Assembly: GCA_026414765.1 (NCBI GenBank)
Contig: JAOAIJ010000008.1
Coordinates: forward strand, 1 to 48,132
DNA from: Clostridia bacterium
Lineage (GTDB): Bacteria; Bacillota; Clostridia; Acetivibrionales; DSM-27016
Length of the DNA stretch: 48,132 bases
Reading direction: 5' to 3'
Positions 1 to 48,132 of this stretch are shown here, piece after piece. A model generated the notes under the pieces. It saw only the letters and a program-made list of their open reading frames with translations, made no database searches and had not been told where the DNA came from. How positions within the stretch are numbered: position 1 is the stretch's first letter; every line of letters starts with the position of its first letter. The position numbers were made by a program, and so were the translations under genes.

Positions 1-19
1 ATTTGATTGTTGTTTGCAT
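1..19 (-). CDS. Start of a gene leaving the window (partial)
   Basis: An ATG on the minus strand at 17-19 is preceded by a good GGAGG ribosome site ending 5 bases before it. Only six codons (MQTTIK) are inside the window, so the product cannot be named. It lies just downstream (minus sense) of two TGGATACTTT repeats that adjoin a truncated IS3 transposase. A transposase gene of a second insertion sequence, perhaps IS21-like, is a reasonable guess but is not shown by six residues. Confidence 0.4.
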
Positions 20-90
20 GTCTACCTCCAACATAATTAAAATTTCCCCTTTCAAAGGAGTTTACAGCAAACATTGTTTCCAAATTATGC

Positions 91-123
91 TGGATACTTT
101 TCTCCGTCAAAAGTGGATACTTT
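91..123. repeat. Direct repeat pair TGGATACTTT, possible IS end
   Basis: TGGATACTTT occurs at 91-100 and again at 114-123, with an ATTATGC motif flanking each copy on the outside. The repeats sit exactly where homology to the IS3 transposase stops (about 126-130) and just upstream of the partial gene at 1-19. Repeated short motifs at an end are known for IS21-family elements, so this may be the terminus of an element that inserted into the IS3 copy. The family assignment is a guess. Confidence 0.35.
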
Positions 124-125
124 AA

Positions 126-583
126 TTATGCCAGTGACACACGTGTGACTTCATCAATTACCGTCAACACACGGAAACGATTTGAAGTAGCTGTAGCATC
201 CGATACAAAATCTAATGACCACCTTGTGTTTGGAGCTATAAATGCAGCTTCTGGCTTTCCTCTTTTTTCAGAGGGACATTTCTTCTTGCGTTTGCGGATA
301 GAAAGCCCTTCCTCCTTGTAAAGCCGGAATACTTTTTTGTGATTAATATGCATTCCTTCCCGCAAGAGCAATATATGTAACCGCCTGTAACCAAAACGCT
401 TCCATCGGGTTGCAAGCTCTCCGAGCCTTTGCTTCAGCAAACCATCTTGTGACTCCTTGGTAGACTTATATCTTTTGCTTTTCCTATTCAATCTTAACAG
501 CCTGCACACATGACGTTCACTAACGTCAAAAGTATTCTGAAGACTTTCTGCTGCTGCTCTTTTGCGTGCAGGCTCTACAAGTT
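126..583 (-). pseudogene. IS3-family transposase OrfB, 3'-truncated
   Basis: The frame is open from the slippery site near 583, in the -1 frame relative to OrfA, down to a stop at 126-128. It gives about 150 residues instead of the usual 270-290. Visible features are the HTH_21-like stretch (RFGYRRLHILLLREG, then HKKVFRLYKEEGL) and the start of the rve integrase core (TRWSLDFVSDA, with the first Asp of the DDE triad). The second Asp and the Glu are absent. Homology fades just after VIDEVTRVSLA, so the stop at 126 probably comes from joined foreign DNA. OrfB would be made as an OrfAB fusion by frameshifting. As it stands it is catalytically dead. Confidence 0.8.
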
Positions 584-838
584 TTTTTCAATGACATGTT
601 GGAGCATCTGCTTGTCCAAGGTAAGTTCAGCTACAAGCTGCTTAAGTCTACGGTTCTCGTCCTCCAACTGCTTAAGCTTTTTGGCATCACTTGCTTCCAT
701 TCCGCCATATTTTGATTTCCAGCGGTAGAAGGTTTGTTCTGAGATTGTATGTTGCCTAACTAAATCCGCAACCTTGGCCCCCTTCTCTTGCTGCTTAAGA
801 ATTGCTATGATCTGCTCCTCTGTAAACCTTTTTTTCAT
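575..838 (-). CDS. IS3-family transposase OrfA
   Basis: This 87-aa protein has the HTH_Tnp_1 fold of IS3 OrfA: KRFTEEQIIAILKQQEKG, a recognition region around EQTFYRWKSKYGG, and a C-terminal leucine-zipper-like coiled coil from about residue 55. It binds the IS ends. A GGGAGG ribosome site precedes the ATG. Its last codons overlap a run of seven A (minus strand, 582-588), where a -1 slip before the TAG at 575-577 enters the orfB frame, the normal route to OrfAB in this family. OrfA is intact, but orfB is broken. Confidence 0.85.
   Translation of the reverse strand: MKKRFTEEQIIAILKQQEKGAKVADLVRQHTISEQTFYRWKSKYGGMEASDAKKLKQLEDENRRLKQLVAELTLDKQMLQHVIEKNL
582..588 (-). promoter_or_regulatory. 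A7 programmed -1 frameshift site
   Basis: The minus strand reads GAA AAA AAC TTG TAG at the end of orfA. Slipping back one base on the seven A enters a frame (AAA AAA CTT GTA GAG) that is open into orfB, while the other frame soon stops. This is the standard IS3-family arrangement. I did not identify the downstream stimulatory structure. Confidence 0.7.
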
Positions 839-892
839 CGTTCTTTCCTCCCGGATAATATTAATTATATCATCCGGACTAACTTTGTGAAT

Positions 893-917
893 GGTATACT
901 TTTAGGGGAGCAGGTCA
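893..917 (-). repeat. IS3 left terminal inverted repeat
   Basis: On the minus strand this reads TGACCTGCTCCCCTAAAAGT followed by ATACC, ending about 55 bases before orfA. The partner repeat is lost with the truncated end. Its first three bases supply the TGA that now ends the interrupted TnsA-like reading frame. Confidence 0.65.
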
Positions 918-1058
918 TAGGCACCATCTTATTATGCGCTTACGATCATACTCAAGATCACTAAACAGCCGGACATTTCTTTTTAATTTAGGGCTATATA
1001 CTTCCCAATAGTTACTTCCATAATGACTTCCTCTTTTCATCGGTAAAGGTGTATACAT
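915..1058 (-). pseudogene. TnsA-like transposase endonuclease, N-terminal fragment
   Basis: A short frame missed by length filters encodes 47 residues, beginning MYTPLPMKRGSHYGSNYWEV and continuing YSPKLKRNVRLFSDLEYD. The Y/W-x-x-x-SPKL-R-V-LFSDLEYD pattern resembles the start of short TnsA-type endonucleases of Tn7-like heteromeric transposases. The frame ends at the first three bases (TGA) of the IS3 inverted repeat, so the IS insertion truncated it. Full-length relatives are a few hundred residues. I infer that a Tn7-like element once lay here, and the rest of the gene is not in the window. The family call rests on pattern memory only. Confidence 0.5.
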
Positions 1059-1120
1059 AAAAACCCCACTTTGCAAAATTATTCTATAATAATTTTAGCA
1101 ATTATGGGGTTTCTGTATAC
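1051..1120 (-). terminator. Long imperfect palindrome, likely gajAB terminator
   Basis: The outer arms are GTATACA (1051-1057) with TGTATAC (1114-1120), then AAACCCCA (1061-1068) with TGGGGTTT (1105-1112). An AT-rich inner stem of AAAATTATT with AATAATTTT surrounds a CTAT loop. On the minus strand the G-rich arm runs into TTTTT, as in an intrinsic terminator about 30 bases after the gajB stop. It also overlaps the start codon of the TnsA-like fragment (1058), so a role as regulator or transposon-end structure is possible. Confidence 0.55.
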
Positions 1121-1151
1121 GAGTAAATAATGGCAGTATATGAATATTTGC

Positions 1152-2744
1152 TCAAATAACATCTTTATTTATATTTGTTTGTCCTGAAGTAACTGTTTCT
1201 TTTTTCTTGCACTTATACATAAAAACATCTAAATCGTTTAATCTATTAACTACCTGCTCATTTATTTCTTCCTTGCAGGCAATGCAAAGGAATTCCTTTG
1301 CTCTACTAAAAGCTACATATCCAAGTCTGCAAGTATCCGTAGACTCTTTCATGCGATTTTTAATATTTGTTTCTAGCCATTTCATTAATTCCTTCGTATT
1401 TGAAGCAACAACCAATACAGCATCTGCTTGCAAACCTTTTGATTTATGAATTGTAAGAAATGAATCTTTATAATCATCGCATTGATATGTAATCTGCTTG
1501 TCCTCCATAGCTATTACATTTTTTATTTTTTTAATATAGGTGCTTGTAATATCTGATATCCTTAGTTTAGTAACCTTTTCTCCGGAGATTGTATTATTTG
1601 CTAAACCAAATTCTTTTTCTATATAACTAATAACTTTAGCTTCTGTTATTGTCTTATCGGTTTTAATTAAGTAAATAATCCTTAAACATTTTTTTCTTAA
1701 TTCTAATCGTTCATATTTGAAATATTCACATAAATCCAATTTATTTACACTGTAAAGAGAAGAAATATATTCTTCAGTAATACTAATAACACTAGTTTTT
1801 TGTTCAAGTTTGTAGCTTTCACTTTTCTTATATCCAATAAATGCATTATTTTTGTAAGCTAAAAAAAATCTTTCTACTGGTTTGTTTTCACAGAAATTTT
1901 TATTCATACATAGTTCATTAAAGTCACTAATAATTTTGTCAACTGATGTACTTGTTATAAAACATACTCTATTTTTTGATGTAATTTTCTCGTTAGAATG
2001 AATTTGGGTGACACAAGTATGAAAATTATTAATGAAATTAACAATTGTCTCGCTTGATCTATAATTACAATTAAGACTTTCAACTAAATATACTTTCTTT
2101 TTTTGTAACGAGACTATTATTTGTTCCTTTTCTTTGGATGCCTTAGATTCTTTTCTTTGAAAGGACATAATATTTTGTTCAGGGTCACCAACGAAAACAA
2201 CATGTGTATTATTGCATTTCCTTAAAACATCGAAAATGTTAAATTGCATATTATTTGTATCCTGAAATTCATCGACGAACAAATGTGAAATTCTTTTGCA
2301 AAATCTCTCTTTCACAACTTCGTTTTCTAAAATTTTTACTGCTAACGATATAATTTGGTCATAATTTATAATTCCCTTTTCACGCAAACGTTTAATAATT
2401 GCGTTTTTTCTTATGTAATAATCATTTGCTTTGGTGTTAAGTTCTAATTCGTAATCAGAAATAATTATTTCACTTGGTATTAGCCCTATTACACCTCCAT
2501 ACGGTTTAATTAAATAATTAATTAAAAAGCTATGAATTGTACCAATAAAGATATTTTCAGTTATACTAACTTCCATTTCTAAACGTTCTCTAATATCATT
2601 TGCTGCAGTATTTGTATATGTAATAACTGCAAGAATTTTATTAGGATAGAGTTCACCAATCGCCTCTTTGACTCGTTTAATAATTTCTGTTGTTTTTCCT
2701 GACCCTGCGGCAGCTATAATCAAATTTCCATTTTTCTGCTTCAC
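1152..2744 (-). CDS. gajB: Gabija protein GajB, UvrD-like superfamily 1 helicase
   Basis: This 530-aa protein is a UvrD/Rep-type SF1A NTPase. Motifs in order are Walker A AAAGSGKTT (residues 11-19), motif II LFVDEFQDTN, motif III VFVGDPEQN, motif IV NYRSSETIVNF, motif V TIHKSKGLQADAV and motif VI GYVAFSRAK. I chose the GTG at 2744 because GGAGG stands 9 bases upstream; the longer frame begins at a TTG inside gajA. It follows gajA by 4 bases, so the two are co-translated. In Gabija, GajB senses DNA ends or unwinding and activates the GajA nuclease, and depletion of (d)NTPs and cleavage of DNA block phage. Its length is near that of known GajB (about 500 aa). A generic OLD-UvrD pair is the only alternative. 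Confidence 0.88.
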   Translation of the reverse strand: MKQKNGNLIIAAAGSGKTTEIIKRVKEAIGELYPNKILAVITYTNTAANDIRERLEMEVSITENIFIGTIHSFLINYLIKPYGGVIGLIPSEIIISDYELELNTKANDYYIRKNAIIKRLREKGIINYDQIISLAVKILENEVVKERFCKRISHLFVDEFQDTNNMQFNIFDVLRKCNNTHVVFVGDPEQNIMSFQRKESKASKEKEQIIVSLQKKKVYLVESLNCNYRSSETIVNFINNFHTCVTQIHSNEKITSKNRVCFITSTSVDKIISDFNELCMNKNFCENKPVERFFLAYKNNAFIGYKKSESYKLEQKTSVISITEEYISSLYSVNKLDLCEYFKYERLELRKKCLRIIYLIKTDKTITEAKVISYIEKEFGLANNTISGEKVTKLRISDITSTYIKKIKNVIAMEDKQITYQCDDYKDSFLTIHKSKGLQADAVLVVASNTKELMKWLETNIKNRMKESTDTCRLGYVAFSRAKEFLCIACKEEINEQVVNRLNDLDVFMYKCKKKETVTSGQTNINKDVI

Positions 2745-2748
2745 TATT

Positions 2749-4629
2749 TTAGTCCTCCATAACAAATGAAAAAATGTTTTTTATATAATCAGGGACAATA
2801 AACCCTTCGCTATTTTTGGTTAATTCCTCTTCAAGGTAAAAAGCGAAATCTGATTTATCATTCTTAATCCTTTCAAAGTACTCATCTACATCGATTTGAG
2901 TTCTCCATGATACTGAGAGAGTTTTATGTAATTGAGAGTGTAGTTTCCCAAATACTTTAATTAGCAAATCTTTACCAGCACTTTTTTGGTTATATTTTAA
3001 GATTTCTTTTTCAAAAGTTTTCTCATTATACTCAATTCTAATAATGTTACAGTCATATTCCTTTTTTAGACTTTCTGCTCTATTTTCTGATTTTGTGTCC
3101 TTATCTTTATCCGTTAAAACTCCACATTTTATAAAGTATCCATTCTTTACGACCTCAAGAAAATGCTTAAAAGCAACTCCATTTACATTTATAACATTAC
3201 ATCCTACACTTTCTAAAGTCTTATGATAAAGGATTTTAAAAAATGTAGGAATTAATATTTGCTCGGAAATGCCTTCTACAAGTATAATTCTTCTGGCAAA
3301 AAACATACATGAATTGGTCGCATCTAAATATTTCTTTAAATATTTAATATGTTCTTCTCCTATATTTCCATTTTTAAAACCTGTATTTAAATAATGGTAT
3401 TTTAATTTTTCACCATCTCTAAATAACACAACTAAATTATCAAAATCAAGTGAAGTAGTTACGTGAGTTGAATGTGAAGTTATTAGAATCTGTGTGTCTT
3501 TTTGTTTATTATTCAAACTCTCGTTATCAGAATATAATTCTTCTATTTTGCTTAGATTACTTGCCAAGTGCTTCTGAAGATGTGGGTGAAGATGTGCTTC
3601 TGGCTCTTCAATACCTATAACTCGAAACGCTAACTTTAATTTATTATCTGTATGAGAAGCCAATTGGGATAATATAAGAGAAATAAAAAGTAAGTTGTTT
3701 TTTCCAAGGCCATTTCTATCAATTGATATAGGCTCTTGTCCATATATGAGACATAGTTTTTTTATTATTTCACTTACTTCAGGAGAAGAAAAATTGAAAT
3801 CTATTTCATTATCTACTCCACTATAAGATAAAGAAAATTTATTTAAAAATCTAACCAACTCTTGTCTAATACTTCTTAATTTTTTATTTTCTTTAATATG
3901 TGTATTTAACTCTTCCAATAAAGCTTGAATGTCTGCAAAATCACTTCCATAATCTCTATTAATGATTCGGTAAAGAATCTTATACTCACCATTAGCAACC
4001 AATTCTTTTTTAGCGTCTCTAAGTGCGTCAAGAATTTCTAACTTAAGCAACTTAAGAAAGTAAGGCTCGCATTTATTTGTTACAGAATCCCCACCATAAA
4101 TTAAATATTCATATTGCTCAATTGGAAACTCTACATATTCAAATAACTTTTCCTTAGGAATACCAACCAAACCTTTAAGTATTTCAATCTGCTGCTTTAA
4201 CCATTCAGTTTTCTTAAATCCATTTCTAGGTCTAAATAAATATGTCAGTTTTGCTTTAGTAAGTGTATTCTCATAGAACCAATCACCAACAACAGCTAAT
4301 TGATCATCATTCATATCATCAAGTATTATCTGAACTTTAACTTCAGGGAAAACAATTTTTGTAGCAATATCATCAATAGCCTTATTAATATTATCAGCAA
4401 TCTGCTTTTTGAATTTTTCTTTAGTTTTATAGTTAATATCCTCAATATCTAACATTCTCTTTTTAAGCATTGTAATATCTTGACTAATAATTAAGCCTAT
4501 TGAATCTAATAAATTTGATTTTCCAATATTGTTTTCACCAATAATCGCTGTAAATGGCTTTAAAGGAATAACAAATTCATTTTCACTAAAATTCCGATAA
4601 TTCTTAATAGTCAATTCAGAAATATACAT
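2749..4629 (-). CDS. gajA: Gabija protein GajA, OLD-family ATP-dependent nuclease
   Basis: This 626-aa protein has an N-terminal ABC/SMC-like ATPase and a C-terminal TOPRIM nuclease. Visible are Walker A GENNIGKSN (31-39), a Walker B-like GIEEPEAHLHPHLQ near residue 340, a TSHSTH switch region, the TOPRIM glutamate in RIILVEGISEQ (about 448) and the DxD pair in LTDKDKD (about 505). The ribosome site AAAGGGTGA precedes the ATG. It is the first gene of the gajA-gajB pair. In Gabija the GajA tetramer is a sequence-guided DNA nickase inhibited by nucleotides and released during infection. All key residues appear present, so the system is probably active. The coding sequence is markedly AT-rich, consistent with transfer. 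Confidence 0.9.
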   Translation of the reverse strand: MYISELTIKNYRNFSENEFVIPLKPFTAIIGENNIGKSNLLDSIGLIISQDITMLKKRMLDIEDINYKTKEKFKKQIADNINKAIDDIATKIVFPEVKVQIILDDMNDDQLAVVGDWFYENTLTKAKLTYLFRPRNGFKKTEWLKQQIEILKGLVGIPKEKLFEYVEFPIEQYEYLIYGGDSVTNKCEPYFLKLLKLEILDALRDAKKELVANGEYKILYRIINRDYGSDFADIQALLEELNTHIKENKKLRSIRQELVRFLNKFSLSYSGVDNEIDFNFSSPEVSEIIKKLCLIYGQEPISIDRNGLGKNNLLFISLILSQLASHTDNKLKLAFRVIGIEEPEAHLHPHLQKHLASNLSKIEELYSDNESLNNKQKDTQILITSHSTHVTTSLDFDNLVVLFRDGEKLKYHYLNTGFKNGNIGEEHIKYLKKYLDATNSCMFFARRIILVEGISEQILIPTFFKILYHKTLESVGCNVINVNGVAFKHFLEVVKNGYFIKCGVLTDKDKDTKSENRAESLKKEYDCNIIRIEYNEKTFEKEILKYNQKSAGKDLLIKVFGKLHSQLHKTLSVSWRTQIDVDEYFERIKNDKSDFAFYLEEELTKNSEGFIVPDYIKNIFSFVMED

Positions 4630-4943
4630 GATATCACCCTTTACTTTTTTTGTTTCTATGTGTACTACCTTATTGGGGGTTCGATTAAATATGCCATATG
4701 GAATACATTTACATTATAATACATAATTCTCCACATTGCTATGTACTGTAATGGATTTTGATAGATGAAAATATAATTATCCGCACTAGAGTTAGTTCTT
4801 TTATTTGAGTAGAACTCTAGTGTTGGTTCTATCAAAACAAGTGATAATATGGTATCCTAAGGATATGAATTATAACAAGAGGTTGTAAATATAACCAAAT
4901 GATGTTGATGGGTTAAATTATCATTCAATAAGAGGTTAGACTT
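4630..4943. other. Divergent intergenic region between gajA and the 509-aa gene
   Basis: These 314 bases must hold the promoters of both divergent genes. The clearest structure is the nested inverted repeat at 4756-4837. The rest is AT-rich, and I could not single out a convincing -35/-10 pair for either strand. No ORF with a ribosome site is visible. Confidence 0.5.
4756..4837. repeat. Nested two-step inverted repeat between gajA and the orphan gene
   Basis: The outer arms are TTTTGATAGA (4756-4765) and TCTATCAAAA (4828-4837). The inner arms are CACTAGAGTT (4784-4793) and AACTCTAGTG (4813-4822). All pair perfectly, with 18- and 5-base spacers between the arm pairs and a 19-base centre. There is no T-run, so it is more likely an operator or structured RNA than a terminator. 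Its place between two divergent genes suggests shared control. Confidence 0.7.
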
Positions 4944-6473
4944 ATGTTAATTTCTGAATTTCTTACAAAAAAGTTACTAATAGATGAATCAATATATAGA
5001 ATCTTAAAGGAAGGTATACCTAATTTTGAATTGAATACTTCATATATTTTAAATGTTGTAAATAGTATAGGTTATTATGAAGTATTATCAGGATTTAAGG
5101 ATCCATACGAAAGAACTATCCTTTTCTATATTATTAAATATTTAGAAGATCCGATATTTTCATATACATATGAACAGTGGGAATCATTTTGTTCATATTA
5201 TAGAATTGATATTAGTCCAATAGAAAAGTTGATAACTAGTGATTCTGATTTGGATTTTAGGTTCTTAGTATTTGATGATTCAATAATTGATTTGCATCTA
5301 CAATTGAAAAGAACAAATATTATTGATGATATGTTTAAGTATCAACTAATCTTACAAAATTTAAGCGAATTAAAGATGGATGCATCACTAGCCAGCCTAC
5401 AATTCAATACACAATTATATAGAGATATTGCACATTGTGTAACAATGCTTAATGTTAATGTTTCTACGAGAGAGAGTATGGAAAAAGGATATTTTGACAG
5501 AAGATTTACTCCACAAGACGAGTCAATAGGAAACATTTCAGCTATTTACGAGGTTTTGTATATAATCCAGGAGTTCTCGTATGATGAAGATAAGGACATG
5601 TTAGAAAATCTTTATCATGCTTATAACAATTATATAAAAATTCATATTGATATGATTTTTATTATTTTAAGTTTGCAAGTTATAAAAGTTAGTCCCTTCG
5701 CTTCTACTTCTCAAATTAGTATTAGTGAAAAAATAATTCGTACAATAATGAAGTTGCTTAAAGGAGCACGTGTAATTGGAATTTTAAAAAATGATAGATA
5801 TTTTTGTACTGATAAAGAATGGTTTATGCGAGATGCAGATGATGATACAACTAGATTGCAAATATTATATGAATATTATAACGGTGATCAGTATAGCTTA
5901 CGCCTAGATTTATCTCATAAAGGCGTTAATTCTTTTCATTTGAACAATTTATCAAAAGGTAAAATTGATTATTTCCCAATAGACAGTAGTCAAATAGAAA
6001 AAGTGTACTTATTAAATCATGAGTATAAGGAATGGTTCATTAATTATAATAATGACTTGTTTTTTCTTAAGGATAGATATAAATCATTAATTCATCAAAG
6101 TGAACATGAAAAATTAGAAGAAATACTAAAAACAAATAAGCATTTTTTAATCCCTGAACTAGATAATGAAGAAAATGTTCTTAACTTTCTTGATTTTTGG
6201 TTAAAGTTCTTCGTTTCATTAGCAAAAGATATGCCAAAGGAAAAAATAAATCCTAATATGATATATTATGAGCGTTTTATCTACGGATTTATTGAGGAGT
6301 ATTTTTACAGAAGAAAAGTAACTAAAGATTTCAATGAAGGGGATTTTAAATCAAAGATAATTGCTTATACAGTAAGTATAGGGTTATTTGATTCTAGCGA
6401 GATAGATATTTTAAAAAATGATTTTTCAGTCACTGAAGTACTTTCTTACATGATTTTGCTTATTCAACAGTAA
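4944..6473 (+). CDS. Uncharacterised 509-aa protein in defence island
   Basis: I do not recognise this protein. It has no signal peptide and no clear membrane segment. It is rich in Ile, Tyr, Asp and Lys and looks largely helical, with acidic stretches such as SDSDLDFRFLVFDDS and DADDDTT. A ribosome site (AAGAGGT) lies 7 bases before the ATG. It is divergent from gajA, separated by a 314-base region holding a nested inverted repeat, and ends before a strong hairpin. Its very AT-rich coding matches gajAB and differs from the right half of the window, so it probably arrived with the island. Position makes a role in defence or regulation plausible, but no catalytic motif supports this. It could also be a structural scaffold or sensor. 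Confidence 0.75.
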   Translation: MLISEFLTKKLLIDESIYRILKEGIPNFELNTSYILNVVNSIGYYEVLSGFKDPYERTILFYIIKYLEDPIFSYTYEQWESFCSYYRIDISPIEKLITSDSDLDFRFLVFDDSIIDLHLQLKRTNIIDDMFKYQLILQNLSELKMDASLASLQFNTQLYRDIAHCVTMLNVNVSTRESMEKGYFDRRFTPQDESIGNISAIYEVLYIIQEFSYDEDKDMLENLYHAYNNYIKIHIDMIFIILSLQVIKVSPFASTSQISISEKIIRTIMKLLKGARVIGILKNDRYFCTDKEWFMRDADDDTTRLQILYEYYNGDQYSLRLDLSHKGVNSFHLNNLSKGKIDYFPIDSSQIEKVYLLNHEYKEWFINYNNDLFFLKDRYKSLIHQSEHEKLEEILKTNKHFLIPELDNEENVLNFLDFWLKFFVSLAKDMPKEKINPNMIYYERFIYGFIEEYFYRRKVTKDFNEGDFKSKIIAYTVSIGLFDSSEIDILKNDFSVTEVLSYMILLIQQ

Positions 6474-6871
6474 CTAGTGGATGAAATATGTTTGGAAAAT
6501 ATAGAAAAATTTAAATCATACTTATTTCTATATAAAATAGTTTGGTGTTGCATTATGTGAGTAATTTTGCTTCACACACATTTATAAGTGGTAACTTTAC
6601 TTCAAAAAATAATGAAGTAAAGTTACCACTTAAAGAATTAGTTGTATTTAATATAAAGTTTTTTATCGAGGTATTTTTGTTTCACTGGAGTTGAGATTAT
6701 TTGTTTAGCTTATCTTCTCTTCTCTTCAATAGTTTCACCAATAAATAATTTTTTGTATTAAGACTTATACAAATACTTTGTGCATATTATGTGCCATTTA
6801 TGGTTGATATAAATCAATTTTCTGTACTTTGCCAACCTTCTGGCTCGCCGCTGCTGTTTCCAAAAATCATG
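6474..6871. other. Gap between convergent genes, with a strong hairpin
   Basis: These 398 bases lie between the 3' ends of the 509-aa gene and the APH-fold gene. They contain the 20-bp perfect hairpin at 6585-6632 and a related direct copy of one arm, GTAATTTTGCTTCA (6561-6574) versus GTAACTTTACTTCA (6591-6604). No reading frame with a ribosome site is evident. A mobile-element scar is possible. Confidence 0.5.
6585..6632. repeat. Perfect 20-bp inverted repeat with 8-base loop
   Basis: The arm TAAGTGGTAACTTTACTTCA (6585-6604) pairs without mismatch with 6613-6632 around the loop AAAAATAA. It sits between two convergent genes, so a bidirectional terminator is possible. Neither side carries a T-run, so an element end or structured RNA is also possible. 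A degenerate copy of the inner arm half lies 30 bases upstream. Confidence 0.7.
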
Positions 6872-7840
6872 TTACCCAACAAATAACTCTGCAGAAATTC
6901 TGTCTACGTTTTCATACAGCCAATTCATAAGATTGTTGGACAATGTGTTGATGGCTTTGTAAGTAATGGGTACTTCGCTGTATGGAGGTGTAAAGCTGCA
7001 AAAACACAAGTAATAATAAAGGAAGTAAGGCATCATTTTTATGTCGTAATCATTCAGAATGAAAGAGGAATGATTGAGATATTCATTCCAATACTTTTTG
7101 AATTTTTGCGCGCAAATTTCCCCGTGGCGGCAAAGAGGGTCGGCGTAGGTGTAAGACATGAACACCTCGAAACAAGCAGGGAGAAAAGAAGCAGAAGTCC
7201 AATCAATGACAACCAGTTCTCTATTGTTGACAATGATTTGCCCTATGTAATAATCACCATGCGAGTTTACGTAGGTTAATTTGCTTACATTAAAAGAAAA
7301 GGTGGATACCCTTTCAATGTGTTTCAGTTTTTCTTCGATTTCTTGTTGTAATTGTTTGTCCTTTGTTTCCACTGCGCTTTCCAGTTTGCCGATATAAAAT
7401 TGTTTCGCATCCAAAGCAATGGATTTATGGAAAAAACCTCCATCGAAGCCTGTGGGCAATTTAGGATAGTTTTTTAGAACTCTTTGTATTTTTCCTAGCA
7501 TTTGAGCTGATTTTTCTAAAAACCAGTCGGGAGCAGTGTTGACAGCCAAAGTTTCCCCTTCAATAAATTCTTGTATGTGAAACTGCATTTCCGTTGTCTT
7601 TGTCATATAAGTTTCGTGAATTGTCTTTAGAAATTTTGCAACAGGAATGCCATTCTGATGAAGATATTCCGTTATTCGGCCTTCGTTTTCAGTGTTTTCA
7701 TTGTCAAGGGGAAAAGTTTTCAAAAGGTATTGGCCACGGCTTGTTTCAATAAGATATATTTCTGTGCCGAAATGCTCGTCAATGCGTTTTATATTTTTGA
7801 TTTCCAGGTCATAGTTTGCTGTGATTATCTCAGTTAACAT
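6872..7840 (-). CDS. APH/CotS-fold small-molecule phosphotransferase
   Basis: This 322-aa protein belongs to the aminoglycoside-phosphotransferase/choline-kinase-like superfamily. Seen are an N-lobe with YLLKTFP (ATP-binding Lys), the catalytic loop NSHGDYYIGQIIVN (Brenner-type HGDxxxxN, about residues 193-206) and the metal-binding IDWTSAS (about 214). The ribosome site GGAGGTGAATT precedes the ATG. CotS-type spore-coat kinases, homoserine kinase-like and antibiotic kinases share this fold, so the substrate cannot be assigned. The gene stands alone between mobile remnants and starts inside what remains of a transposase fragment, so it may have come with them. No resistance claim is made. Confidence 0.75.
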   Translation of the reverse strand: MLTEIITANYDLEIKNIKRIDEHFGTEIYLIETSRGQYLLKTFPLDNENTENEGRITEYLHQNGIPVAKFLKTIHETYMTKTTEMQFHIQEFIEGETLAVNTAPDWFLEKSAQMLGKIQRVLKNYPKLPTGFDGGFFHKSIALDAKQFYIGKLESAVETKDKQLQQEIEEKLKHIERVSTFSFNVSKLTYVNSHGDYYIGQIIVNNRELVVIDWTSASFLPACFEVFMSYTYADPLCRHGEICAQKFKKYWNEYLNHSSFILNDYDIKMMPYFLYYYLCFCSFTPPYSEVPITYKAINTLSNNLMNWLYENVDRISAELFVG

Positions 7841-7857
7841 AATTCACCTCCGTCATT

Positions 7858-8059
7858 GGTGTTACTTATAGCGCTATATAATTTGAACACATCTACAGGA
7901 TTGTATGGCTTTCTGCCGGTTTCTTTATTTCTGAGTAGAGAAACCCATTGATTGAATATCCATTCTATCAACTATTGCATCAATTGCTCTTACTTCATTA
8001 TCAAGGGCAATCATATCATCCAAACACATCGGAAGTGTATTTATCTGATTTCTGTTTTC
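7858..8059 (-). pseudogene. IS1182-type transposase, N-terminal fragment with frameshift
   Basis: Reading minus from about 8059, one frame gives ENRNQINTLPMCLDDMIA then VRAIDAIVDRMDIQSMGF, ending at a TAA at 7925-7927. A neighbouring frame continues ETGRKPYNPVDVFKLYSAI. Together these match the conserved start of IS1182/DDE_Tnp_1-type transposases (RNQ...LP..LDD.I...VR.ID.FVD.LDL..LGF, then ETGRPPYDP..LLKLY). One frameshift and loss of everything downstream make it a remnant. It differs in sequence from the complete IS1182-family transposase at 46451-48001, so it is a second lineage. Confidence 0.65.
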
Positions 8060-8231
8060 ACTTCTATTGGATTATTCGACAATATTTTTAATTTTCCTTC
8101 ATCCAATGCAGATTTATCTGATAAATCTCATTTTGAGAAATATTTCATCTTTAATTGACTTGTACAGGAGCGTCAAAATTTCTAGAGTCTCAGAGGGCGG
8201 AACAGGCAGCCGTCGCTCCCTATTTCATGGG

Positions 8232-8489
8232 TTAGGAGATGTGGGTTGTCAACCATCTAGATTCTACGCTATCTGCCTCTTCTAATTTTCTCAGCTTAAA
8301 ATACCCATAATCAGCTAATGGTTTAATATCTTCAATAAGTATTTTTCTTGCCTCATCCAAAACCCATTTCAACTTCGGATCATCTTCATTAGATATATTA
8401 TTTCTATCCGCAGTGTTTTTGGTAAAATACGTATTAAATTCAATGAGATTTACCCCTAATACTCTGGTTGTATCTGCTGTATCAATCAC
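8232..8489 (-). CDS. Hypothetical 85-aa ORF, possible gene fragment
   Basis: The frame starts at GTG without a visible ribosome site and could extend upstream as LKHSYFNPYNH before a stop. The translation looks protein-like (charged helices such as KLKWVLDEARKILIEDIKPL) but I do not recognise it. It lies among transposase debris and next to an oddly GC-rich stretch at 8160-8235 that nothing here explains. A decayed fragment of a larger gene is as likely as a small real protein. Confidence 0.3.
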   Translation of the reverse strand: MIDTADTTRVLGVNLIEFNTYFTKNTADRNNISNEDDPKLKWVLDEARKILIEDIKPLADYGYFKLRKLEEADSVESRWLTTHIS

Positions 8490-8687
8490 ATGATTGTATG
8501 GATTAAAGTACGAATGCTTTAATCACCTTCTACAACCATTCTTGTTAACATAATATTCAAAAAAGCATGTACTTGTGAATCCTATTAACTAAGACTTAAT
8601 GAAATTTTGTCTTTAGAAACAGACTCTATAAAACATCATGCTGCTTGCGGCTAAAAATTAGAATCATTAACCATATAGATTTAAAAT

Positions 8688-8716
8688 AGAAAAGCAGGAA
8701 TATCTCCTGCTTTTCT
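8688..8716 (-). terminator. Intrinsic terminator of the cytochrome operon
   Basis: AGAAAAGCAGGA pairs with TCCTGCTTTTCT around a 5-base loop, about 20 bases after the stop of the cytochrome gene on the minus strand. The far side continues ATTTTAAAT. It is a typical factor-independent terminator shape with a modest T-run. Confidence 0.75.
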
Positions 8717-8736
8717 AACTACCATATCCTATGTTT

Positions 8737-9204
8737 TCACCTCTTGATTTCTGTCTTCTTCGGCCAAATCAGTGCGTGACATTTCTTGTATATATGCCAT
8801 ATCACACTTGCCAATGCAATGTATGAAATGTACTCATGCATGATTAGTGCGAATCCAGCATACACCATATTGAACTCTTCACAGATCCATATGATGGCGC
8901 CAGTAATAATTAGTATGTGAGTTGTTATAAAGGTAAACAGCTGATAACCGCTTCTTCCGAATATGAACCATGCAAGGGGATTTGTGTCTTTCTTTATATT
9001 TCTGTATACTTCATAAGCATTAGATATAAAAGTCAGGATTACGAAAATTGCTGCTGCAATGCGATGAATATAATCTGCGGTTGCATAATCGAAGTTCAGA
9101 AGCCATCCATATTTTGCTCCCACCATACTGAACCCGCTAAGTGCAAGTAGTGACCATACAATTGCCCAAAGCCAGTGCATAACAAAATCAAAGCGGATGT
9201 TCAT
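8737..9204 (-). CDS. Membrane b-type cytochrome (cytochrome b561/FdnI-like)
   Basis: This 155-aa protein has four predicted membrane helices. Histidines are placed as in small di-heme quinone-linked cytochromes: MHWLWAI (helix 1), YIHRIAAAIF (helix 2), TTHILIITG (helix 3), and LIMHEYISY plus VIWHIYKK (helix 4). It would carry electrons in the membrane, but no dehydrogenase partner is encoded nearby. The ATG overlaps the stop of the zinc-ribbon gene (TAATG), so the two are translationally coupled. Upstream of the operon is the 19-bp motif shared with the copper operon, suggesting metal or redox control. It could be a subunit for a distant oxidoreductase. Confidence 0.7.
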   Translation of the reverse strand: MNIRFDFVMHWLWAIVWSLLALSGFSMVGAKYGWLLNFDYATADYIHRIAAAIFVILTFISNAYEVYRNIKKDTNPLAWFIFGRSGYQLFTFITTHILIITGAIIWICEEFNMVYAGFALIMHEYISYIALASVIWHIYKKCHALIWPKKTEIKR

Positions 9205-9707
9205 TATGCTTCAGCTCCTTTTTCAGTACCACAGTTCGGGCAACATTTCCACTCAGTGTTTAGTTCTTTACAACAGAATCTGCATTCTTCCTTAAGTTTC
9301 TCACCACAAAAAGGACAGAACTTGAATTCACCTGTTGTTTCTGTATTGCATTTTTTGCATCTTATCATGTACTTAGCTTCTACCTTGAAGGTAGATACTG
9401 CATTAATTGATTCTTTTGAATAATTCTGCTTGATGTACATAACTGAACCAATAACGGTACCTAGTATGAATATGAAGAGTAAAAACTTGAGTAGTAATGT
9501 AATCAGTTCTGATAATCCTATACCATATCCTGCACTTACCTCCATCCCATAAGTGTTACCAAATCCAAGCATGCCTCCAATGAGTATATATATAAGTCCT
9601 GCTACAAGGATTAATGCAAATACAACTGTAGTCCATTTGAGAAAAGTGTCTTTCTTTATCGAGTCAAGTAGCTTTAGTATCGGATCGGTTTTTATTGTTT
9701 CCCACAT
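9204..9707 (-). CDS. Membrane protein with C-terminal double zinc ribbon
   Basis: I chose the ATG at 9707 (MWETIKTDP), preceded by GGGGGAGA; the frame is open 9 codons further. The 167-aa product has two membrane helices (about residues 25-45 and 70-95), a short linker and a cytoplasmic tail with four CxxC-type pairs: CKKC, CPFC, CRFCC and CPNC. This is a double zinc-ribbon pattern, alternatively a rubredoxin-like metal site. It is the middle gene of a three-gene operon ending in a b-type cytochrome, so a role in assembling or regulating that membrane complex is possible. I know no named family for this exact layout. Confidence 0.65.
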   Translation of the reverse strand: MWETIKTDPILKLLDSIKKDTFLKWTTVVFALILVAGLIYILIGGMLGFGNTYGMEVSAGYGIGLSELITLLLKFLLFIFILGTVIGSVMYIKQNYSKESINAVSTFKVEAKYMIRCKKCNTETTGEFKFCPFCGEKLKEECRFCCKELNTEWKCCPNCGTEKGAEA

Positions 9708-9796
9708 GATCTCTCCCCCATTTCTATGCTGCATCTTACCCTTTTGTCGACAATTCTTGCCAGTTATTGGTCCGAATCTTCTTTGGTGCTTTCATA

Positions 9797-9889
9797 CTAT
9801 CTCATCATATGGTGGACTGCTACTCCTGCTACACCCAATACCACTACTACAGCTATTACAGCAAGAATAATTATTGTTTTTTTACTCAT
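9797..9889 (-). CDS. 30-aa single-pass membrane peptide
   Basis: This very short frame reads MSKKTIIILAVIAVVVVLGV followed by AGVAVHHMMR and a stop. AAAGGGTGATACATA precedes the ATG, a good ribosome site. One hydrophobic helix with a positive N-terminus and an HHMMR tail suggests a membrane peptide, and the His/Met-rich end could bind copper or another metal. It is first in an operon with the zinc-ribbon protein and the cytochrome, 89 bases apart, behind the shared 19-bp motif. It resembles accessory peptides of membrane electron-transfer complexes. That it is expressed is inferred. Confidence 0.55.
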   Translation of the reverse strand: MSKKTIIILAVIAVVVVLGVAGVAVHHMMR

Positions 9890-9952
9890 TATGTATCACC
9901 CTTTCTCAAATACCTTAATAACTTTCTTTATAGAACAATCCTAATAAAACAG

Positions 9953-9971
9953 TGTGAAGATTTTATGAAGA
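9953..9971 (-). promoter_or_regulatory. Shared 19-bp regulator site upstream of the cytochrome operon
   Basis: The minus strand reads TCTTCATAAAATCTTCACA, two TCTTCA half-sites 11 bases apart. The identical 19 bases occur at 21185-21203 before the copper operon. Such 11-base direct repeats are usual for OmpR/PhoB-type response regulators. Here a TATAAA at 9927-9932 lies 20 bases from the TTCACA, a less ideal promoter spacing than at the copper operon. Confidence 0.6.
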
Positions 9972-10139
9972 TTCGGCATTTCGGCAGAAAAACTATTGTA
10001 TGAATAATCCACTGGGCAAAAGATAACATTATATTTGAAATCGTAGACATTAATATAAGCCATGTTATTGAGGTAATAATAATTATGCAACGTAATACAA
10101 AAAACATAGAAAATAAACTGAAAGAACTTTTAGAAACCA

Positions 10140-10898
10140 ATGCTGATTATGGATTATTTTATACGAAGGAGCGAAATTCAACATATCGCATGGCTCATGG
10201 TAGGAGAACCTTCTGCCAGAGAAGTGATATCAGTGATGCCAAGAGGAGAAAATATCGCAGGTAACTACCTCTTCATGAAGTTTGGCCAAGGGGTACAACC
10301 GCAATTTGTGAATATCACCGAGACTCATGAAGTCTTTGAAAATCTCAATATGCCGGGAGTAAGTATTTCGTGTCCCATTATTGAAGTGAGAAATGAAAAC
10401 TTTGTCGCTGAAAGAACAGCACTTTTTCAAGAAGGAAAACCTGAAAAGATATTAGATATGGATCAAACAAGAATCCTAAACATCTTGGAAAATGGACTTA
10501 GTGTAGGGTATGTTACCACCAAAGTTGACAATAATAAGCCCGTTGGCATAAGAATCCAAAAAGCTGTAGGGAAAATATCCCTTAAAGAAAAATCTGAGGA
10601 CAGCTTCATTTGCAATATCAGTATCAAAGTTGCAGCATTATTAGAAGAAACCTCAGATACAAATTATAAAAGTGAAATTCTTGAAAAAAATTTCGAAGAT
10701 GTATTCACTGAAAATACATTGAGGCTTATGAAGGATTTACAATCAAATGCTTTAGATCCTCTGGCTCTTCAAGTAAAGTATTGGGCTAAACATCCAGAAT
10801 ATAACTTCGGAAAGGATTGGCTAACAGAAATATACCCTAAAATCCAATTTAATGTAACCTCAAAGGTGAAAATATTGCAGCCGCAGATACTTAAATAG
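10140..10898 (+). pseudogene. Ger(x)C spore germination protein, N-terminally truncated
   Basis: The 252-aa frame matches the central and C-terminal parts of Ger(x)C (GerAC-like) lipoproteins. MDYFIRRSEIQHIAWLMVGE corresponds to their LLDYF.RD.EIR...WV... segment, and the C-terminal third with NFEDVFTENTLRLMKDLQSN, DPLALQVKYW and a final beta-rich stretch fits the family. Normal members are about 370-400 aa with a lipoprotein signal. Here the first 130-150 residues are missing, a TAG stop lies just upstream in frame, there is no convincing ribosome site, and no GerA or GerB gene is near. The GerA-type receptor releases spores from dormancy. This copy is probably non-functional. Confidence 0.6.
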
Positions 10899-10957
10899 AG
10901 ATTAATGAAAGCAGAAAAACAGTCGCCGAATTAGCTTTTAAATATTATTAAAAATTT

Positions 10958-11401
10958 TTATTTTATCCTTGTTATCCCTTCATGATTCAACTCCAGCATC
11001 TCTATTAATGTACAGTTTTCACATGGTGTAAACTCTGAAAGGCTATACTTGACCGGCCATGTTTCCCTTACCTGCCAAAAAGCAACTTCTTCATTACCTG
11101 CTTCACCATATAACTTAATGGCTAAGTCATATCTTACTGGGTTTTCTTGAGTTGCGTGACTGATAGCCCAACTTAACATGTCCCTGTCGGTTATTAAACC
11201 CCTTTTTAAAGTTATGTTTCCATACTTTGATAAACTGGGAAATTTCCTCGTAATAGGCATCTCTTCATTACCAATGCGGTTGTGGAAAGAATTAAGCTGT
11301 ATTTCAAATCCCATAACTTCTGAAAATTCGCCGATTTTCACACCATTATGTTCAATAGAAAACCTGAAATTCCTATATATATCTTTTCGTTCTTTTAACA
11401 T
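10958..11401 (-). CDS. Contractile-tail tube protein (phage T4 gp19 family), orphan
   Basis: This 147-aa protein fits the gp19/tail-tube family of contractile phages and extracellular contractile injection systems. It starts YRNFRFSIEHNGVKIGEFSE, has the VMGFEIQ, RIGNEE and SKYGNITLKRGLITDRDML blocks, and a beta-rich C-terminus ending TLIEMLELNHEGITRIK. Such proteins stack as hexamers to form the inner tube. AAGGGG precedes the ATG. Normally sheath, baseplate, LysM adaptor and ATPase genes surround it, but none is in the window. The gene is intact, so it may be a relic, a tube subunit supplied in trans or a repurposed protein. The neighbouring genes show no phage character. Confidence 0.75.
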   Translation of the reverse strand: MLKERKDIYRNFRFSIEHNGVKIGEFSEVMGFEIQLNSFHNRIGNEEMPITRKFPSLSKYGNITLKRGLITDRDMLSWAISHATQENPVRYDLAIKLYGEAGNEEVAFWQVRETWPVKYSLSEFTPCENCTLIEMLELNHEGITRIK

Positions 11402-11625
11402 CTTTTTTCCCCTTTCAATTAACTATATACCTTAACTAAACAACAAAACAACAGACTAAAAATATTTATTTATTATTATTATACTCAAAAATAACAATAT
11501 CAGAAATAATTTCCAAGCATTATATTTTATGGTATTTAAGATTAATTAAACATATAGTTTAAATATGCAGAATTGTTAAATGGAAAGATAGGAACCAGAG
11601 TATATTTTAGGAAATATTCTACTTT

Positions 11626-11656
11626 AGAAGCCCCAATCTTATGGATTGAGGCTTCT
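11626..11656 (-). terminator. Intrinsic terminator of the M4 protease gene
   Basis: AGAAGCC-CAATC pairs with GATTG-GGCTTCT around TTATG, with one bulge mismatch. It lies 27 bases beyond the protease stop on the minus strand and is the expected terminator. Confidence 0.65.
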
Positions 11657-11682
11657 TTGAAAAACACTTTTTTATAAAATTA

Positions 11683-13698
11683 TCACTGGAATGTAGCTTT
11701 TAAATTGTATTTTGTAGTAGTGCTATAGACTCCATTATACCCTTTAACCAATATAAAATAAGTCCCTGTATAACTGGCAGTATAGCTTATGCTTTCTGAA
11801 GTAGTACTGCCATATTCTGATCTTGCCACTACTGTTCCACTGCTGTTATAAAGGTATAAATCATAGTCCTTAGGGAGATTGGTCAGATTTACGGATATTG
11901 ATTTTCCGCTGGATGCTGTTAATTTATAAAAATCAACATCGGCAGATGACGCTATATATGAACTGTAAGTAGTACCTGATATTATAGGATATGCCTGTGT
12001 TGAGGTATTGTTAGGCTCATAAGGATCATTGACGGCTACAACCCCTACAGAGTTGAACGCATTATTTACAGCTATAACTTCTGCACTTGCTGATCCGTAT
12101 AAATCTGTAGCAGCTGAAACAAGTGCGTTTCTTGCCGCAAGAAAATCCGTATTTGCTGTCATATAGCTATTGAGAGCTCTATAGTATATACGTGCTGTCT
12201 TTTCACATCCTATACTTTGAGCTACAAGGAAAGCTGCCTTGTTTGGAATACCGCTATTAGTATGAACACCCCCATTATCGGATGAAGTTATTACATATCC
12301 ACTCATGTTGTCAGGTTGACCGTAAAGTTTTGGATTTGACAGACTTCTCATTGCATCTCCGGCTTTCTGTGGGGTATATATCTTATCCCCAACAACCCAA
12401 TCTGCAGCATTGAAGGTCCATGCTCCCCCATTTTTTACGTTATACTTATCATATGTGTCGATTAAAACACCAAAAACATCAGACATAGACTCATTTAATG
12501 CGCCTGACTGATTACTGTAGACCAAGTTTGCAGTATATTGGGTAATGCCATGGGTTAATTCATGAGCAACAACATCCAGATCGCCACTTAAGTATGTAAA
12601 CTGTGTTCCGTCTCCATCCCCGTAAACCATTTGTGTTCCATCCCAGAATGCATTATTGTAGCTGCTGCCGTAATGAGTTGTTGATACAACACTCATACCG
12701 TTATTATTGATACTGTTTCTATTGAATAATAACTTGTAAAAATCATAAACCAGTCCTGAATAATAATGGGCACTGACAGAAGCCTTAAAATTTTCTGTAG
12801 TGAAAGTTGTTGATGTGTTTGATACTATTGTTCCTGGTTGGGTCTGTCTATTATTTGCGGTATAAGTTTTTACCTGTCCGGTCATTGGTTTTGTAGTATC
12901 TATCATTTGATACGAAGTACTATATTGATATAAATTTAGAGACTTTGTTGTTCCGTCTACCGCTTTTCCACTCCCCGTAACGGCACCATCATACCTAAGA
13001 TTGCTTTGCTTTTCAATTATCTTTCCGGAACTGGTTTCAACAAATACATCCCAATTAGCTATCTCCGGCTCTGTATAATAGATATTGACCTTATAAACTT
13101 CATATGCTGTATTATCCAAAACGATAATCACCTTTTCAGCCTTTGAAACCTTCTTTAAGCCAGTAGAACTAAATTCGTTTTCCGCTATTTTAGCAGCCTC
13201 CTCGGGAGTAAGATAGTCATTGTCAAGTTTTGATACTTCTTTTATATCATTCATGACAGATCCGCTTATATCTGTTATTATTCCATCTGAATCTAAGTGC
13301 AGAATAAATTCTCTTCCCATCACTGTGCATTGGTTAATTAATTGATTAATCTTTACTTTTGTGTAACCCAGTTCATCTTTTTCTAAAGATAAAACCTTGA
13401 AGTTTTGATCCTTGCCTGAGAGTCCGAATATACTTTTGTTTTCTTCAAGATAAGAAAGAACAGCACCTTCACTGATATCCATCCTTTTAGAAAGTTTTCC
13501 TGAAAGGTTAACATGTGTTCCGTTATTCTCGTGTATATTAACTTTCAATTCCCCTCCACTTAGCTTACCTATCCTCTCAATGGCGCTGTCTTGAATAACT
13601 ATATCCGGGGTTGGATCTTTTTTCTTTGCAGAAGCTTGTATAAAGCAGCTAAGCATAAGACATAGAACTAAAATACATGATACTGATTTTCTTTTCAC
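11683..13698 (-). CDS. Secreted thermolysin-like neutral protease (M4)
   Basis: I chose the GTG at 13698 (VKRKSVSC) because GGAGG lies 8 bases upstream; the frame runs 14 codons further. The 671-aa preproprotein has a signal peptide (VSCILVLCLMLSCFIQASA), an FTP/PepSY propeptide (to about residue 240), the M4 zinc site VVAHELTHGIT (about 375) with the third ligand in GALNESMSDVFG, and the active-site GGVHTNSGIPNKAAF. A C-terminal PPC (pre-peptidase C) domain begins DPYEPNNTSTQAYPI. It would be exported, self-processed and degrade extracellular proteins. It is a single-gene unit, divergent from the DUF6385 genes, with its own terminator. All catalytic residues are present. Confidence 0.93.
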   Translation of the reverse strand: MKRKSVSCILVLCLMLSCFIQASAKKKDPTPDIVIQDSAIERIGKLSGGELKVNIHENNGTHVNLSGKLSKRMDISEGAVLSYLEENKSIFGLSGKDQNFKVLSLEKDELGYTKVKINQLINQCTVMGREFILHLDSDGIITDISGSVMNDIKEVSKLDNDYLTPEEAAKIAENEFSSTGLKKVSKAEKVIIVLDNTAYEVYKVNIYYTEPEIANWDVFVETSSGKIIEKQSNLRYDGAVTGSGKAVDGTTKSLNLYQYSTSYQMIDTTKPMTGQVKTYTANNRQTQPGTIVSNTSTTFTTENFKASVSAHYYSGLVYDFYKLLFNRNSINNNGMSVVSTTHYGSSYNNAFWDGTQMVYGDGDGTQFTYLSGDLDVVAHELTHGITQYTANLVYSNQSGALNESMSDVFGVLIDTYDKYNVKNGGAWTFNAADWVVGDKIYTPQKAGDAMRSLSNPKLYGQPDNMSGYVITSSDNGGVHTNSGIPNKAAFLVAQSIGCEKTARIYYRALNSYMTANTDFLAARNALVSAATDLYGSASAEVIAVNNAFNSVGVVAVNDPYEPNNTSTQAYPIISGTTYSSYIASSADVDFYKLTASSGKSISVNLTNLPKDYDLYLYNSSGTVVARSEYGSTTSESISYTASYTGTYFILVKGYNGVYSTTTKYNLKATFQ

Positions 13699-13921
13699 TA
13701 GATAATCCTCCATAAAATTAGTAAATAAACAGAGCATCATTTAGGCACCATCATGTCACTCCGTACTATATATATGTATATCCTGAGTAATATAATTATT
13801 AATGATTTATTACTATAATTACTAATGTTAAGATAACAATAAACATAAAGTTCTAAAAAGTAACTTTATTGAAGGTTTATTAATATATATGATAGTAAAC
13901 TTAGTAAAAGGAGTAGATTCC

Positions 13922-14512
13922 ATGGCTGGTGTGGCAGTATACCAAGATTCTCCTGAATGCCTTAAATCCCTGCAATATGGATATGATGGCAACACCCCTA
14001 AGATTTTAAGGCTTGACGCTTACGGACGTCAGGTTGTTACAACAGAATCCGGATCATCAATTGAAGTTACTTCTACTGACCTTGATATACGAAACCTTTC
14101 AAATACCCAGGATAATGTCGTTGTTTACGGAAATGACGGAACAAGTAATGTTCCGATAAAAACCGATAACTCAGGTGCATTACAGGTTGTATTCTCTAAA
14201 TCATTTATGAACGCGACTGAAAACGTTACAACTTCAGATTTATACACCGGGACAATTGGTAGAGACACCTCCCTACATACTGTACATACTTTTTTTATAA
14301 ATAATATTGGAAGCAATCCTGCAATATTTAAAATCCAGATAAGTCCAGACGGAATCCTGTGGATAGATGATGGCGGTGAATTCTCTGTTGATCCCTCGAC
14401 CGCCAAAGCTGCAAATGCAAACAGATTCGCGCATTACACCCGGATTGCATACAGATCAAACAATTCAAACAGTACGACAAATCTCTCCATAACATTTCAG
14501 GCACAATCATAA
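13922..14512 (+). CDS. DUF6385-type protein 1
   Basis: The start at 13922 (MAGVAVYQDS) follows AAAGGAG; the open frame begins 11 codons earlier. The 196-aa product has an N-terminal QYGYDGNTPKILRLDAYGRQ segment, one repeat TDLDIRNLSNTQDNVVVYGNDG and a beta-rich C-terminal domain (FFINNIGSNPAIFKIQISPDG...ITFQAQS). I recall this C-terminal type as DUF6385, widespread in Clostridia and of unknown function. There is no signal peptide or membrane segment. It is first of three related genes (13.9-16.3 kb) and has its own terminator. A beta-structured surface or spore-associated protein is possible but unproven. Confidence 0.75.
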   Translation: MAGVAVYQDSPECLKSLQYGYDGNTPKILRLDAYGRQVVTTESGSSIEVTSTDLDIRNLSNTQDNVVVYGNDGTSNVPIKTDNSGALQVVFSKSFMNATENVTTSDLYTGTIGRDTSLHTVHTFFINNIGSNPAIFKIQISPDGILWIDDGGEFSVDPSTAKAANANRFAHYTRIAYRSNNSNSTTNLSITFQAQS

Positions 14513-14519
14513 CTTTTTT

Positions 14520-14545
14520 AGCTCGCTTCATAGCGGGCTTTTTTA
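14520..14545 (+). terminator. Intrinsic terminator after DUF6385 gene 1
   Basis: AGCTCGCT pairs with AGCGGGCT (one T-G wobble) around TCAT, followed directly by a T-run. It stands 8 bases after the stop codon and is a textbook factor-independent terminator. Confidence 0.85.
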
Positions 14546-14630
14546 TATTTTTCATATCAATACTATAATAATTTGCAATTCTAAAAAATAAATATAGTAA
14601 ATGGGGCAATTTGGAGAGGACTGATGCAAC

Positions 14631-15482
14631 ATGGCAAATATTGTGTTTACCCCGGCAATTACAAAGCATTTTTCCAATGTTAATAGTAGAAAAAAATCTG
14701 ACGGTGGTGTAATATATATAGGTGTCGATGGTAATATAATATATAGAGCTATATGCTACTTTGATACGAATATACTATACAGCGATATTGAATTGGATTC
14801 TGCCGTTCTGCGAATGTATGCAAAAGCCTTTGAGGAAAATGTAAAAACCCCTGTAACCCCATACATGGTTACTTCCTCATGGAATGAAGATATGCTTGAT
14901 TGGGATCATCAGCCATCATTTGAAAGCAGTGTAAAAGGGAATTCAGTCATTGTATCAAAAGATGGATGGTACAAATGGAATATTACCGAAATTATAAAAT
15001 CCTGGATAGACTATAAACACTTCAATTATGGAATCTTACTGAAAACCGATGAACATAATTCAAACGATATAAAAATGTTTTATTCTCAAAGGAACTATTA
15101 TTACAGCAGACAGAGTCCTGTACTGGAAATCAGATATAAGTTTAAGAATCCGTTTTCGCTAAACTCAAGAAATTCAATAAGCCTTTTTGAAGAGCATACT
15201 ACAACTGAAATTTTTATGTATACAACTTGGGTAAATGTTTCTATGTACTCAACATGTACCTACTTTGTGCATAATACAGGGTCAGAAACTGCTACTGTTC
15301 ATGTTCAAGTAAGTCCGGATAAAAACGCTATTCTCGATGAAGAAGCAATTATTCTGGTAGAACCAGGCTCCACAAAATCAATAAACCCTATGCATTTCAG
15401 CTACTTTTGCAGATTAGCCTTCAAATCTTATTTTTTTAGACGTGCAACAGGATTGAAAATATGGTTTCAAGCACAGGTATAA
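14631..15482 (+). CDS. DNRLRE-like domain fused to DUF6385 domain
   Basis: This 283-aa protein starts at an ATG with GGAGAGGA upstream. Residues 1-170 resemble the DNRLRE (disaggregatase-related) cell-surface domain: early DGGVIYIGVDG, paired strands DIELDSAVLRMYAKAFEE, TSSWNEDMLDWDHQP, a KWNITEIIKSWIDYKHFNYG helix-strand and SPVLEIRYKF. The last 100 residues repeat the DUF6385 C-terminal fold (TYFVHNTGSETATVHVQVSP to WFQAQV). No signal peptide is visible although DNRLRE proteins are usually extracellular. It lies between two other DUF6385 genes in the same direction. A structural role on the cell or spore surface is inferred. Confidence 0.7.
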   Translation: MANIVFTPAITKHFSNVNSRKKSDGGVIYIGVDGNIIYRAICYFDTNILYSDIELDSAVLRMYAKAFEENVKTPVTPYMVTSSWNEDMLDWDHQPSFESSVKGNSVIVSKDGWYKWNITEIIKSWIDYKHFNYGILLKTDEHNSNDIKMFYSQRNYYYSRQSPVLEIRYKFKNPFSLNSRNSISLFEEHTTTEIFMYTTWVNVSMYSTCTYFVHNTGSETATVHVQVSPDKNAILDEEAIILVEPGSTKSINPMHFSYFCRLAFKSYFFRRATGLKIWFQAQV

Positions 15483-15493
15483 AACAATAAATG

Positions 15494-15546
15494 TTTTATG
15501 GTAACAATATTTAGTTTACAATAATAGAATATTGTATACCATAAAA
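15494..15546. repeat. Imperfect inverted repeat before DUF6385 gene 3
   Basis: TTTTATGGTA-ACAATATT (15494-15511) pairs with AATATTGTATACCATAAAA (15528-15546) with one extra base. It ends just before the GGAG ribosome site of the next gene and lacks a T-run. It could be an operator, a weak terminator of the previous gene or an mRNA structure controlling translation. Confidence 0.55.
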
Positions 15547-15561
15547 TAAGGAGTTGATATT

Positions 15562-16302
15562 ATGTCAGGTTTGTCAGTATATCAGGACACCCCAGATAAT
15601 CTAAAGGCACTACAATACGGTTATGACGGGACATCGGCAAAGGTACTAAGACTTGACACTGTTGGCCGTCAATTAGTTACAACAGATACTGGAGATGCGC
15701 TTAATGTTGAAGCAACTGATCTGGATATTAGAAATCTTTCAAACACTCAGGATAATATTCTGGTCTATGGTAATGACGGTACAGCAAATAAAGTAGTGAA
15801 AACAGATACTTCAGGACGTGTAGTTGTTACAAATGATGCAGGACAAACTGTGGAAGTAAGTGCTACGGATCTTGATATCCGTAACCTGTCAAATACTCAG
15901 GACAACATTGTGGTTTATGGAAATGACGGTTCTCAGAATAGGGTTTTGTTAACTGATTCAAGCGGATATTTACAAACCAGGACATCAAAAACCTTCACAA
16001 ACCAGACTGAAAATGTTACAACAACTGACACTTATACAGGTGCTACGGCAAGGGACATTTCACTTCAAAGCTCCCTGACTTTCTTTGTCAACAACACAGG
16101 ATCAAACCCTGCAAATGTGAAAGTTCAGATAAGTCCTGACAACACTCTATGGATAGACGATAGCAGTGAATTTACAATTGCAGCTTCTGAAGCAAAAGCA
16201 TACAGCACAAACAAATTTGCAAACCATGCACGCGTAACCCTAAAGTCTGCAAATGCCGGTTCAGCAACACAGGTTACGGTAATCTATCAGGCACAGTCAT
16301 AA
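15562..16302 (+). CDS. DUF6385-type protein 2 with duplicated internal repeat
   Basis: This 246-aa protein starts at ATG with AAGGAG 8 bases upstream. It has the same layout as the gene at 13922 but two copies of the central repeat: ATDLDIRNLSNTQDNILVYG and ATDLDIRNLSNTQDNIVVYG, about 50 residues apart, each followed by an NDG turn and a T-D-x-S-G strand. The C-terminal DUF6385 domain (TFFVNNTGSNPANVKVQISP to VIYQAQS) is close to that of protein 1. The extra repeat explains the extra 50 residues and suggests growth by internal duplication. There is no export signal. Function is unknown. Confidence 0.75.
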   Translation: MSGLSVYQDTPDNLKALQYGYDGTSAKVLRLDTVGRQLVTTDTGDALNVEATDLDIRNLSNTQDNILVYGNDGTANKVVKTDTSGRVVVTNDAGQTVEVSATDLDIRNLSNTQDNIVVYGNDGSQNRVLLTDSSGYLQTRTSKTFTNQTENVTTTDTYTGATARDISLQSSLTFFVNNTGSNPANVKVQISPDNTLWIDDSSEFTIAASEAKAYSTNKFANHARVTLKSANAGSATQVTVIYQAQS

Positions 16303-16414
16303 ACATTATTAAAATTTCACTCCCAATTATTTTCCCTTTTTACTTTACTATATATAAAATAGGAGAACTAAGGATATCTACTAATTTTATATATAAAGAT
16401 ATTTATAGCGAAAA

Positions 16415-16460
16415 TAGCTAATAAAAATAGCAGACATATATCTGCTATTTTTATTAGCTA
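16415..16460. terminator. Bidirectional terminator between DUF6385 and copper operons
   Basis: A perfect 20-bp stem, TAGCTAATAAAAATAGCAGA with its complement at 16441-16460, encloses a CATATA loop. It lies between the convergent DUF6385 gene and copZ, 6 bases after the copZ stop. The A/T-rich sides supply short T-runs in both directions. Confidence 0.8.
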
Positions 16461-16465
16461 TAACT

Positions 16466-16681
16466 TTACTTTTCTACGTCATAGCCCTGGTCTTCAATAG
16501 TGTTTTTGATAGTATCCAGGCTTACTCTTTCTGTATCGTATTCGATCGTTACCTTTTTACTTTTCAAGTCAACGGCTACATTATCTACACCGTTTAAAGC
16601 GCTAACTGCCTTTTTGACACTATTCTCACAATGACTGCATGACATACCTTCAACAATCAAAGTTGAAATCTCTTTTGACAT
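16466..16681 (-). CDS. copZ: Copper chaperone CopZ
   Basis: I chose the ATG at 16681 (MSKEISTL), preceded by GAGGTGATAGTT; the frame opens three codons earlier. The 71-aa product is a single heavy-metal-associated (HMA) domain with the copper motif GMSCSHC at about residues 11-17 and the usual beta-alpha-beta-beta-alpha-beta pattern ending DQGYDVEK. It carries Cu(I) in the cytoplasm to CopA, whose gene is directly upstream. It is the last gene of the TauE-like/copA/copZ operon, followed by a strong terminator. Length and motif are exactly those of the family. Confidence 0.92.
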   Translation of the reverse strand: MSKEISTLIVEGMSCSHCENSVKKAVSALNGVDNVAVDLKSKKVTIEYDTERVSLDTIKNTIEDQGYDVEK

Positions 16682-16704
16682 AACTATCACCTCGTTGATT
16701 ATGT

Positions 16705-19200
16705 TTATTTATTATCCTTTTTAGGATTTTTATACTTCCATTCGGCATTTTTCCATGCTTCCAGATCAATATCCTCTGCTTTTGGAATAGGATTAAAACT
16801 CTTCAAGCTTAGCGAATTGGATACAACCGATACAGAGCTGAAAGCCATCGCACCACCTGCAATCATAGGGTTAAGCAAGCCAAAGGCGGCAAATGGAATT
16901 CCGATGATATTGTAAAAGAATGCCCAAAATAAATTTTGCTTGATCTTATTCATAGTCTTTCTCGATAATCTGATCGCGGCAGGGATAGTTCTTAAGTCAC
17001 CTCTCATAAGTGTAATATCCGCCGCCTCGATAGCGACATCGGTTCCTGTACCTATAGCCATACCTATATCTGAAGTTGCAAGGGCCGGAGCATCATTTAT
17101 GCCGTCGCCAACCATGGCAACTACCTTCCCCTGCTTTTTCAGCTTTTCGACTTCTTCTGCCTTGTTTTCTGGAAGAACTTCTGCTAATACATTACTTATA
17201 CCTACCTGTTTTGCTATTGCACTTGCTGTCCTTTTATTATCACCTGTTATCATGTATACGTCTATACCCATTTTTAAAAGTTCATCTATAGCTTCCTTTG
17301 AATTTTCCTTCAGTGTGTCGGCAACTGCTATAACTGCTTCGAGTATATTGTTTACAGCCATAAGCATTGCTGTTTTTCCTTCATCCTCGAGATTTGCTAT
17401 TGTTGTTTCTACATCACCCAGATCTATATTTTTCTCTTTCATAAGCTTTCTTGTACCTATATATATAACTTTTCCTTCAATAACAGATTTTACACCTCTA
17501 CCCGGGATGGCTTCAAATTGTTCTGGATCTTTCAGATTGCCAAAATCCCTCCTGCCTTTTTCATATATAGCCACTCCAAGAGGATGCTCTGATTTCTTTT
17601 CAGTTATTGCAGCAAGTTTAAGAGCTTCAGTACCATCCATCTGTCTCAATGTTAATACATCAGTAACTTCGGGCTGACCTTTTGTTATAGTTCCCGTTTT
17701 ATCAAGCACTACAACATTCAATTTATATGCAGTTTCAAGGTGTTCTCCACCTTTGATAAGAATACCGTTTTCCGCCCCTTTGCCTGTACCAACCATAATG
17801 GCAGTTGGTGTCGCCAGTCCTAAAGCACATGGGCAAGCAATTACCAACACAGCTACGGCACTTACGATACCGGATGTAAGATTCCCGGCGCCCAGATACC
17901 AAATAAGAAAAGTTATGAGAGATATACCTACTACAACAGGTACAAATATTCCTGAAACCTGATCGGCAATTTTTTGTATGGGTGCTTTTGAACCCTGTGC
18001 ATCCTCAACCATCTTGATTATCTGTGATAAAGCAGTATCCTTCCCTATTTTGGTAGCCTCAAATGTGAAGGCGCCAAATTTGTTTATGGTTGCACCGATT
18101 ACCATATCCCCTGTCTTTTTTTCTACCGGGAGGCTTTCTCCTGTAAGCATTGATTCATCAATTGAGGAGTTACCGTCAATAATCTTTCCGTCTACTGGTA
18201 TCTTCTCACCAGGCCTGACTATAATAACATCCCCTACTTCAACATCCTCTATGGGTATATCTGCCTCTGTTCCGTTTCTTATCACTCTTGCAGTCTTCGC
18301 TTGTAGTCCCATTAGTTTTTTAATAGCTTCGGATGTTTTGCCTTTTGCCACAGCTTCCAGATATTTGCCTAAGAGTATCAGTGTGATTATTACTGCAGCT
18401 GCCTCAAAGTACAACTCCTTCATCATCATTCCTTCCTTCATCGGCTGGAAAAATGCATTATATATGCTGAAGAAATAAGCAGCAGATGTTCCCATAGCAA
18501 TTAATACATCCATATTAGCACTTTTTGCTTTTAGTGCATGGTAAGCATTCCTGTAAAATCTTGCACCTATTATGAATTGGACTGGTGTCGCTACAATAAG
18601 CTGAAAGTATTCATTGTGTAAAAAAGCAATATCGATATTCAAAAGCGTAAGAAGCATTGCCATTATCAGAGGAGCACTTAAGACAGCTGATACTATAAGC
18701 TCAGAACGCAGTCTTTTTATCTCTTTCTCCCTTTGTTCTTTCTCCTTGTCCTGACTGATTTCCTCTGCACGTTCAGCTTTATAGCCTAAAGATTCGATAG
18801 CTTTTATGATGTCAGCAATCTTAATTTTCTTACTGTCATATTCCACTGAAGCCTTTTCTGCTGCAAGATTTACTGCTGCCCTTGATACTCCGTCAAGTTT
18901 TGAGAGTTTCTTTTCTATCCTTGCAGCACAGGCTGCGCAAGTCATTCCTGAGATACTCAGTATAACTGATGCGTGGGAGATATCATTTTCCTTTATAGTT
19001 TCATATCCCAGTTTTCTTACAGTCTCCTCTAGCATCTCAGTATTCACCTGGGCATCATCAAATTCTATAGTTGCCTTCTCTATGGCAAAATTAACGGTTG
19101 CATTCTTTACGCCGCCGAGCTTATTTAGACCCTTTTCAATCCTTGCAGCACATGCTGCACAAGACATTCCAGAAATTTTTATAATTTCTTTACGTTCCAC
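16705..19200 (-). CDS. copA: Cu(I)-exporting P1B-type ATPase CopA
   Basis: This 831-aa protein begins at GTG (19200) with GGAAG upstream. Two N-terminal HMA domains carry GMSCAAC (about 10-16) and GMTCAAC (about 84-90). Further features are eight membrane helices, the phosphatase TGES loop, the transport motif CPC in [12 protein letters not shown] (about 455), the phosphorylated Asp in DKTGT (about 500), the SEHPLG nucleotide-site HP motif, TGDN (about 652) and GDGINDAP. The last helices contain YN and MAFSSVSV, which mark the copper subclass. It pumps Cu(I) out of the cell using ATP. It lies between the TauE-like gene (36-base gap) and copZ (23-base gap), co-transcribed from 21111. No csoR or copY gene is nearby. 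Confidence 0.95.
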
Positions 19201-19236
19201 TATCCATCACTTCCTTATTTTTTCTGTTCACTGATT

Positions 19237-21111
19237 TCAACCGCAACATCCTCCGCTACCGCTACTTCCCTGTGGTGGATTATAGGTCTCTATTTCGCTT
19301 TTTATCGCCTCTATATCAATATTATCTAAATCATCAACTACTTTTACATAACCGTTTAGCATCCCCATCCAGCATTTGAAGGTGAAATCCTCTTCAGGTG
19401 TCAAAAGAGGTGTTTCAGTTTGTCCACCCTGCAAATCCAACTGACCCTTGTACTCAGGGAAAATTACAGCGTTATTGCAAGAGTTGAGCCTTTCAGGATT
19501 AAACTTAATTTTTGCCTGTACACCTTTTTTAAGAATAACTACTGCAGGAGAAAAACCTTCATCATTAACTTTGATAATAACCTCCTGCTGGTTGTTTTCT
19601 ATCTTTGCTATTTGAATATCATCTGTAGGTATATTGCCGCCATAAAACTTTGTCGCTTTTGACCCTGCTGCACAACAACCGCCTGTCGCCGCCGCTCCTG
19701 ACTGACTTTCATCCGGGTTTTGGCTGAGATCATCTTCTGATATTTTTGTTATGTCCGATACTACTTTAATATTACTGCTGATCATACCCATCCAGCATGT
19801 ATAATTTATATTACCCTCTTCATCAGGTGTAAATTCAATAATATTATCACCGGCCTCCAATCTCTTGCTAATTCCATACTTTGGAATAGTTAGAGGATTA
19901 TTGCATCCGTTCAGATCACTTTTTTCTGCTTTAATCGTCCATTTTACAGGTATCCCTTTTTGAACAATTATAGGGCTATACCTGCCTGACTCAAGCTTTG
20001 TAGTAACTACCTGTATATTATCCTGAATCTGTGAAGTATTCCCCGTACCACTTGAAGAAGCATAGGCTTTAAGATTTATACCAGACAGATTCAACCCCCT
20101 GTCAACCATTACTATACCCAGTATCAATACTAATACAGCGCTTACTTTCATCATTTTATGAGTAAATTTGCTGCTTAAGAAAGAACTTATAGCTCCAAAC
20201 CCAAACATCAAGGGTACTGTACCAAGACTGAACAGGAACATTGATGTTGCACCCGCAATAAAGCTTCCGGTTCCTAAAGCATATATCTGCATAGCTTGCA
20301 AAGGACCACAAGGCATAAGTCCATTTAGTAAGCCAATATAAAACGGGCCGTGTTTTGAGTCATTACTATAGATCTTTTGTCCGAATATTTTTGGCATCCT
20401 AGGATTTATTTTCCTCATCCAAGGAAAGATATTCATCATATTTATACCCATTATAACCATGAATAAACCGGATAAAATAGCGACTATACCTTTTGCGGCT
20501 CCTGAAAAGCTTATTGCAGAGCCAAGAGCGCCCACTATCCCACCTATCATTGTATAAGATATCACCCTGCCTGAATTATACATAAAACTCGGCTTAAGTT
20601 TTGAAAGCCTTCCCGATGCATTATTATCATATTTGTAAGATACACACTGAGACAGATTGATACCGCCGCACATGGCTATACAGTGCAAGGATGTCAGCAG
20701 TCCCACTACGAATAGTATTCCATATCCCATTGACTGATTTACCTGCGGTATAAAGTTAAAGCCAATTGTGTTTTTAATGATTACATAGAGTGCAAAAATT
20801 ATTATTCCTATACCCAATAATTGATTTATAGGCATTTTATTACTATTCTGATTTTTATCTCTTTCTGTATTAACTGCATTTTCAAAAGGTTTGTTTTTTA
20901 CCTTATAGTCGAGTTTTTCTATAGCCTCAATTATTTGATTAAGATTGACCAGATTTTGATCATATGCTATATATACATTTGAACTGCTGAAAATAGCATT
21001 AGATTCTATAATGCCATCAAGCTTTTGCAGTGTATTCTCTATCCTTATTTCACAACTTGTACAGGTCATTCCCTCTATCTGTAGAATCTTTCTTACCAGA
21101 TTCTGTTCCAT
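19237..21111 (-). CDS. HMA - TauE/SafE membrane - tandem cupredoxin-like copper protein
   Basis: I chose the ATG at 21111 (MEQNLVRK), preceded by GGAGG; the frame opens 13 codons earlier. The 624-aa protein has an HMA domain with GMTCTSC (about 13-19), then six to seven membrane helices of the sulfite exporter TauE/SafE type with the LHCIAMCGGINLSQC motif. Two extracytoplasmic cupredoxin-like repeats each carry a CNN motif (NGCNNPLTIP, NSCNNAVIFP) and a CWMGM motif. A Cys-rich linker (GGCCAAGS) and a GGCCG tail follow. The Cys/Met sets are typical copper ligands. It probably moves or stores copper at the membrane with CopA and CopZ. It is first in the operon, behind a response-regulator-like site. 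The substrate is inferred. Confidence 0.8.
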   Translation of the reverse strand: MEQNLVRKILQIEGMTCTSCEIRIENTLQKLDGIIESNAIFSSSNVYIAYDQNLVNLNQIIEAIEKLDYKVKNKPFENAVNTERDKNQNSNKMPINQLLGIGIIIFALYVIIKNTIGFNFIPQVNQSMGYGILFVVGLLTSLHCIAMCGGINLSQCVSYKYDNNASGRLSKLKPSFMYNSGRVISYTMIGGIVGALGSAISFSGAAKGIVAILSGLFMVIMGINMMNIFPWMRKINPRMPKIFGQKIYSNDSKHGPFYIGLLNGLMPCGPLQAMQIYALGTGSFIAGATSMFLFSLGTVPLMFGFGAISSFLSSKFTHKMMKVSAVLVLILGIVMVDRGLNLSGINLKAYASSSGTGNTSQIQDNIQVVTTKLESGRYSPIIVQKGIPVKWTIKAEKSDLNGCNNPLTIPKYGISKRLEAGDNIIEFTPDEEGNINYTCWMGMISSNIKVVSDITKISEDDLSQNPDESQSGAAATGGCCAAGSKATKFYGGNIPTDDIQIAKIENNQQEVIIKVNDEGFSPAVVILKKGVQAKIKFNPERLNSCNNAVIFPEYKGQLDLQGGQTETPLLTPEEDFTFKCWMGMLNGYVKVVDDLDNIDIEAIKSEIETYNPPQGSSGSGGCCG

Positions 21112-21162
21112 TGTTTTCCTCCTATCATAATATAGCTTTACGATTAACAAGTACTTTCAATT

Positions 21163-21190
21163 ATTATATATGATAACATCAAAATGTGAA
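21163..21190 (-). promoter_or_regulatory. Candidate promoter of the copper operon
   Basis: On the minus strand TTCACA (21190-21185) and TATAAT (21168-21163) are 16 bases apart, about 50 bases before the start codon. The poor -35 overlaps the second TCTTCA half-site of the 19-bp motif, the usual geometry for activation by an OmpR-type regulator. Confidence 0.6.
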
Positions 21191-21203
21191 GATTTTATGA
21201 AGA
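21185..21203 (-). promoter_or_regulatory. Shared 19-bp regulator site upstream of the copper operon
   Basis: TCTTCATAAAATCTTCACA on the minus strand is identical to the site at 9953-9971. Two TCTTCA half-sites 11 bases apart suggest binding of a response-regulator dimer. No such regulator for copper is in the window, as the only response regulator (38628) is AraC-type. Confidence 0.65.
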
Positions 21204-21273
21204 ATAAACTAAATTGGCTCAGATATACCTTGCACATTCTTTTTAGTTAATTTGACTGAGATACGGTAAAAAA

Positions 21274-21298
21274 AATAGAGCTGTTTTTAAGCTCTATT
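21274..21298 (-). terminator. Intrinsic terminator of the NRPS operon
   Basis: AATAGAGCT pairs with AGCTCTATT; on the minus strand the stem is followed directly by a T8 run. It lies about 30 bases after the NRPS stop and marks the end of the seven-gene operon. Confidence 0.85.
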
Positions 21299-21328
21299 CT
21301 GGTAGATTATGATATATATTCTGATTTT

Positions 21329-24300
21329 TTATTTTATTGAATATTCTATTTCAGTAAATTGCGAAGCGTATACGATTTTCTCATAAGTTATGGAGAACAG
21401 ACCGCAGCTCGATACTCCCCCATACTCCGAAATTTCGTAATTACATTCCCAGCCACTAAGTTTATCCTTTCTGCTGTAAAAGTAAATTTTATTCCCATCT
21501 TTTTCAATTTTCAAATATATATCTGTTCCCGGAAAAGCCTTTTCATATAGATTGCAGCTCTCACCTTTTTCAGGACAGAACAAAGCCAGACTCCTCCCTG
21601 TATTTAGACAATACATAAACTTTGTACCATTTCCGAGAAATACTATCAACCCACTTAGATAGGGATCTCCTACCTTCCCCTCTATAGAAACTCTTGCTGA
21701 CAGTATGAAATCGTTATCTGTTGCGGGATTGATGAGCAGTTGCGGAGCATTATCCTCTATGTCCCAGGTGGCATAAGTCGTATGTTTGGAGTGTTCAAAC
21801 CTGATTTTATCTTTTTCTTTAATGATATTTGCTTTTTTATAATTCTTTTCAAAAAAAAGACTGCTTTTCCTTTCATCTTCCTCTTTATTAATCAAACTTT
21901 CAAGATCAATCATAAAAAGTACTTTTTCCAGCTCTTTAAAAAATGCTTTTTCTAAATCAATACTCTTTTCAATGCTGACTTCTAAAGTATTTAAATCAAC
22001 TGTGCTGCCTGAAGCAGCATCGTATAGTCCAAGCCGGATATCCCCCCAGCATTCAGAAGCCTTACCTGCAAAATCCTTTAAAATATCTATAGTGCTATGC
22101 TCCACACCTGCAGACTTGAGAAATCTGTAGAGCAAATCATGGTAAACAGGTTTAAAATTCAAAACTAGAAGCATGTTTTCGGACTCTTCCATTGTCAAAC
22201 GGTTACCCATCCTCTTAAATAACTCATACTCAGGGTAATTGATTATGCTGGAATTACCCCGCACAGTGCACAAATGCAGCAAGTGTTCCTTGAGCAGCTT
22301 TATTTGTGAACACGAATCGCATTTTAAATCTCTATTTTGCATAAGTGACCAAAAATGTCCTTTTTTAAAATCAGGATACATGTTTTTGAAATAAAGCATA
22401 TTCATTTCATACATCTCTCCGAAAGGTATGGTAAAATCTTTGTATATTGTACTTGAACCGCCATCTATATGTGAATTGTCAAGTATGTGGTAGATTTTCC
22501 TCTCTTCATCATACCCTTTAATAATGAAAAAATGTTTATGGCTGCTTCTTCTATACATCTTGTCATAATGAAGTGCTGACAAGTCTCCGGGGACCATGAC
22601 AGGACAATTACTGTCCAGTTGTTCCCTGATTTTGCGGTGCATATCTGCTTCATCTTCATAGTTATTGGTTTTAAAACTCAGACCTGTCTTTGGAGCCATT
22701 ATGCTTTCATGAAATTCAAAAAATTCATAGAAAATACCTGATTCCAATGCGTTGACAAACCAGCCGTCAACCATATGTGTGCAGTAATAACTTGTTAAGA
22801 ACAGGAAAACCTCAAAATACCCTGACTTATATGATTCATACATAATTGCCATAGGTCTGAAGAAGCAGTTTAATTCATGCCATGAATAGTTGTCTATGTT
22901 TTCTACAACGCTTGGAAGAATTTTATTCCTTTTATGTTCTGTTTCACGATTATTCTCATCCAATATTTCATGTACACACAGTGGAAGCTCCGCGTTATTC
23001 TCCTTGATGGATTCCGAAATCCGTGCGATAGTCTTGAATTCGTATATATCAGATACTTTCAGGGATATACCGAGCTTGTTCAATTCTGAGGAAAGCTTCA
23101 TAGCATGCAGTGAGTGTCCGCCTGCTTCAAAAAAGTTATCATGTATTCCAATCTGCCTGTCGCCTATTACCTTTTTCCAGACTTTAATCAAAAACTTTTC
23201 AAGGCCGCTTGCCGGCTCCATATGCTTATAATCATTATTATTAGCGGGTTCAGGCAATGCCCGAATATCAACTTTACCATTCTGATTAAGTGGTAATTCT
23301 TCAAGAAATATAAAATAAGATGGTACCATGTAATACGGCAGTACTGATGAAAGGTATTCCTTAAGCTCTTCAACAGATTTTTTCTTATAGCTTACTATAT
23401 ATGCACAGAGAAATTTATCCCCGTCGTTACTTTCCTTCACAGTAACGACAGCATTCTTAACAGACTCGTGAGCAGCAAGCCGGTTTTCTATTTCACCAGG
23501 CTCTATGCGGAAACCTCTTATTTTTACCTGGTTGTCGATTCTGCCTAAAAATTCTATATTCCCGTCAGGCAACCATCTGGCATAATCTCCGGTTTTGTAC
23601 ATACGCCCTGTTGTAATCAAACTTCCCGGATGTAATGAATGATTTTGGAAAATTTCCTTTGCAAAAGGATCAGGCACAAATTTTTCTGCCGTAAGTTCGG
23701 GTTTGTTCAGATACCCCCTTGCCAGTCCGTCTCCACCGACGCATAGCTCACCAGCTACACCTACAGGCATAAGATTATTATGCTTATCTACTATATATAC
23801 TGTTGAATTGCTGATAGGCCTGCCTATTGGTATGTTTTCACTATATTCCTTCTCAATATGAAAGCAGGTAGAGAATGTTGTGTTTTCAGTAGGGCCATAA
23901 CCATTTATTATATTCAACTGCCTACACTTGCTTCTGACTGCGTTAATGTGTCTGGGTGAGAGTACATCCCCTCCTACAAGGAGATTTTTCAACTCAGCAA
24001 ACATATCTTCATTTTGTTGTGCCAGCATGTTAAACAAAGGCGATGTAAGCCATAAAGTCGTTATACCGTATTTTTTTATAGCCTCTCCCAATTTCCCCGC
24101 ATCCAGCAATACATCTTCTCCGGTAAGATAAAGACAGCCTCCATTGAGAAGAGCGCCCCACACCTCAAAGGTAGAAGCATCAAAAGCAACCGCTCCTGTT
24201 TGAAGTATTCTTTCATTCTCATCGAGGTTGATGTAGTTTGTGTTTTTTACCAGCCTTATTACATTTCTGTGTTCTACCATTACACCTTTTGGCTTGCCTG

Positions 24301-26173
24301 TAGACCCTGAGGTGTACATGATATATATAAGATCTGTTGGAGAATTTATAGTTTCAGGATTTACATCATTACCTTTAGAATACCCGTACTCAATATCAAG
24401 GATATTGCCTTCAAACTCAAAGTCTTTAGACAAATCCTTCTGAACTAAAAGAATATCTGTACCGCTGTCCTTAAGTATACTGCTTATTCTACCTTCAGGA
24501 TATTTAGGTTCCAGCGGGAGATAAGCACCTCCTGCTTTTATTACGGAAAGCATAGCTATTATCATTTCTATGGAACGCTCTGCCAGCAATGCAACTATAC
24601 TATTCCGCTCCACTCCCATCTGTCTCAACAGATGTGCAAGACGGTTTGATTTTTCATTGAGTTCTCTATATGTCAACTGTTTTGTCCCGTATACCAGAGC
24701 TGTATTGTCCGGTGTTTTCTCGACTTGTTTCTCAAATAAACGGATTACAGTTTCACTTGATGGATATTCGGTTTTTGTATTATTAAACCTGAATAATATC
24801 TTATAACGTTCTTCCTGAGAAATAATACCAAGCTGACTGATTTTTTTTTCGGGATTCATAACAGCATCGTTCAAAAGATTTGAGTAATGGCTGCAAAACC
24901 TTTTGATTTCTTCATCCGAAAACATTTCTACAAGATTTTCTATCTCCATCTTGTATCTTCCGTTTCCATCCCTATTGCTTATATGTACACGGAGAGAATC
25001 AGCCTGCTGCATGTTGTATACAACTTCCGCCTCATAATCCATGTCTTTTTTATTTAGTTTCATTTGCTGATAAGACATTATTATGTTGTATATTTTTTCA
25101 GAAGTATTATGCTTCTCCCTGTAATCTTTGACTATATGGTTTAAAGCATATTTCTGATTTGTCAGTACTTGCTTCCATTTATTTTTGACTCCTCCCAGAT
25201 ATGTAAGAAAGTCTACATCTTCATCAATAAATAGTCTTACTGGAAACGTACATGCAAACATTCCGAAGATTTCTTTTTCCTTATCGGTAGCCCTATTTAA
25301 AGCTACAGAGCCAAGTACAACATCCTTTTCAGAAGTTACTTTGTTTATATAGATAGATAAGGCTGAAAAAAATACAATATAAGGGCTGAATCCGCTGTAA
25401 TTACAGAAGCTGTTTATTTTTCCTGATAATTCAGCAGGCAGCTCAAACAAATTGAGTTTTGAAGCAGTATTTATCAAACCCGGCTTTGCAGGCTTTAGCC
25501 CGCTACAAGAAGGAACTGTTTCAAACTCTTTTTGCCAGAATTCCCGATTGGTATTATACATTTCTGAACTTAAGTATTCTTCCTCACTTTTACAATAACT
25601 TTCGATGTAATCAAGATAAGAAGGTGTGTCTTCTGAAATATCCGTACCATTTTTTATGCATAAATAGTACCTGATAAGTTTATTAATAAATATATTATAT
25701 AAAGACCACCCATCCATAATAATATGATGTACCTTGATATACAGGATTAGCCTGTTTCTGCCTGTATTAATCAAAACAAATTTAAATAAATCAGAATCAA
25801 GAAGATTAAAAGGTATTCTTGTTTCAGATTCCATCCATTTTTGTATTTCATCACTACTACTGCCACTAAAATCCACTACACTTATTTCCTTAAATGTATA
25901 GGGTGAAATATATTGCTTCGGACGACCTTCGGCTTCAAACATACGCAGTCTAAGTCCGTCATTCTTTTCAAGGAAAAGATTTATTGCCTTTTCAAGCAAA
26001 TGACAGTCCATATCCTCCTTAAAGGCTACCGATGCAGAGAAATTATACAGCCCTATTCCTTGATATATTTTTTCGCTATCCCAAATCCCAATCTGTGCAT
26101 TTGTAAGATCATAATACCGGATTTTTTTTTTAGAGTTTTCATAATCCGGCACACATTCAATATTTTTATCCAT
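21329..26173 (-). CDS. One-module NRPS (C-A-PCP) with C-terminal BtrH_N-like and concanavalin-like domains
   Basis: This 1614-aa synthetase has a condensation domain (about 15-440) with intact HHIIMDGW (149-156). The adenylation domain (about 470-970) has YTSGSTGKPKG (near 617) and YGPTENTTF (near 756). Its read-off specificity code is D-A-F-W-L-G-G-T-F, which I recall as valine-type. The carrier domain has GGHSLHA (Ser near 1019). There is no thioesterase or reductase. From about 1090 a papain/C39-like region resembles BtrH_N: Cys in ELNCFF (about 1101), His in HKHFFIIKGYD (about 1213) and ILDN (about 1231). The last 150 residues look like a DUF1349/concanavalin lectin fold. GAGGTG precedes the ATG. 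BtrH is an acyltransferase in butirosin synthesis, so this domain may release the aminoacyl chain onto a sugar. Last gene of the operon. Confidence 0.85.
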   Translation of the reverse strand: MDKNIECVPDYENSKKKIRYYDLTNAQIGIWDSEKIYQGIGLYNFSASVAFKEDMDCHLLEKAINLFLEKNDGLRLRMFEAEGRPKQYISPYTFKEISVVDFSGSSSDEIQKWMESETRIPFNLLDSDLFKFVLINTGRNRLILYIKVHHIIMDGWSLYNIFINKLIRYYLCIKNGTDISEDTPSYLDYIESYCKSEEEYLSSEMYNTNREFWQKEFETVPSCSGLKPAKPGLINTASKLNLFELPAELSGKINSFCNYSGFSPYIVFFSALSIYINKVTSEKDVVLGSVALNRATDKEKEIFGMFACTFPVRLFIDEDVDFLTYLGGVKNKWKQVLTNQKYALNHIVKDYREKHNTSEKIYNIIMSYQQMKLNKKDMDYEAEVVYNMQQADSLRVHISNRDGNGRYKMEIENLVEMFSDEEIKRFCSHYSNLLNDAVMNPEKKISQLGIISQEERYKILFRFNNTKTEYPSSETVIRLFEKQVEKTPDNTALVYGTKQLTYRELNEKSNRLAHLLRQMGVERNSIVALLAERSIEMIIAMLSVIKAGGAYLPLEPKYPEGRISSILKDSGTDILLVQKDLSKDFEFEGNILDIEYGYSKGNDVNPETINSPTDLIYIMYTSGSTGKPKGVMVEHRNVIRLVKNTNYINLDENERILQTGAVAFDASTFEVWGALLNGGCLYLTGEDVLLDAGKLGEAIKKYGITTLWLTSPLFNMLAQQNEDMFAELKNLLVGGDVLSPRHINAVRSKCRQLNIINGYGPTENTTFSTCFHIEKEYSENIPIGRPISNSTVYIVDKHNNLMPVGVAGELCVGGDGLARGYLNKPELTAEKFVPDPFAKEIFQNHSLHPGSLITTGRMYKTGDYARWLPDGNIEFLGRIDNQVKIRGFRIEPGEIENRLAAHESVKNAVVTVKESNDGDKFLCAYIVSYKKKSVEELKEYLSSVLPYYMVPSYFIFLEELPLNQNGKVDIRALPEPANNNDYKHMEPASGLEKFLIKVWKKVIGDRQIGIHDNFFEAGGHSLHAMKLSSELNKLGISLKVSDIYEFKTIARISESIKENNAELPLCVHEILDENNRETEHKRNKILPSVVENIDNYSWHELNCFFRPMAIMYESYKSGYFEVFLFLTSYYCTHMVDGWFVNALESGIFYEFFEFHESIMAPKTGLSFKTNNYEDEADMHRKIREQLDSNCPVMVPGDLSALHYDKMYRRSSHKHFFIIKGYDEERKIYHILDNSHIDGGSSTIYKDFTIPFGEMYEMNMLYFKNMYPDFKKGHFWSLMQNRDLKCDSCSQIKLLKEHLLHLCTVRGNSSIINYPEYELFKRMGNRLTMEESENMLLVLNFKPVYHDLLYRFLKSAGVEHSTIDILKDFAGKASECWGDIRLGLYDAASGSTVDLNTLEVSIEKSIDLEKAFFKELEKVLFMIDLESLINKEEDERKSSLFFEKNYKKANIIKEKDKIRFEHSKHTTYATWDIEDNAPQLLINPATDNDFILSARVSIEGKVGDPYLSGLIVFLGNGTKFMYCLNTGRSLALFCPEKGESCNLYEKAFPGTDIYLKIEKDGNKIYFYSRKDKLSGWECNYEISEYGGVSSCGLFSITYEKIVYASQFTEIEYSIK

Positions 26174-26222
26174 TTAAATACACCTCATATTTATTTACTG
26201 GTTAGTCCAAATTTTAGTACTT

Positions 26223-28250
26223 TTATTCAAAGCACCCTATAATAACTTCACCGGGTTTTAAGAAATAATCCATTCCCAACTCCCATCTGATATTACAGAT
26301 ATCGCCGGAAGAAAAAAAGAGTGTTGCTGATTTAAAGTCTTGAAAAAGCTTTTCAGGGATTAAATCTTCAGGTTTTATTCTCCTTCTGTATGAAAAGCTT
26401 CTATTAGCAATAAGAAACATATTTTTACCGCTTTCCATATCGCAGTAGCAAATACAGGTAGTCTTACTCTTTTTCCGTAACCCGTGATGCCATAAGAAAT
26501 TCTCTTTTTTCGTGACTACTGCTTTAAAAAATGATCTCAATGCATAAGCTTTTGATAATATCTGTTCTGCCCAAAGACGGTCATCGCTCAACCAGTGCAG
26601 GCAGTATTCATCAAAAAAAGCCAACCTTCCATACATTGGATCTCCAGGAGCAAGTACAAATCTTCCTTCTTCCGTATTATCAAGACCTAGATTCATGGGT
26701 TGTATTTCCATAACTTCAAATCCACTGTTTATAAACGGTATTGCATTTGGTAAAAAAATATTTATTAGAATTATCTGCTCAAGCTTTTTTTTGTCTTTGT
26801 GCAGAAAAACAGCCCTTGGTGTGTCTGGAGTCTCAATCGCCGCTGCAACCGGTATTTGTGATTTTTTTAATGTATCAAGGAAAAGTTGCTTGTTAAAACT
26901 GGTTTCTTCAAGATACTTGTAAAAATACCATACATAACCGCTGATGAAGTCAAAATTATCTTTCTTTGCCATACCGGAGTTCAGAACACTGAATTCTTCT
27001 GACCACAATATAAACTCCGGATTTTTTTCCCTTGCCTTTTTTATTATCTCTCTGTTTAGTTCCAAGGGAAGTACATGTCCCATATCTATTCTGGCGCCAT
27101 CTATTCCGAAGTTATCCTGAAAATAAGGAATGGCACCTGAAACATATTCCCACAAATCCAGATTTACGTCACTTCCGGGATAGAGATTCAGACAAACCCC
27201 ATCTTGCATGATATACGGAACATCTGATTGACCTGCAAACATCCGTCCCTTTTCACTTAAATCATAATAAAACCTGAGGAATGTAATGTCTGTCCATGGC
27301 GGCTGAGGATCATTTAGTACACCGGGAAAGGCCGGAACAGTAGTCAGACCGAATTCCCTTTCTATTAATTCAAGTATATTGCCCCCGTCACTTTCGTTTT
27401 GTATCTTAACCTTTTCCCATTTTTCCGGGCATACCTTATCTGGCGACAGGGAAAACATCGAAATATAGCTTTTCAGGTTGGTAGATTCGTACAAGTTCTT
27501 AAGTGTACTGTCACTTAAGCCTGTACATAATTCAACATTTTCTACCGAAGGAGTTTTGAAGCTGTTACTGCATTCTAAATCAATCCAGTAAAACCAGTCA
27601 GGATGCTCTATGATTAGATCGCTGTCTCTTGCTGCGGTTCTGAATACAAAATCAGCCAGCACCCTTATACCTAGAATATGACAGGCTTCAACAAAAGCTT
27701 TGAATTCTATTTCTAGAATAGCCTGGTTAGCTTCTCCAAGTAATTCATCATGAAGATTTCTGTCTATTCTGTATACGTTTTTTATTGCATAAGGACTACC
27801 CAATCCTCCCTTTTTATACCTGCTGCTGTATTCGAATATCGGAAGCAGATATATAACATCGATACCGAGTTTTTTTAGATAAGGCAGCAGACATATTGCC
27901 TTTAAAAAGGTACCTCCGCATATACGTCCGTCATTATAGTGACTCCATGCAGTATACATTCTTGGCAGCATGCTGTATATATTGCTATTGCAAATATTTT
28001 TTCTATTGTTTTTATGATTCTTAAGAGGCATCAAATAATTCCGGGATTTATCGCCGCTACCGGCAATATATTTCTCTAAGCAAAATTCCATAAACTCATA
28101 TGGGTTTATGTTTATTTCTCCACTTCTGCCTTTATCCCGTGTATATTTTTCATATCTGCAGAAATTCCACACTTCAGGAATATAATAGTTTCCTGAGAAT
28201 CCATTTTTCCTGCTTTTTATCTTTTCAAGCACTATTAACAGATTTTCCAT
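26223..28250 (-). CDS. GH13 alpha-amylase-superfamily protein B (GlgE-like style)
   Basis: This 675-aa protein has GGGAGG before its ATG and no signal peptide, so it is cytoplasmic. The (beta/alpha)8 barrel shows region I-like DFVFRTAARDSDL with HPDWFYWI, the nucleophile in GIDGARIDMGH (about 386), the acid/base Glu in FILWSEEF (about 418) and AAIETPDTPRA (about 475), which replaces the usual DNHD. The HPDW segment and TPD-type region IV recall GH13_3 maltosyltransferases such as GlgE, but similarity is distant. It is a paralogue of the protein at 33101. It sits between the glycosyltransferase and NRPS genes. It may transfer or trim glucosyl units of the product, or may be non-catalytic. Specificity is unknown. 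Confidence 0.75.
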   Translation of the reverse strand: MENLLIVLEKIKSRKNGFSGNYYIPEVWNFCRYEKYTRDKGRSGEININPYEFMEFCLEKYIAGSGDKSRNYLMPLKNHKNNRKNICNSNIYSMLPRMYTAWSHYNDGRICGGTFLKAICLLPYLKKLGIDVIYLLPIFEYSSRYKKGGLGSPYAIKNVYRIDRNLHDELLGEANQAILEIEFKAFVEACHILGIRVLADFVFRTAARDSDLIIEHPDWFYWIDLECSNSFKTPSVENVELCTGLSDSTLKNLYESTNLKSYISMFSLSPDKVCPEKWEKVKIQNESDGGNILELIEREFGLTTVPAFPGVLNDPQPPWTDITFLRFYYDLSEKGRMFAGQSDVPYIMQDGVCLNLYPGSDVNLDLWEYVSGAIPYFQDNFGIDGARIDMGHVLPLELNREIIKKAREKNPEFILWSEEFSVLNSGMAKKDNFDFISGYVWYFYKYLEETSFNKQLFLDTLKKSQIPVAAAIETPDTPRAVFLHKDKKKLEQIILINIFLPNAIPFINSGFEVMEIQPMNLGLDNTEEGRFVLAPGDPMYGRLAFFDEYCLHWLSDDRLWAEQILSKAYALRSFFKAVVTKKENFLWHHGLRKKSKTTCICYCDMESGKNMFLIANRSFSYRRRIKPEDLIPEKLFQDFKSATLFFSSGDICNIRWELGMDYFLKPGEVIIGCFE

Positions 28251-28281
28251 ACCAGCCTCCCTGTCATACTATATAATCCGA

Positions 28282-29745
28282 TCAACCGGATATATACTGC
28301 GTACCATCAATTATGCATTTATACAGCTTTATATACTCACTTGATGATTTGTCCCATCCTAAAGGCTGAGTCATGCATCTATGCACCAATTCCATCCATA
28401 TATCCTTTTTATGATAGTAACTGATAGCATTACGTACAGCATCAAGCATAACCCATTGATTTGCATACCAGAAAGAAAATCCGTTTCCTTCACCGGTTTT
28501 TTCATTGTAGCACTTAACAGTATCTTTTAGTCCTCCCGTCTCTCTTACTAGAGGGACTGCACCATATCTCATCCCTATCAGCTGGCTTATTCCGCATGCC
28601 TCAGTATAGGAAGGCATAAGAAAAATATCGGAAGCCGCATAAGTCTTGTATGCAATGCTTTCATTATAAGGTAAGTAGCGCATCTTATCCGGATAAGCCT
28701 TCATCATTTCTGAAAAAAGGTATCTATAGTAAGGAATACCGTCCCCCACCACTATAAACTGCAAATCATCCTTTAGCATTTCATGGAAGGATTTTTCTAT
28801 AAGATATAGCCCCTTGGTTATTTCAAGTCTAGAAATAATGGCAACTATCGGAACATCATTTCGTACAGGTAGGTCAAGTTCACGCTGTAGCATTTCCTTA
28901 TTTATTGCTTTTCCTTCCAAACTTTCATAGGTGAAATTAGCATACAGCCTCTTATCGGTTCCAGGATTATTTTCATCTGCATCTATGCCGTTTAGAATTC
29001 CATATAAATCCTTTTTCCGCTTGTTTAATACCGGTACTATAGGTTCTACATCAAACGGCAGACCTGTACTGATTTGATCTGCATAGCTTGGACTAACGGT
29101 ATTTATTACATCTGCAAGCATTATCCCTATCTTCATAAAGTTTATCTGATTATAGAAATCAAGGCTATTTTCAGTAAAATAACTCCAATCTGTCTTTAAC
29201 ACATCCCATGCATTCTGTTTGCTAAATACACCCTGATATAAAACCGTATGTATTGTAAGCAATGTCTTTATATCTTTGTAATAATCGATAGAGCCATAAT
29301 GAGTTCTCATATAGTAAGGAATAAAACCTGTCTCCCAATCATTGCACTGAATGATCTGAGGCTTGAACCCCAAGAGAGGAATGGCTTCCAGAACTGCTTT
29401 GCAATAGAATACAAACCTTTCCATTTCATCATCGTAGTCATATATTCTTTCCCTGTCAAAATAATAAGGGTTATCGATAAAATATACTATATTACCGTTA
29501 TACTCCGTAAATTCAACTTTACACCGGAATTTTTTGTCTGAAATTTCCACATCCAGCTCACATACCGGCTGAAGCAGGTTTGAGTATTGCTCTCTAATGT
29601 TTTTGTATTTTGGCATTATGATACGTATATCATATCCCTTATTTCTTATTGCTTTAGGAAGAAAGCATGCAACATCCGCAAGCCCTCCTGTTTTGGCGAA
29701 AGGGTATACTTCTACAGCTGCAAAAAGTATTTTTATATTATCCAT
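28282..29745 (-). CDS. Diverged glycogen-synthase-like glycosyltransferase (GT5)
   Basis: This 487-aa protein has the length and two-Rossmann architecture of GlgA. KTGGLADV (ADP-glucose site) is at about 18-25, TIHTVLYQG replaces the usual TIHN-x-x-QG, and LNGIDADENNPGTDKRL, SRLEITKGLYLI and the C-terminal PSYTEACGISQLIGMRYG follow, with the catalytic-site Glu kept but FEPCG changed to TEACG. RETGGLKDTV ends the core. AGAGGT precedes the ATG. No glgB, glgC, glgD or glgP is nearby. It lies between a MATE exporter and a GH13/NRPS pair in one operon, so I infer it builds an oligosaccharide part of a metabolite rather than storage glycogen. It could still accept ADP- or UDP-glucose. Confidence 0.8.
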   Translation of the reverse strand: MDNIKILFAAVEVYPFAKTGGLADVACFLPKAIRNKGYDIRIIMPKYKNIREQYSNLLQPVCELDVEISDKKFRCKVEFTEYNGNIVYFIDNPYYFDRERIYDYDDEMERFVFYCKAVLEAIPLLGFKPQIIQCNDWETGFIPYYMRTHYGSIDYYKDIKTLLTIHTVLYQGVFSKQNAWDVLKTDWSYFTENSLDFYNQINFMKIGIMLADVINTVSPSYADQISTGLPFDVEPIVPVLNKRKKDLYGILNGIDADENNPGTDKRLYANFTYESLEGKAINKEMLQRELDLPVRNDVPIVAIISRLEITKGLYLIEKSFHEMLKDDLQFIVVGDGIPYYRYLFSEMMKAYPDKMRYLPYNESIAYKTYAASDIFLMPSYTEACGISQLIGMRYGAVPLVRETGGLKDTVKCYNEKTGEGNGFSFWYANQWVMLDAVRNAISYYHKKDIWMELVHRCMTQPLGWDKSSSEYIKLYKCIIDGTQYISG

Positions 29746-29769
29746 ACATCCGACCTCTTTTCTTTGAGT

Positions 29770-31161
29770 TTATAGATTACTGACAAGGTTTTTTATCCAT
29801 TTACGTGAGTAAACTCTGCGTAAACCGATTACAAACCGTATAATTTCTTCGCATGAGAGAATGATATATACCCAGTATACAGGCAAACCCAGTGCAAATG
29901 CTGCAATAAAGCCTGACGGGACACCAAACAGCCATGTTGTAGAGGATTCCATTACAAGTATGAATTTACTGTCTCCTCCGCTTGATAAAATTCCTGAGCC
30001 TATTATCATATTTGAAACTTTGACCCATAGGAAAAATGCAAATGCCAGCATAAGATACCCTGCGTACCTTCCAGTCTCTTCGGAAACATTATAAATCCCT
30101 ATATAGAACTTTGACATAAGTATAATTAATACACCGAGACAGGCAGAAAAAACAATACTGAGTTTTACAAATTTCTTTGCATATGAGAGTACATTATCTT
30201 CCTTATTTGCTCCTATTGCATTTCCAAGGATAACAGCAGTAGCACTTGCCAATCCTGACAAAGCACCTATGGTAATTCCTTGTATTGGAGCAGTTATTGC
30301 TACAGCAGTATATTCCAAAGTTCCTATTCTGCCATAAATGATGCTGTATACCGTTTCTCCGAGCACCCATAGAAATTCATTAAGAATAAACGGGTATGTT
30401 ATATTAAAGTAGCTGACTAAAAGTGGTTTTGATACCCCTCTCATCTGCTTAAAAGAAAACGCTGCCGGAAGCTTTAATTTATATGTAACTGCGAGAATAA
30501 TCAGAAGCTCGACAATTCGTGCTATTACAGTTGATACTGCTGCTCCCTCCAAGCCCATTTCAGGGAATCCAAATCTTCCGAATATAAGTACATAATTAAG
30601 AATAACGTCCAGCACAACCCCTGTAATACTAGCAATAACGGGAAGCTTCACGTGTGTAGTAGATCTGAGAACTGCCGAGAACATAACCGTTAGCATAGAA
30701 GGAATATAACTGTATCCTACTATTTTGAGAAAAACTGCCCCCTGGGACATTACTTCCTTGTCATTTGAAAAGATCCCAATACAAAATTCAGGAGCAAATA
30801 CAGACAGGCAAACAAATATTGCTGTAACTATACCACCTGAAAATAAACCTATTCCCATCAGTTGTCCAATTTTTCCAGTTTCCTTCTTCCCCCAGAACTG
30901 TGCGGTATAGACGGATACTCCTGCTGCTATTGCATTTAGTACAAACATCAAAATAGTTATCATCCTGTTGCTCATTCCTACTGCAGCAATAGATTTCTCG
31001 CCAAGCTGCCCTACCATTACCTGGTCCGCCATATTCAGCAGACTCATAATAACACTTTGAAGCGCTATGGGGATAGCTATCTTTGAAACTTTAGATATGA
31101 ATTCTCTATTTGAATCCAATGAATTCTTAATATTCGACATAATATTTGATAAAAACAACAT
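29770..31161 (-). CDS. MATE-family efflux transporter
   Basis: This 463-aa membrane protein starts at an ATG with GGAGG. Twelve hydrophobic helices in two similar halves and the early motif IPIALQSVIMSLLNMADQVM with VGQLGEKSIAAVG are typical of NorM/DinF-type MATE exporters; the second half begins near ISYPFIL-like NITYPFILNEFLWVLGE. It exchanges Na+ or H+ for small cationic or neutral compounds. It is inside the biosynthetic operon, 24 bases from the GT5 gene and 47 from the reductase gene, so it is the probable exporter of, and immunity determinant against, the product. Confidence 0.9.
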   Translation of the reverse strand: MLFLSNIMSNIKNSLDSNREFISKVSKIAIPIALQSVIMSLLNMADQVMVGQLGEKSIAAVGMSNRMITILMFVLNAIAAGVSVYTAQFWGKKETGKIGQLMGIGLFSGGIVTAIFVCLSVFAPEFCIGIFSNDKEVMSQGAVFLKIVGYSYIPSMLTVMFSAVLRSTTHVKLPVIASITGVVLDVILNYVLIFGRFGFPEMGLEGAAVSTVIARIVELLIILAVTYKLKLPAAFSFKQMRGVSKPLLVSYFNITYPFILNEFLWVLGETVYSIIYGRIGTLEYTAVAITAPIQGITIGALSGLASATAVILGNAIGANKEDNVLSYAKKFVKLSIVFSACLGVLIILMSKFYIGIYNVSEETGRYAGYLMLAFAFFLWVKVSNMIIGSGILSSGGDSKFILVMESSTTWLFGVPSGFIAAFALGLPVYWVYIILSCEEIIRFVIGLRRVYSRKWIKNLVSNL

Positions 31162-31208
31162 TAATTATTCCTCCGGTATAAATTGTGATAATATGATGCT
31201 TCATCTGG

Positions 31209-31865
31209 CTAGACTTTTGAATATCTCATCAAAGCATAATTCTGCCTTGGGTGTATTTCCTGAAGTTCGAATTTTCTGGTTCCCTGAAGTTCTGTATAAC
31301 CTTCGCCGTCAACAAGTGTAATATTTGAAGCTCCTCCTATTATTAACGGCAGCTGCATCAGAATTATTTCATCGACCAGCCCGTCCTTTATCAGATTCCA
31401 ATTTAGCTGTCCGCCGCCTTCTACCATGATACTTTCTACTGAATACCTGTTTTCCAGCTGCTTGAACAACTCTTTGAAATCCACGGTATCTTTCCCGCAA
31501 ATAATGCAATCCTTTTCCATTTTCCTTATAGCATCCATTTTTTCATTATTTGCACAATTTTCTGTAGTGACTATAATAGTCTTTTTTTCATCATTGAAAA
31601 TATTTGAATCAATAGGTATATTCAAGGTAGTAGTAGGAATAATCCTTATAGGATTCTTATCCTCTTCAAAACGGTTTGTTAGAAACGGATTATCGATTTC
31701 AATTGTTTTTCTTCCTACCATAATTCCATCCATGCTTCCTCTGAACTTGTGAATATACTCCATATCCTCAACAGAGAAAAGGCTAAAAAGATCCTTGCTT
31801 GAGTGACCGGCCCCTAAAGTAAGCTTACCGTCTATAGAAATCTGACTGAAAATTACTGTCTTCAT
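31209..31865 (-). CDS. RibD C-terminal/DHFR-like reductase
   Basis: This 218-aa protein matches the reductase half of RibD: MKTVIFSQISIDGKLTLGAG at the N-terminus, GIMVGRKTIEIDNPFLTNR, an NADPH-binding ESIMVEGGGQLNWNLIKDGL and DEIILMQLPLIIGG. The deaminase domain is absent and no other riboflavin gene is nearby. AAAGGAG precedes the ATG. Stand-alone copies of this fold reduce Schiff bases or pteridine-like rings in secondary metabolism as well as in folate or riboflavin routes. In this operon it may reduce an imine or keto intermediate, or introduce an amino-sugar or reduced end. The substrate is not visible from sequence. Confidence 0.8.
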   Translation of the reverse strand: MKTVIFSQISIDGKLTLGAGHSSKDLFSLFSVEDMEYIHKFRGSMDGIMVGRKTIEIDNPFLTNRFEEDKNPIRIIPTTTLNIPIDSNIFNDEKKTIIVTTENCANNEKMDAIRKMEKDCIICGKDTVDFKELFKQLENRYSVESIMVEGGGQLNWNLIKDGLVDEIILMQLPLIIGGASNITLVDGEGYTELQGTRKFELQEIHPRQNYALMRYSKV

Positions 31866-31937
31866 AATTTATTCTCCTTTCTTAAAATAAAGCGTTGTGA
31901 TGATTGACTTCCAAAATATATTTTAGTACCGGATTAT

Positions 31938-33080
31938 TCAGCCGGCATTTAGTAATTGAACCTTTTCCTTCATTTTTTCTATCGTTTCATCAATACCTAG
32001 GCATCTCTGCCAGAAAAGCTCCTTGCCGAGTTCCATAACAGGCCAAAGATTTTTACTTGTTTCAGTTATAAGAAGAGGATGACTGGCATACATTTCTTCC
32101 AGTACAATCCTTTTATTCTGGGATGCACTATTTTTTATTTTCTGGCTGATATTCACATTCAGAGGAATCCTGTCAACTTCATTTAGCCACATCATCTGGC
32201 ACTCCTCACTCAAAAGGAATTTTCCGAAGCCTAAAAGTTCATCTCTGTACTCCGATTGAAGAGATTGTTCCACATAAACCAACCCCAGAGTAGATGTGGT
32301 TGAAGTACATTTCCTGCCGTTTATAGCCGGTATTGCACAAACACCTGCTTTTTCTCCCAGATTTCTCATAATATAGCCGTATGACCACTCACCTGCAATA
32401 ATTGCTCCTATTTTACCGTCAAAGAATTTCTCCAACATTTCTGTTGATGCGTCAAAGGTTCCAACTATGCCTTGTTTCATCATAGTATCAATAAATCGGA
32501 AAGCATCCTTCAAAGCTAAATAGTTGATATTTCCCGGATCACACCCCTTAACCGGCCAGGCGTCAAATGCAGATAAGATTGGCAATATCCAATAAAGCTG
32601 GCATATATCAAGTGAAACGGGAATTATTTTTTTCTTTTGCAATTCATCAACTTTTTGTTTAAGTTCTTTCCACTCAAGTAAGCCTGAAGGAAATATATCT
32701 TTGTTATAATATAAAACAAGATGATTCCCTCCTATCACAGGAAGACCATACTGTTTACCGCTAAAATTCATTGTTTTTAATGAGTTTTCAGAAATCAAGT
32801 CTTTAAAAATATTATCCGGTATTTCAGAAAATCTGCCTGTATTTGCGAAAATAACAAAATCAGATGGAAGAAACGCCATATCCGGAGCTTCATTGCCCCT
32901 TTTATCACCTCTGAAATACGCAGTGATTTCATATATGTTTTTAGCGACAGGATTGATTTTTATATAGTTTCTTTCTGAATACATTTTACAGATTTTTTCC
33001 AGAACATTTATTGAAATGTCCCCCGGACCGTCAAATTCATGCCATAGAACCAGTTCGTTTACCTTTTTATTTGTTTGCAT
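31938..33080 (-). CDS. Solute-binding-protein fold without export signal
   Basis: This 380-aa protein has the type I/maltose-binding-like solute-binding fold: ELVLWHEFDGPGDISINVLEK, PDMAFLPSDFVIFANTGRF, YGLPVIGGNHLVLYYNKDIF, AIIAGEWSYGYIMRNLGEKAG and a C-terminal helix pair. Family members normally start with a lipoprotein or Sec signal. This one starts MQTNKKVNELVLWHEFD, directly at the first strand, with GGAGG upstream and no earlier start, so it should stay in the cytoplasm. The window's real importer protein (43938) has a normal lipobox. Between two oligosaccharide-related genes, I infer a soluble carrier or sensor holding the growing sugar chain. No permeases accompany it here. Confidence 0.78.
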   Translation of the reverse strand: MQTNKKVNELVLWHEFDGPGDISINVLEKICKMYSERNYIKINPVAKNIYEITAYFRGDKRGNEAPDMAFLPSDFVIFANTGRFSEIPDNIFKDLISENSLKTMNFSGKQYGLPVIGGNHLVLYYNKDIFPSGLLEWKELKQKVDELQKKKIIPVSLDICQLYWILPILSAFDAWPVKGCDPGNINYLALKDAFRFIDTMMKQGIVGTFDASTEMLEKFFDGKIGAIIAGEWSYGYIMRNLGEKAGVCAIPAINGRKCTSTTSTLGLVYVEQSLQSEYRDELLGFGKFLLSEECQMMWLNEVDRIPLNVNISQKIKNSASQNKRIVLEEMYASHPLLITETSKNLWPVMELGKELFWQRCLGIDETIEKMKEKVQLLNAG

Positions 33081-33100
33081 AATACCTCCAATTAATTGTA

Positions 33101-35035
33101 TTAACTAAAATTTTTAAGAACGAGTGCCTGTCCGGCTTTCATAACCGTACTTCTTATTATTGCAGCAGTATCACCTGCAGTATGAGTATCAGCCAGAACC
33201 TCATAAAAGCAGTATTCAGGCATTAAATTCCCCAAATCAATTAATCTGTCATTTTCCATATCCAGGTTAAGACAGCAAAGGATAGTATTTCTACCTTGCT
33301 TATAGCCGTAGATAAGTATATCTTCAGGTGAATCAGGAATGATAAGGTTTTCTGGCTTTATATATTCCTTGTATTCCTTCCTCAAAGCACTTAAGCGCTT
33401 AAGCAAGAAAACCATAATTTCTGCATTTTCTTTATTCCACTCAATAACCATTTTGTTAAAAAATGCTTTTGGTATTTCTGCGCCGTTTGTATTATCTGCA
33501 AGCCCGCAATTTAAAGGCTGGATTTCATTTACTTCGAAGCCTGTAGTAATATAAGGGACACCTTTTGGCATAAAATAGTTAAACATAGCCATATTTTTTG
33601 CCAAAAGCACGCCTCCCTCCCTGCTGGTAATACGAGGTGTATCTGCAGTTTCTGCACAAGCAAAAATATGGATTTGAAGTGATGGCAGGCTTTTAAGGTA
33701 TTGTGTCAGATTTTCCTTGTTTATCCTGGACATAAGATTCCAGTTATTCCCCAGCATTATATTGTATCCGCTTTTTGATGCCTTAATATGATTTTCATTT
33801 ATCAGATCTTCGCTTATCAGTACTGCATCCGGCTTTATTTCCCTTATCACTTCAAATAGATGGCTTAAAAGTGGAGTTGGAACAGTATGTCCTATATCCA
33901 CCCTGAATCCGTCGAGACCGTATACCTCCATACCATGACGTATTGCCTGCTCCATCATATTCCACAATCCGTAATTCGGCTGTTCTGCTGGAAACATATT
34001 GCACTTAATGGTGTCAAACATGACATAAGGAGGTTGATCCGGCTGTATATATTTTTTCACACTTGGAGTTACATCCATATAAAGTCTTAGAAACGTAATA
34101 TCCGTCCATATAGGCTGTACATCGTTTATCCAATCCGAATGTGCCGGAGCAGTAGTGATTTTCATTTCTCTTTCAACAAGTTCCAGTAATTCTTCTCCGG
34201 TATTGTCACTTCGCTCTTTTAGTTCATTCCATAGTACAGGATTTATAATATCAGGCGAATGAGTGAATTTTTTTAGATGTAAAGGTGTCTCGGCGGAAGT
34301 ATAAACAATGTCCAGATTCTCAGGAGTACACTCCTGGAAAAAGTCCAGACCGGGAATTTTTGGCGGACAAAAACCCTTGAGTGCGTCTAGTTTTATCCAA
34401 TAGACCCAGTCGGGATGTTCACTGATCAAATCGCTGTTTACAGCAGTTACGCGAGGAATGAAGTCATGTACTACTTTTATCCCAGACAGATGGCATGCTT
34501 CCACCAGAGAGATGAATTCCTGGTCAAGTGAAAAATCTTCCATACCGTCCAATAATGGATCGTGCAGATTGGGGTCCAGTTCAAAAAAGCTTTTTATTGC
34601 ATATGGTGAGCCAATATCTCCTTTTTGCTTTAATGTACTGTATTTTGTTACAGGCAGCAAATAGAGAATATTCACACCAAGCTCTTTCAAAAAAGGCAGC
34701 AGGGCAATTAAGCGCAGAAAAGTACCTGATTCGATCTCATTATCATGGTTGTAATCCCACGCTGTTGTATATCTGACTAATGAATTATAAATTACGCTAT
34801 CATCCATAGTTGTGTTTTTTGTTTTTTGGCTATTTTCTGAATTATTAAGAATATTCCTGATAGTTGATGAGATATACTCATATGGATTTACAAGTATTTC
34901 TCCAGCATTTTTACCTTTAATGTTTTCAAAATGTATACTGTTCCATATGGATGGTATCCAGAACAGTAAATCCGAATTTTTTTCCCGTTTGTCAAGAAAG
35001 TTATATATTTGCTCCAGATTATTTGAATTTTTCAT
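33101..35035 (-). CDS. GH13 alpha-amylase-superfamily protein A, first gene of the operon
   Basis: I chose the ATG at 35035 (MKNSNNLEQI) after GGGGG; the frame opens 15 codons earlier. The 644-aa protein lacks a signal peptide. It is a paralogue of the protein at 26223: early FWIPSIWNSIHFENIKGKNA, HDFIPRVTAVNSDL with HPDWVYWI, GLDGFRVDIGH (nucleophile about 377), AVLISEDL (about 408) and CAETADTPRI (about 465). Both proteins share VPYITTGFEVNEIQPLNCGL-type segments. All three acidic positions seem kept. The gene opens the operon, 20 bases before the binding-protein gene. It may act on alpha-glucan taken up by the nearby importer or on the metabolite itself. Confidence 0.75.
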   Translation of the reverse strand: MKNSNNLEQIYNFLDKREKNSDLLFWIPSIWNSIHFENIKGKNAGEILVNPYEYISSTIRNILNNSENSQKTKNTTMDDSVIYNSLVRYTTAWDYNHDNEIESGTFLRLIALLPFLKELGVNILYLLPVTKYSTLKQKGDIGSPYAIKSFFELDPNLHDPLLDGMEDFSLDQEFISLVEACHLSGIKVVHDFIPRVTAVNSDLISEHPDWVYWIKLDALKGFCPPKIPGLDFFQECTPENLDIVYTSAETPLHLKKFTHSPDIINPVLWNELKERSDNTGEELLELVEREMKITTAPAHSDWINDVQPIWTDITFLRLYMDVTPSVKKYIQPDQPPYVMFDTIKCNMFPAEQPNYGLWNMMEQAIRHGMEVYGLDGFRVDIGHTVPTPLLSHLFEVIREIKPDAVLISEDLINENHIKASKSGYNIMLGNNWNLMSRINKENLTQYLKSLPSLQIHIFACAETADTPRITSREGGVLLAKNMAMFNYFMPKGVPYITTGFEVNEIQPLNCGLADNTNGAEIPKAFFNKMVIEWNKENAEIMVFLLKRLSALRKEYKEYIKPENLIIPDSPEDILIYGYKQGRNTILCCLNLDMENDRLIDLGNLMPEYCFYEVLADTHTAGDTAAIIRSTVMKAGQALVLKNFS

Positions 35036-35095
35036 AAATTTGTACCCCCTGTTTTTATTGGACCTGCAAATAGTATGCAAAAAATAGCGTAATTT

Positions 35096-35124
35096 GTTAT
35101 AACTTGTAATCTATGGGCATACAA
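35096..35124 (-). promoter_or_regulatory. Candidate promoter of the biosynthetic operon
   Basis: On the minus strand TTGTAT (35124-35119) and TATAAC (35101-35096) are 17 bases apart, about 60 bases before the start at 35035. Both hexamers match four to five of six consensus bases. It is the best sigma-A-like pair in the region. Confidence 0.45.
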
Positions 35125-35452
35125 CAGATATACAAAAAATATATAAACGGACTATGTCCGGAGTTTTCATTCAGAATCTTTGTTTTTGAGATAACTCTTC
35201 AGAAATGCCATATTTCTACTTTTTTCATGGACATTTACCTCAATTTGACAATTATTCAAATACAATAAAAATTATTATAAGACTCATTTTTTCGATAATC
35301 AACCATAAATTATAATATTTTACAATTTGTTACACAAATTTCAAAGATTAATTTCTGCTATAAGTCCCTCCTAATAAAGGTTTCAATGCAGCATTAAAAT
35401 TTCAGTTTGCGGGAAATATTTCCCAATAAGTAAATGTTAAACTAAAAATATA

Positions 35453-35491
35453 CCTATAGTCTTATCTGGAAAACCCGGATAAGACTATAGG
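35453..35491 (-). terminator. Intrinsic terminator of the CGTase gene
   Basis: CCTATAGTCTTATCTGG pairs with CCGGATAAGACTATAGG with a single T-G wobble around AAAAC, a 17-bp stem. It lies 100 bases beyond the CGTase stop. The T-run is weak (TATATTTTTAG), so termination is likely but not certain. Confidence 0.7.
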
Positions 35492-35593
35492 CTAATATTT
35501 GTTACTGCATCAAACAATTGCTGCTAATCCTTTTGTTACTATATATCACATACAGCTATAAATTTTACAGTTAAGTATACTATTTTGTATTTA

Positions 35594-37735
35594 TTAATTC
35601 TGCCAATCTACGACTACAGTTCCAGTTCCGCTGGAAGGAGTAGTATAAGTATGGTTTGATCCGCCTTCCCATGTTGCATTCCCTGCTGAATCCTTCTTAA
35701 TAAACTTAAAGCTTATAGTAGTACCTGCAGGAACGTTTACATCATAGAACCATGTCGGGTACACACCTATAGTACTTGTATTGTTGAATAAAGGTCCTAT
35801 AGCAGATGCAGGAGCCCAATTACCAAGCTCTGATACGCTACCTACGAGATATACGTTTGTTCCCAATGAAGTAGTAGCATTATTTACCTTGAAGCGTACA
35901 GTTACCTGGGTTCCGCTGAGAACTTCAAATTTATCAAAGATATTGCTTGTAGTTCCGCTTGAATTTACAACAGTAACATTGTACAAGCCTGCTGCCAATG
36001 TAGGAACTCTAACCTTGATCTGCTCATTATTCCATGATACGATTGTACCGTTTGTAGTACCGAACTTAACCTGACCCGCAGTTGTACCAAAACCTCTACC
36101 ATCGATTGTTATAACATTGGTTGGTTTGCCCATAGTAGGAGCAGCACTACCAATTATCGGTGTAGTAGATCCGTTAGTATACTGCCATACTCCAACTTCT
36201 CCAGCACCTAAATCAAATGCTGTTACAGAACCTGTACTGGAAACTGTTATACTGTTTCCGTTCAGAATACCTGTGAGTACGTCTGTATAAGTTCCGGCCG
36301 GAAGTGAAGTTAACAAGCCCGAAATATTATAGCTTGCAGTCTGGCTTCTGTTTACTGCTGTAAGTACTACACTGTTGCCAAATTTGCGTTCATATACGAT
36401 TACATCATTATTTATCCATTTTTCAGTAGTAGTACCATATGCAAGAGCAGGATTTGTCTTACGGAGAGGAGCTATCTTGCCTATAACCTGATATGCATTG
36501 GTAGTTGTGCTGAATGAAGGCATATCTTTACGGTTGTCAGGATCTGTTGAACCTGTAAGATATTGTTCTGTACCATAGTAAATCGTAGGTACTCCGCGTG
36601 AAGTCAGCATAATTGCATATGCCTGTGCAACTTTACGCTGATTTGATGATGCAAGTGTGTAGAAACGTGATACATCGTGATTATCGATAAATGTTACCTG
36701 ATTATTAACTTCGTCAAAATCTGTATTGGTTGATGTAAATAAGGTATTAAGATCATACATGGTACCTGTTCCGCTACCTATTACATTACGTACAGTATTT
36801 GCAAATCTGAAATCAAGAAGGCTCATACCGCTGGTATTTGCAAAATCAGTCATTGTAGCATCATTTGTTGTGCCACCATGATACCACTCACCGAAAACAA
36901 ATACTGGTTTGTTTGTATATATGCTGTTTAGCCAGCTCTTCTGCCAGCCTTTGGGCATATGCTTAACAGCATCAACACGAATACCGTCAACGCCCCAGTT
37001 AAGCCATTGGTTTATTGCATCCTTCATATATGTGTCTACAGTACTGTTTAAGTGGTTCAAATCGCCTAAACCATACATGCTGTGGTATATTCCGTTTTCC
37101 AAAGTGCTGAAGTCAGTCCAGCTTTCATGATTGAATACATTAGTTGTATCAGTCTTGAATCCGCTGATAAGAGTTCCATTCCTGTATAGTCTTCCGTCTT
37201 CAGGGAATACCATTGATCCATATTCACATGTGGAAGTATGGTTTGGAACAAAGTCAATTATAACTTTTAGGTTCTTAGCATGAGCAGCACTTACAAGATT
37301 TGCGAAGTCAGAGCTTGAACCGAAGTAAGCATTTGTTTTGAAGAAATCTCTTCCCCAGTAGCCATGATATGATGCTGAATTATTGGAAGGATCGATAGTG
37401 GTAATATTCTCCACCGGAGGTGAAATCCACAGAGCAGTTACGCCCATATTTGTAAAATAGTTGTCATTAATCTTATTGATTATACCCTGCCAGTCACCAC
37501 CATGGTATTTTCTCAGGTTTGTCCTATCAAACAAAGCTCCTGTAGGGTTGTTTGCGGTGTTACCATCGAGAAAACGGTCTGTTATTATCTGATAAATAAC
37601 ATCTGTTGAACAACTTGCAGTGTTTCCGACTGCACCGTCCGATCCTGCAAGAACATACATACTTGATAATACAAGTATAAGAACCACAAGTACCGGGGTA
37701 AAAATCCTCATCGCTTTTTTACTAGTCTCGTTCAT
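35594..37735 (-). CDS. Secreted cyclodextrin glucanotransferase (CGTase, GH13 + CBM20)
   Basis: This 713-aa protein has GGAGG upstream and a signal peptide ([20 protein letters not shown]). Domains A and B hold [19 protein letters not shown] (nucleophile Asp about 252), [12 protein letters not shown] (Glu about 281) and [10 protein letters not shown] (Asp about 350). Domain C, an IPT/TIG domain D ([13 protein letters not shown]) and a CBM20 starch-binding domain E ([20 protein letters not shown] to VVVDWQN) follow. The subsite position that is Tyr/Phe in CGTases is Phe here (LISGFKTDT). Length and domain order are those of bacterial CGTases. It makes cyclodextrins and malto-oligosaccharides from starch outside the cell, feeding the importer at 43-45 kb. 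LacI-type operators lie upstream. Confidence 0.93.
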
Positions 37736-37788
37736 ACATTTACCTCCTATTATTTTTTTGTAGCCCCTAATGGCTTTCCTGATGTTTG

Positions 37789-37810
37789 ATTGCTTAAACG
37801 TTTAAGCAAT
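37789..37810. promoter_or_regulatory. LacI-type operator upstream of CGTase (22-bp perfect palindrome)
   Basis: The core TTGCTTAAACGTTTAAGCAA (37790-37809) with one more pairing base on each side is a perfect palindrome around a central CG. This is the usual form for LacI/GalR repressors such as MalR or CcpA-like proteins. It lies 54 bases before the CGTase start, in the promoter region, so it is a probable repressor site responding to maltodextrin or carbon status. Confidence 0.7.
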
Positions 37811-38330
37811 GTAGGTAATATTTCGTATTTACTCTCACCTCCTCTATTCAGGCCTTATTTGTTCTAATAAAATTTGGATACTTGTATTTTTAAAATCCGA
37901 CAGTATGAATTCTTCTGTCTGATTATGGCCTGTCCAATACCTAATTATCTTTTCTATGCAGCACCGTTAATACTATATTTCATCAAACAAAAACATGTAA
38001 GCAATAAATTTCTTAGTATCTGTTCTATTCTCTTGAAAGTCGGTTTTTATGCCGTTACAGATATAGAGTAAGAAATTATTCTTTAGATTTTCAATTATGT
38101 AATGCATAGGAGCTTAATGTCAGATTTGGAATATTTTCAATTATTGAATAATTAATTTTATCTAACTGTTTAGTAAATAACATATTTTTCGTTATTAACT
38201 AACTATCCATAATATAAAAGGTTATTTATCTCAAAAAAATATAAATATAAATTTGTTTCATTTATAAAGAATTTAATTAATAAAATTAATATTTGAATTT
38301 TCTATTTATGATGTAAATCGTATTTTTTTC

Positions 38331-38346
38331 ACTTAAACGATTAAGT
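38331..38346. promoter_or_regulatory. Second LacI-type operator, imperfect
   Basis: ACTTAAACGATTAAGT is a near-palindrome with the same TTAAACG core as the site at 37789-37810, about 540 bases away. It could be an auxiliary operator for looping or control the opposite side. No regulator gene of this family is in the window. Confidence 0.5.
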
Positions 38347-38519
38347 ATTTTCATTATATAACATTAATATACAATTGTCTATAATATTTCCAAATATTTT
38401 TGTATCATATTCCCATAAGTGGGTTTATTTATTATTTATTATGACACAGAAAATTGATATCTAAACGCTTGTAGGTATTTTTTCAGATGTGTTTTTTTCG
38501 GGATATAGCAAAAATTAAT

Positions 38520-38550
38520 AGCACCATGATAGTTTAATTCTCATGGTGCT
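38520..38550 (-). terminator. Terminator of the ABC-YesMN operon
   Basis: AGCACCATGA pairs with TCATGGTGCT around an 11-base loop, about 80 bases past the response-regulator stop. The minus strand then runs ATTAATTTTTG. A standard terminator at the end of the five-gene operon. Confidence 0.7.
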
Positions 38551-38627
38551 GAATACTTTATTTATACTTTCATACTTTTGCTTCCTGTTTTTCAAGGTTT
38601 GTTTCCCACTATATATTTCAAACAGCT

Positions 38628-40229
38628 TTAGTTATACTCTGATTTCCTTAATTGTTCAGGAGTTATTCCGTATATTTTCTTGAAGCTTTGAATAAAATGC
38701 GACACTGAATTATATCCCACCTGAGCGGATACATCACATATCTTTGCATTTCCCTTTACTAAAATATTTCTTGCTTTTTCCATTCTCAATCTGGTCAGAT
38801 ACTGCGAAAACGTCTGACCAGTTTCGTTTTTAAAAAGCTGGCTCAGATAACATGGATTCATAAAATATATGCGCGAAATTTCTTCTAATAAGATATCTTC
38901 AGAATAATACTTATTCAAATAATCCTTTATCATTTCAACAATATTGACTTTACTGTCCGATTTTTTTTGAGTAATTCCTATAGCTAATGTTTCAAAAGCT
39001 CTTCCAACTTCTTCTTTGATATCCGACAGATTATCAAACTCATCCAAGCTATGCGCATTTATCAGCCTTAAGCCTCCATAGTCAGCATAATCCGTACTGC
39101 TGTCTGCTACAATCCTGTTAAACAGCAGAATAAGTGCTGTATATAGGTTTTGAAGGCTGTAAAATGACATATTGGGGTTTTTTCGGATTTTTTCAAATAT
39201 CTTTTCTATTACTTCTTTAGTTTTTAAATTCTCGTTGTTTTTTGTATAGAAATATATTAGCTTCTCATCATCCTTGCTTAAGAGTTCTTTCATACTAACT
39301 CTGTTAATCAAATCTGAATAGCAATAACATGTACTCTCTCCTCCCAGCAAACGGTGTCTTAATGCATATGAAGCTTCATCGTATTGAACTTTGAGTTCTT
39401 TTATATCTGTACCGATACTGCTCAATCCTATACTCATCTTCATACAGGTATACTGTTCCAGGATAATTTTAAGTTTATTGGCGTAAACCATTTCCTGTTT
39501 TATATCCATGACCTTGTTTCCAAACCTGATTAATATGCACTCATCTTCTTTCTGAAAACTGAAAAAGAAGTAATAGAATTGCTGTTCCAGATTCTCTACG
39601 ATATTTTTTATAGAGAATTTGGCAGCATTTATATCTCCTGAGTATCTTTGATCTACAACACTATAAAAGCCATGAATCTTTATGTCCAGTACAATATAAT
39701 TCTGCCGTGCTGACTCAAAATATTTCTCTATGAACTTATTGGATATTTCCTGATCACTCTCGATAACTTTATAAATCTCATTTTCTTTTAAGAATTGATC
39801 AGCTGTTTTTAGTTTATAGACTAAATCTTTTGTTTCGAGCTGCTGTTTTTTTTCCTGTTCTATTTCCGATACAGCTTTTGATATAGCTTTATGCAGTACA
39901 CTTTTATCTATAGGCTTTAATATATAGTCATCAACTCTCAGTTGTATTGCTTTTTTTGCATACTCAAACTCGTTATATCCGCTGACTAGGATAACCTTGA
40001 TTTGTGAATGTATCTCCTTTAATCTCCTCGCAAATTCCAGGCCATCCATTCTGGGCATATTTATATCTGTTATTACAAGGTGAGGTTTATCTGTATTTAT
40101 TATTTCCAATGCTTCTTCTCCATCTGATACAGAACCGATGATATTAATTTCTCCAGGATAATCTGATAGCATACCCTTGATAGCATCCCTTATCCATTGC
40201 ATATCATCAATAATCAGTACGTTTATCAT
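38628..40229 (-). CDS. YesN-type response regulator with AraC DNA-binding domain
   Basis: This 533-aa protein has an N-terminal receiver (VLIIDDMQWIR, phosphoryl Asp55 in LVITDINMPRMDG, Lys about 106 in ILKPID). A middle GGDEF-like-derived linker region follows, then a C-terminal AraC-type double HTH (NKYYSEDILLEEISRIYFMN to RNILVKGNAKICDVSAQVGY, ending KKIYGITPEQLRK). Its ATG follows the yesM-like stop at once (TAA ATG). YesN-type regulators activate neighbouring sugar-uptake genes when their sensor detects an oligosaccharide, here probably the importer in the same operon and perhaps CGTase or the biosynthetic operon. All key residues are present. Confidence 0.9.
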   Translation of the reverse strand: MINVLIIDDMQWIRDAIKGMLSDYPGEINIIGSVSDGEEALEIINTDKPHLVITDINMPRMDGLEFARRLKEIHSQIKVILVSGYNEFEYAKKAIQLRVDDYILKPIDKSVLHKAISKAVSEIEQEKKQQLETKDLVYKLKTADQFLKENEIYKVIESDQEISNKFIEKYFESARQNYIVLDIKIHGFYSVVDQRYSGDINAAKFSIKNIVENLEQQFYYFFFSFQKEDECILIRFGNKVMDIKQEMVYANKLKIILEQYTCMKMSIGLSSIGTDIKELKVQYDEASYALRHRLLGGESTCYCYSDLINRVSMKELLSKDDEKLIYFYTKNNENLKTKEVIEKIFEKIRKNPNMSFYSLQNLYTALILLFNRIVADSSTDYADYGGLRLINAHSLDEFDNLSDIKEEVGRAFETLAIGITQKKSDSKVNIVEMIKDYLNKYYSEDILLEEISRIYFMNPCYLSQLFKNETGQTFSQYLTRLRMEKARNILVKGNAKICDVSAQVGYNSVSHFIQSFKKIYGITPEQLRKSEYN

Positions 40230-42029
40230 TTAAGCTTCACACTCCTCCACCTCTAAAGGAATCCTGATATAAGCAGTTGTACCGATATTTTTTATACTTT
40301 CAATACTGAGTCCATATTTTTCTCCAAATTGCTGCCAGATTCTATAGTGAACATTCTTTAACCCTATATGCTTTTTTTCTTCCGACAGCAGATAAGAGTC
40401 GATAGGCTGCCGCAGCTGAGAGTTTATCTCTTTTACTTGTATTTCATCCATGCCTGTTCCGTTATCTGTAACAGCAATAATCAAATCACCGTCTTCTTCG
40501 ACAGCACTGATTTTCAATAAACCGTATTTATGATTTTTGCCGAACCCATGAACGATAATGTTTTCAATCAGAGGTTGTATGGTAGCCTTCAAAATCTTTT
40601 GACTGTTGAACCTGCTATCTACGTCAAAAACAACTATAAACTCCTGAGATAGTCCCAGCTTTTGTATCTGTATATATCTTTTTACCTGCTCTAACTCCTC
40701 CTCAAGAGTAATCATCTGCTTTTCCTTCAGATTAAACCTCAGCAGTTCACTAAGATTCTTTGTAACTTCTACTATTTCCGGCTGTTCATTTGTATATGCT
40801 TTTGAGCTTATAAGTCCAAGGGTATTATAAAGAAAATGAGGATTTATCTGAAGTTCCAGCGTCAATAGCTCAAGCTTCCTTTTGTTTTTCAGGTACTGCT
40901 GTTCTTTCTCAAGCCATTCCTTTGCAGCTTTGACCGTTGCATTGTATGATTCCGTGAGAGACCATAATTCTCTTGTATTGGCTTTATTGATTATGGTATT
41001 GAATTCCTTGCTCTTTTTAAAAGCTGCCATTGCTTTTTCCAGCTTGGATACCGGTTTTGATATACGGTAGGCAATATTTGCGCTCAAAACTATTGCTAAA
41101 GCAACTATCAGTAGTGTAACTTTCCAATAATCCCCTGAATTTTTTGCAGCACTTTGATTGATAAGTGTCATCGGAACATATTCTACAACAGTAAGCCCCG
41201 CATAATCAGAATAACTTGATACCAGCAGATACTTACTGCCTGTTATTTCAGATTTGAAAACAGAATTCTTTTCAAAGGTCAGATTAATAACTTCCTTAAG
41301 ATCTTCTTCCTTAACATTATTTTTTTCTGAATGGTAAAGAATCTTACTACCGTTATGGACAAAAACACTCATACGGTTATCTGAATTTATATTTTCAAAG
41401 AGCTTTTCAAAAATTCTGTAGCTGATATTTGTAGCGATATACCCTAGATACTTGTGCGTATAAGGATCATGACACGCTCTTCCGATAGTTATTACATCTT
41501 TTACCGAGCTTACATAATTATAATGTCCTATAAGCATCATGAATAAATCCCTGGGGGCATTATGAGCATGGGCTTCAAGTTTGGCTTTTTGCTCAATGAA
41601 AGGATTGGTTTCAGGCGCAAAATCAGGCACACCGTATTCATAACCTTCCGCAGTATGTACAAATACCGACATTATGTTCTCATTTATAGCCATAGCAGTA
41701 TTCATGTAATTTGTTATTTTGAAATTATTATCATAGTACTCCTTGTCGTATGCTTCTTTTGAAGGTTTCTTGCGTTTGATAATTTTTAGCAGATCTGTAT
41801 CATATATATAGAAGAACTGCATCCTGTCTATATCGCGAATAGATTTTTCTATATTTTTATTCATCTGATCGGTTACCTGCTGCATGAACTGCACGAATTG
41901 AGCCTCTGTTGTTTTTGATATCTGTTTACTGTGGATGAAAACAACAAAAATCAATGGGATGATTATTATAGTACAAAATGCCAGGATCAATTCATATTGC
42001 AATTTAAGAGAAGGACCTTTTTTCAGCAT
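40230..42029 (-). CDS. YesM-type sensor histidine kinase
   Basis: This 599-aa kinase has a first membrane helix (LILAFCTIIIIPLIFVVFIH), an extracellular dCACHE-like sensor (about 40-300), a second helix (VTLLIVALAIVLSANIAYRI), HAMP (PVSKLEKAMAAFKKSKEF), the His_kinase dimer with phospho-His in LQINPHFLYN (about 398) and HATPase (QPLIENIIVHGF, VTDNGTGM, GIGLKNV-like HIGLKNVHYR). GAGGGAGAG precedes the ATG. It likely senses extracellular oligosaccharide, alone or with the binding lipoprotein, and phosphorylates the YesN-type protein. It follows the MalG-type gene by 63 bases in one operon. Confidence 0.9.
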   Translation of the reverse strand: MLKKGPSLKLQYELILAFCTIIIIPLIFVVFIHSKQISKTTEAQFVQFMQQVTDQMNKNIEKSIRDIDRMQFFYIYDTDLLKIIKRKKPSKEAYDKEYYDNNFKITNYMNTAMAINENIMSVFVHTAEGYEYGVPDFAPETNPFIEQKAKLEAHAHNAPRDLFMMLIGHYNYVSSVKDVITIGRACHDPYTHKYLGYIATNISYRIFEKLFENINSDNRMSVFVHNGSKILYHSEKNNVKEEDLKEVINLTFEKNSVFKSEITGSKYLLVSSYSDYAGLTVVEYVPMTLINQSAAKNSGDYWKVTLLIVALAIVLSANIAYRISKPVSKLEKAMAAFKKSKEFNTIINKANTRELWSLTESYNATVKAAKEWLEKEQQYLKNKRKLELLTLELQINPHFLYNTLGLISSKAYTNEQPEIVEVTKNLSELLRFNLKEKQMITLEEELEQVKRYIQIQKLGLSQEFIVVFDVDSRFNSQKILKATIQPLIENIIVHGFGKNHKYGLLKISAVEEDGDLIIAVTDNGTGMDEIQVKEINSQLRQPIDSYLLSEEKKHIGLKNVHYRIWQQFGEKYGLSIESIKNIGTTAYIRIPLEVEECEA

Positions 42030-42092
42030 AGTTACTCTCCCTCAAAAAACAGCTTCTATATCTAGAATACAATAATTTGAATCTTTTAACAA

Positions 42093-42926
42093 TCAGCCTT
42101 TGATAGCACCTTCAGATATTCCGTTTATTATATACTTCTGGCAGAACAGATACAAAATGATTGGTGGAATCAGTGCAGTCAAATATGAAGCAAACGCAAG
42201 GTTATAATCGGTAGTATACTTTGTTGTAAAGTTGAACTGAAACAGAGGTAGTGTATAATTATCTATATCCTTGCTCAAAATAAGCAGTGGCAATAAAAAG
42301 TCATTCCATATCCACAAAACAGTCAGAACTGCCACAGTTGCTGTTATGGTTTTCAGCAAAGGAAGTACTACCCTGAAAAATACTCCGAAACGCGTACAAC
42401 CATCAATAATTGCTGCTTCTTCCAATTCCAGAGGTATGTTTTTAATGAAACCACCGTATAAAAATATGTTATTTGGAAAACTAAACAGAATATATAGAAA
42501 TATCAATCCGGGTATACTCATCATATTGTAGTTTGACACTGTTTTAATCAAAGGAAGCATTAATACCTGGAACGGAATGAACATAGCGATAATAAAATAG
42601 AAGTATATAAATTTATAAAAACGCTTACGTTCATTCCTTACAATGAAATAAGCTACCATCGCATTAAAAAGTATTGCAATAACTGTTGCTATTACAGTTA
42701 TAATAAATGAATTTTTAATAGCCGGCAGATAATTACCCATCTCAATTACTTTTTTGAAATTGTCAAAGTTTAGTGTTTTAGGCAAAGCAACAAAGGATGC
42801 CGAAGACTCCTCCATTGTCTTAAAAGGTGTTACTAGTGTAAGATACATTGGGAACAGAATAACAAAGCTTACACATGTAAGGATGAAGTATGTTATTATC
42901 TTAGCTGGGTTAAATCTTGATACCAT
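42093..42926 (-). CDS. Sugar ABC importer permease (MalG type)
   Basis: This 277-aa membrane protein has six helices and the EAA loop LELEEAAIIDGCTRFGVFFRVVLPLLK that docks the ATPase. It begins in a 1-base overlap (TAATG) with the MalF-type gene. The carbohydrate uptake type 1 (CUT1) C-terminus (AFASYLTALIPPIILYLF, then KYIINGISEGAIKG) is intact. With the adjacent permease and lipoprotein it forms the importer. The ATP-binding subunit is missing, as is common in Firmicutes, where a shared MsmX-type ATPase serves many importers. Confidence 0.92.
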   Translation of the reverse strand: MVSRFNPAKIITYFILTCVSFVILFPMYLTLVTPFKTMEESSASFVALPKTLNFDNFKKVIEMGNYLPAIKNSFIITVIATVIAILFNAMVAYFIVRNERKRFYKFIYFYFIIAMFIPFQVLMLPLIKTVSNYNMMSIPGLIFLYILFSFPNNIFLYGGFIKNIPLELEEAAIIDGCTRFGVFFRVVLPLLKTITATVAVLTVLWIWNDFLLPLLILSKDIDNYTLPLFQFNFTTKYTTDYNLAFASYLTALIPPIILYLFCQKYIINGISEGAIKG

Positions 42927-43846
42927 TAGTATTCCACCTCTCTTTTCCTCAGATAAACAATCTGCGTCACTGCTATCAAAACAAACATAATAAACAGTAT
43001 TACACTGGATGCAGATCCAAAGCCGATTTTTGTAGATGAGTACCCTTTACTGAAAATGAACAGTACGATAGATTCAGTCGCTACTCCTGGTCCTCCGCCT
43101 GTAAGTGCAACAATATAGTCGAAAACCGACAGGCCTCCTCTGATATTCAGTATAAGGTTAATTGTTATAGATGGAATAATCAACGGTAATGTGATATTTG
43201 TCAGTATCTTACGGGTATTGGCACCCTCCACCCTTGCACACTCATAGATGGATATGGGAACAGTCTGCAAGCCTGCAAGATAGACAACTATCGTCATGGC
43301 AATTCCCTGCCACACGTTTACAATTATTATCCCCCACATGGCCAGTTTTTCATCTCCAAGAATATTTGTTTGAAGAGCTGTAATATTCAGTGCCTTTCCG
43401 ATAGAAGGGAAAAAATAGTAATAAAGGTTATTAAATATATAACCTATTGTTAACAGACTTAATACGGCAGGAAAAAAGAAAATCCCGCGGAAAGTATTCC
43501 TGAATTTTATTTTCTGATTTAGCAGTAAAGCTATAAAGAATCCAATGATATTTACAAGTAACGATACAATCACCGAATATTTCAGGGTAAAAATGATTGA
43601 ATTCCAGAAACGTTCATCTGTAAGAGCATTTTTATAATTGTCCAGACCTATAAATTTATAGTTAATATCAATACCATTCCAATTTGTTAAACTATATATA
43701 AAGCCCTTAATAACCGGAACGTGGAAAAACATAAAAAATAATACTGCAAAAGGAACAATAACCAGTAATGGTATACCATCCTCTGCCACTAACTTCTTCA
43801 GTGTATATTTTGATTTAACTCTTTTATTAACCGGCTTTACTTTCAT
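42926..43846 (-). CDS. Sugar ABC importer permease (MalF type)
   Basis: I chose the ATG at 43846 (MKVKPVNKRV) after AGGAGGAATCAG; an in-frame ATG 14 codons upstream lies inside a hairpin and has a poorly spaced site. The 306-aa protein has six helices and the EAA motif PISIYECARVEGANTRKILTN. It is the CUT1 partner of the MalG-type protein, transporting malto-oligosaccharides or another oligosaccharide. A hairpin between it and the binding-protein gene would lower its expression relative to the lipoprotein. Confidence 0.9.
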   Translation of the reverse strand: MKVKPVNKRVKSKYTLKKLVAEDGIPLLVIVPFAVLFFMFFHVPVIKGFIYSLTNWNGIDINYKFIGLDNYKNALTDERFWNSIIFTLKYSVIVSLLVNIIGFFIALLLNQKIKFRNTFRGIFFFPAVLSLLTIGYIFNNLYYYFFPSIGKALNITALQTNILGDEKLAMWGIIIVNVWQGIAMTIVVYLAGLQTVPISIYECARVEGANTRKILTNITLPLIIPSITINLILNIRGGLSVFDYIVALTGGGPGVATESIVLFIFSKGYSSTKIGFGSASSVILFIMFVLIAVTQIVYLRKREVEY

Positions 43847-43864
43847 TCTGATTCCTCCTGTAAC

Positions 43865-43897
43865 ACAAAGGAGATGCTTTTTGCACATCTCCTTTGT
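43865..43897 (-). other. Hairpin between binding-protein and permease genes
   Basis: ACAAAGGAGATG pairs perfectly with CATCTCCTTTGT around a 9-base loop, 40 bases after the lipoprotein gene stop. There is no T-run. Such hairpins often stabilise the upstream mRNA so that the binding protein exceeds the permeases. The stem also hides a GGAG and an ATG, leaving the start at 43846 free. Confidence 0.65.
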
Positions 43898-43937
43898 ATC
43901 AATTTTGACAGTACAATTTAAGTTTTGAAGACCTGCC

Positions 43938-45212
43938 TTACTTCTGGATATCCTTAAACATTTTATCCATCTGTTTTGAGAAAGAATCTACATCTTTCTT
44001 TGCTATGTACATCTGAATTAGTTTTGAATACTCGTCATTTGCTCCTGCAGGCCAGAAGTGGTTAGGCCAGTTAAATACTTTTCCTTTTTCGAACATTGAC
44101 TGCAAACCTTCGGAAGCAGGATCATTAAGTTTTACACCCTGGATTGCCGACAGGTTCTTATCCATATCAGTATACATTTGAGCGATTTCCTGAGAAGCTA
44201 CAAAAGCTACAAATGTCTTACATGCTTCAGGATTCTTTGTCTTTGCTGCGATGTTTAATCCTACGTCTATACCTGATACTACCTTGACATCATCCGGATT
44301 GTTTGTTGCAGGAAGTGCAAATGATCCCAGGTCAATATCTGCTTTTGCCTTCTTTACAGATGGTACAACCCACAAGCCCTGAAGCATCATAGCAGCTTTT
44401 CCGTTTGCAAACTCCTGAACACCCTGATCATAGCCTGCACCTTTTGCATCGGGCTGTGCATATTCACAAAGCTTCAAAGTCTTTTCGGAAAGCTCTTTCC
44501 ATTCCTTACTATCTGCTAAAGTAGCTTCGCCCTTTATTACCTTATCAAAATAATCCTTTGAAACCATCTGTCCCATCAATTCCTGGTTGAATGTAGTAAT
44601 TGTCCATGCATCTTTTAATGTAAGCTCTATTGGTATGATATTCTTTGACTTAAGTGTTTCACAGACATTAATAAATTCATCCCATGTTGTAGGTACCTGA
44701 ACACCGGCATCTGCAAAAATCTTTTTATTGTATATTACACCGGCAGCATTCATTGAAATAGGAACTCCATACATTTTGCCGTCAAATTCAAATAGTTTCT
44801 GTATTTCCGGAATTGAGTTTTTTACAAACTCTTCGTTTGTAACATCCATGATAAATCCATTCTTTACATAGCTCTTATACTCTTCACTGGTTGGCCATCT
44901 GAGGTAAATATCGGGGAAATCGTTGCTTGCTACCCTTGCCTGCATGACCTGAACGTCGTTTGCAGCTGTATTCTGTTTTACTTGGATATCAGGGTACTTT
45001 TCATTGAATTTCTTAATTATTGCATTAAAAGTATCAACAGCTTCCCGTTTTGGCTGGAAGAATTCTATTGTCACTTTCTGACTTTTGACTGCCTGCTCGG
45101 ATTTAGTTTCTTCACTTGATGTTGTTGATTCGTCAGTGGAAGCACCACAACCGGCCGCACTTACGGATAACAGTAATGCAAGCCCTAATGCAAGAAATTT
45201 TTTTGCTTTCAT
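43938..45212 (-). CDS. Sugar-binding lipoprotein of the ABC importer
   Basis: This 424-aa protein starts with ATG after GGAGGG and has a lipoprotein signal with lipobox SAAGC (LLLSVSAAGCGAS; lipidated Cys at about 22), then a Ser/Thr/Glu linker. The mature part is a CUT1 family 1 solute-binding protein: KVTIEFFQPKREAVDTFNAI, DIYLRWPTSEEYKSYVKNGF, MYGVPISMNAAGVIYNKKIF, GKAAMMLQGLWVV. It captures an oligosaccharide outside the cell, plausibly maltodextrin or cyclodextrin made by the CGTase, for the two permeases. It is the first gene of the five-gene operon with the YesM/YesN pair. Confidence 0.93.
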   Translation of the reverse strand: MKAKKFLALGLALLLSVSAAGCGASTDESTTSSEETKSEQAVKSQKVTIEFFQPKREAVDTFNAIIKKFNEKYPDIQVKQNTAANDVQVMQARVASNDFPDIYLRWPTSEEYKSYVKNGFIMDVTNEEFVKNSIPEIQKLFEFDGKMYGVPISMNAAGVIYNKKIFADAGVQVPTTWDEFINVCETLKSKNIIPIELTLKDAWTITTFNQELMGQMVSKDYFDKVIKGEATLADSKEWKELSEKTLKLCEYAQPDAKGAGYDQGVQEFANGKAAMMLQGLWVVPSVKKAKADIDLGSFALPATNNPDDVKVVSGIDVGLNIAAKTKNPEACKTFVAFVASQEIAQMYTDMDKNLSAIQGVKLNDPASEGLQSMFEKGKVFNWPNHFWPAGANDEYSKLIQMYIAKKDVDSFSKQMDKMFKDIQK

Positions 45213-45355
45213 TATTTAATCCCTCCGTTTAATTTATAGTTTACGATGAAATAATATCAAAATCAAATAATAAACAATATAATATTTCTTAGTAGTTGTA
45301 TATAAGATTTTATAGTCATTGTGCCTGCATGTGCAATAAATGGTAATTGCAGGAG

Positions 45356-45379
45356 TTACTGGTATGCTATGTTATTCAT
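45356..45379 (-). CDS. Possible 7-aa leader peptide
   Basis: A strong ribosome site AAAGGAGGTG is followed 6 bases later by ATG and the frame MNNIAYQ-stop. It precedes the binding-protein gene by about 145 bases on the same strand. The site is too good to ignore, but seven codons give no coding evidence. It could be a leader or a chance match. Confidence 0.2.
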   Translation of the reverse strand: MNNIAYQ

Positions 45380-45404
45380 TGCGTACACCTCCTTTTCCAG
45401 GCAT

Positions 45405-45437
45405 CAAAAAAACCGCTGCCCCAATTGACAACGGTTT
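45405..45437 (-). terminator. Intrinsic terminator of the flavodoxin-like gene
   Basis: On the minus strand AAACCGTTG and CAGCGGTTT pair with one wobble around a 10-base loop, followed directly by seven T. It lies about 40 bases after the stop at 45473. Confidence 0.8.
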
Positions 45438-45472
45438 ATACTATATATTTATTCTCTTTACTGCCCCAATTC

Positions 45473-46195
45473 TTAACCTTTAAACGGACTGTTTAACCCT
45501 GAGAACCAACCTTTCTCCACCCAATATTTCTTATCAAGCGAAGAATCATTATCATACTTTTTCATAAGCATTTTTCGAACATAAAACATCATTCTGATAA
45601 TGAAATATGGATAATGTTTTTTCCCTTCCGCTACTTCTTTATAAAATCTGATAGCTTTCTTCTTAATCTGAAATTCTATTTTCTCCTTTTTTTCTGCCTT
45701 CATATTCATCCATTCATCCCCAAATGTAGCAAAGCTAAATGAATATATTCTATTTATTCCCCAGTACTTCAAACTGGTACTTATTGTTTTTATCGCATCC
45801 TTTGCTCCAGCACCAACTGTTGAAGAAATTATAAAAGCCTTTTTTGAAAACATTTCTGTTTTTGCTCTATGGACAAGAAAAATAAAAGCGAAGTGATCAA
45901 GAAACGACTTCATGCACCCACTGGTTTGAAGCGCAAACACTGGAGTTGTAAAAATCAGTGCATCGGCTGAAACCATTTGCTCTAAAATCGGTAGAGTATA
46001 ATTTGCATGTGGACATTTCTCCTCCCCTTTTAAAAAGCATGCCATACAACCACAACAGAATTCCGGCATATCCTTTGGCAAATAATATTCTACAAACTCT
46101 ATTTCTCCCTGTTTTTGCATTTCTTCTTTAAATGATTGAGTAGCTCGATATGTATTACCTTTTCGCGGACTTCCATGAACTATTACTATTTTCAT
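45473..46195 (-). CDS. Flavodoxin-fold NAD(P)H-dependent FMN reductase with Cys-rich loop
   Basis: This 240-aa protein starts with ATG after AGGAGA. The FMN phosphate loop GSPRKGNTYRA is at about residues 9-19, and TPVFALQTSGCMKSFLDHF forms the flavin/dimer segment, as in the NADPH-dependent FMN reductase family. A loop CCGCMACFLKGEEKCPH (about 47-63) resembles the Cys-rich insert of iron-sulfur flavoproteins, though spacing is not classical. The C-terminal 80 residues are basic, with a hydrophobic stretch FIIRMMFYVRK that may touch the membrane. It is a single-gene unit with its own terminator. The electron acceptor is unknown. Confidence 0.8.
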   Translation of the reverse strand: MKIVIVHGSPRKGNTYRATQSFKEEMQKQGEIEFVEYYLPKDMPEFCCGCMACFLKGEEKCPHANYTLPILEQMVSADALIFTTPVFALQTSGCMKSFLDHFAFIFLVHRAKTEMFSKKAFIISSTVGAGAKDAIKTISTSLKYWGINRIYSFSFATFGDEWMNMKAEKKEKIEFQIKKKAIRFYKEVAEGKKHYPYFIIRMMFYVRKMLMKKYDNDSSLDKKYWVEKGWFSGLNSPFKG

Positions 46196-46311
46196 ATCTA
46201 TCTCCTATATGCTTTTAACAAAGTAGTGCATCTCCATTTTACCACATACCGACGATAAAACAATTAAAATCTACGGGATTCACTATAGCCCGGAAAATCC
46301 TTCTGAAACTC

Positions 46312-46338
46312 AGGGACGGTTCGAAACCACTGAAAAAG
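46312..46338 (+). repeat. IS1182 left inverted repeat
   Basis: It begins AGGGACGGTTCGAAACCACT and continues GAAAAAG. It differs from the right repeat at one position (G for A, seventh base). Confidence 0.9.
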
Positions 46339-46450
46339 TCATTATAAAATATAACAAATTATACAATAATATGCATAAAGTTATATAAAAATCCCCTCCC
46401 AAATGGTATAATTAAGTTGCGACAAAACACACCAAAGGAGGGGATTTTAC

Positions 46451-48001
46451 GTGCTCAAAAAAGAGCAAAAGCAATTAAGCTTGTATTCAATATTATACGA
46501 TAAAATTCCAAAAAATCATATACTCAAATCAATAAATAATGCAGTTGACTTCAATTTCATAAATGAACTTTTAGAAAACTCATACTGCAAATACTATGGG
46601 AGACCTGCAAAAGAACCTGAAATGATGGCTAAATTGCTGATTCTACAGTATTTGTATACTCTCTCAGATGTCCAAGTCATAGAAGAAACAATGGTAAATC
46701 TGGCATACATGTGGTTTATTGGTATAAACCCTGAAGAAGAGCTTCCAGACCCAAGCCTGTTAGCAAAGTTCAGAACCCAAAGACTAAAAGAAACAACACT
46801 GGACGAGATAATCAAGGAAGTTGTAAAACAGTGTGTTGAAAAAGGAACAATAAAAGGAACTGGGATAAGTGTTGATTGTACTCATACAGAAGCAAATACC
46901 ATAAAGAAAGTTCCTGAGAGGATTATGAAGCATCTTGCTAAGAAAATTCTCAAAAACCTTAACGAAGAAAATGGGATTATTCCAGAACAGGTAGACGAAA
47001 ATATTCCAAACTACAAGGAAATAGAAGATCATACGCAAGCAAAAGAAACCATGAAAAATTACCTGGAAAAGCTTATAGCAGAAGTAAAAAGTGAGGCCGA
47101 TATATCAACATTAACAAAAACAAAAAGCGCAATAGAAAAAGCTGAAGAAATATTGCAAGATAATAAATTCATTCAACAAAAAGGAATACGTTCGTTGGTG
47201 GATGAAGATGCCAGAGTAGGCTACAAGTCAAAAACAGAAAGCTTTTTCGGATATAAAGTAGAATTTGCAATGATACCGGAAGAAAGGATAATTACAGCAG
47301 TAGGTGTTCACGATGGAGCTTACGTGGATGGTAATGATTATGAAAGATTATACATTAATACTAAAGAATGCGGTATAGAAATAAAAGAAGCATATGGAGA
47401 CAAAGCGTATTTCAGAAAACCGATACTTGATATATTAGAAAGTGATAACGTGGAAGCAATTATTCCTGTAAGTGAGACAGTGTATCGTGTGGATGAAAGC
47501 AGATATAACTATAACAAAGATTCAGACCAATGGTTTTGCGAATGCGGAAACTATACAGTAGATAAGAAGAAAGCTACACGAAAAGATGGGCGGCAGTTTT
47601 TAGAATACAAATTTGAAAAAGAGACATGCCTAAATTGTCCAAAACGTAAGGAATGCATCAATGGGAATAGTATAGCAAGGAAATTGGTACTTGGCTTGAA
47701 TACTCCAGAGTTTTACGAATATAGCCAAAAGGTAAAGGCTCCTGAGTTTTTAGAAAAGTACAAAAAGAGGGCTAGCCAAGAATGGAAAAATGGAGAAATG
47801 AAAAGGTTTCATGGAATGGACCGTGCCAGAGGCTATGGTCTTAAAAGTATGCTAACGCAAGCAAAATTAACGGCATTAGCAGTAAATTTAAAGAGGATAG
47901 CAAGACTGCTAACCTCTTATTTTGACACAATATGTTATTATATGGTAAATCGGTTTGGAGTTTCGTTAAAAAATCAAAATTGTTTATATGGTGCCAGCTA
48001 A
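46451..48001 (+). CDS. IS1182-family transposase
   Basis: This 516-aa protein begins at GTG with AAAGGAGGGG upstream. The N-terminal half has the DUF772-type segment (YGRPAKEPEMMAKLLILQYL, VIEETMVNLAYMWFIG, PDPSLLAKFRTQR). The DDE domain shows GISVDCTHTEANT (first Asp), EAYGDKAYFRKPI (second Asp) and a C-terminal FHGMDRARGYGLKSMLTQAK region near the expected Glu. A Cys cluster (CECG, then CLNCPKRKEC) suggests a zinc knuckle. It cuts and pastes the element using its 27-bp ends. It is full length and undamaged. Confidence 0.92.
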   Translation: MLKKEQKQLSLYSILYDKIPKNHILKSINNAVDFNFINELLENSYCKYYGRPAKEPEMMAKLLILQYLYTLSDVQVIEETMVNLAYMWFIGINPEEELPDPSLLAKFRTQRLKETTLDEIIKEVVKQCVEKGTIKGTGISVDCTHTEANTIKKVPERIMKHLAKKILKNLNEENGIIPEQVDENIPNYKEIEDHTQAKETMKNYLEKLIAEVKSEADISTLTKTKSAIEKAEEILQDNKFIQQKGIRSLVDEDARVGYKSKTESFFGYKVEFAMIPEERIITAVGVHDGAYVDGNDYERLYINTKECGIEIKEAYGDKAYFRKPILDILESDNVEAIIPVSETVYRVDESRYNYNKDSDQWFCECGNYTVDKKKATRKDGRQFLEYKFEKETCLNCPKRKECINGNSIARKLVLGLNTPEFYEYSQKVKAPEFLEKYKKRASQEWKNGEMKRFHGMDRARGYGLKSMLTQAKLTALAVNLKRIARLLTSYFDTICYYMVNRFGVSLKNQNCLYGAS

Positions 48002-48009
48002 AAACAGGC

Positions 48010-48036
48010 CTTTTTCAGTGGTTTCGAACTGTCCCT
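48010..48036 (-). repeat. IS1182 right inverted repeat
   Basis: On the minus strand it begins AGGGACAGTTCGAAACCACT and continues GAAAAAG, 9 bases after the transposase stop. Confidence 0.9.
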
Positions 48037-48100
48037 ATGTATCTAACTAAGTTGATTCTGTGAAATATAAGAAATATTTTTTAATAGAATAATGTTTGTA

Positions 48101-48129
48101 TTGACAAAGGGAGATTTTCATACTATATT
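48101..48129 (+). promoter_or_regulatory. Strong sigma-A promoter facing out of the window
   Basis: TTGACA (48101-48106) and TATATT (48124-48129) are exactly 17 bases apart. The -35 matches consensus fully and the -10 at five of six. It lies 65 bases beyond the IS end and should drive a gene to the right of the window. Confidence 0.7.
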
Positions 48130-48132
48130 AGT

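Follow-up and report, generated by a model that had tools for sequence, protein, structure and literature searches.

The window, i.e., the whole stretch of 48,132 nucleotides analyzed here, raises the question of what is made by an operon that sets GH13 and GT5 sugar enzymes beside a one-module NRPS. Seven open reading frames, all on the minus strand, occupy positions 21329-35035, with gaps of 49, 31, 24, 47, 72 and 20 bp when counted from the NRPS to the first GH13 gene (GH13a). The ORF coordinates confirm the original prediction of seven co-directional genes with gaps of 20-72 bp, and the gene families that it assigned agree with Pfam. The genes and their flanking features are:

about 21270..21297, minus strand: candidate intrinsic terminator 3' of the NRPS gene (hairpin plus T run, by eye)
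21329..26173, minus strand: one-module NRPS with C-A-PCP, BtrH-like and predicted jelly-roll domains, accessory (Pfam)
26223..28250, minus strand: GH13b, second maltosyltransferase-like protein, accessory (homology)
28282..29745, minus strand: GT5 glycogen-synthase-like enzyme of a side clade, accessory (TIGR02095)
29770..31161, minus strand: MATE exporter, cassette core gene (PF01554, 150 bits)
31209..31865, minus strand: stand-alone RibD_C reductase, cassette core gene (PF01872, 152 bits)
31938..33080, minus strand: signal-less, MBP-like solute-binding protein (SBP), cassette core gene (PF13416, 62.3 bits)
33101..35035, minus strand: GH13a, maltosyltransferase-like GH13 protein, cassette core gene (1gju match)
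35594..37735, minus strand: GH13 amylase with TIG and CBM20 domains, neighbour (Pfam)

GH13a starts at the ATG at 35035; the ORF list also holds a longer TTG start at 35080. The boundaries originally claimed held up in part. The terminator can be seen by eye as a hairpin with a T run, but was absent from the list produced by a mechanical scan. A sigma-70-like match (10/12) lies at 35302-35274, upstream of GH13a, but promoter-like matches in the region were close to chance (67 vs 56.6 +/- 7.8 in shuffles), so that the promoter claim is unsupported beyond this one match. The stretch separating GH13a from the amylase gene upstream of it contains a 17-pair hairpin (35453-35491).

A core of GH13, signal-less SBP, RibD reductase and MATE genes, in the same order as in the window, was found at 61 distinct loci in Paenibacillaceae, Clostridium and Lachnospiraceae, including the window itself and a second cluster of this genome (C22). 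Because loci were chosen by GH13a or SBP, these two genes (59 and 60 of the 61, respectively) are not counted independently; RibD (58), the MDR alcohol dehydrogenase (ADH; 58) and MATE (55) played no part in the choice. The other counts were 10 for HAD (including C22), nine for NRPS, five for Antibiotic_NAT, four for GT5 and three for PurF, and GH13b was found in the window locus only. The 61 loci were obtained from 69 by collapsing those with an identical 120-mer, L098 (a 29% match, GH13b-like) having been removed before counting. Genes were counted by tblastn with identity floors of our own choosing, ORF calling having missed genes in the GC-rich Cohnella loci. One of the GH13a locus searches used two short peptide patterns and therefore undercounts; contig ends cut L075, L082, L173, L190 and others, the ADH match of L180 is in two pieces, and the NRPS end of L087 matched only in part.

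ADH is the first cassette gene in 58 of the 61 loci, and the conserved core is an MDR oxidase, a maltosyltransferase-like protein, a cytosolic SBP, RibD and MATE. This composition points to a reduced phosphoribosylamine or iminosugar core, which was not part of the original prediction. The distribution of the cassette is patchy: the SBP profile was found in 2/391 Clostridia genomes and 4/68 genomes of the genus Clostridium, and an SBP marker in 48/394 genomes from the family that includes P. wynnii. GH13a-type proteins of more than 60% identity occurred in this genome only among 100 relatives, and the single further genome belonging to its family had no GH13a-type match. Among the literature matches listed, none described the cassette in its title or the start of its abstract, most subscription papers lying outside the coverage.

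The window RibD matched 2azn with an E value of 8.6e-37. We considered a role in riboflavin synthesis and rejected it: a separate long RibD frame (369-435 aa) exists in 13 of 14 cassette genomes, the fourteenth (G442) having a single RibD match, and this genome has, in addition to stand-alone RibD copies at C8 and C22, a third RibD_C match at C43, whose 378-aa frame we interpret as the fused RibD of riboflavin synthesis. A closer model is the galactosyrin (glycosyrin; gsn) pathway of Pseudomonas syringae, in which PurF, GsnB (a RibD homologue), GsnC (a phosphatase) and GsnA (a PF00107 oxidase) are required and sufficient to make galactosyrin from PRPP in vitro (PMC11844564). The cassette shares with it, at the level of protein families, a RibD-type reductase, a PF00107-family oxidase and a phosphatase, and may share the purine-pathway precursor 5-phosphoribosylamine (PRA). 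In its accessible text, the same paper mentions Paenibacillus iminosugar clusters without detail, and names no maltosyltransferase, SBP, MATE or NRPS in the gsn pathway (PMC11844564). The earlier view that the operon fits no cluster class known is thereby softened. A stand-alone RibD-type reductase beside a riboflavin RibD, as in the gsn type, is present in this genome; however, the window operon lacks both the PF00107-family oxidase (ADH) and the phosphatase (HAD). By analogy, we propose a GsnB-like role for the window RibD.

In Clostridium, PurF itself lies inside the operon at three loci (L070, L073 and L203). PurF, RibD, HAD and ADH share one operon in L073 and L203, and L070 shows this arrangement as far as PurF but lacks MATE. 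L203 was examined after PurF had been noticed in the other two loci, as a test, and PurF was again present. Both genomes tested, i.e., those of L070 and L073, have two PurF proteins over the cut-off; this genome has one, outside the window. Its sole close ADH lies in the C22 cluster, which contains ADH and HAD plus its own RibD, SBP and GH13a (62% identical to the window GH13a), and because of these copies of its own the two clusters may be independent. A search of plasmids with RibD (E up to 1e-20) for a gsn-like cluster gave 10 records, none so annotated: seven were of riboflavin type, one was a deaminase and two were unannotated. The three-gene azasugar clusters (aminotransferase-phosphatase-dehydrogenase, for DNJ and DAB-1), as described in the accessible part of PMC8382821, share the phosphatase and dehydrogenase logic, i.e., an oxo-aminopolyol that then cyclises, whereas the cassette uses RibD instead of an aminotransferase. 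The aminotransferase consensus given there (PMC8382821) was found in 0/69 loci, in six frames with both a strict and a loose motif.

The window operon, with RibD and without ADH or HAD, in a genome whose one close ADH lies elsewhere, would also suit a product without ring closure, i.e., an acyclic aminoribitol or other reduced N-glycoside, maltosylated and aminoacylated, the ADH of other loci tailoring something else. However, ADH heads nearly all of the loci, and, in the accessible text on galactosyrin, the final oxidation ahead of ring closure is assigned to the PF00107 enzyme (PMC11844564). We regard the acyclic product as unlikely, although it is the strongest of the alternatives.

GH13a matched the Thermotoga maritima maltosyltransferase (1gju) with an E value of 1.6e-121, and GH13b is a 32% homologue of GH13a. 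The catalytic residues D380/E409/D465 are kept in 58/58 GH13a rows and 9/9 GH13b-type rows, while 24 positions tell the two sets apart. By homology and by this Asp/Glu/Asp triad, which both share with the T. maritima enzyme (1gju/1gjw), GH13a and GH13b appear to be maltosyltransferase-like; GH13a could act on plain maltodextrin, a point against the pathway favored below. The window GT5 scored 488.4-488.7 bits against TIGR02095 (cut-off 328.45) and 544.8 with the best GlgA equivalog model, below its cut-off of 603, and is outscored on TIGR02095 by GlgA homologues at C9 and C21 (588.3 and 570.8, respectively). A 63% homologue of GT5 directly adjoins SBP in L168 and a 61% homologue lies near the cassette in L171; all three proteins depart from the HN..YQG motif at its N and from EPCG at its P.

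The original prediction placed glycogen-type chain building at the heart of the operon. On this view, GT5 and the GH13 enzymes would assemble an alpha-glucan oligosaccharide of glycogen-like type, to which the NRPS adds an aminoacyl group; RibD would then catalyze a side reaction and no iminosugar would form. The GT5, two GH13 proteins and NRPS of the operon, the lack of ADH and phosphatase in the window operon, and the direct pairing of GT5 with SBP in L168 all fit such a product. However, GT5 occurs in 4/61 loci, against 58 each for RibD and ADH, and GH13b in the window alone, which removes chain building from the core, and a plain glucan would offer neither a BtrH-type nor a NAT-type enzyme an amine to acylate. 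We consider this version less likely again than the acyclic product. A glycogen operon proper was rejected, GT5 and GH13b lying outside the conserved core and the C9 and C21 homologues scoring higher as GlgA.

A hydrophobic N-terminus was found in 0/27 SBP homologues, in which the maximum 12-mer hydropathy within the first 40 residues was at most 0.95 (L080, L083 and L089 having over-extended ORF starts), whereas a secreted SBP at 43938 reached 2.68 in the same measure. Thus, the export signal of an extracytoplasmic solute-binding protein was not found in these 27. In 10 aligned rows, D74, N119 and W232 do not vary and Y163 hardly does; we take D74, Y163 and W232 to align with Asp65, Tyr155 and Trp230 of MBP, and Asn119 with Glu111 (MBP numbering), which is no more than suggestive of an MBP-like pocket. 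The lack of a signal bears on whether the locus is a starch-use or glycogen operon with RibD, MATE and NRPS as unrelated passengers. Relatives of GH13b (45-53% matches, in L054 and L059-L065) have genes for ABC sugar transporters or for amylase-like or phosphorylase-like proteins next to them and lie in maltodextrin-use operons, and the window has the upstream amylase and, further on, an ABC/two-component sugar locus. Genes matching this amylase at 56-57% stand close to the cassette in L095, L175 and L188, those of L175 and L188 being cut off where the sequence stretch ends; on these matches, counted without a chance control, the amylase is possibly linked to the cassette. However, GH13a and SBP keep RibD and MATE as neighbours in both Clostridia and Paenibacillaceae, the SBP is signal-less and the operon has no permease, and we judge a starch-use operon to be highly improbable.

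The window NRPS has the HHxxxDG motif, the PCP serine and the A-domain code DAFWLGGTF, which we read, on assumed code positions and meanings, as Val-like, as originally predicted. Its C-terminus (about residues 1070-1614) contains a BtrH_N match of 44.5 bits over 29.7, followed by a predicted jelly roll. Cys34 and His145 of this fragment (residues 1103 and 1214) are invariant in 8/8 homologues and may be catalytic. The structural model of the fragment has a mean pLDDT of 56.2. Over its first 216 residues most values fall under 50, and only the strand-rich end was therefore used; the best Foldseek matches, taken to concern residues 372-544 of the fragment, were 3o12, 3mep, GH43 proteins and CBM66. 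Matches to neurotoxin receptor-binding domains were set aside as reflecting a common lectin-like fold, nothing more. Neither these C-terminal domains nor the kinship of GH13a with maltosyltransferases formed part of the original prediction. BtrH of butirosin biosynthesis carries out acyl transfer; the window domain shares with it the BtrH_N match with one invariant Cys and one invariant His, but sits between a C-A-PCP module, to which it is fused, and the predicted jelly roll.

Similar NRPSs, with what we take to be Gly-like codes, occur in eight other loci, all from Paenibacillaceae or of that family. Of the nine NRPSs, those of the window and of L086 were tested with Pfam, which confirmed BtrH_N in both. 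The window NRPS groups weakly with those of Paenibacillaceae (82/84) and its code differs; the tree is compatible with one gain or two. Because these eight loci carry both GH13a and NRPS, the link is not confined to this strain, contrary to the strain-only occurrence that the original prediction had named as a refutation, and its claim that alpha-glucan-type transfer adjoins a one-module NRPS is supported. The exact seven-gene set was found in the window only, no other locus showing GT5, two GH13, SBP and NRPS together. An Antibiotic_NAT protein is present in five loci (Pfam on L091 and L094), and Lachnospiraceae loci have such an AAC(3)-like protein in place of the NRPS; the L091 protein scored 215.5 on the NCBIfam AAC(3) model, below the cut-off of 270. 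Thus, N-acylation genes of two unlike kinds accompany the cassette (NRPS in 9/61, Antibiotic_NAT in 5/61). Among the literature matches listed, nothing to the point was found on NRPS-BtrH fusions. An aminoglycoside-like antibiotic pathway, at which the BtrH_N domain, the five AAC(3)-like proteins and the MDR dehydrogenase might hint, is the least probable reading of all and very nearly dismissed, Pfam finding no aminocyclitol synthase or aminotransferase in the seven window genes and the azasugar aminotransferase motif, which is blind to other aminotransferases, being absent from all 69 loci.

A biosynthesis and export operon, as originally predicted, is plausible. We favor, with moderate confidence, synthesis and export of an amino-pentitol or iminosugar that is maltosylated (alpha-glucosylated) and, in the window variant, also N-aminoacylated. 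Weighing against this are the lack of ADH and HAD in the window operon, the low counts of HAD and PurF, the patchy distribution of the cassette, and the weak grouping, differing code and poor C-terminal model of the window NRPS. Gene content and order, domains, conservation and active-site residues are observed; the reactions, the product and its use we infer as follows. PurF would convert PRPP to PRA, the open-chain imine of which would be reduced by the RibD-type enzyme to 1-amino-1-deoxyribitol 5-phosphate. A HAD phosphatase would remove the phosphate, and the MDR (zinc-ADH family) oxidase would form a carbonyl with which the amine closes the ring of an iminosugar; in this genome the C22 enzymes may perform these two steps, or the oxidation may be skipped and the aminoribitol used directly. 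The GH13 maltosyltransferases, plus GT5 in the window, would then attach maltosyl or glucosyl units, while the cytosolic MBP-like SBP would hold the maltodextrin donor or the growing pseudo-oligosaccharide. The NRPS would load valine and its BtrH-like domain hand the (N-acyl-)aminoacyl group to the amine, the Lachnospiraceae loci having the AAC(3)-like N-acetyltransferase instead, and MATE would export the cationic product.

Acarbose-type pseudo-oligosaccharides join a nitrogen-containing warhead to maltose. The cassette shares this idea, with amylase genes nearby, but the seven window genes include no cyclitol synthase and the proposed route to the warhead is another one. It is possible that the product inhibits enzymes acting on starch or glycogen. 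More tentatively, and with some doubt, the cassette may define a new natural-product class of Firmicutes, including gut Lachnospiraceae: maltosyl-iminosugars, N-aminoacylated in some lineages by a fused NRPS-acyltransferase, for which a maltose-binding protein turned cytoplasmic acts as a soluble protein that carries or holds the pseudo-oligosaccharide as it grows. If the preferred pathway is correct, the purine-branch iminosugar route of Pseudomonas syringae would also exist in soil Paenibacillaceae and animal-gut Lachnospiraceae, joined to alpha-glucan transfer, and a cytosolic solute-binding protein would be a biosynthetic part. Bacteria of gut and soil would then be expected to yield acarbose-like inhibitors of starch enzymes, and ADH-GH13-SBP-RibD-MATE would serve as a simple genome signature.

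A scan of contigs from 84,980 species with two short peptide patterns, drawn from both GH13a proteins of the window's genome, returned 29 loci. All except L098 (29%), which was rejected, were members of a conserved cassette (28/29) encoding ADH (an MDR oxidase), GH13a, an MBP-like solute-binding protein (SBP), a RibD_C reductase (RibD) and a MATE carrier. In SBP profile searches, matches came from 48 of the 394 genomes that share a family with P. wynnii, from 4 of 68 congeners of C. weizhouense, and from 2 of 391 Clostridia genomes, one of them the window's. Collapsing duplicates left 61 distinct loci, counting the window and a paralogous cluster on contig C22 of the same genome. SBP was present at 60, GH13a at 59, RibD and ADH at 58 each, and MATE at 55. 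Accessory genes encoded a HAD phosphatase (10), an NRPS (9), an Antibiotic_NAT protein (NAT; 5), GT5 (4), MFS (4), an amylase homologue (4), PurF (3) and GH13b (1). The commonest order was ADH-GH13a-SBP-RibD-MATE (34 loci), and eight loci had ADH-SBP-RibD-MATE-NRPS-GH13a. Only the window, one locus of 61, had GH13a, SBP and RibD without ADH; of the other two ADH-less loci, L190 is truncated at its contig end and L168 consists of a paired SBP and GT5. No description of the cassette was found in the literature searched.

The source genome is a 4.56 Mb draft in which the window is one entire contig (48132 bases). By kinship it falls in the class Clostridia: a same-class match (G431) is identical in contig number, coordinates and E-value to the SBP of Clostridium weizhouense (G100). 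The original prediction described seven genes sharing a strand, with short gaps, between a candidate promoter and a terminator. ORF and Pfam checks bore out the genes, strand and gaps, and a hairpin with a T run lies 3' of the NRPS; support for the proposed promoter was near chance background. The observation was confirmed; its interpretation as an NRPS-oligosaccharide operon is partly supported. The gene order, GH13a-SBP-RibD-MATE-GT5-GH13b-NRPS, occurred at one of the 61 loci. Features of the window are as follows:

126-509, HTH_21 fragment near one contig end
1152-4629, (-) strand, Gabija-type defence pair (PADLOC models: GajB 3.2e-174, GajA 4.9e-261)
13889-16302, (+) strand, three genes in a row, each ending in an uncharacterised DUF6385 domain; one also matches CBM96
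16705-21150, (-) strand, copper-type P-ATPase adjoining an HMA/DsbD-like membrane/cupredoxin-like fusion
26223-28250, (-) strand, GH13b, weak match to the Pfam amylase model
33101-35035, (-) strand, GH13a, weak match to the same model
35594-37735, (-) strand, amylase with TIG and CBM20 (matches of 56-57% close to the cassettes of L095, L175 and L188)
46451-48001, transposase gene near the other contig end

GH13a matched the solved Thermotoga maritima maltosyltransferase (1.6e-121). In alignments, the three catalytic acids were intact in 58/58 GH13a and 9/9 GH13b-type rows, and 24 positions separated the two sets. Among 100 relatives, GH13a-type matches above 60% came from the window's genome only (100% and 63%); lower full-length matches, e.g., 33-38%, were nearer GH13b, whose close relatives (45-53%) are surrounded by sugar-use genes. 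The window GT5 passed the glycogen-synthase subfamily cut-off, but at certain motif residues it agrees with the L168 and L171 proteins and departs from the same genome's GlgA homologues on contigs C9 and C21. At L168 (8573-11237), SBP, a second copy in that genome, adjoins GT5 and the rest of the cassette is absent; these neighbours suggest that SBP and GT5 function as a pair. A signal was looked for in SBP and none was found. The adjoining amylase hints at a link to starch, its matches near three other cassettes being uncontrolled for chance.

The nearest solved structure to RibD was an archaeal-type reductase (2azn), and the window's genome has a further RibD match in a 378-aa frame. From the Clostridium operons at L070 and L073 we read a chain of PurF, RibD reductase, phosphatase and MDR oxidase, before any comparison with the galactosyrin (gsn) pathway of Pseudomonas syringae, for which PMC11844564 shows the same chain. 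A third Clostridium locus, L203, obtained later as a test, had the full set in one run. The fourth match of that genus search (L094/L204) had HAD, and its stretch ends at 7.7 kb without PurF. Both Clostridium genomes tested had two full PurF copies each. That paper also names Paenibacillus among bacteria with iminosugar clusters, which may overlap with the present cassette. The window operon, unlike the gsn type, lacks the oxidase and phosphatase and so does not itself qualify as a gsn-type cluster; we propose that it acts together with such a cluster, or in a similar way. The step order, ring, linkage and use of the product are inferred.

The paralogous cluster on C22 contains the only close ADH of the window's genome (other matches ≤34%):

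L053 1258-13287, ADH-GH13a-SBP-RibD-HAD, then further genes

After HAD come a GHMP kinase, two GT5 proteins, both without the KTGGL motif, a nucleotidyltransferase-HAD fusion and a SIS isomerase. These genes include some that look like GDP-heptose genes (GmhA-, HddA- and HddC/GmhB-like), but with scores below the equivalog cut-offs. Possibly, this cluster makes a heptosylated relative of the window operon's product.

The NRPS has C, A, PCP and BtrH_N domains (Pfam), and its strand-rich terminus resembles a jelly roll in a weak model. C and PCP motifs were kept in 9/9 NRPSs (the window and eight other loci), and one Cys and one His were invariant in 8/8 BtrH-like regions. In butirosin biosynthesis, BtrH acylates an amine, drawing the acyl group from a carrier protein. 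The A-domain code was DI(T/L)(Q/W)(L/M)GMVW in the eight non-window NRPSs, which we take to be glycine-like, and DAFWLGGTF in the window, presumably valine-like. A tree including seven of those eight grouped the window NRPS with them at weak support (82/84). Stand-alone proteins of ~510-570 aa, at loci in the window's genome and in a second genome (G033), resemble this BtrH-like/jelly-roll end:

L055 9973-11595
L057 9541-11241
L058 9599-11137
L066 9367-11064
L067 7172-8887

Four loci with Lachnospiraceae titles and one titled Clostridium sp. (L094) had a NAT protein in place of the NRPS (Pfam was run on two of the five); the one tested against NCBIfam fell under the AAC(3) cut-off. Both types fit an amine-bearing product, and cations are common export substrates of MATE carriers. 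We conclude that the conserved cassette probably couples alpha-glucan transfer to an iminosugar route of the RibD type; the aminoacylating NRPS would be a lineage-specific extension.
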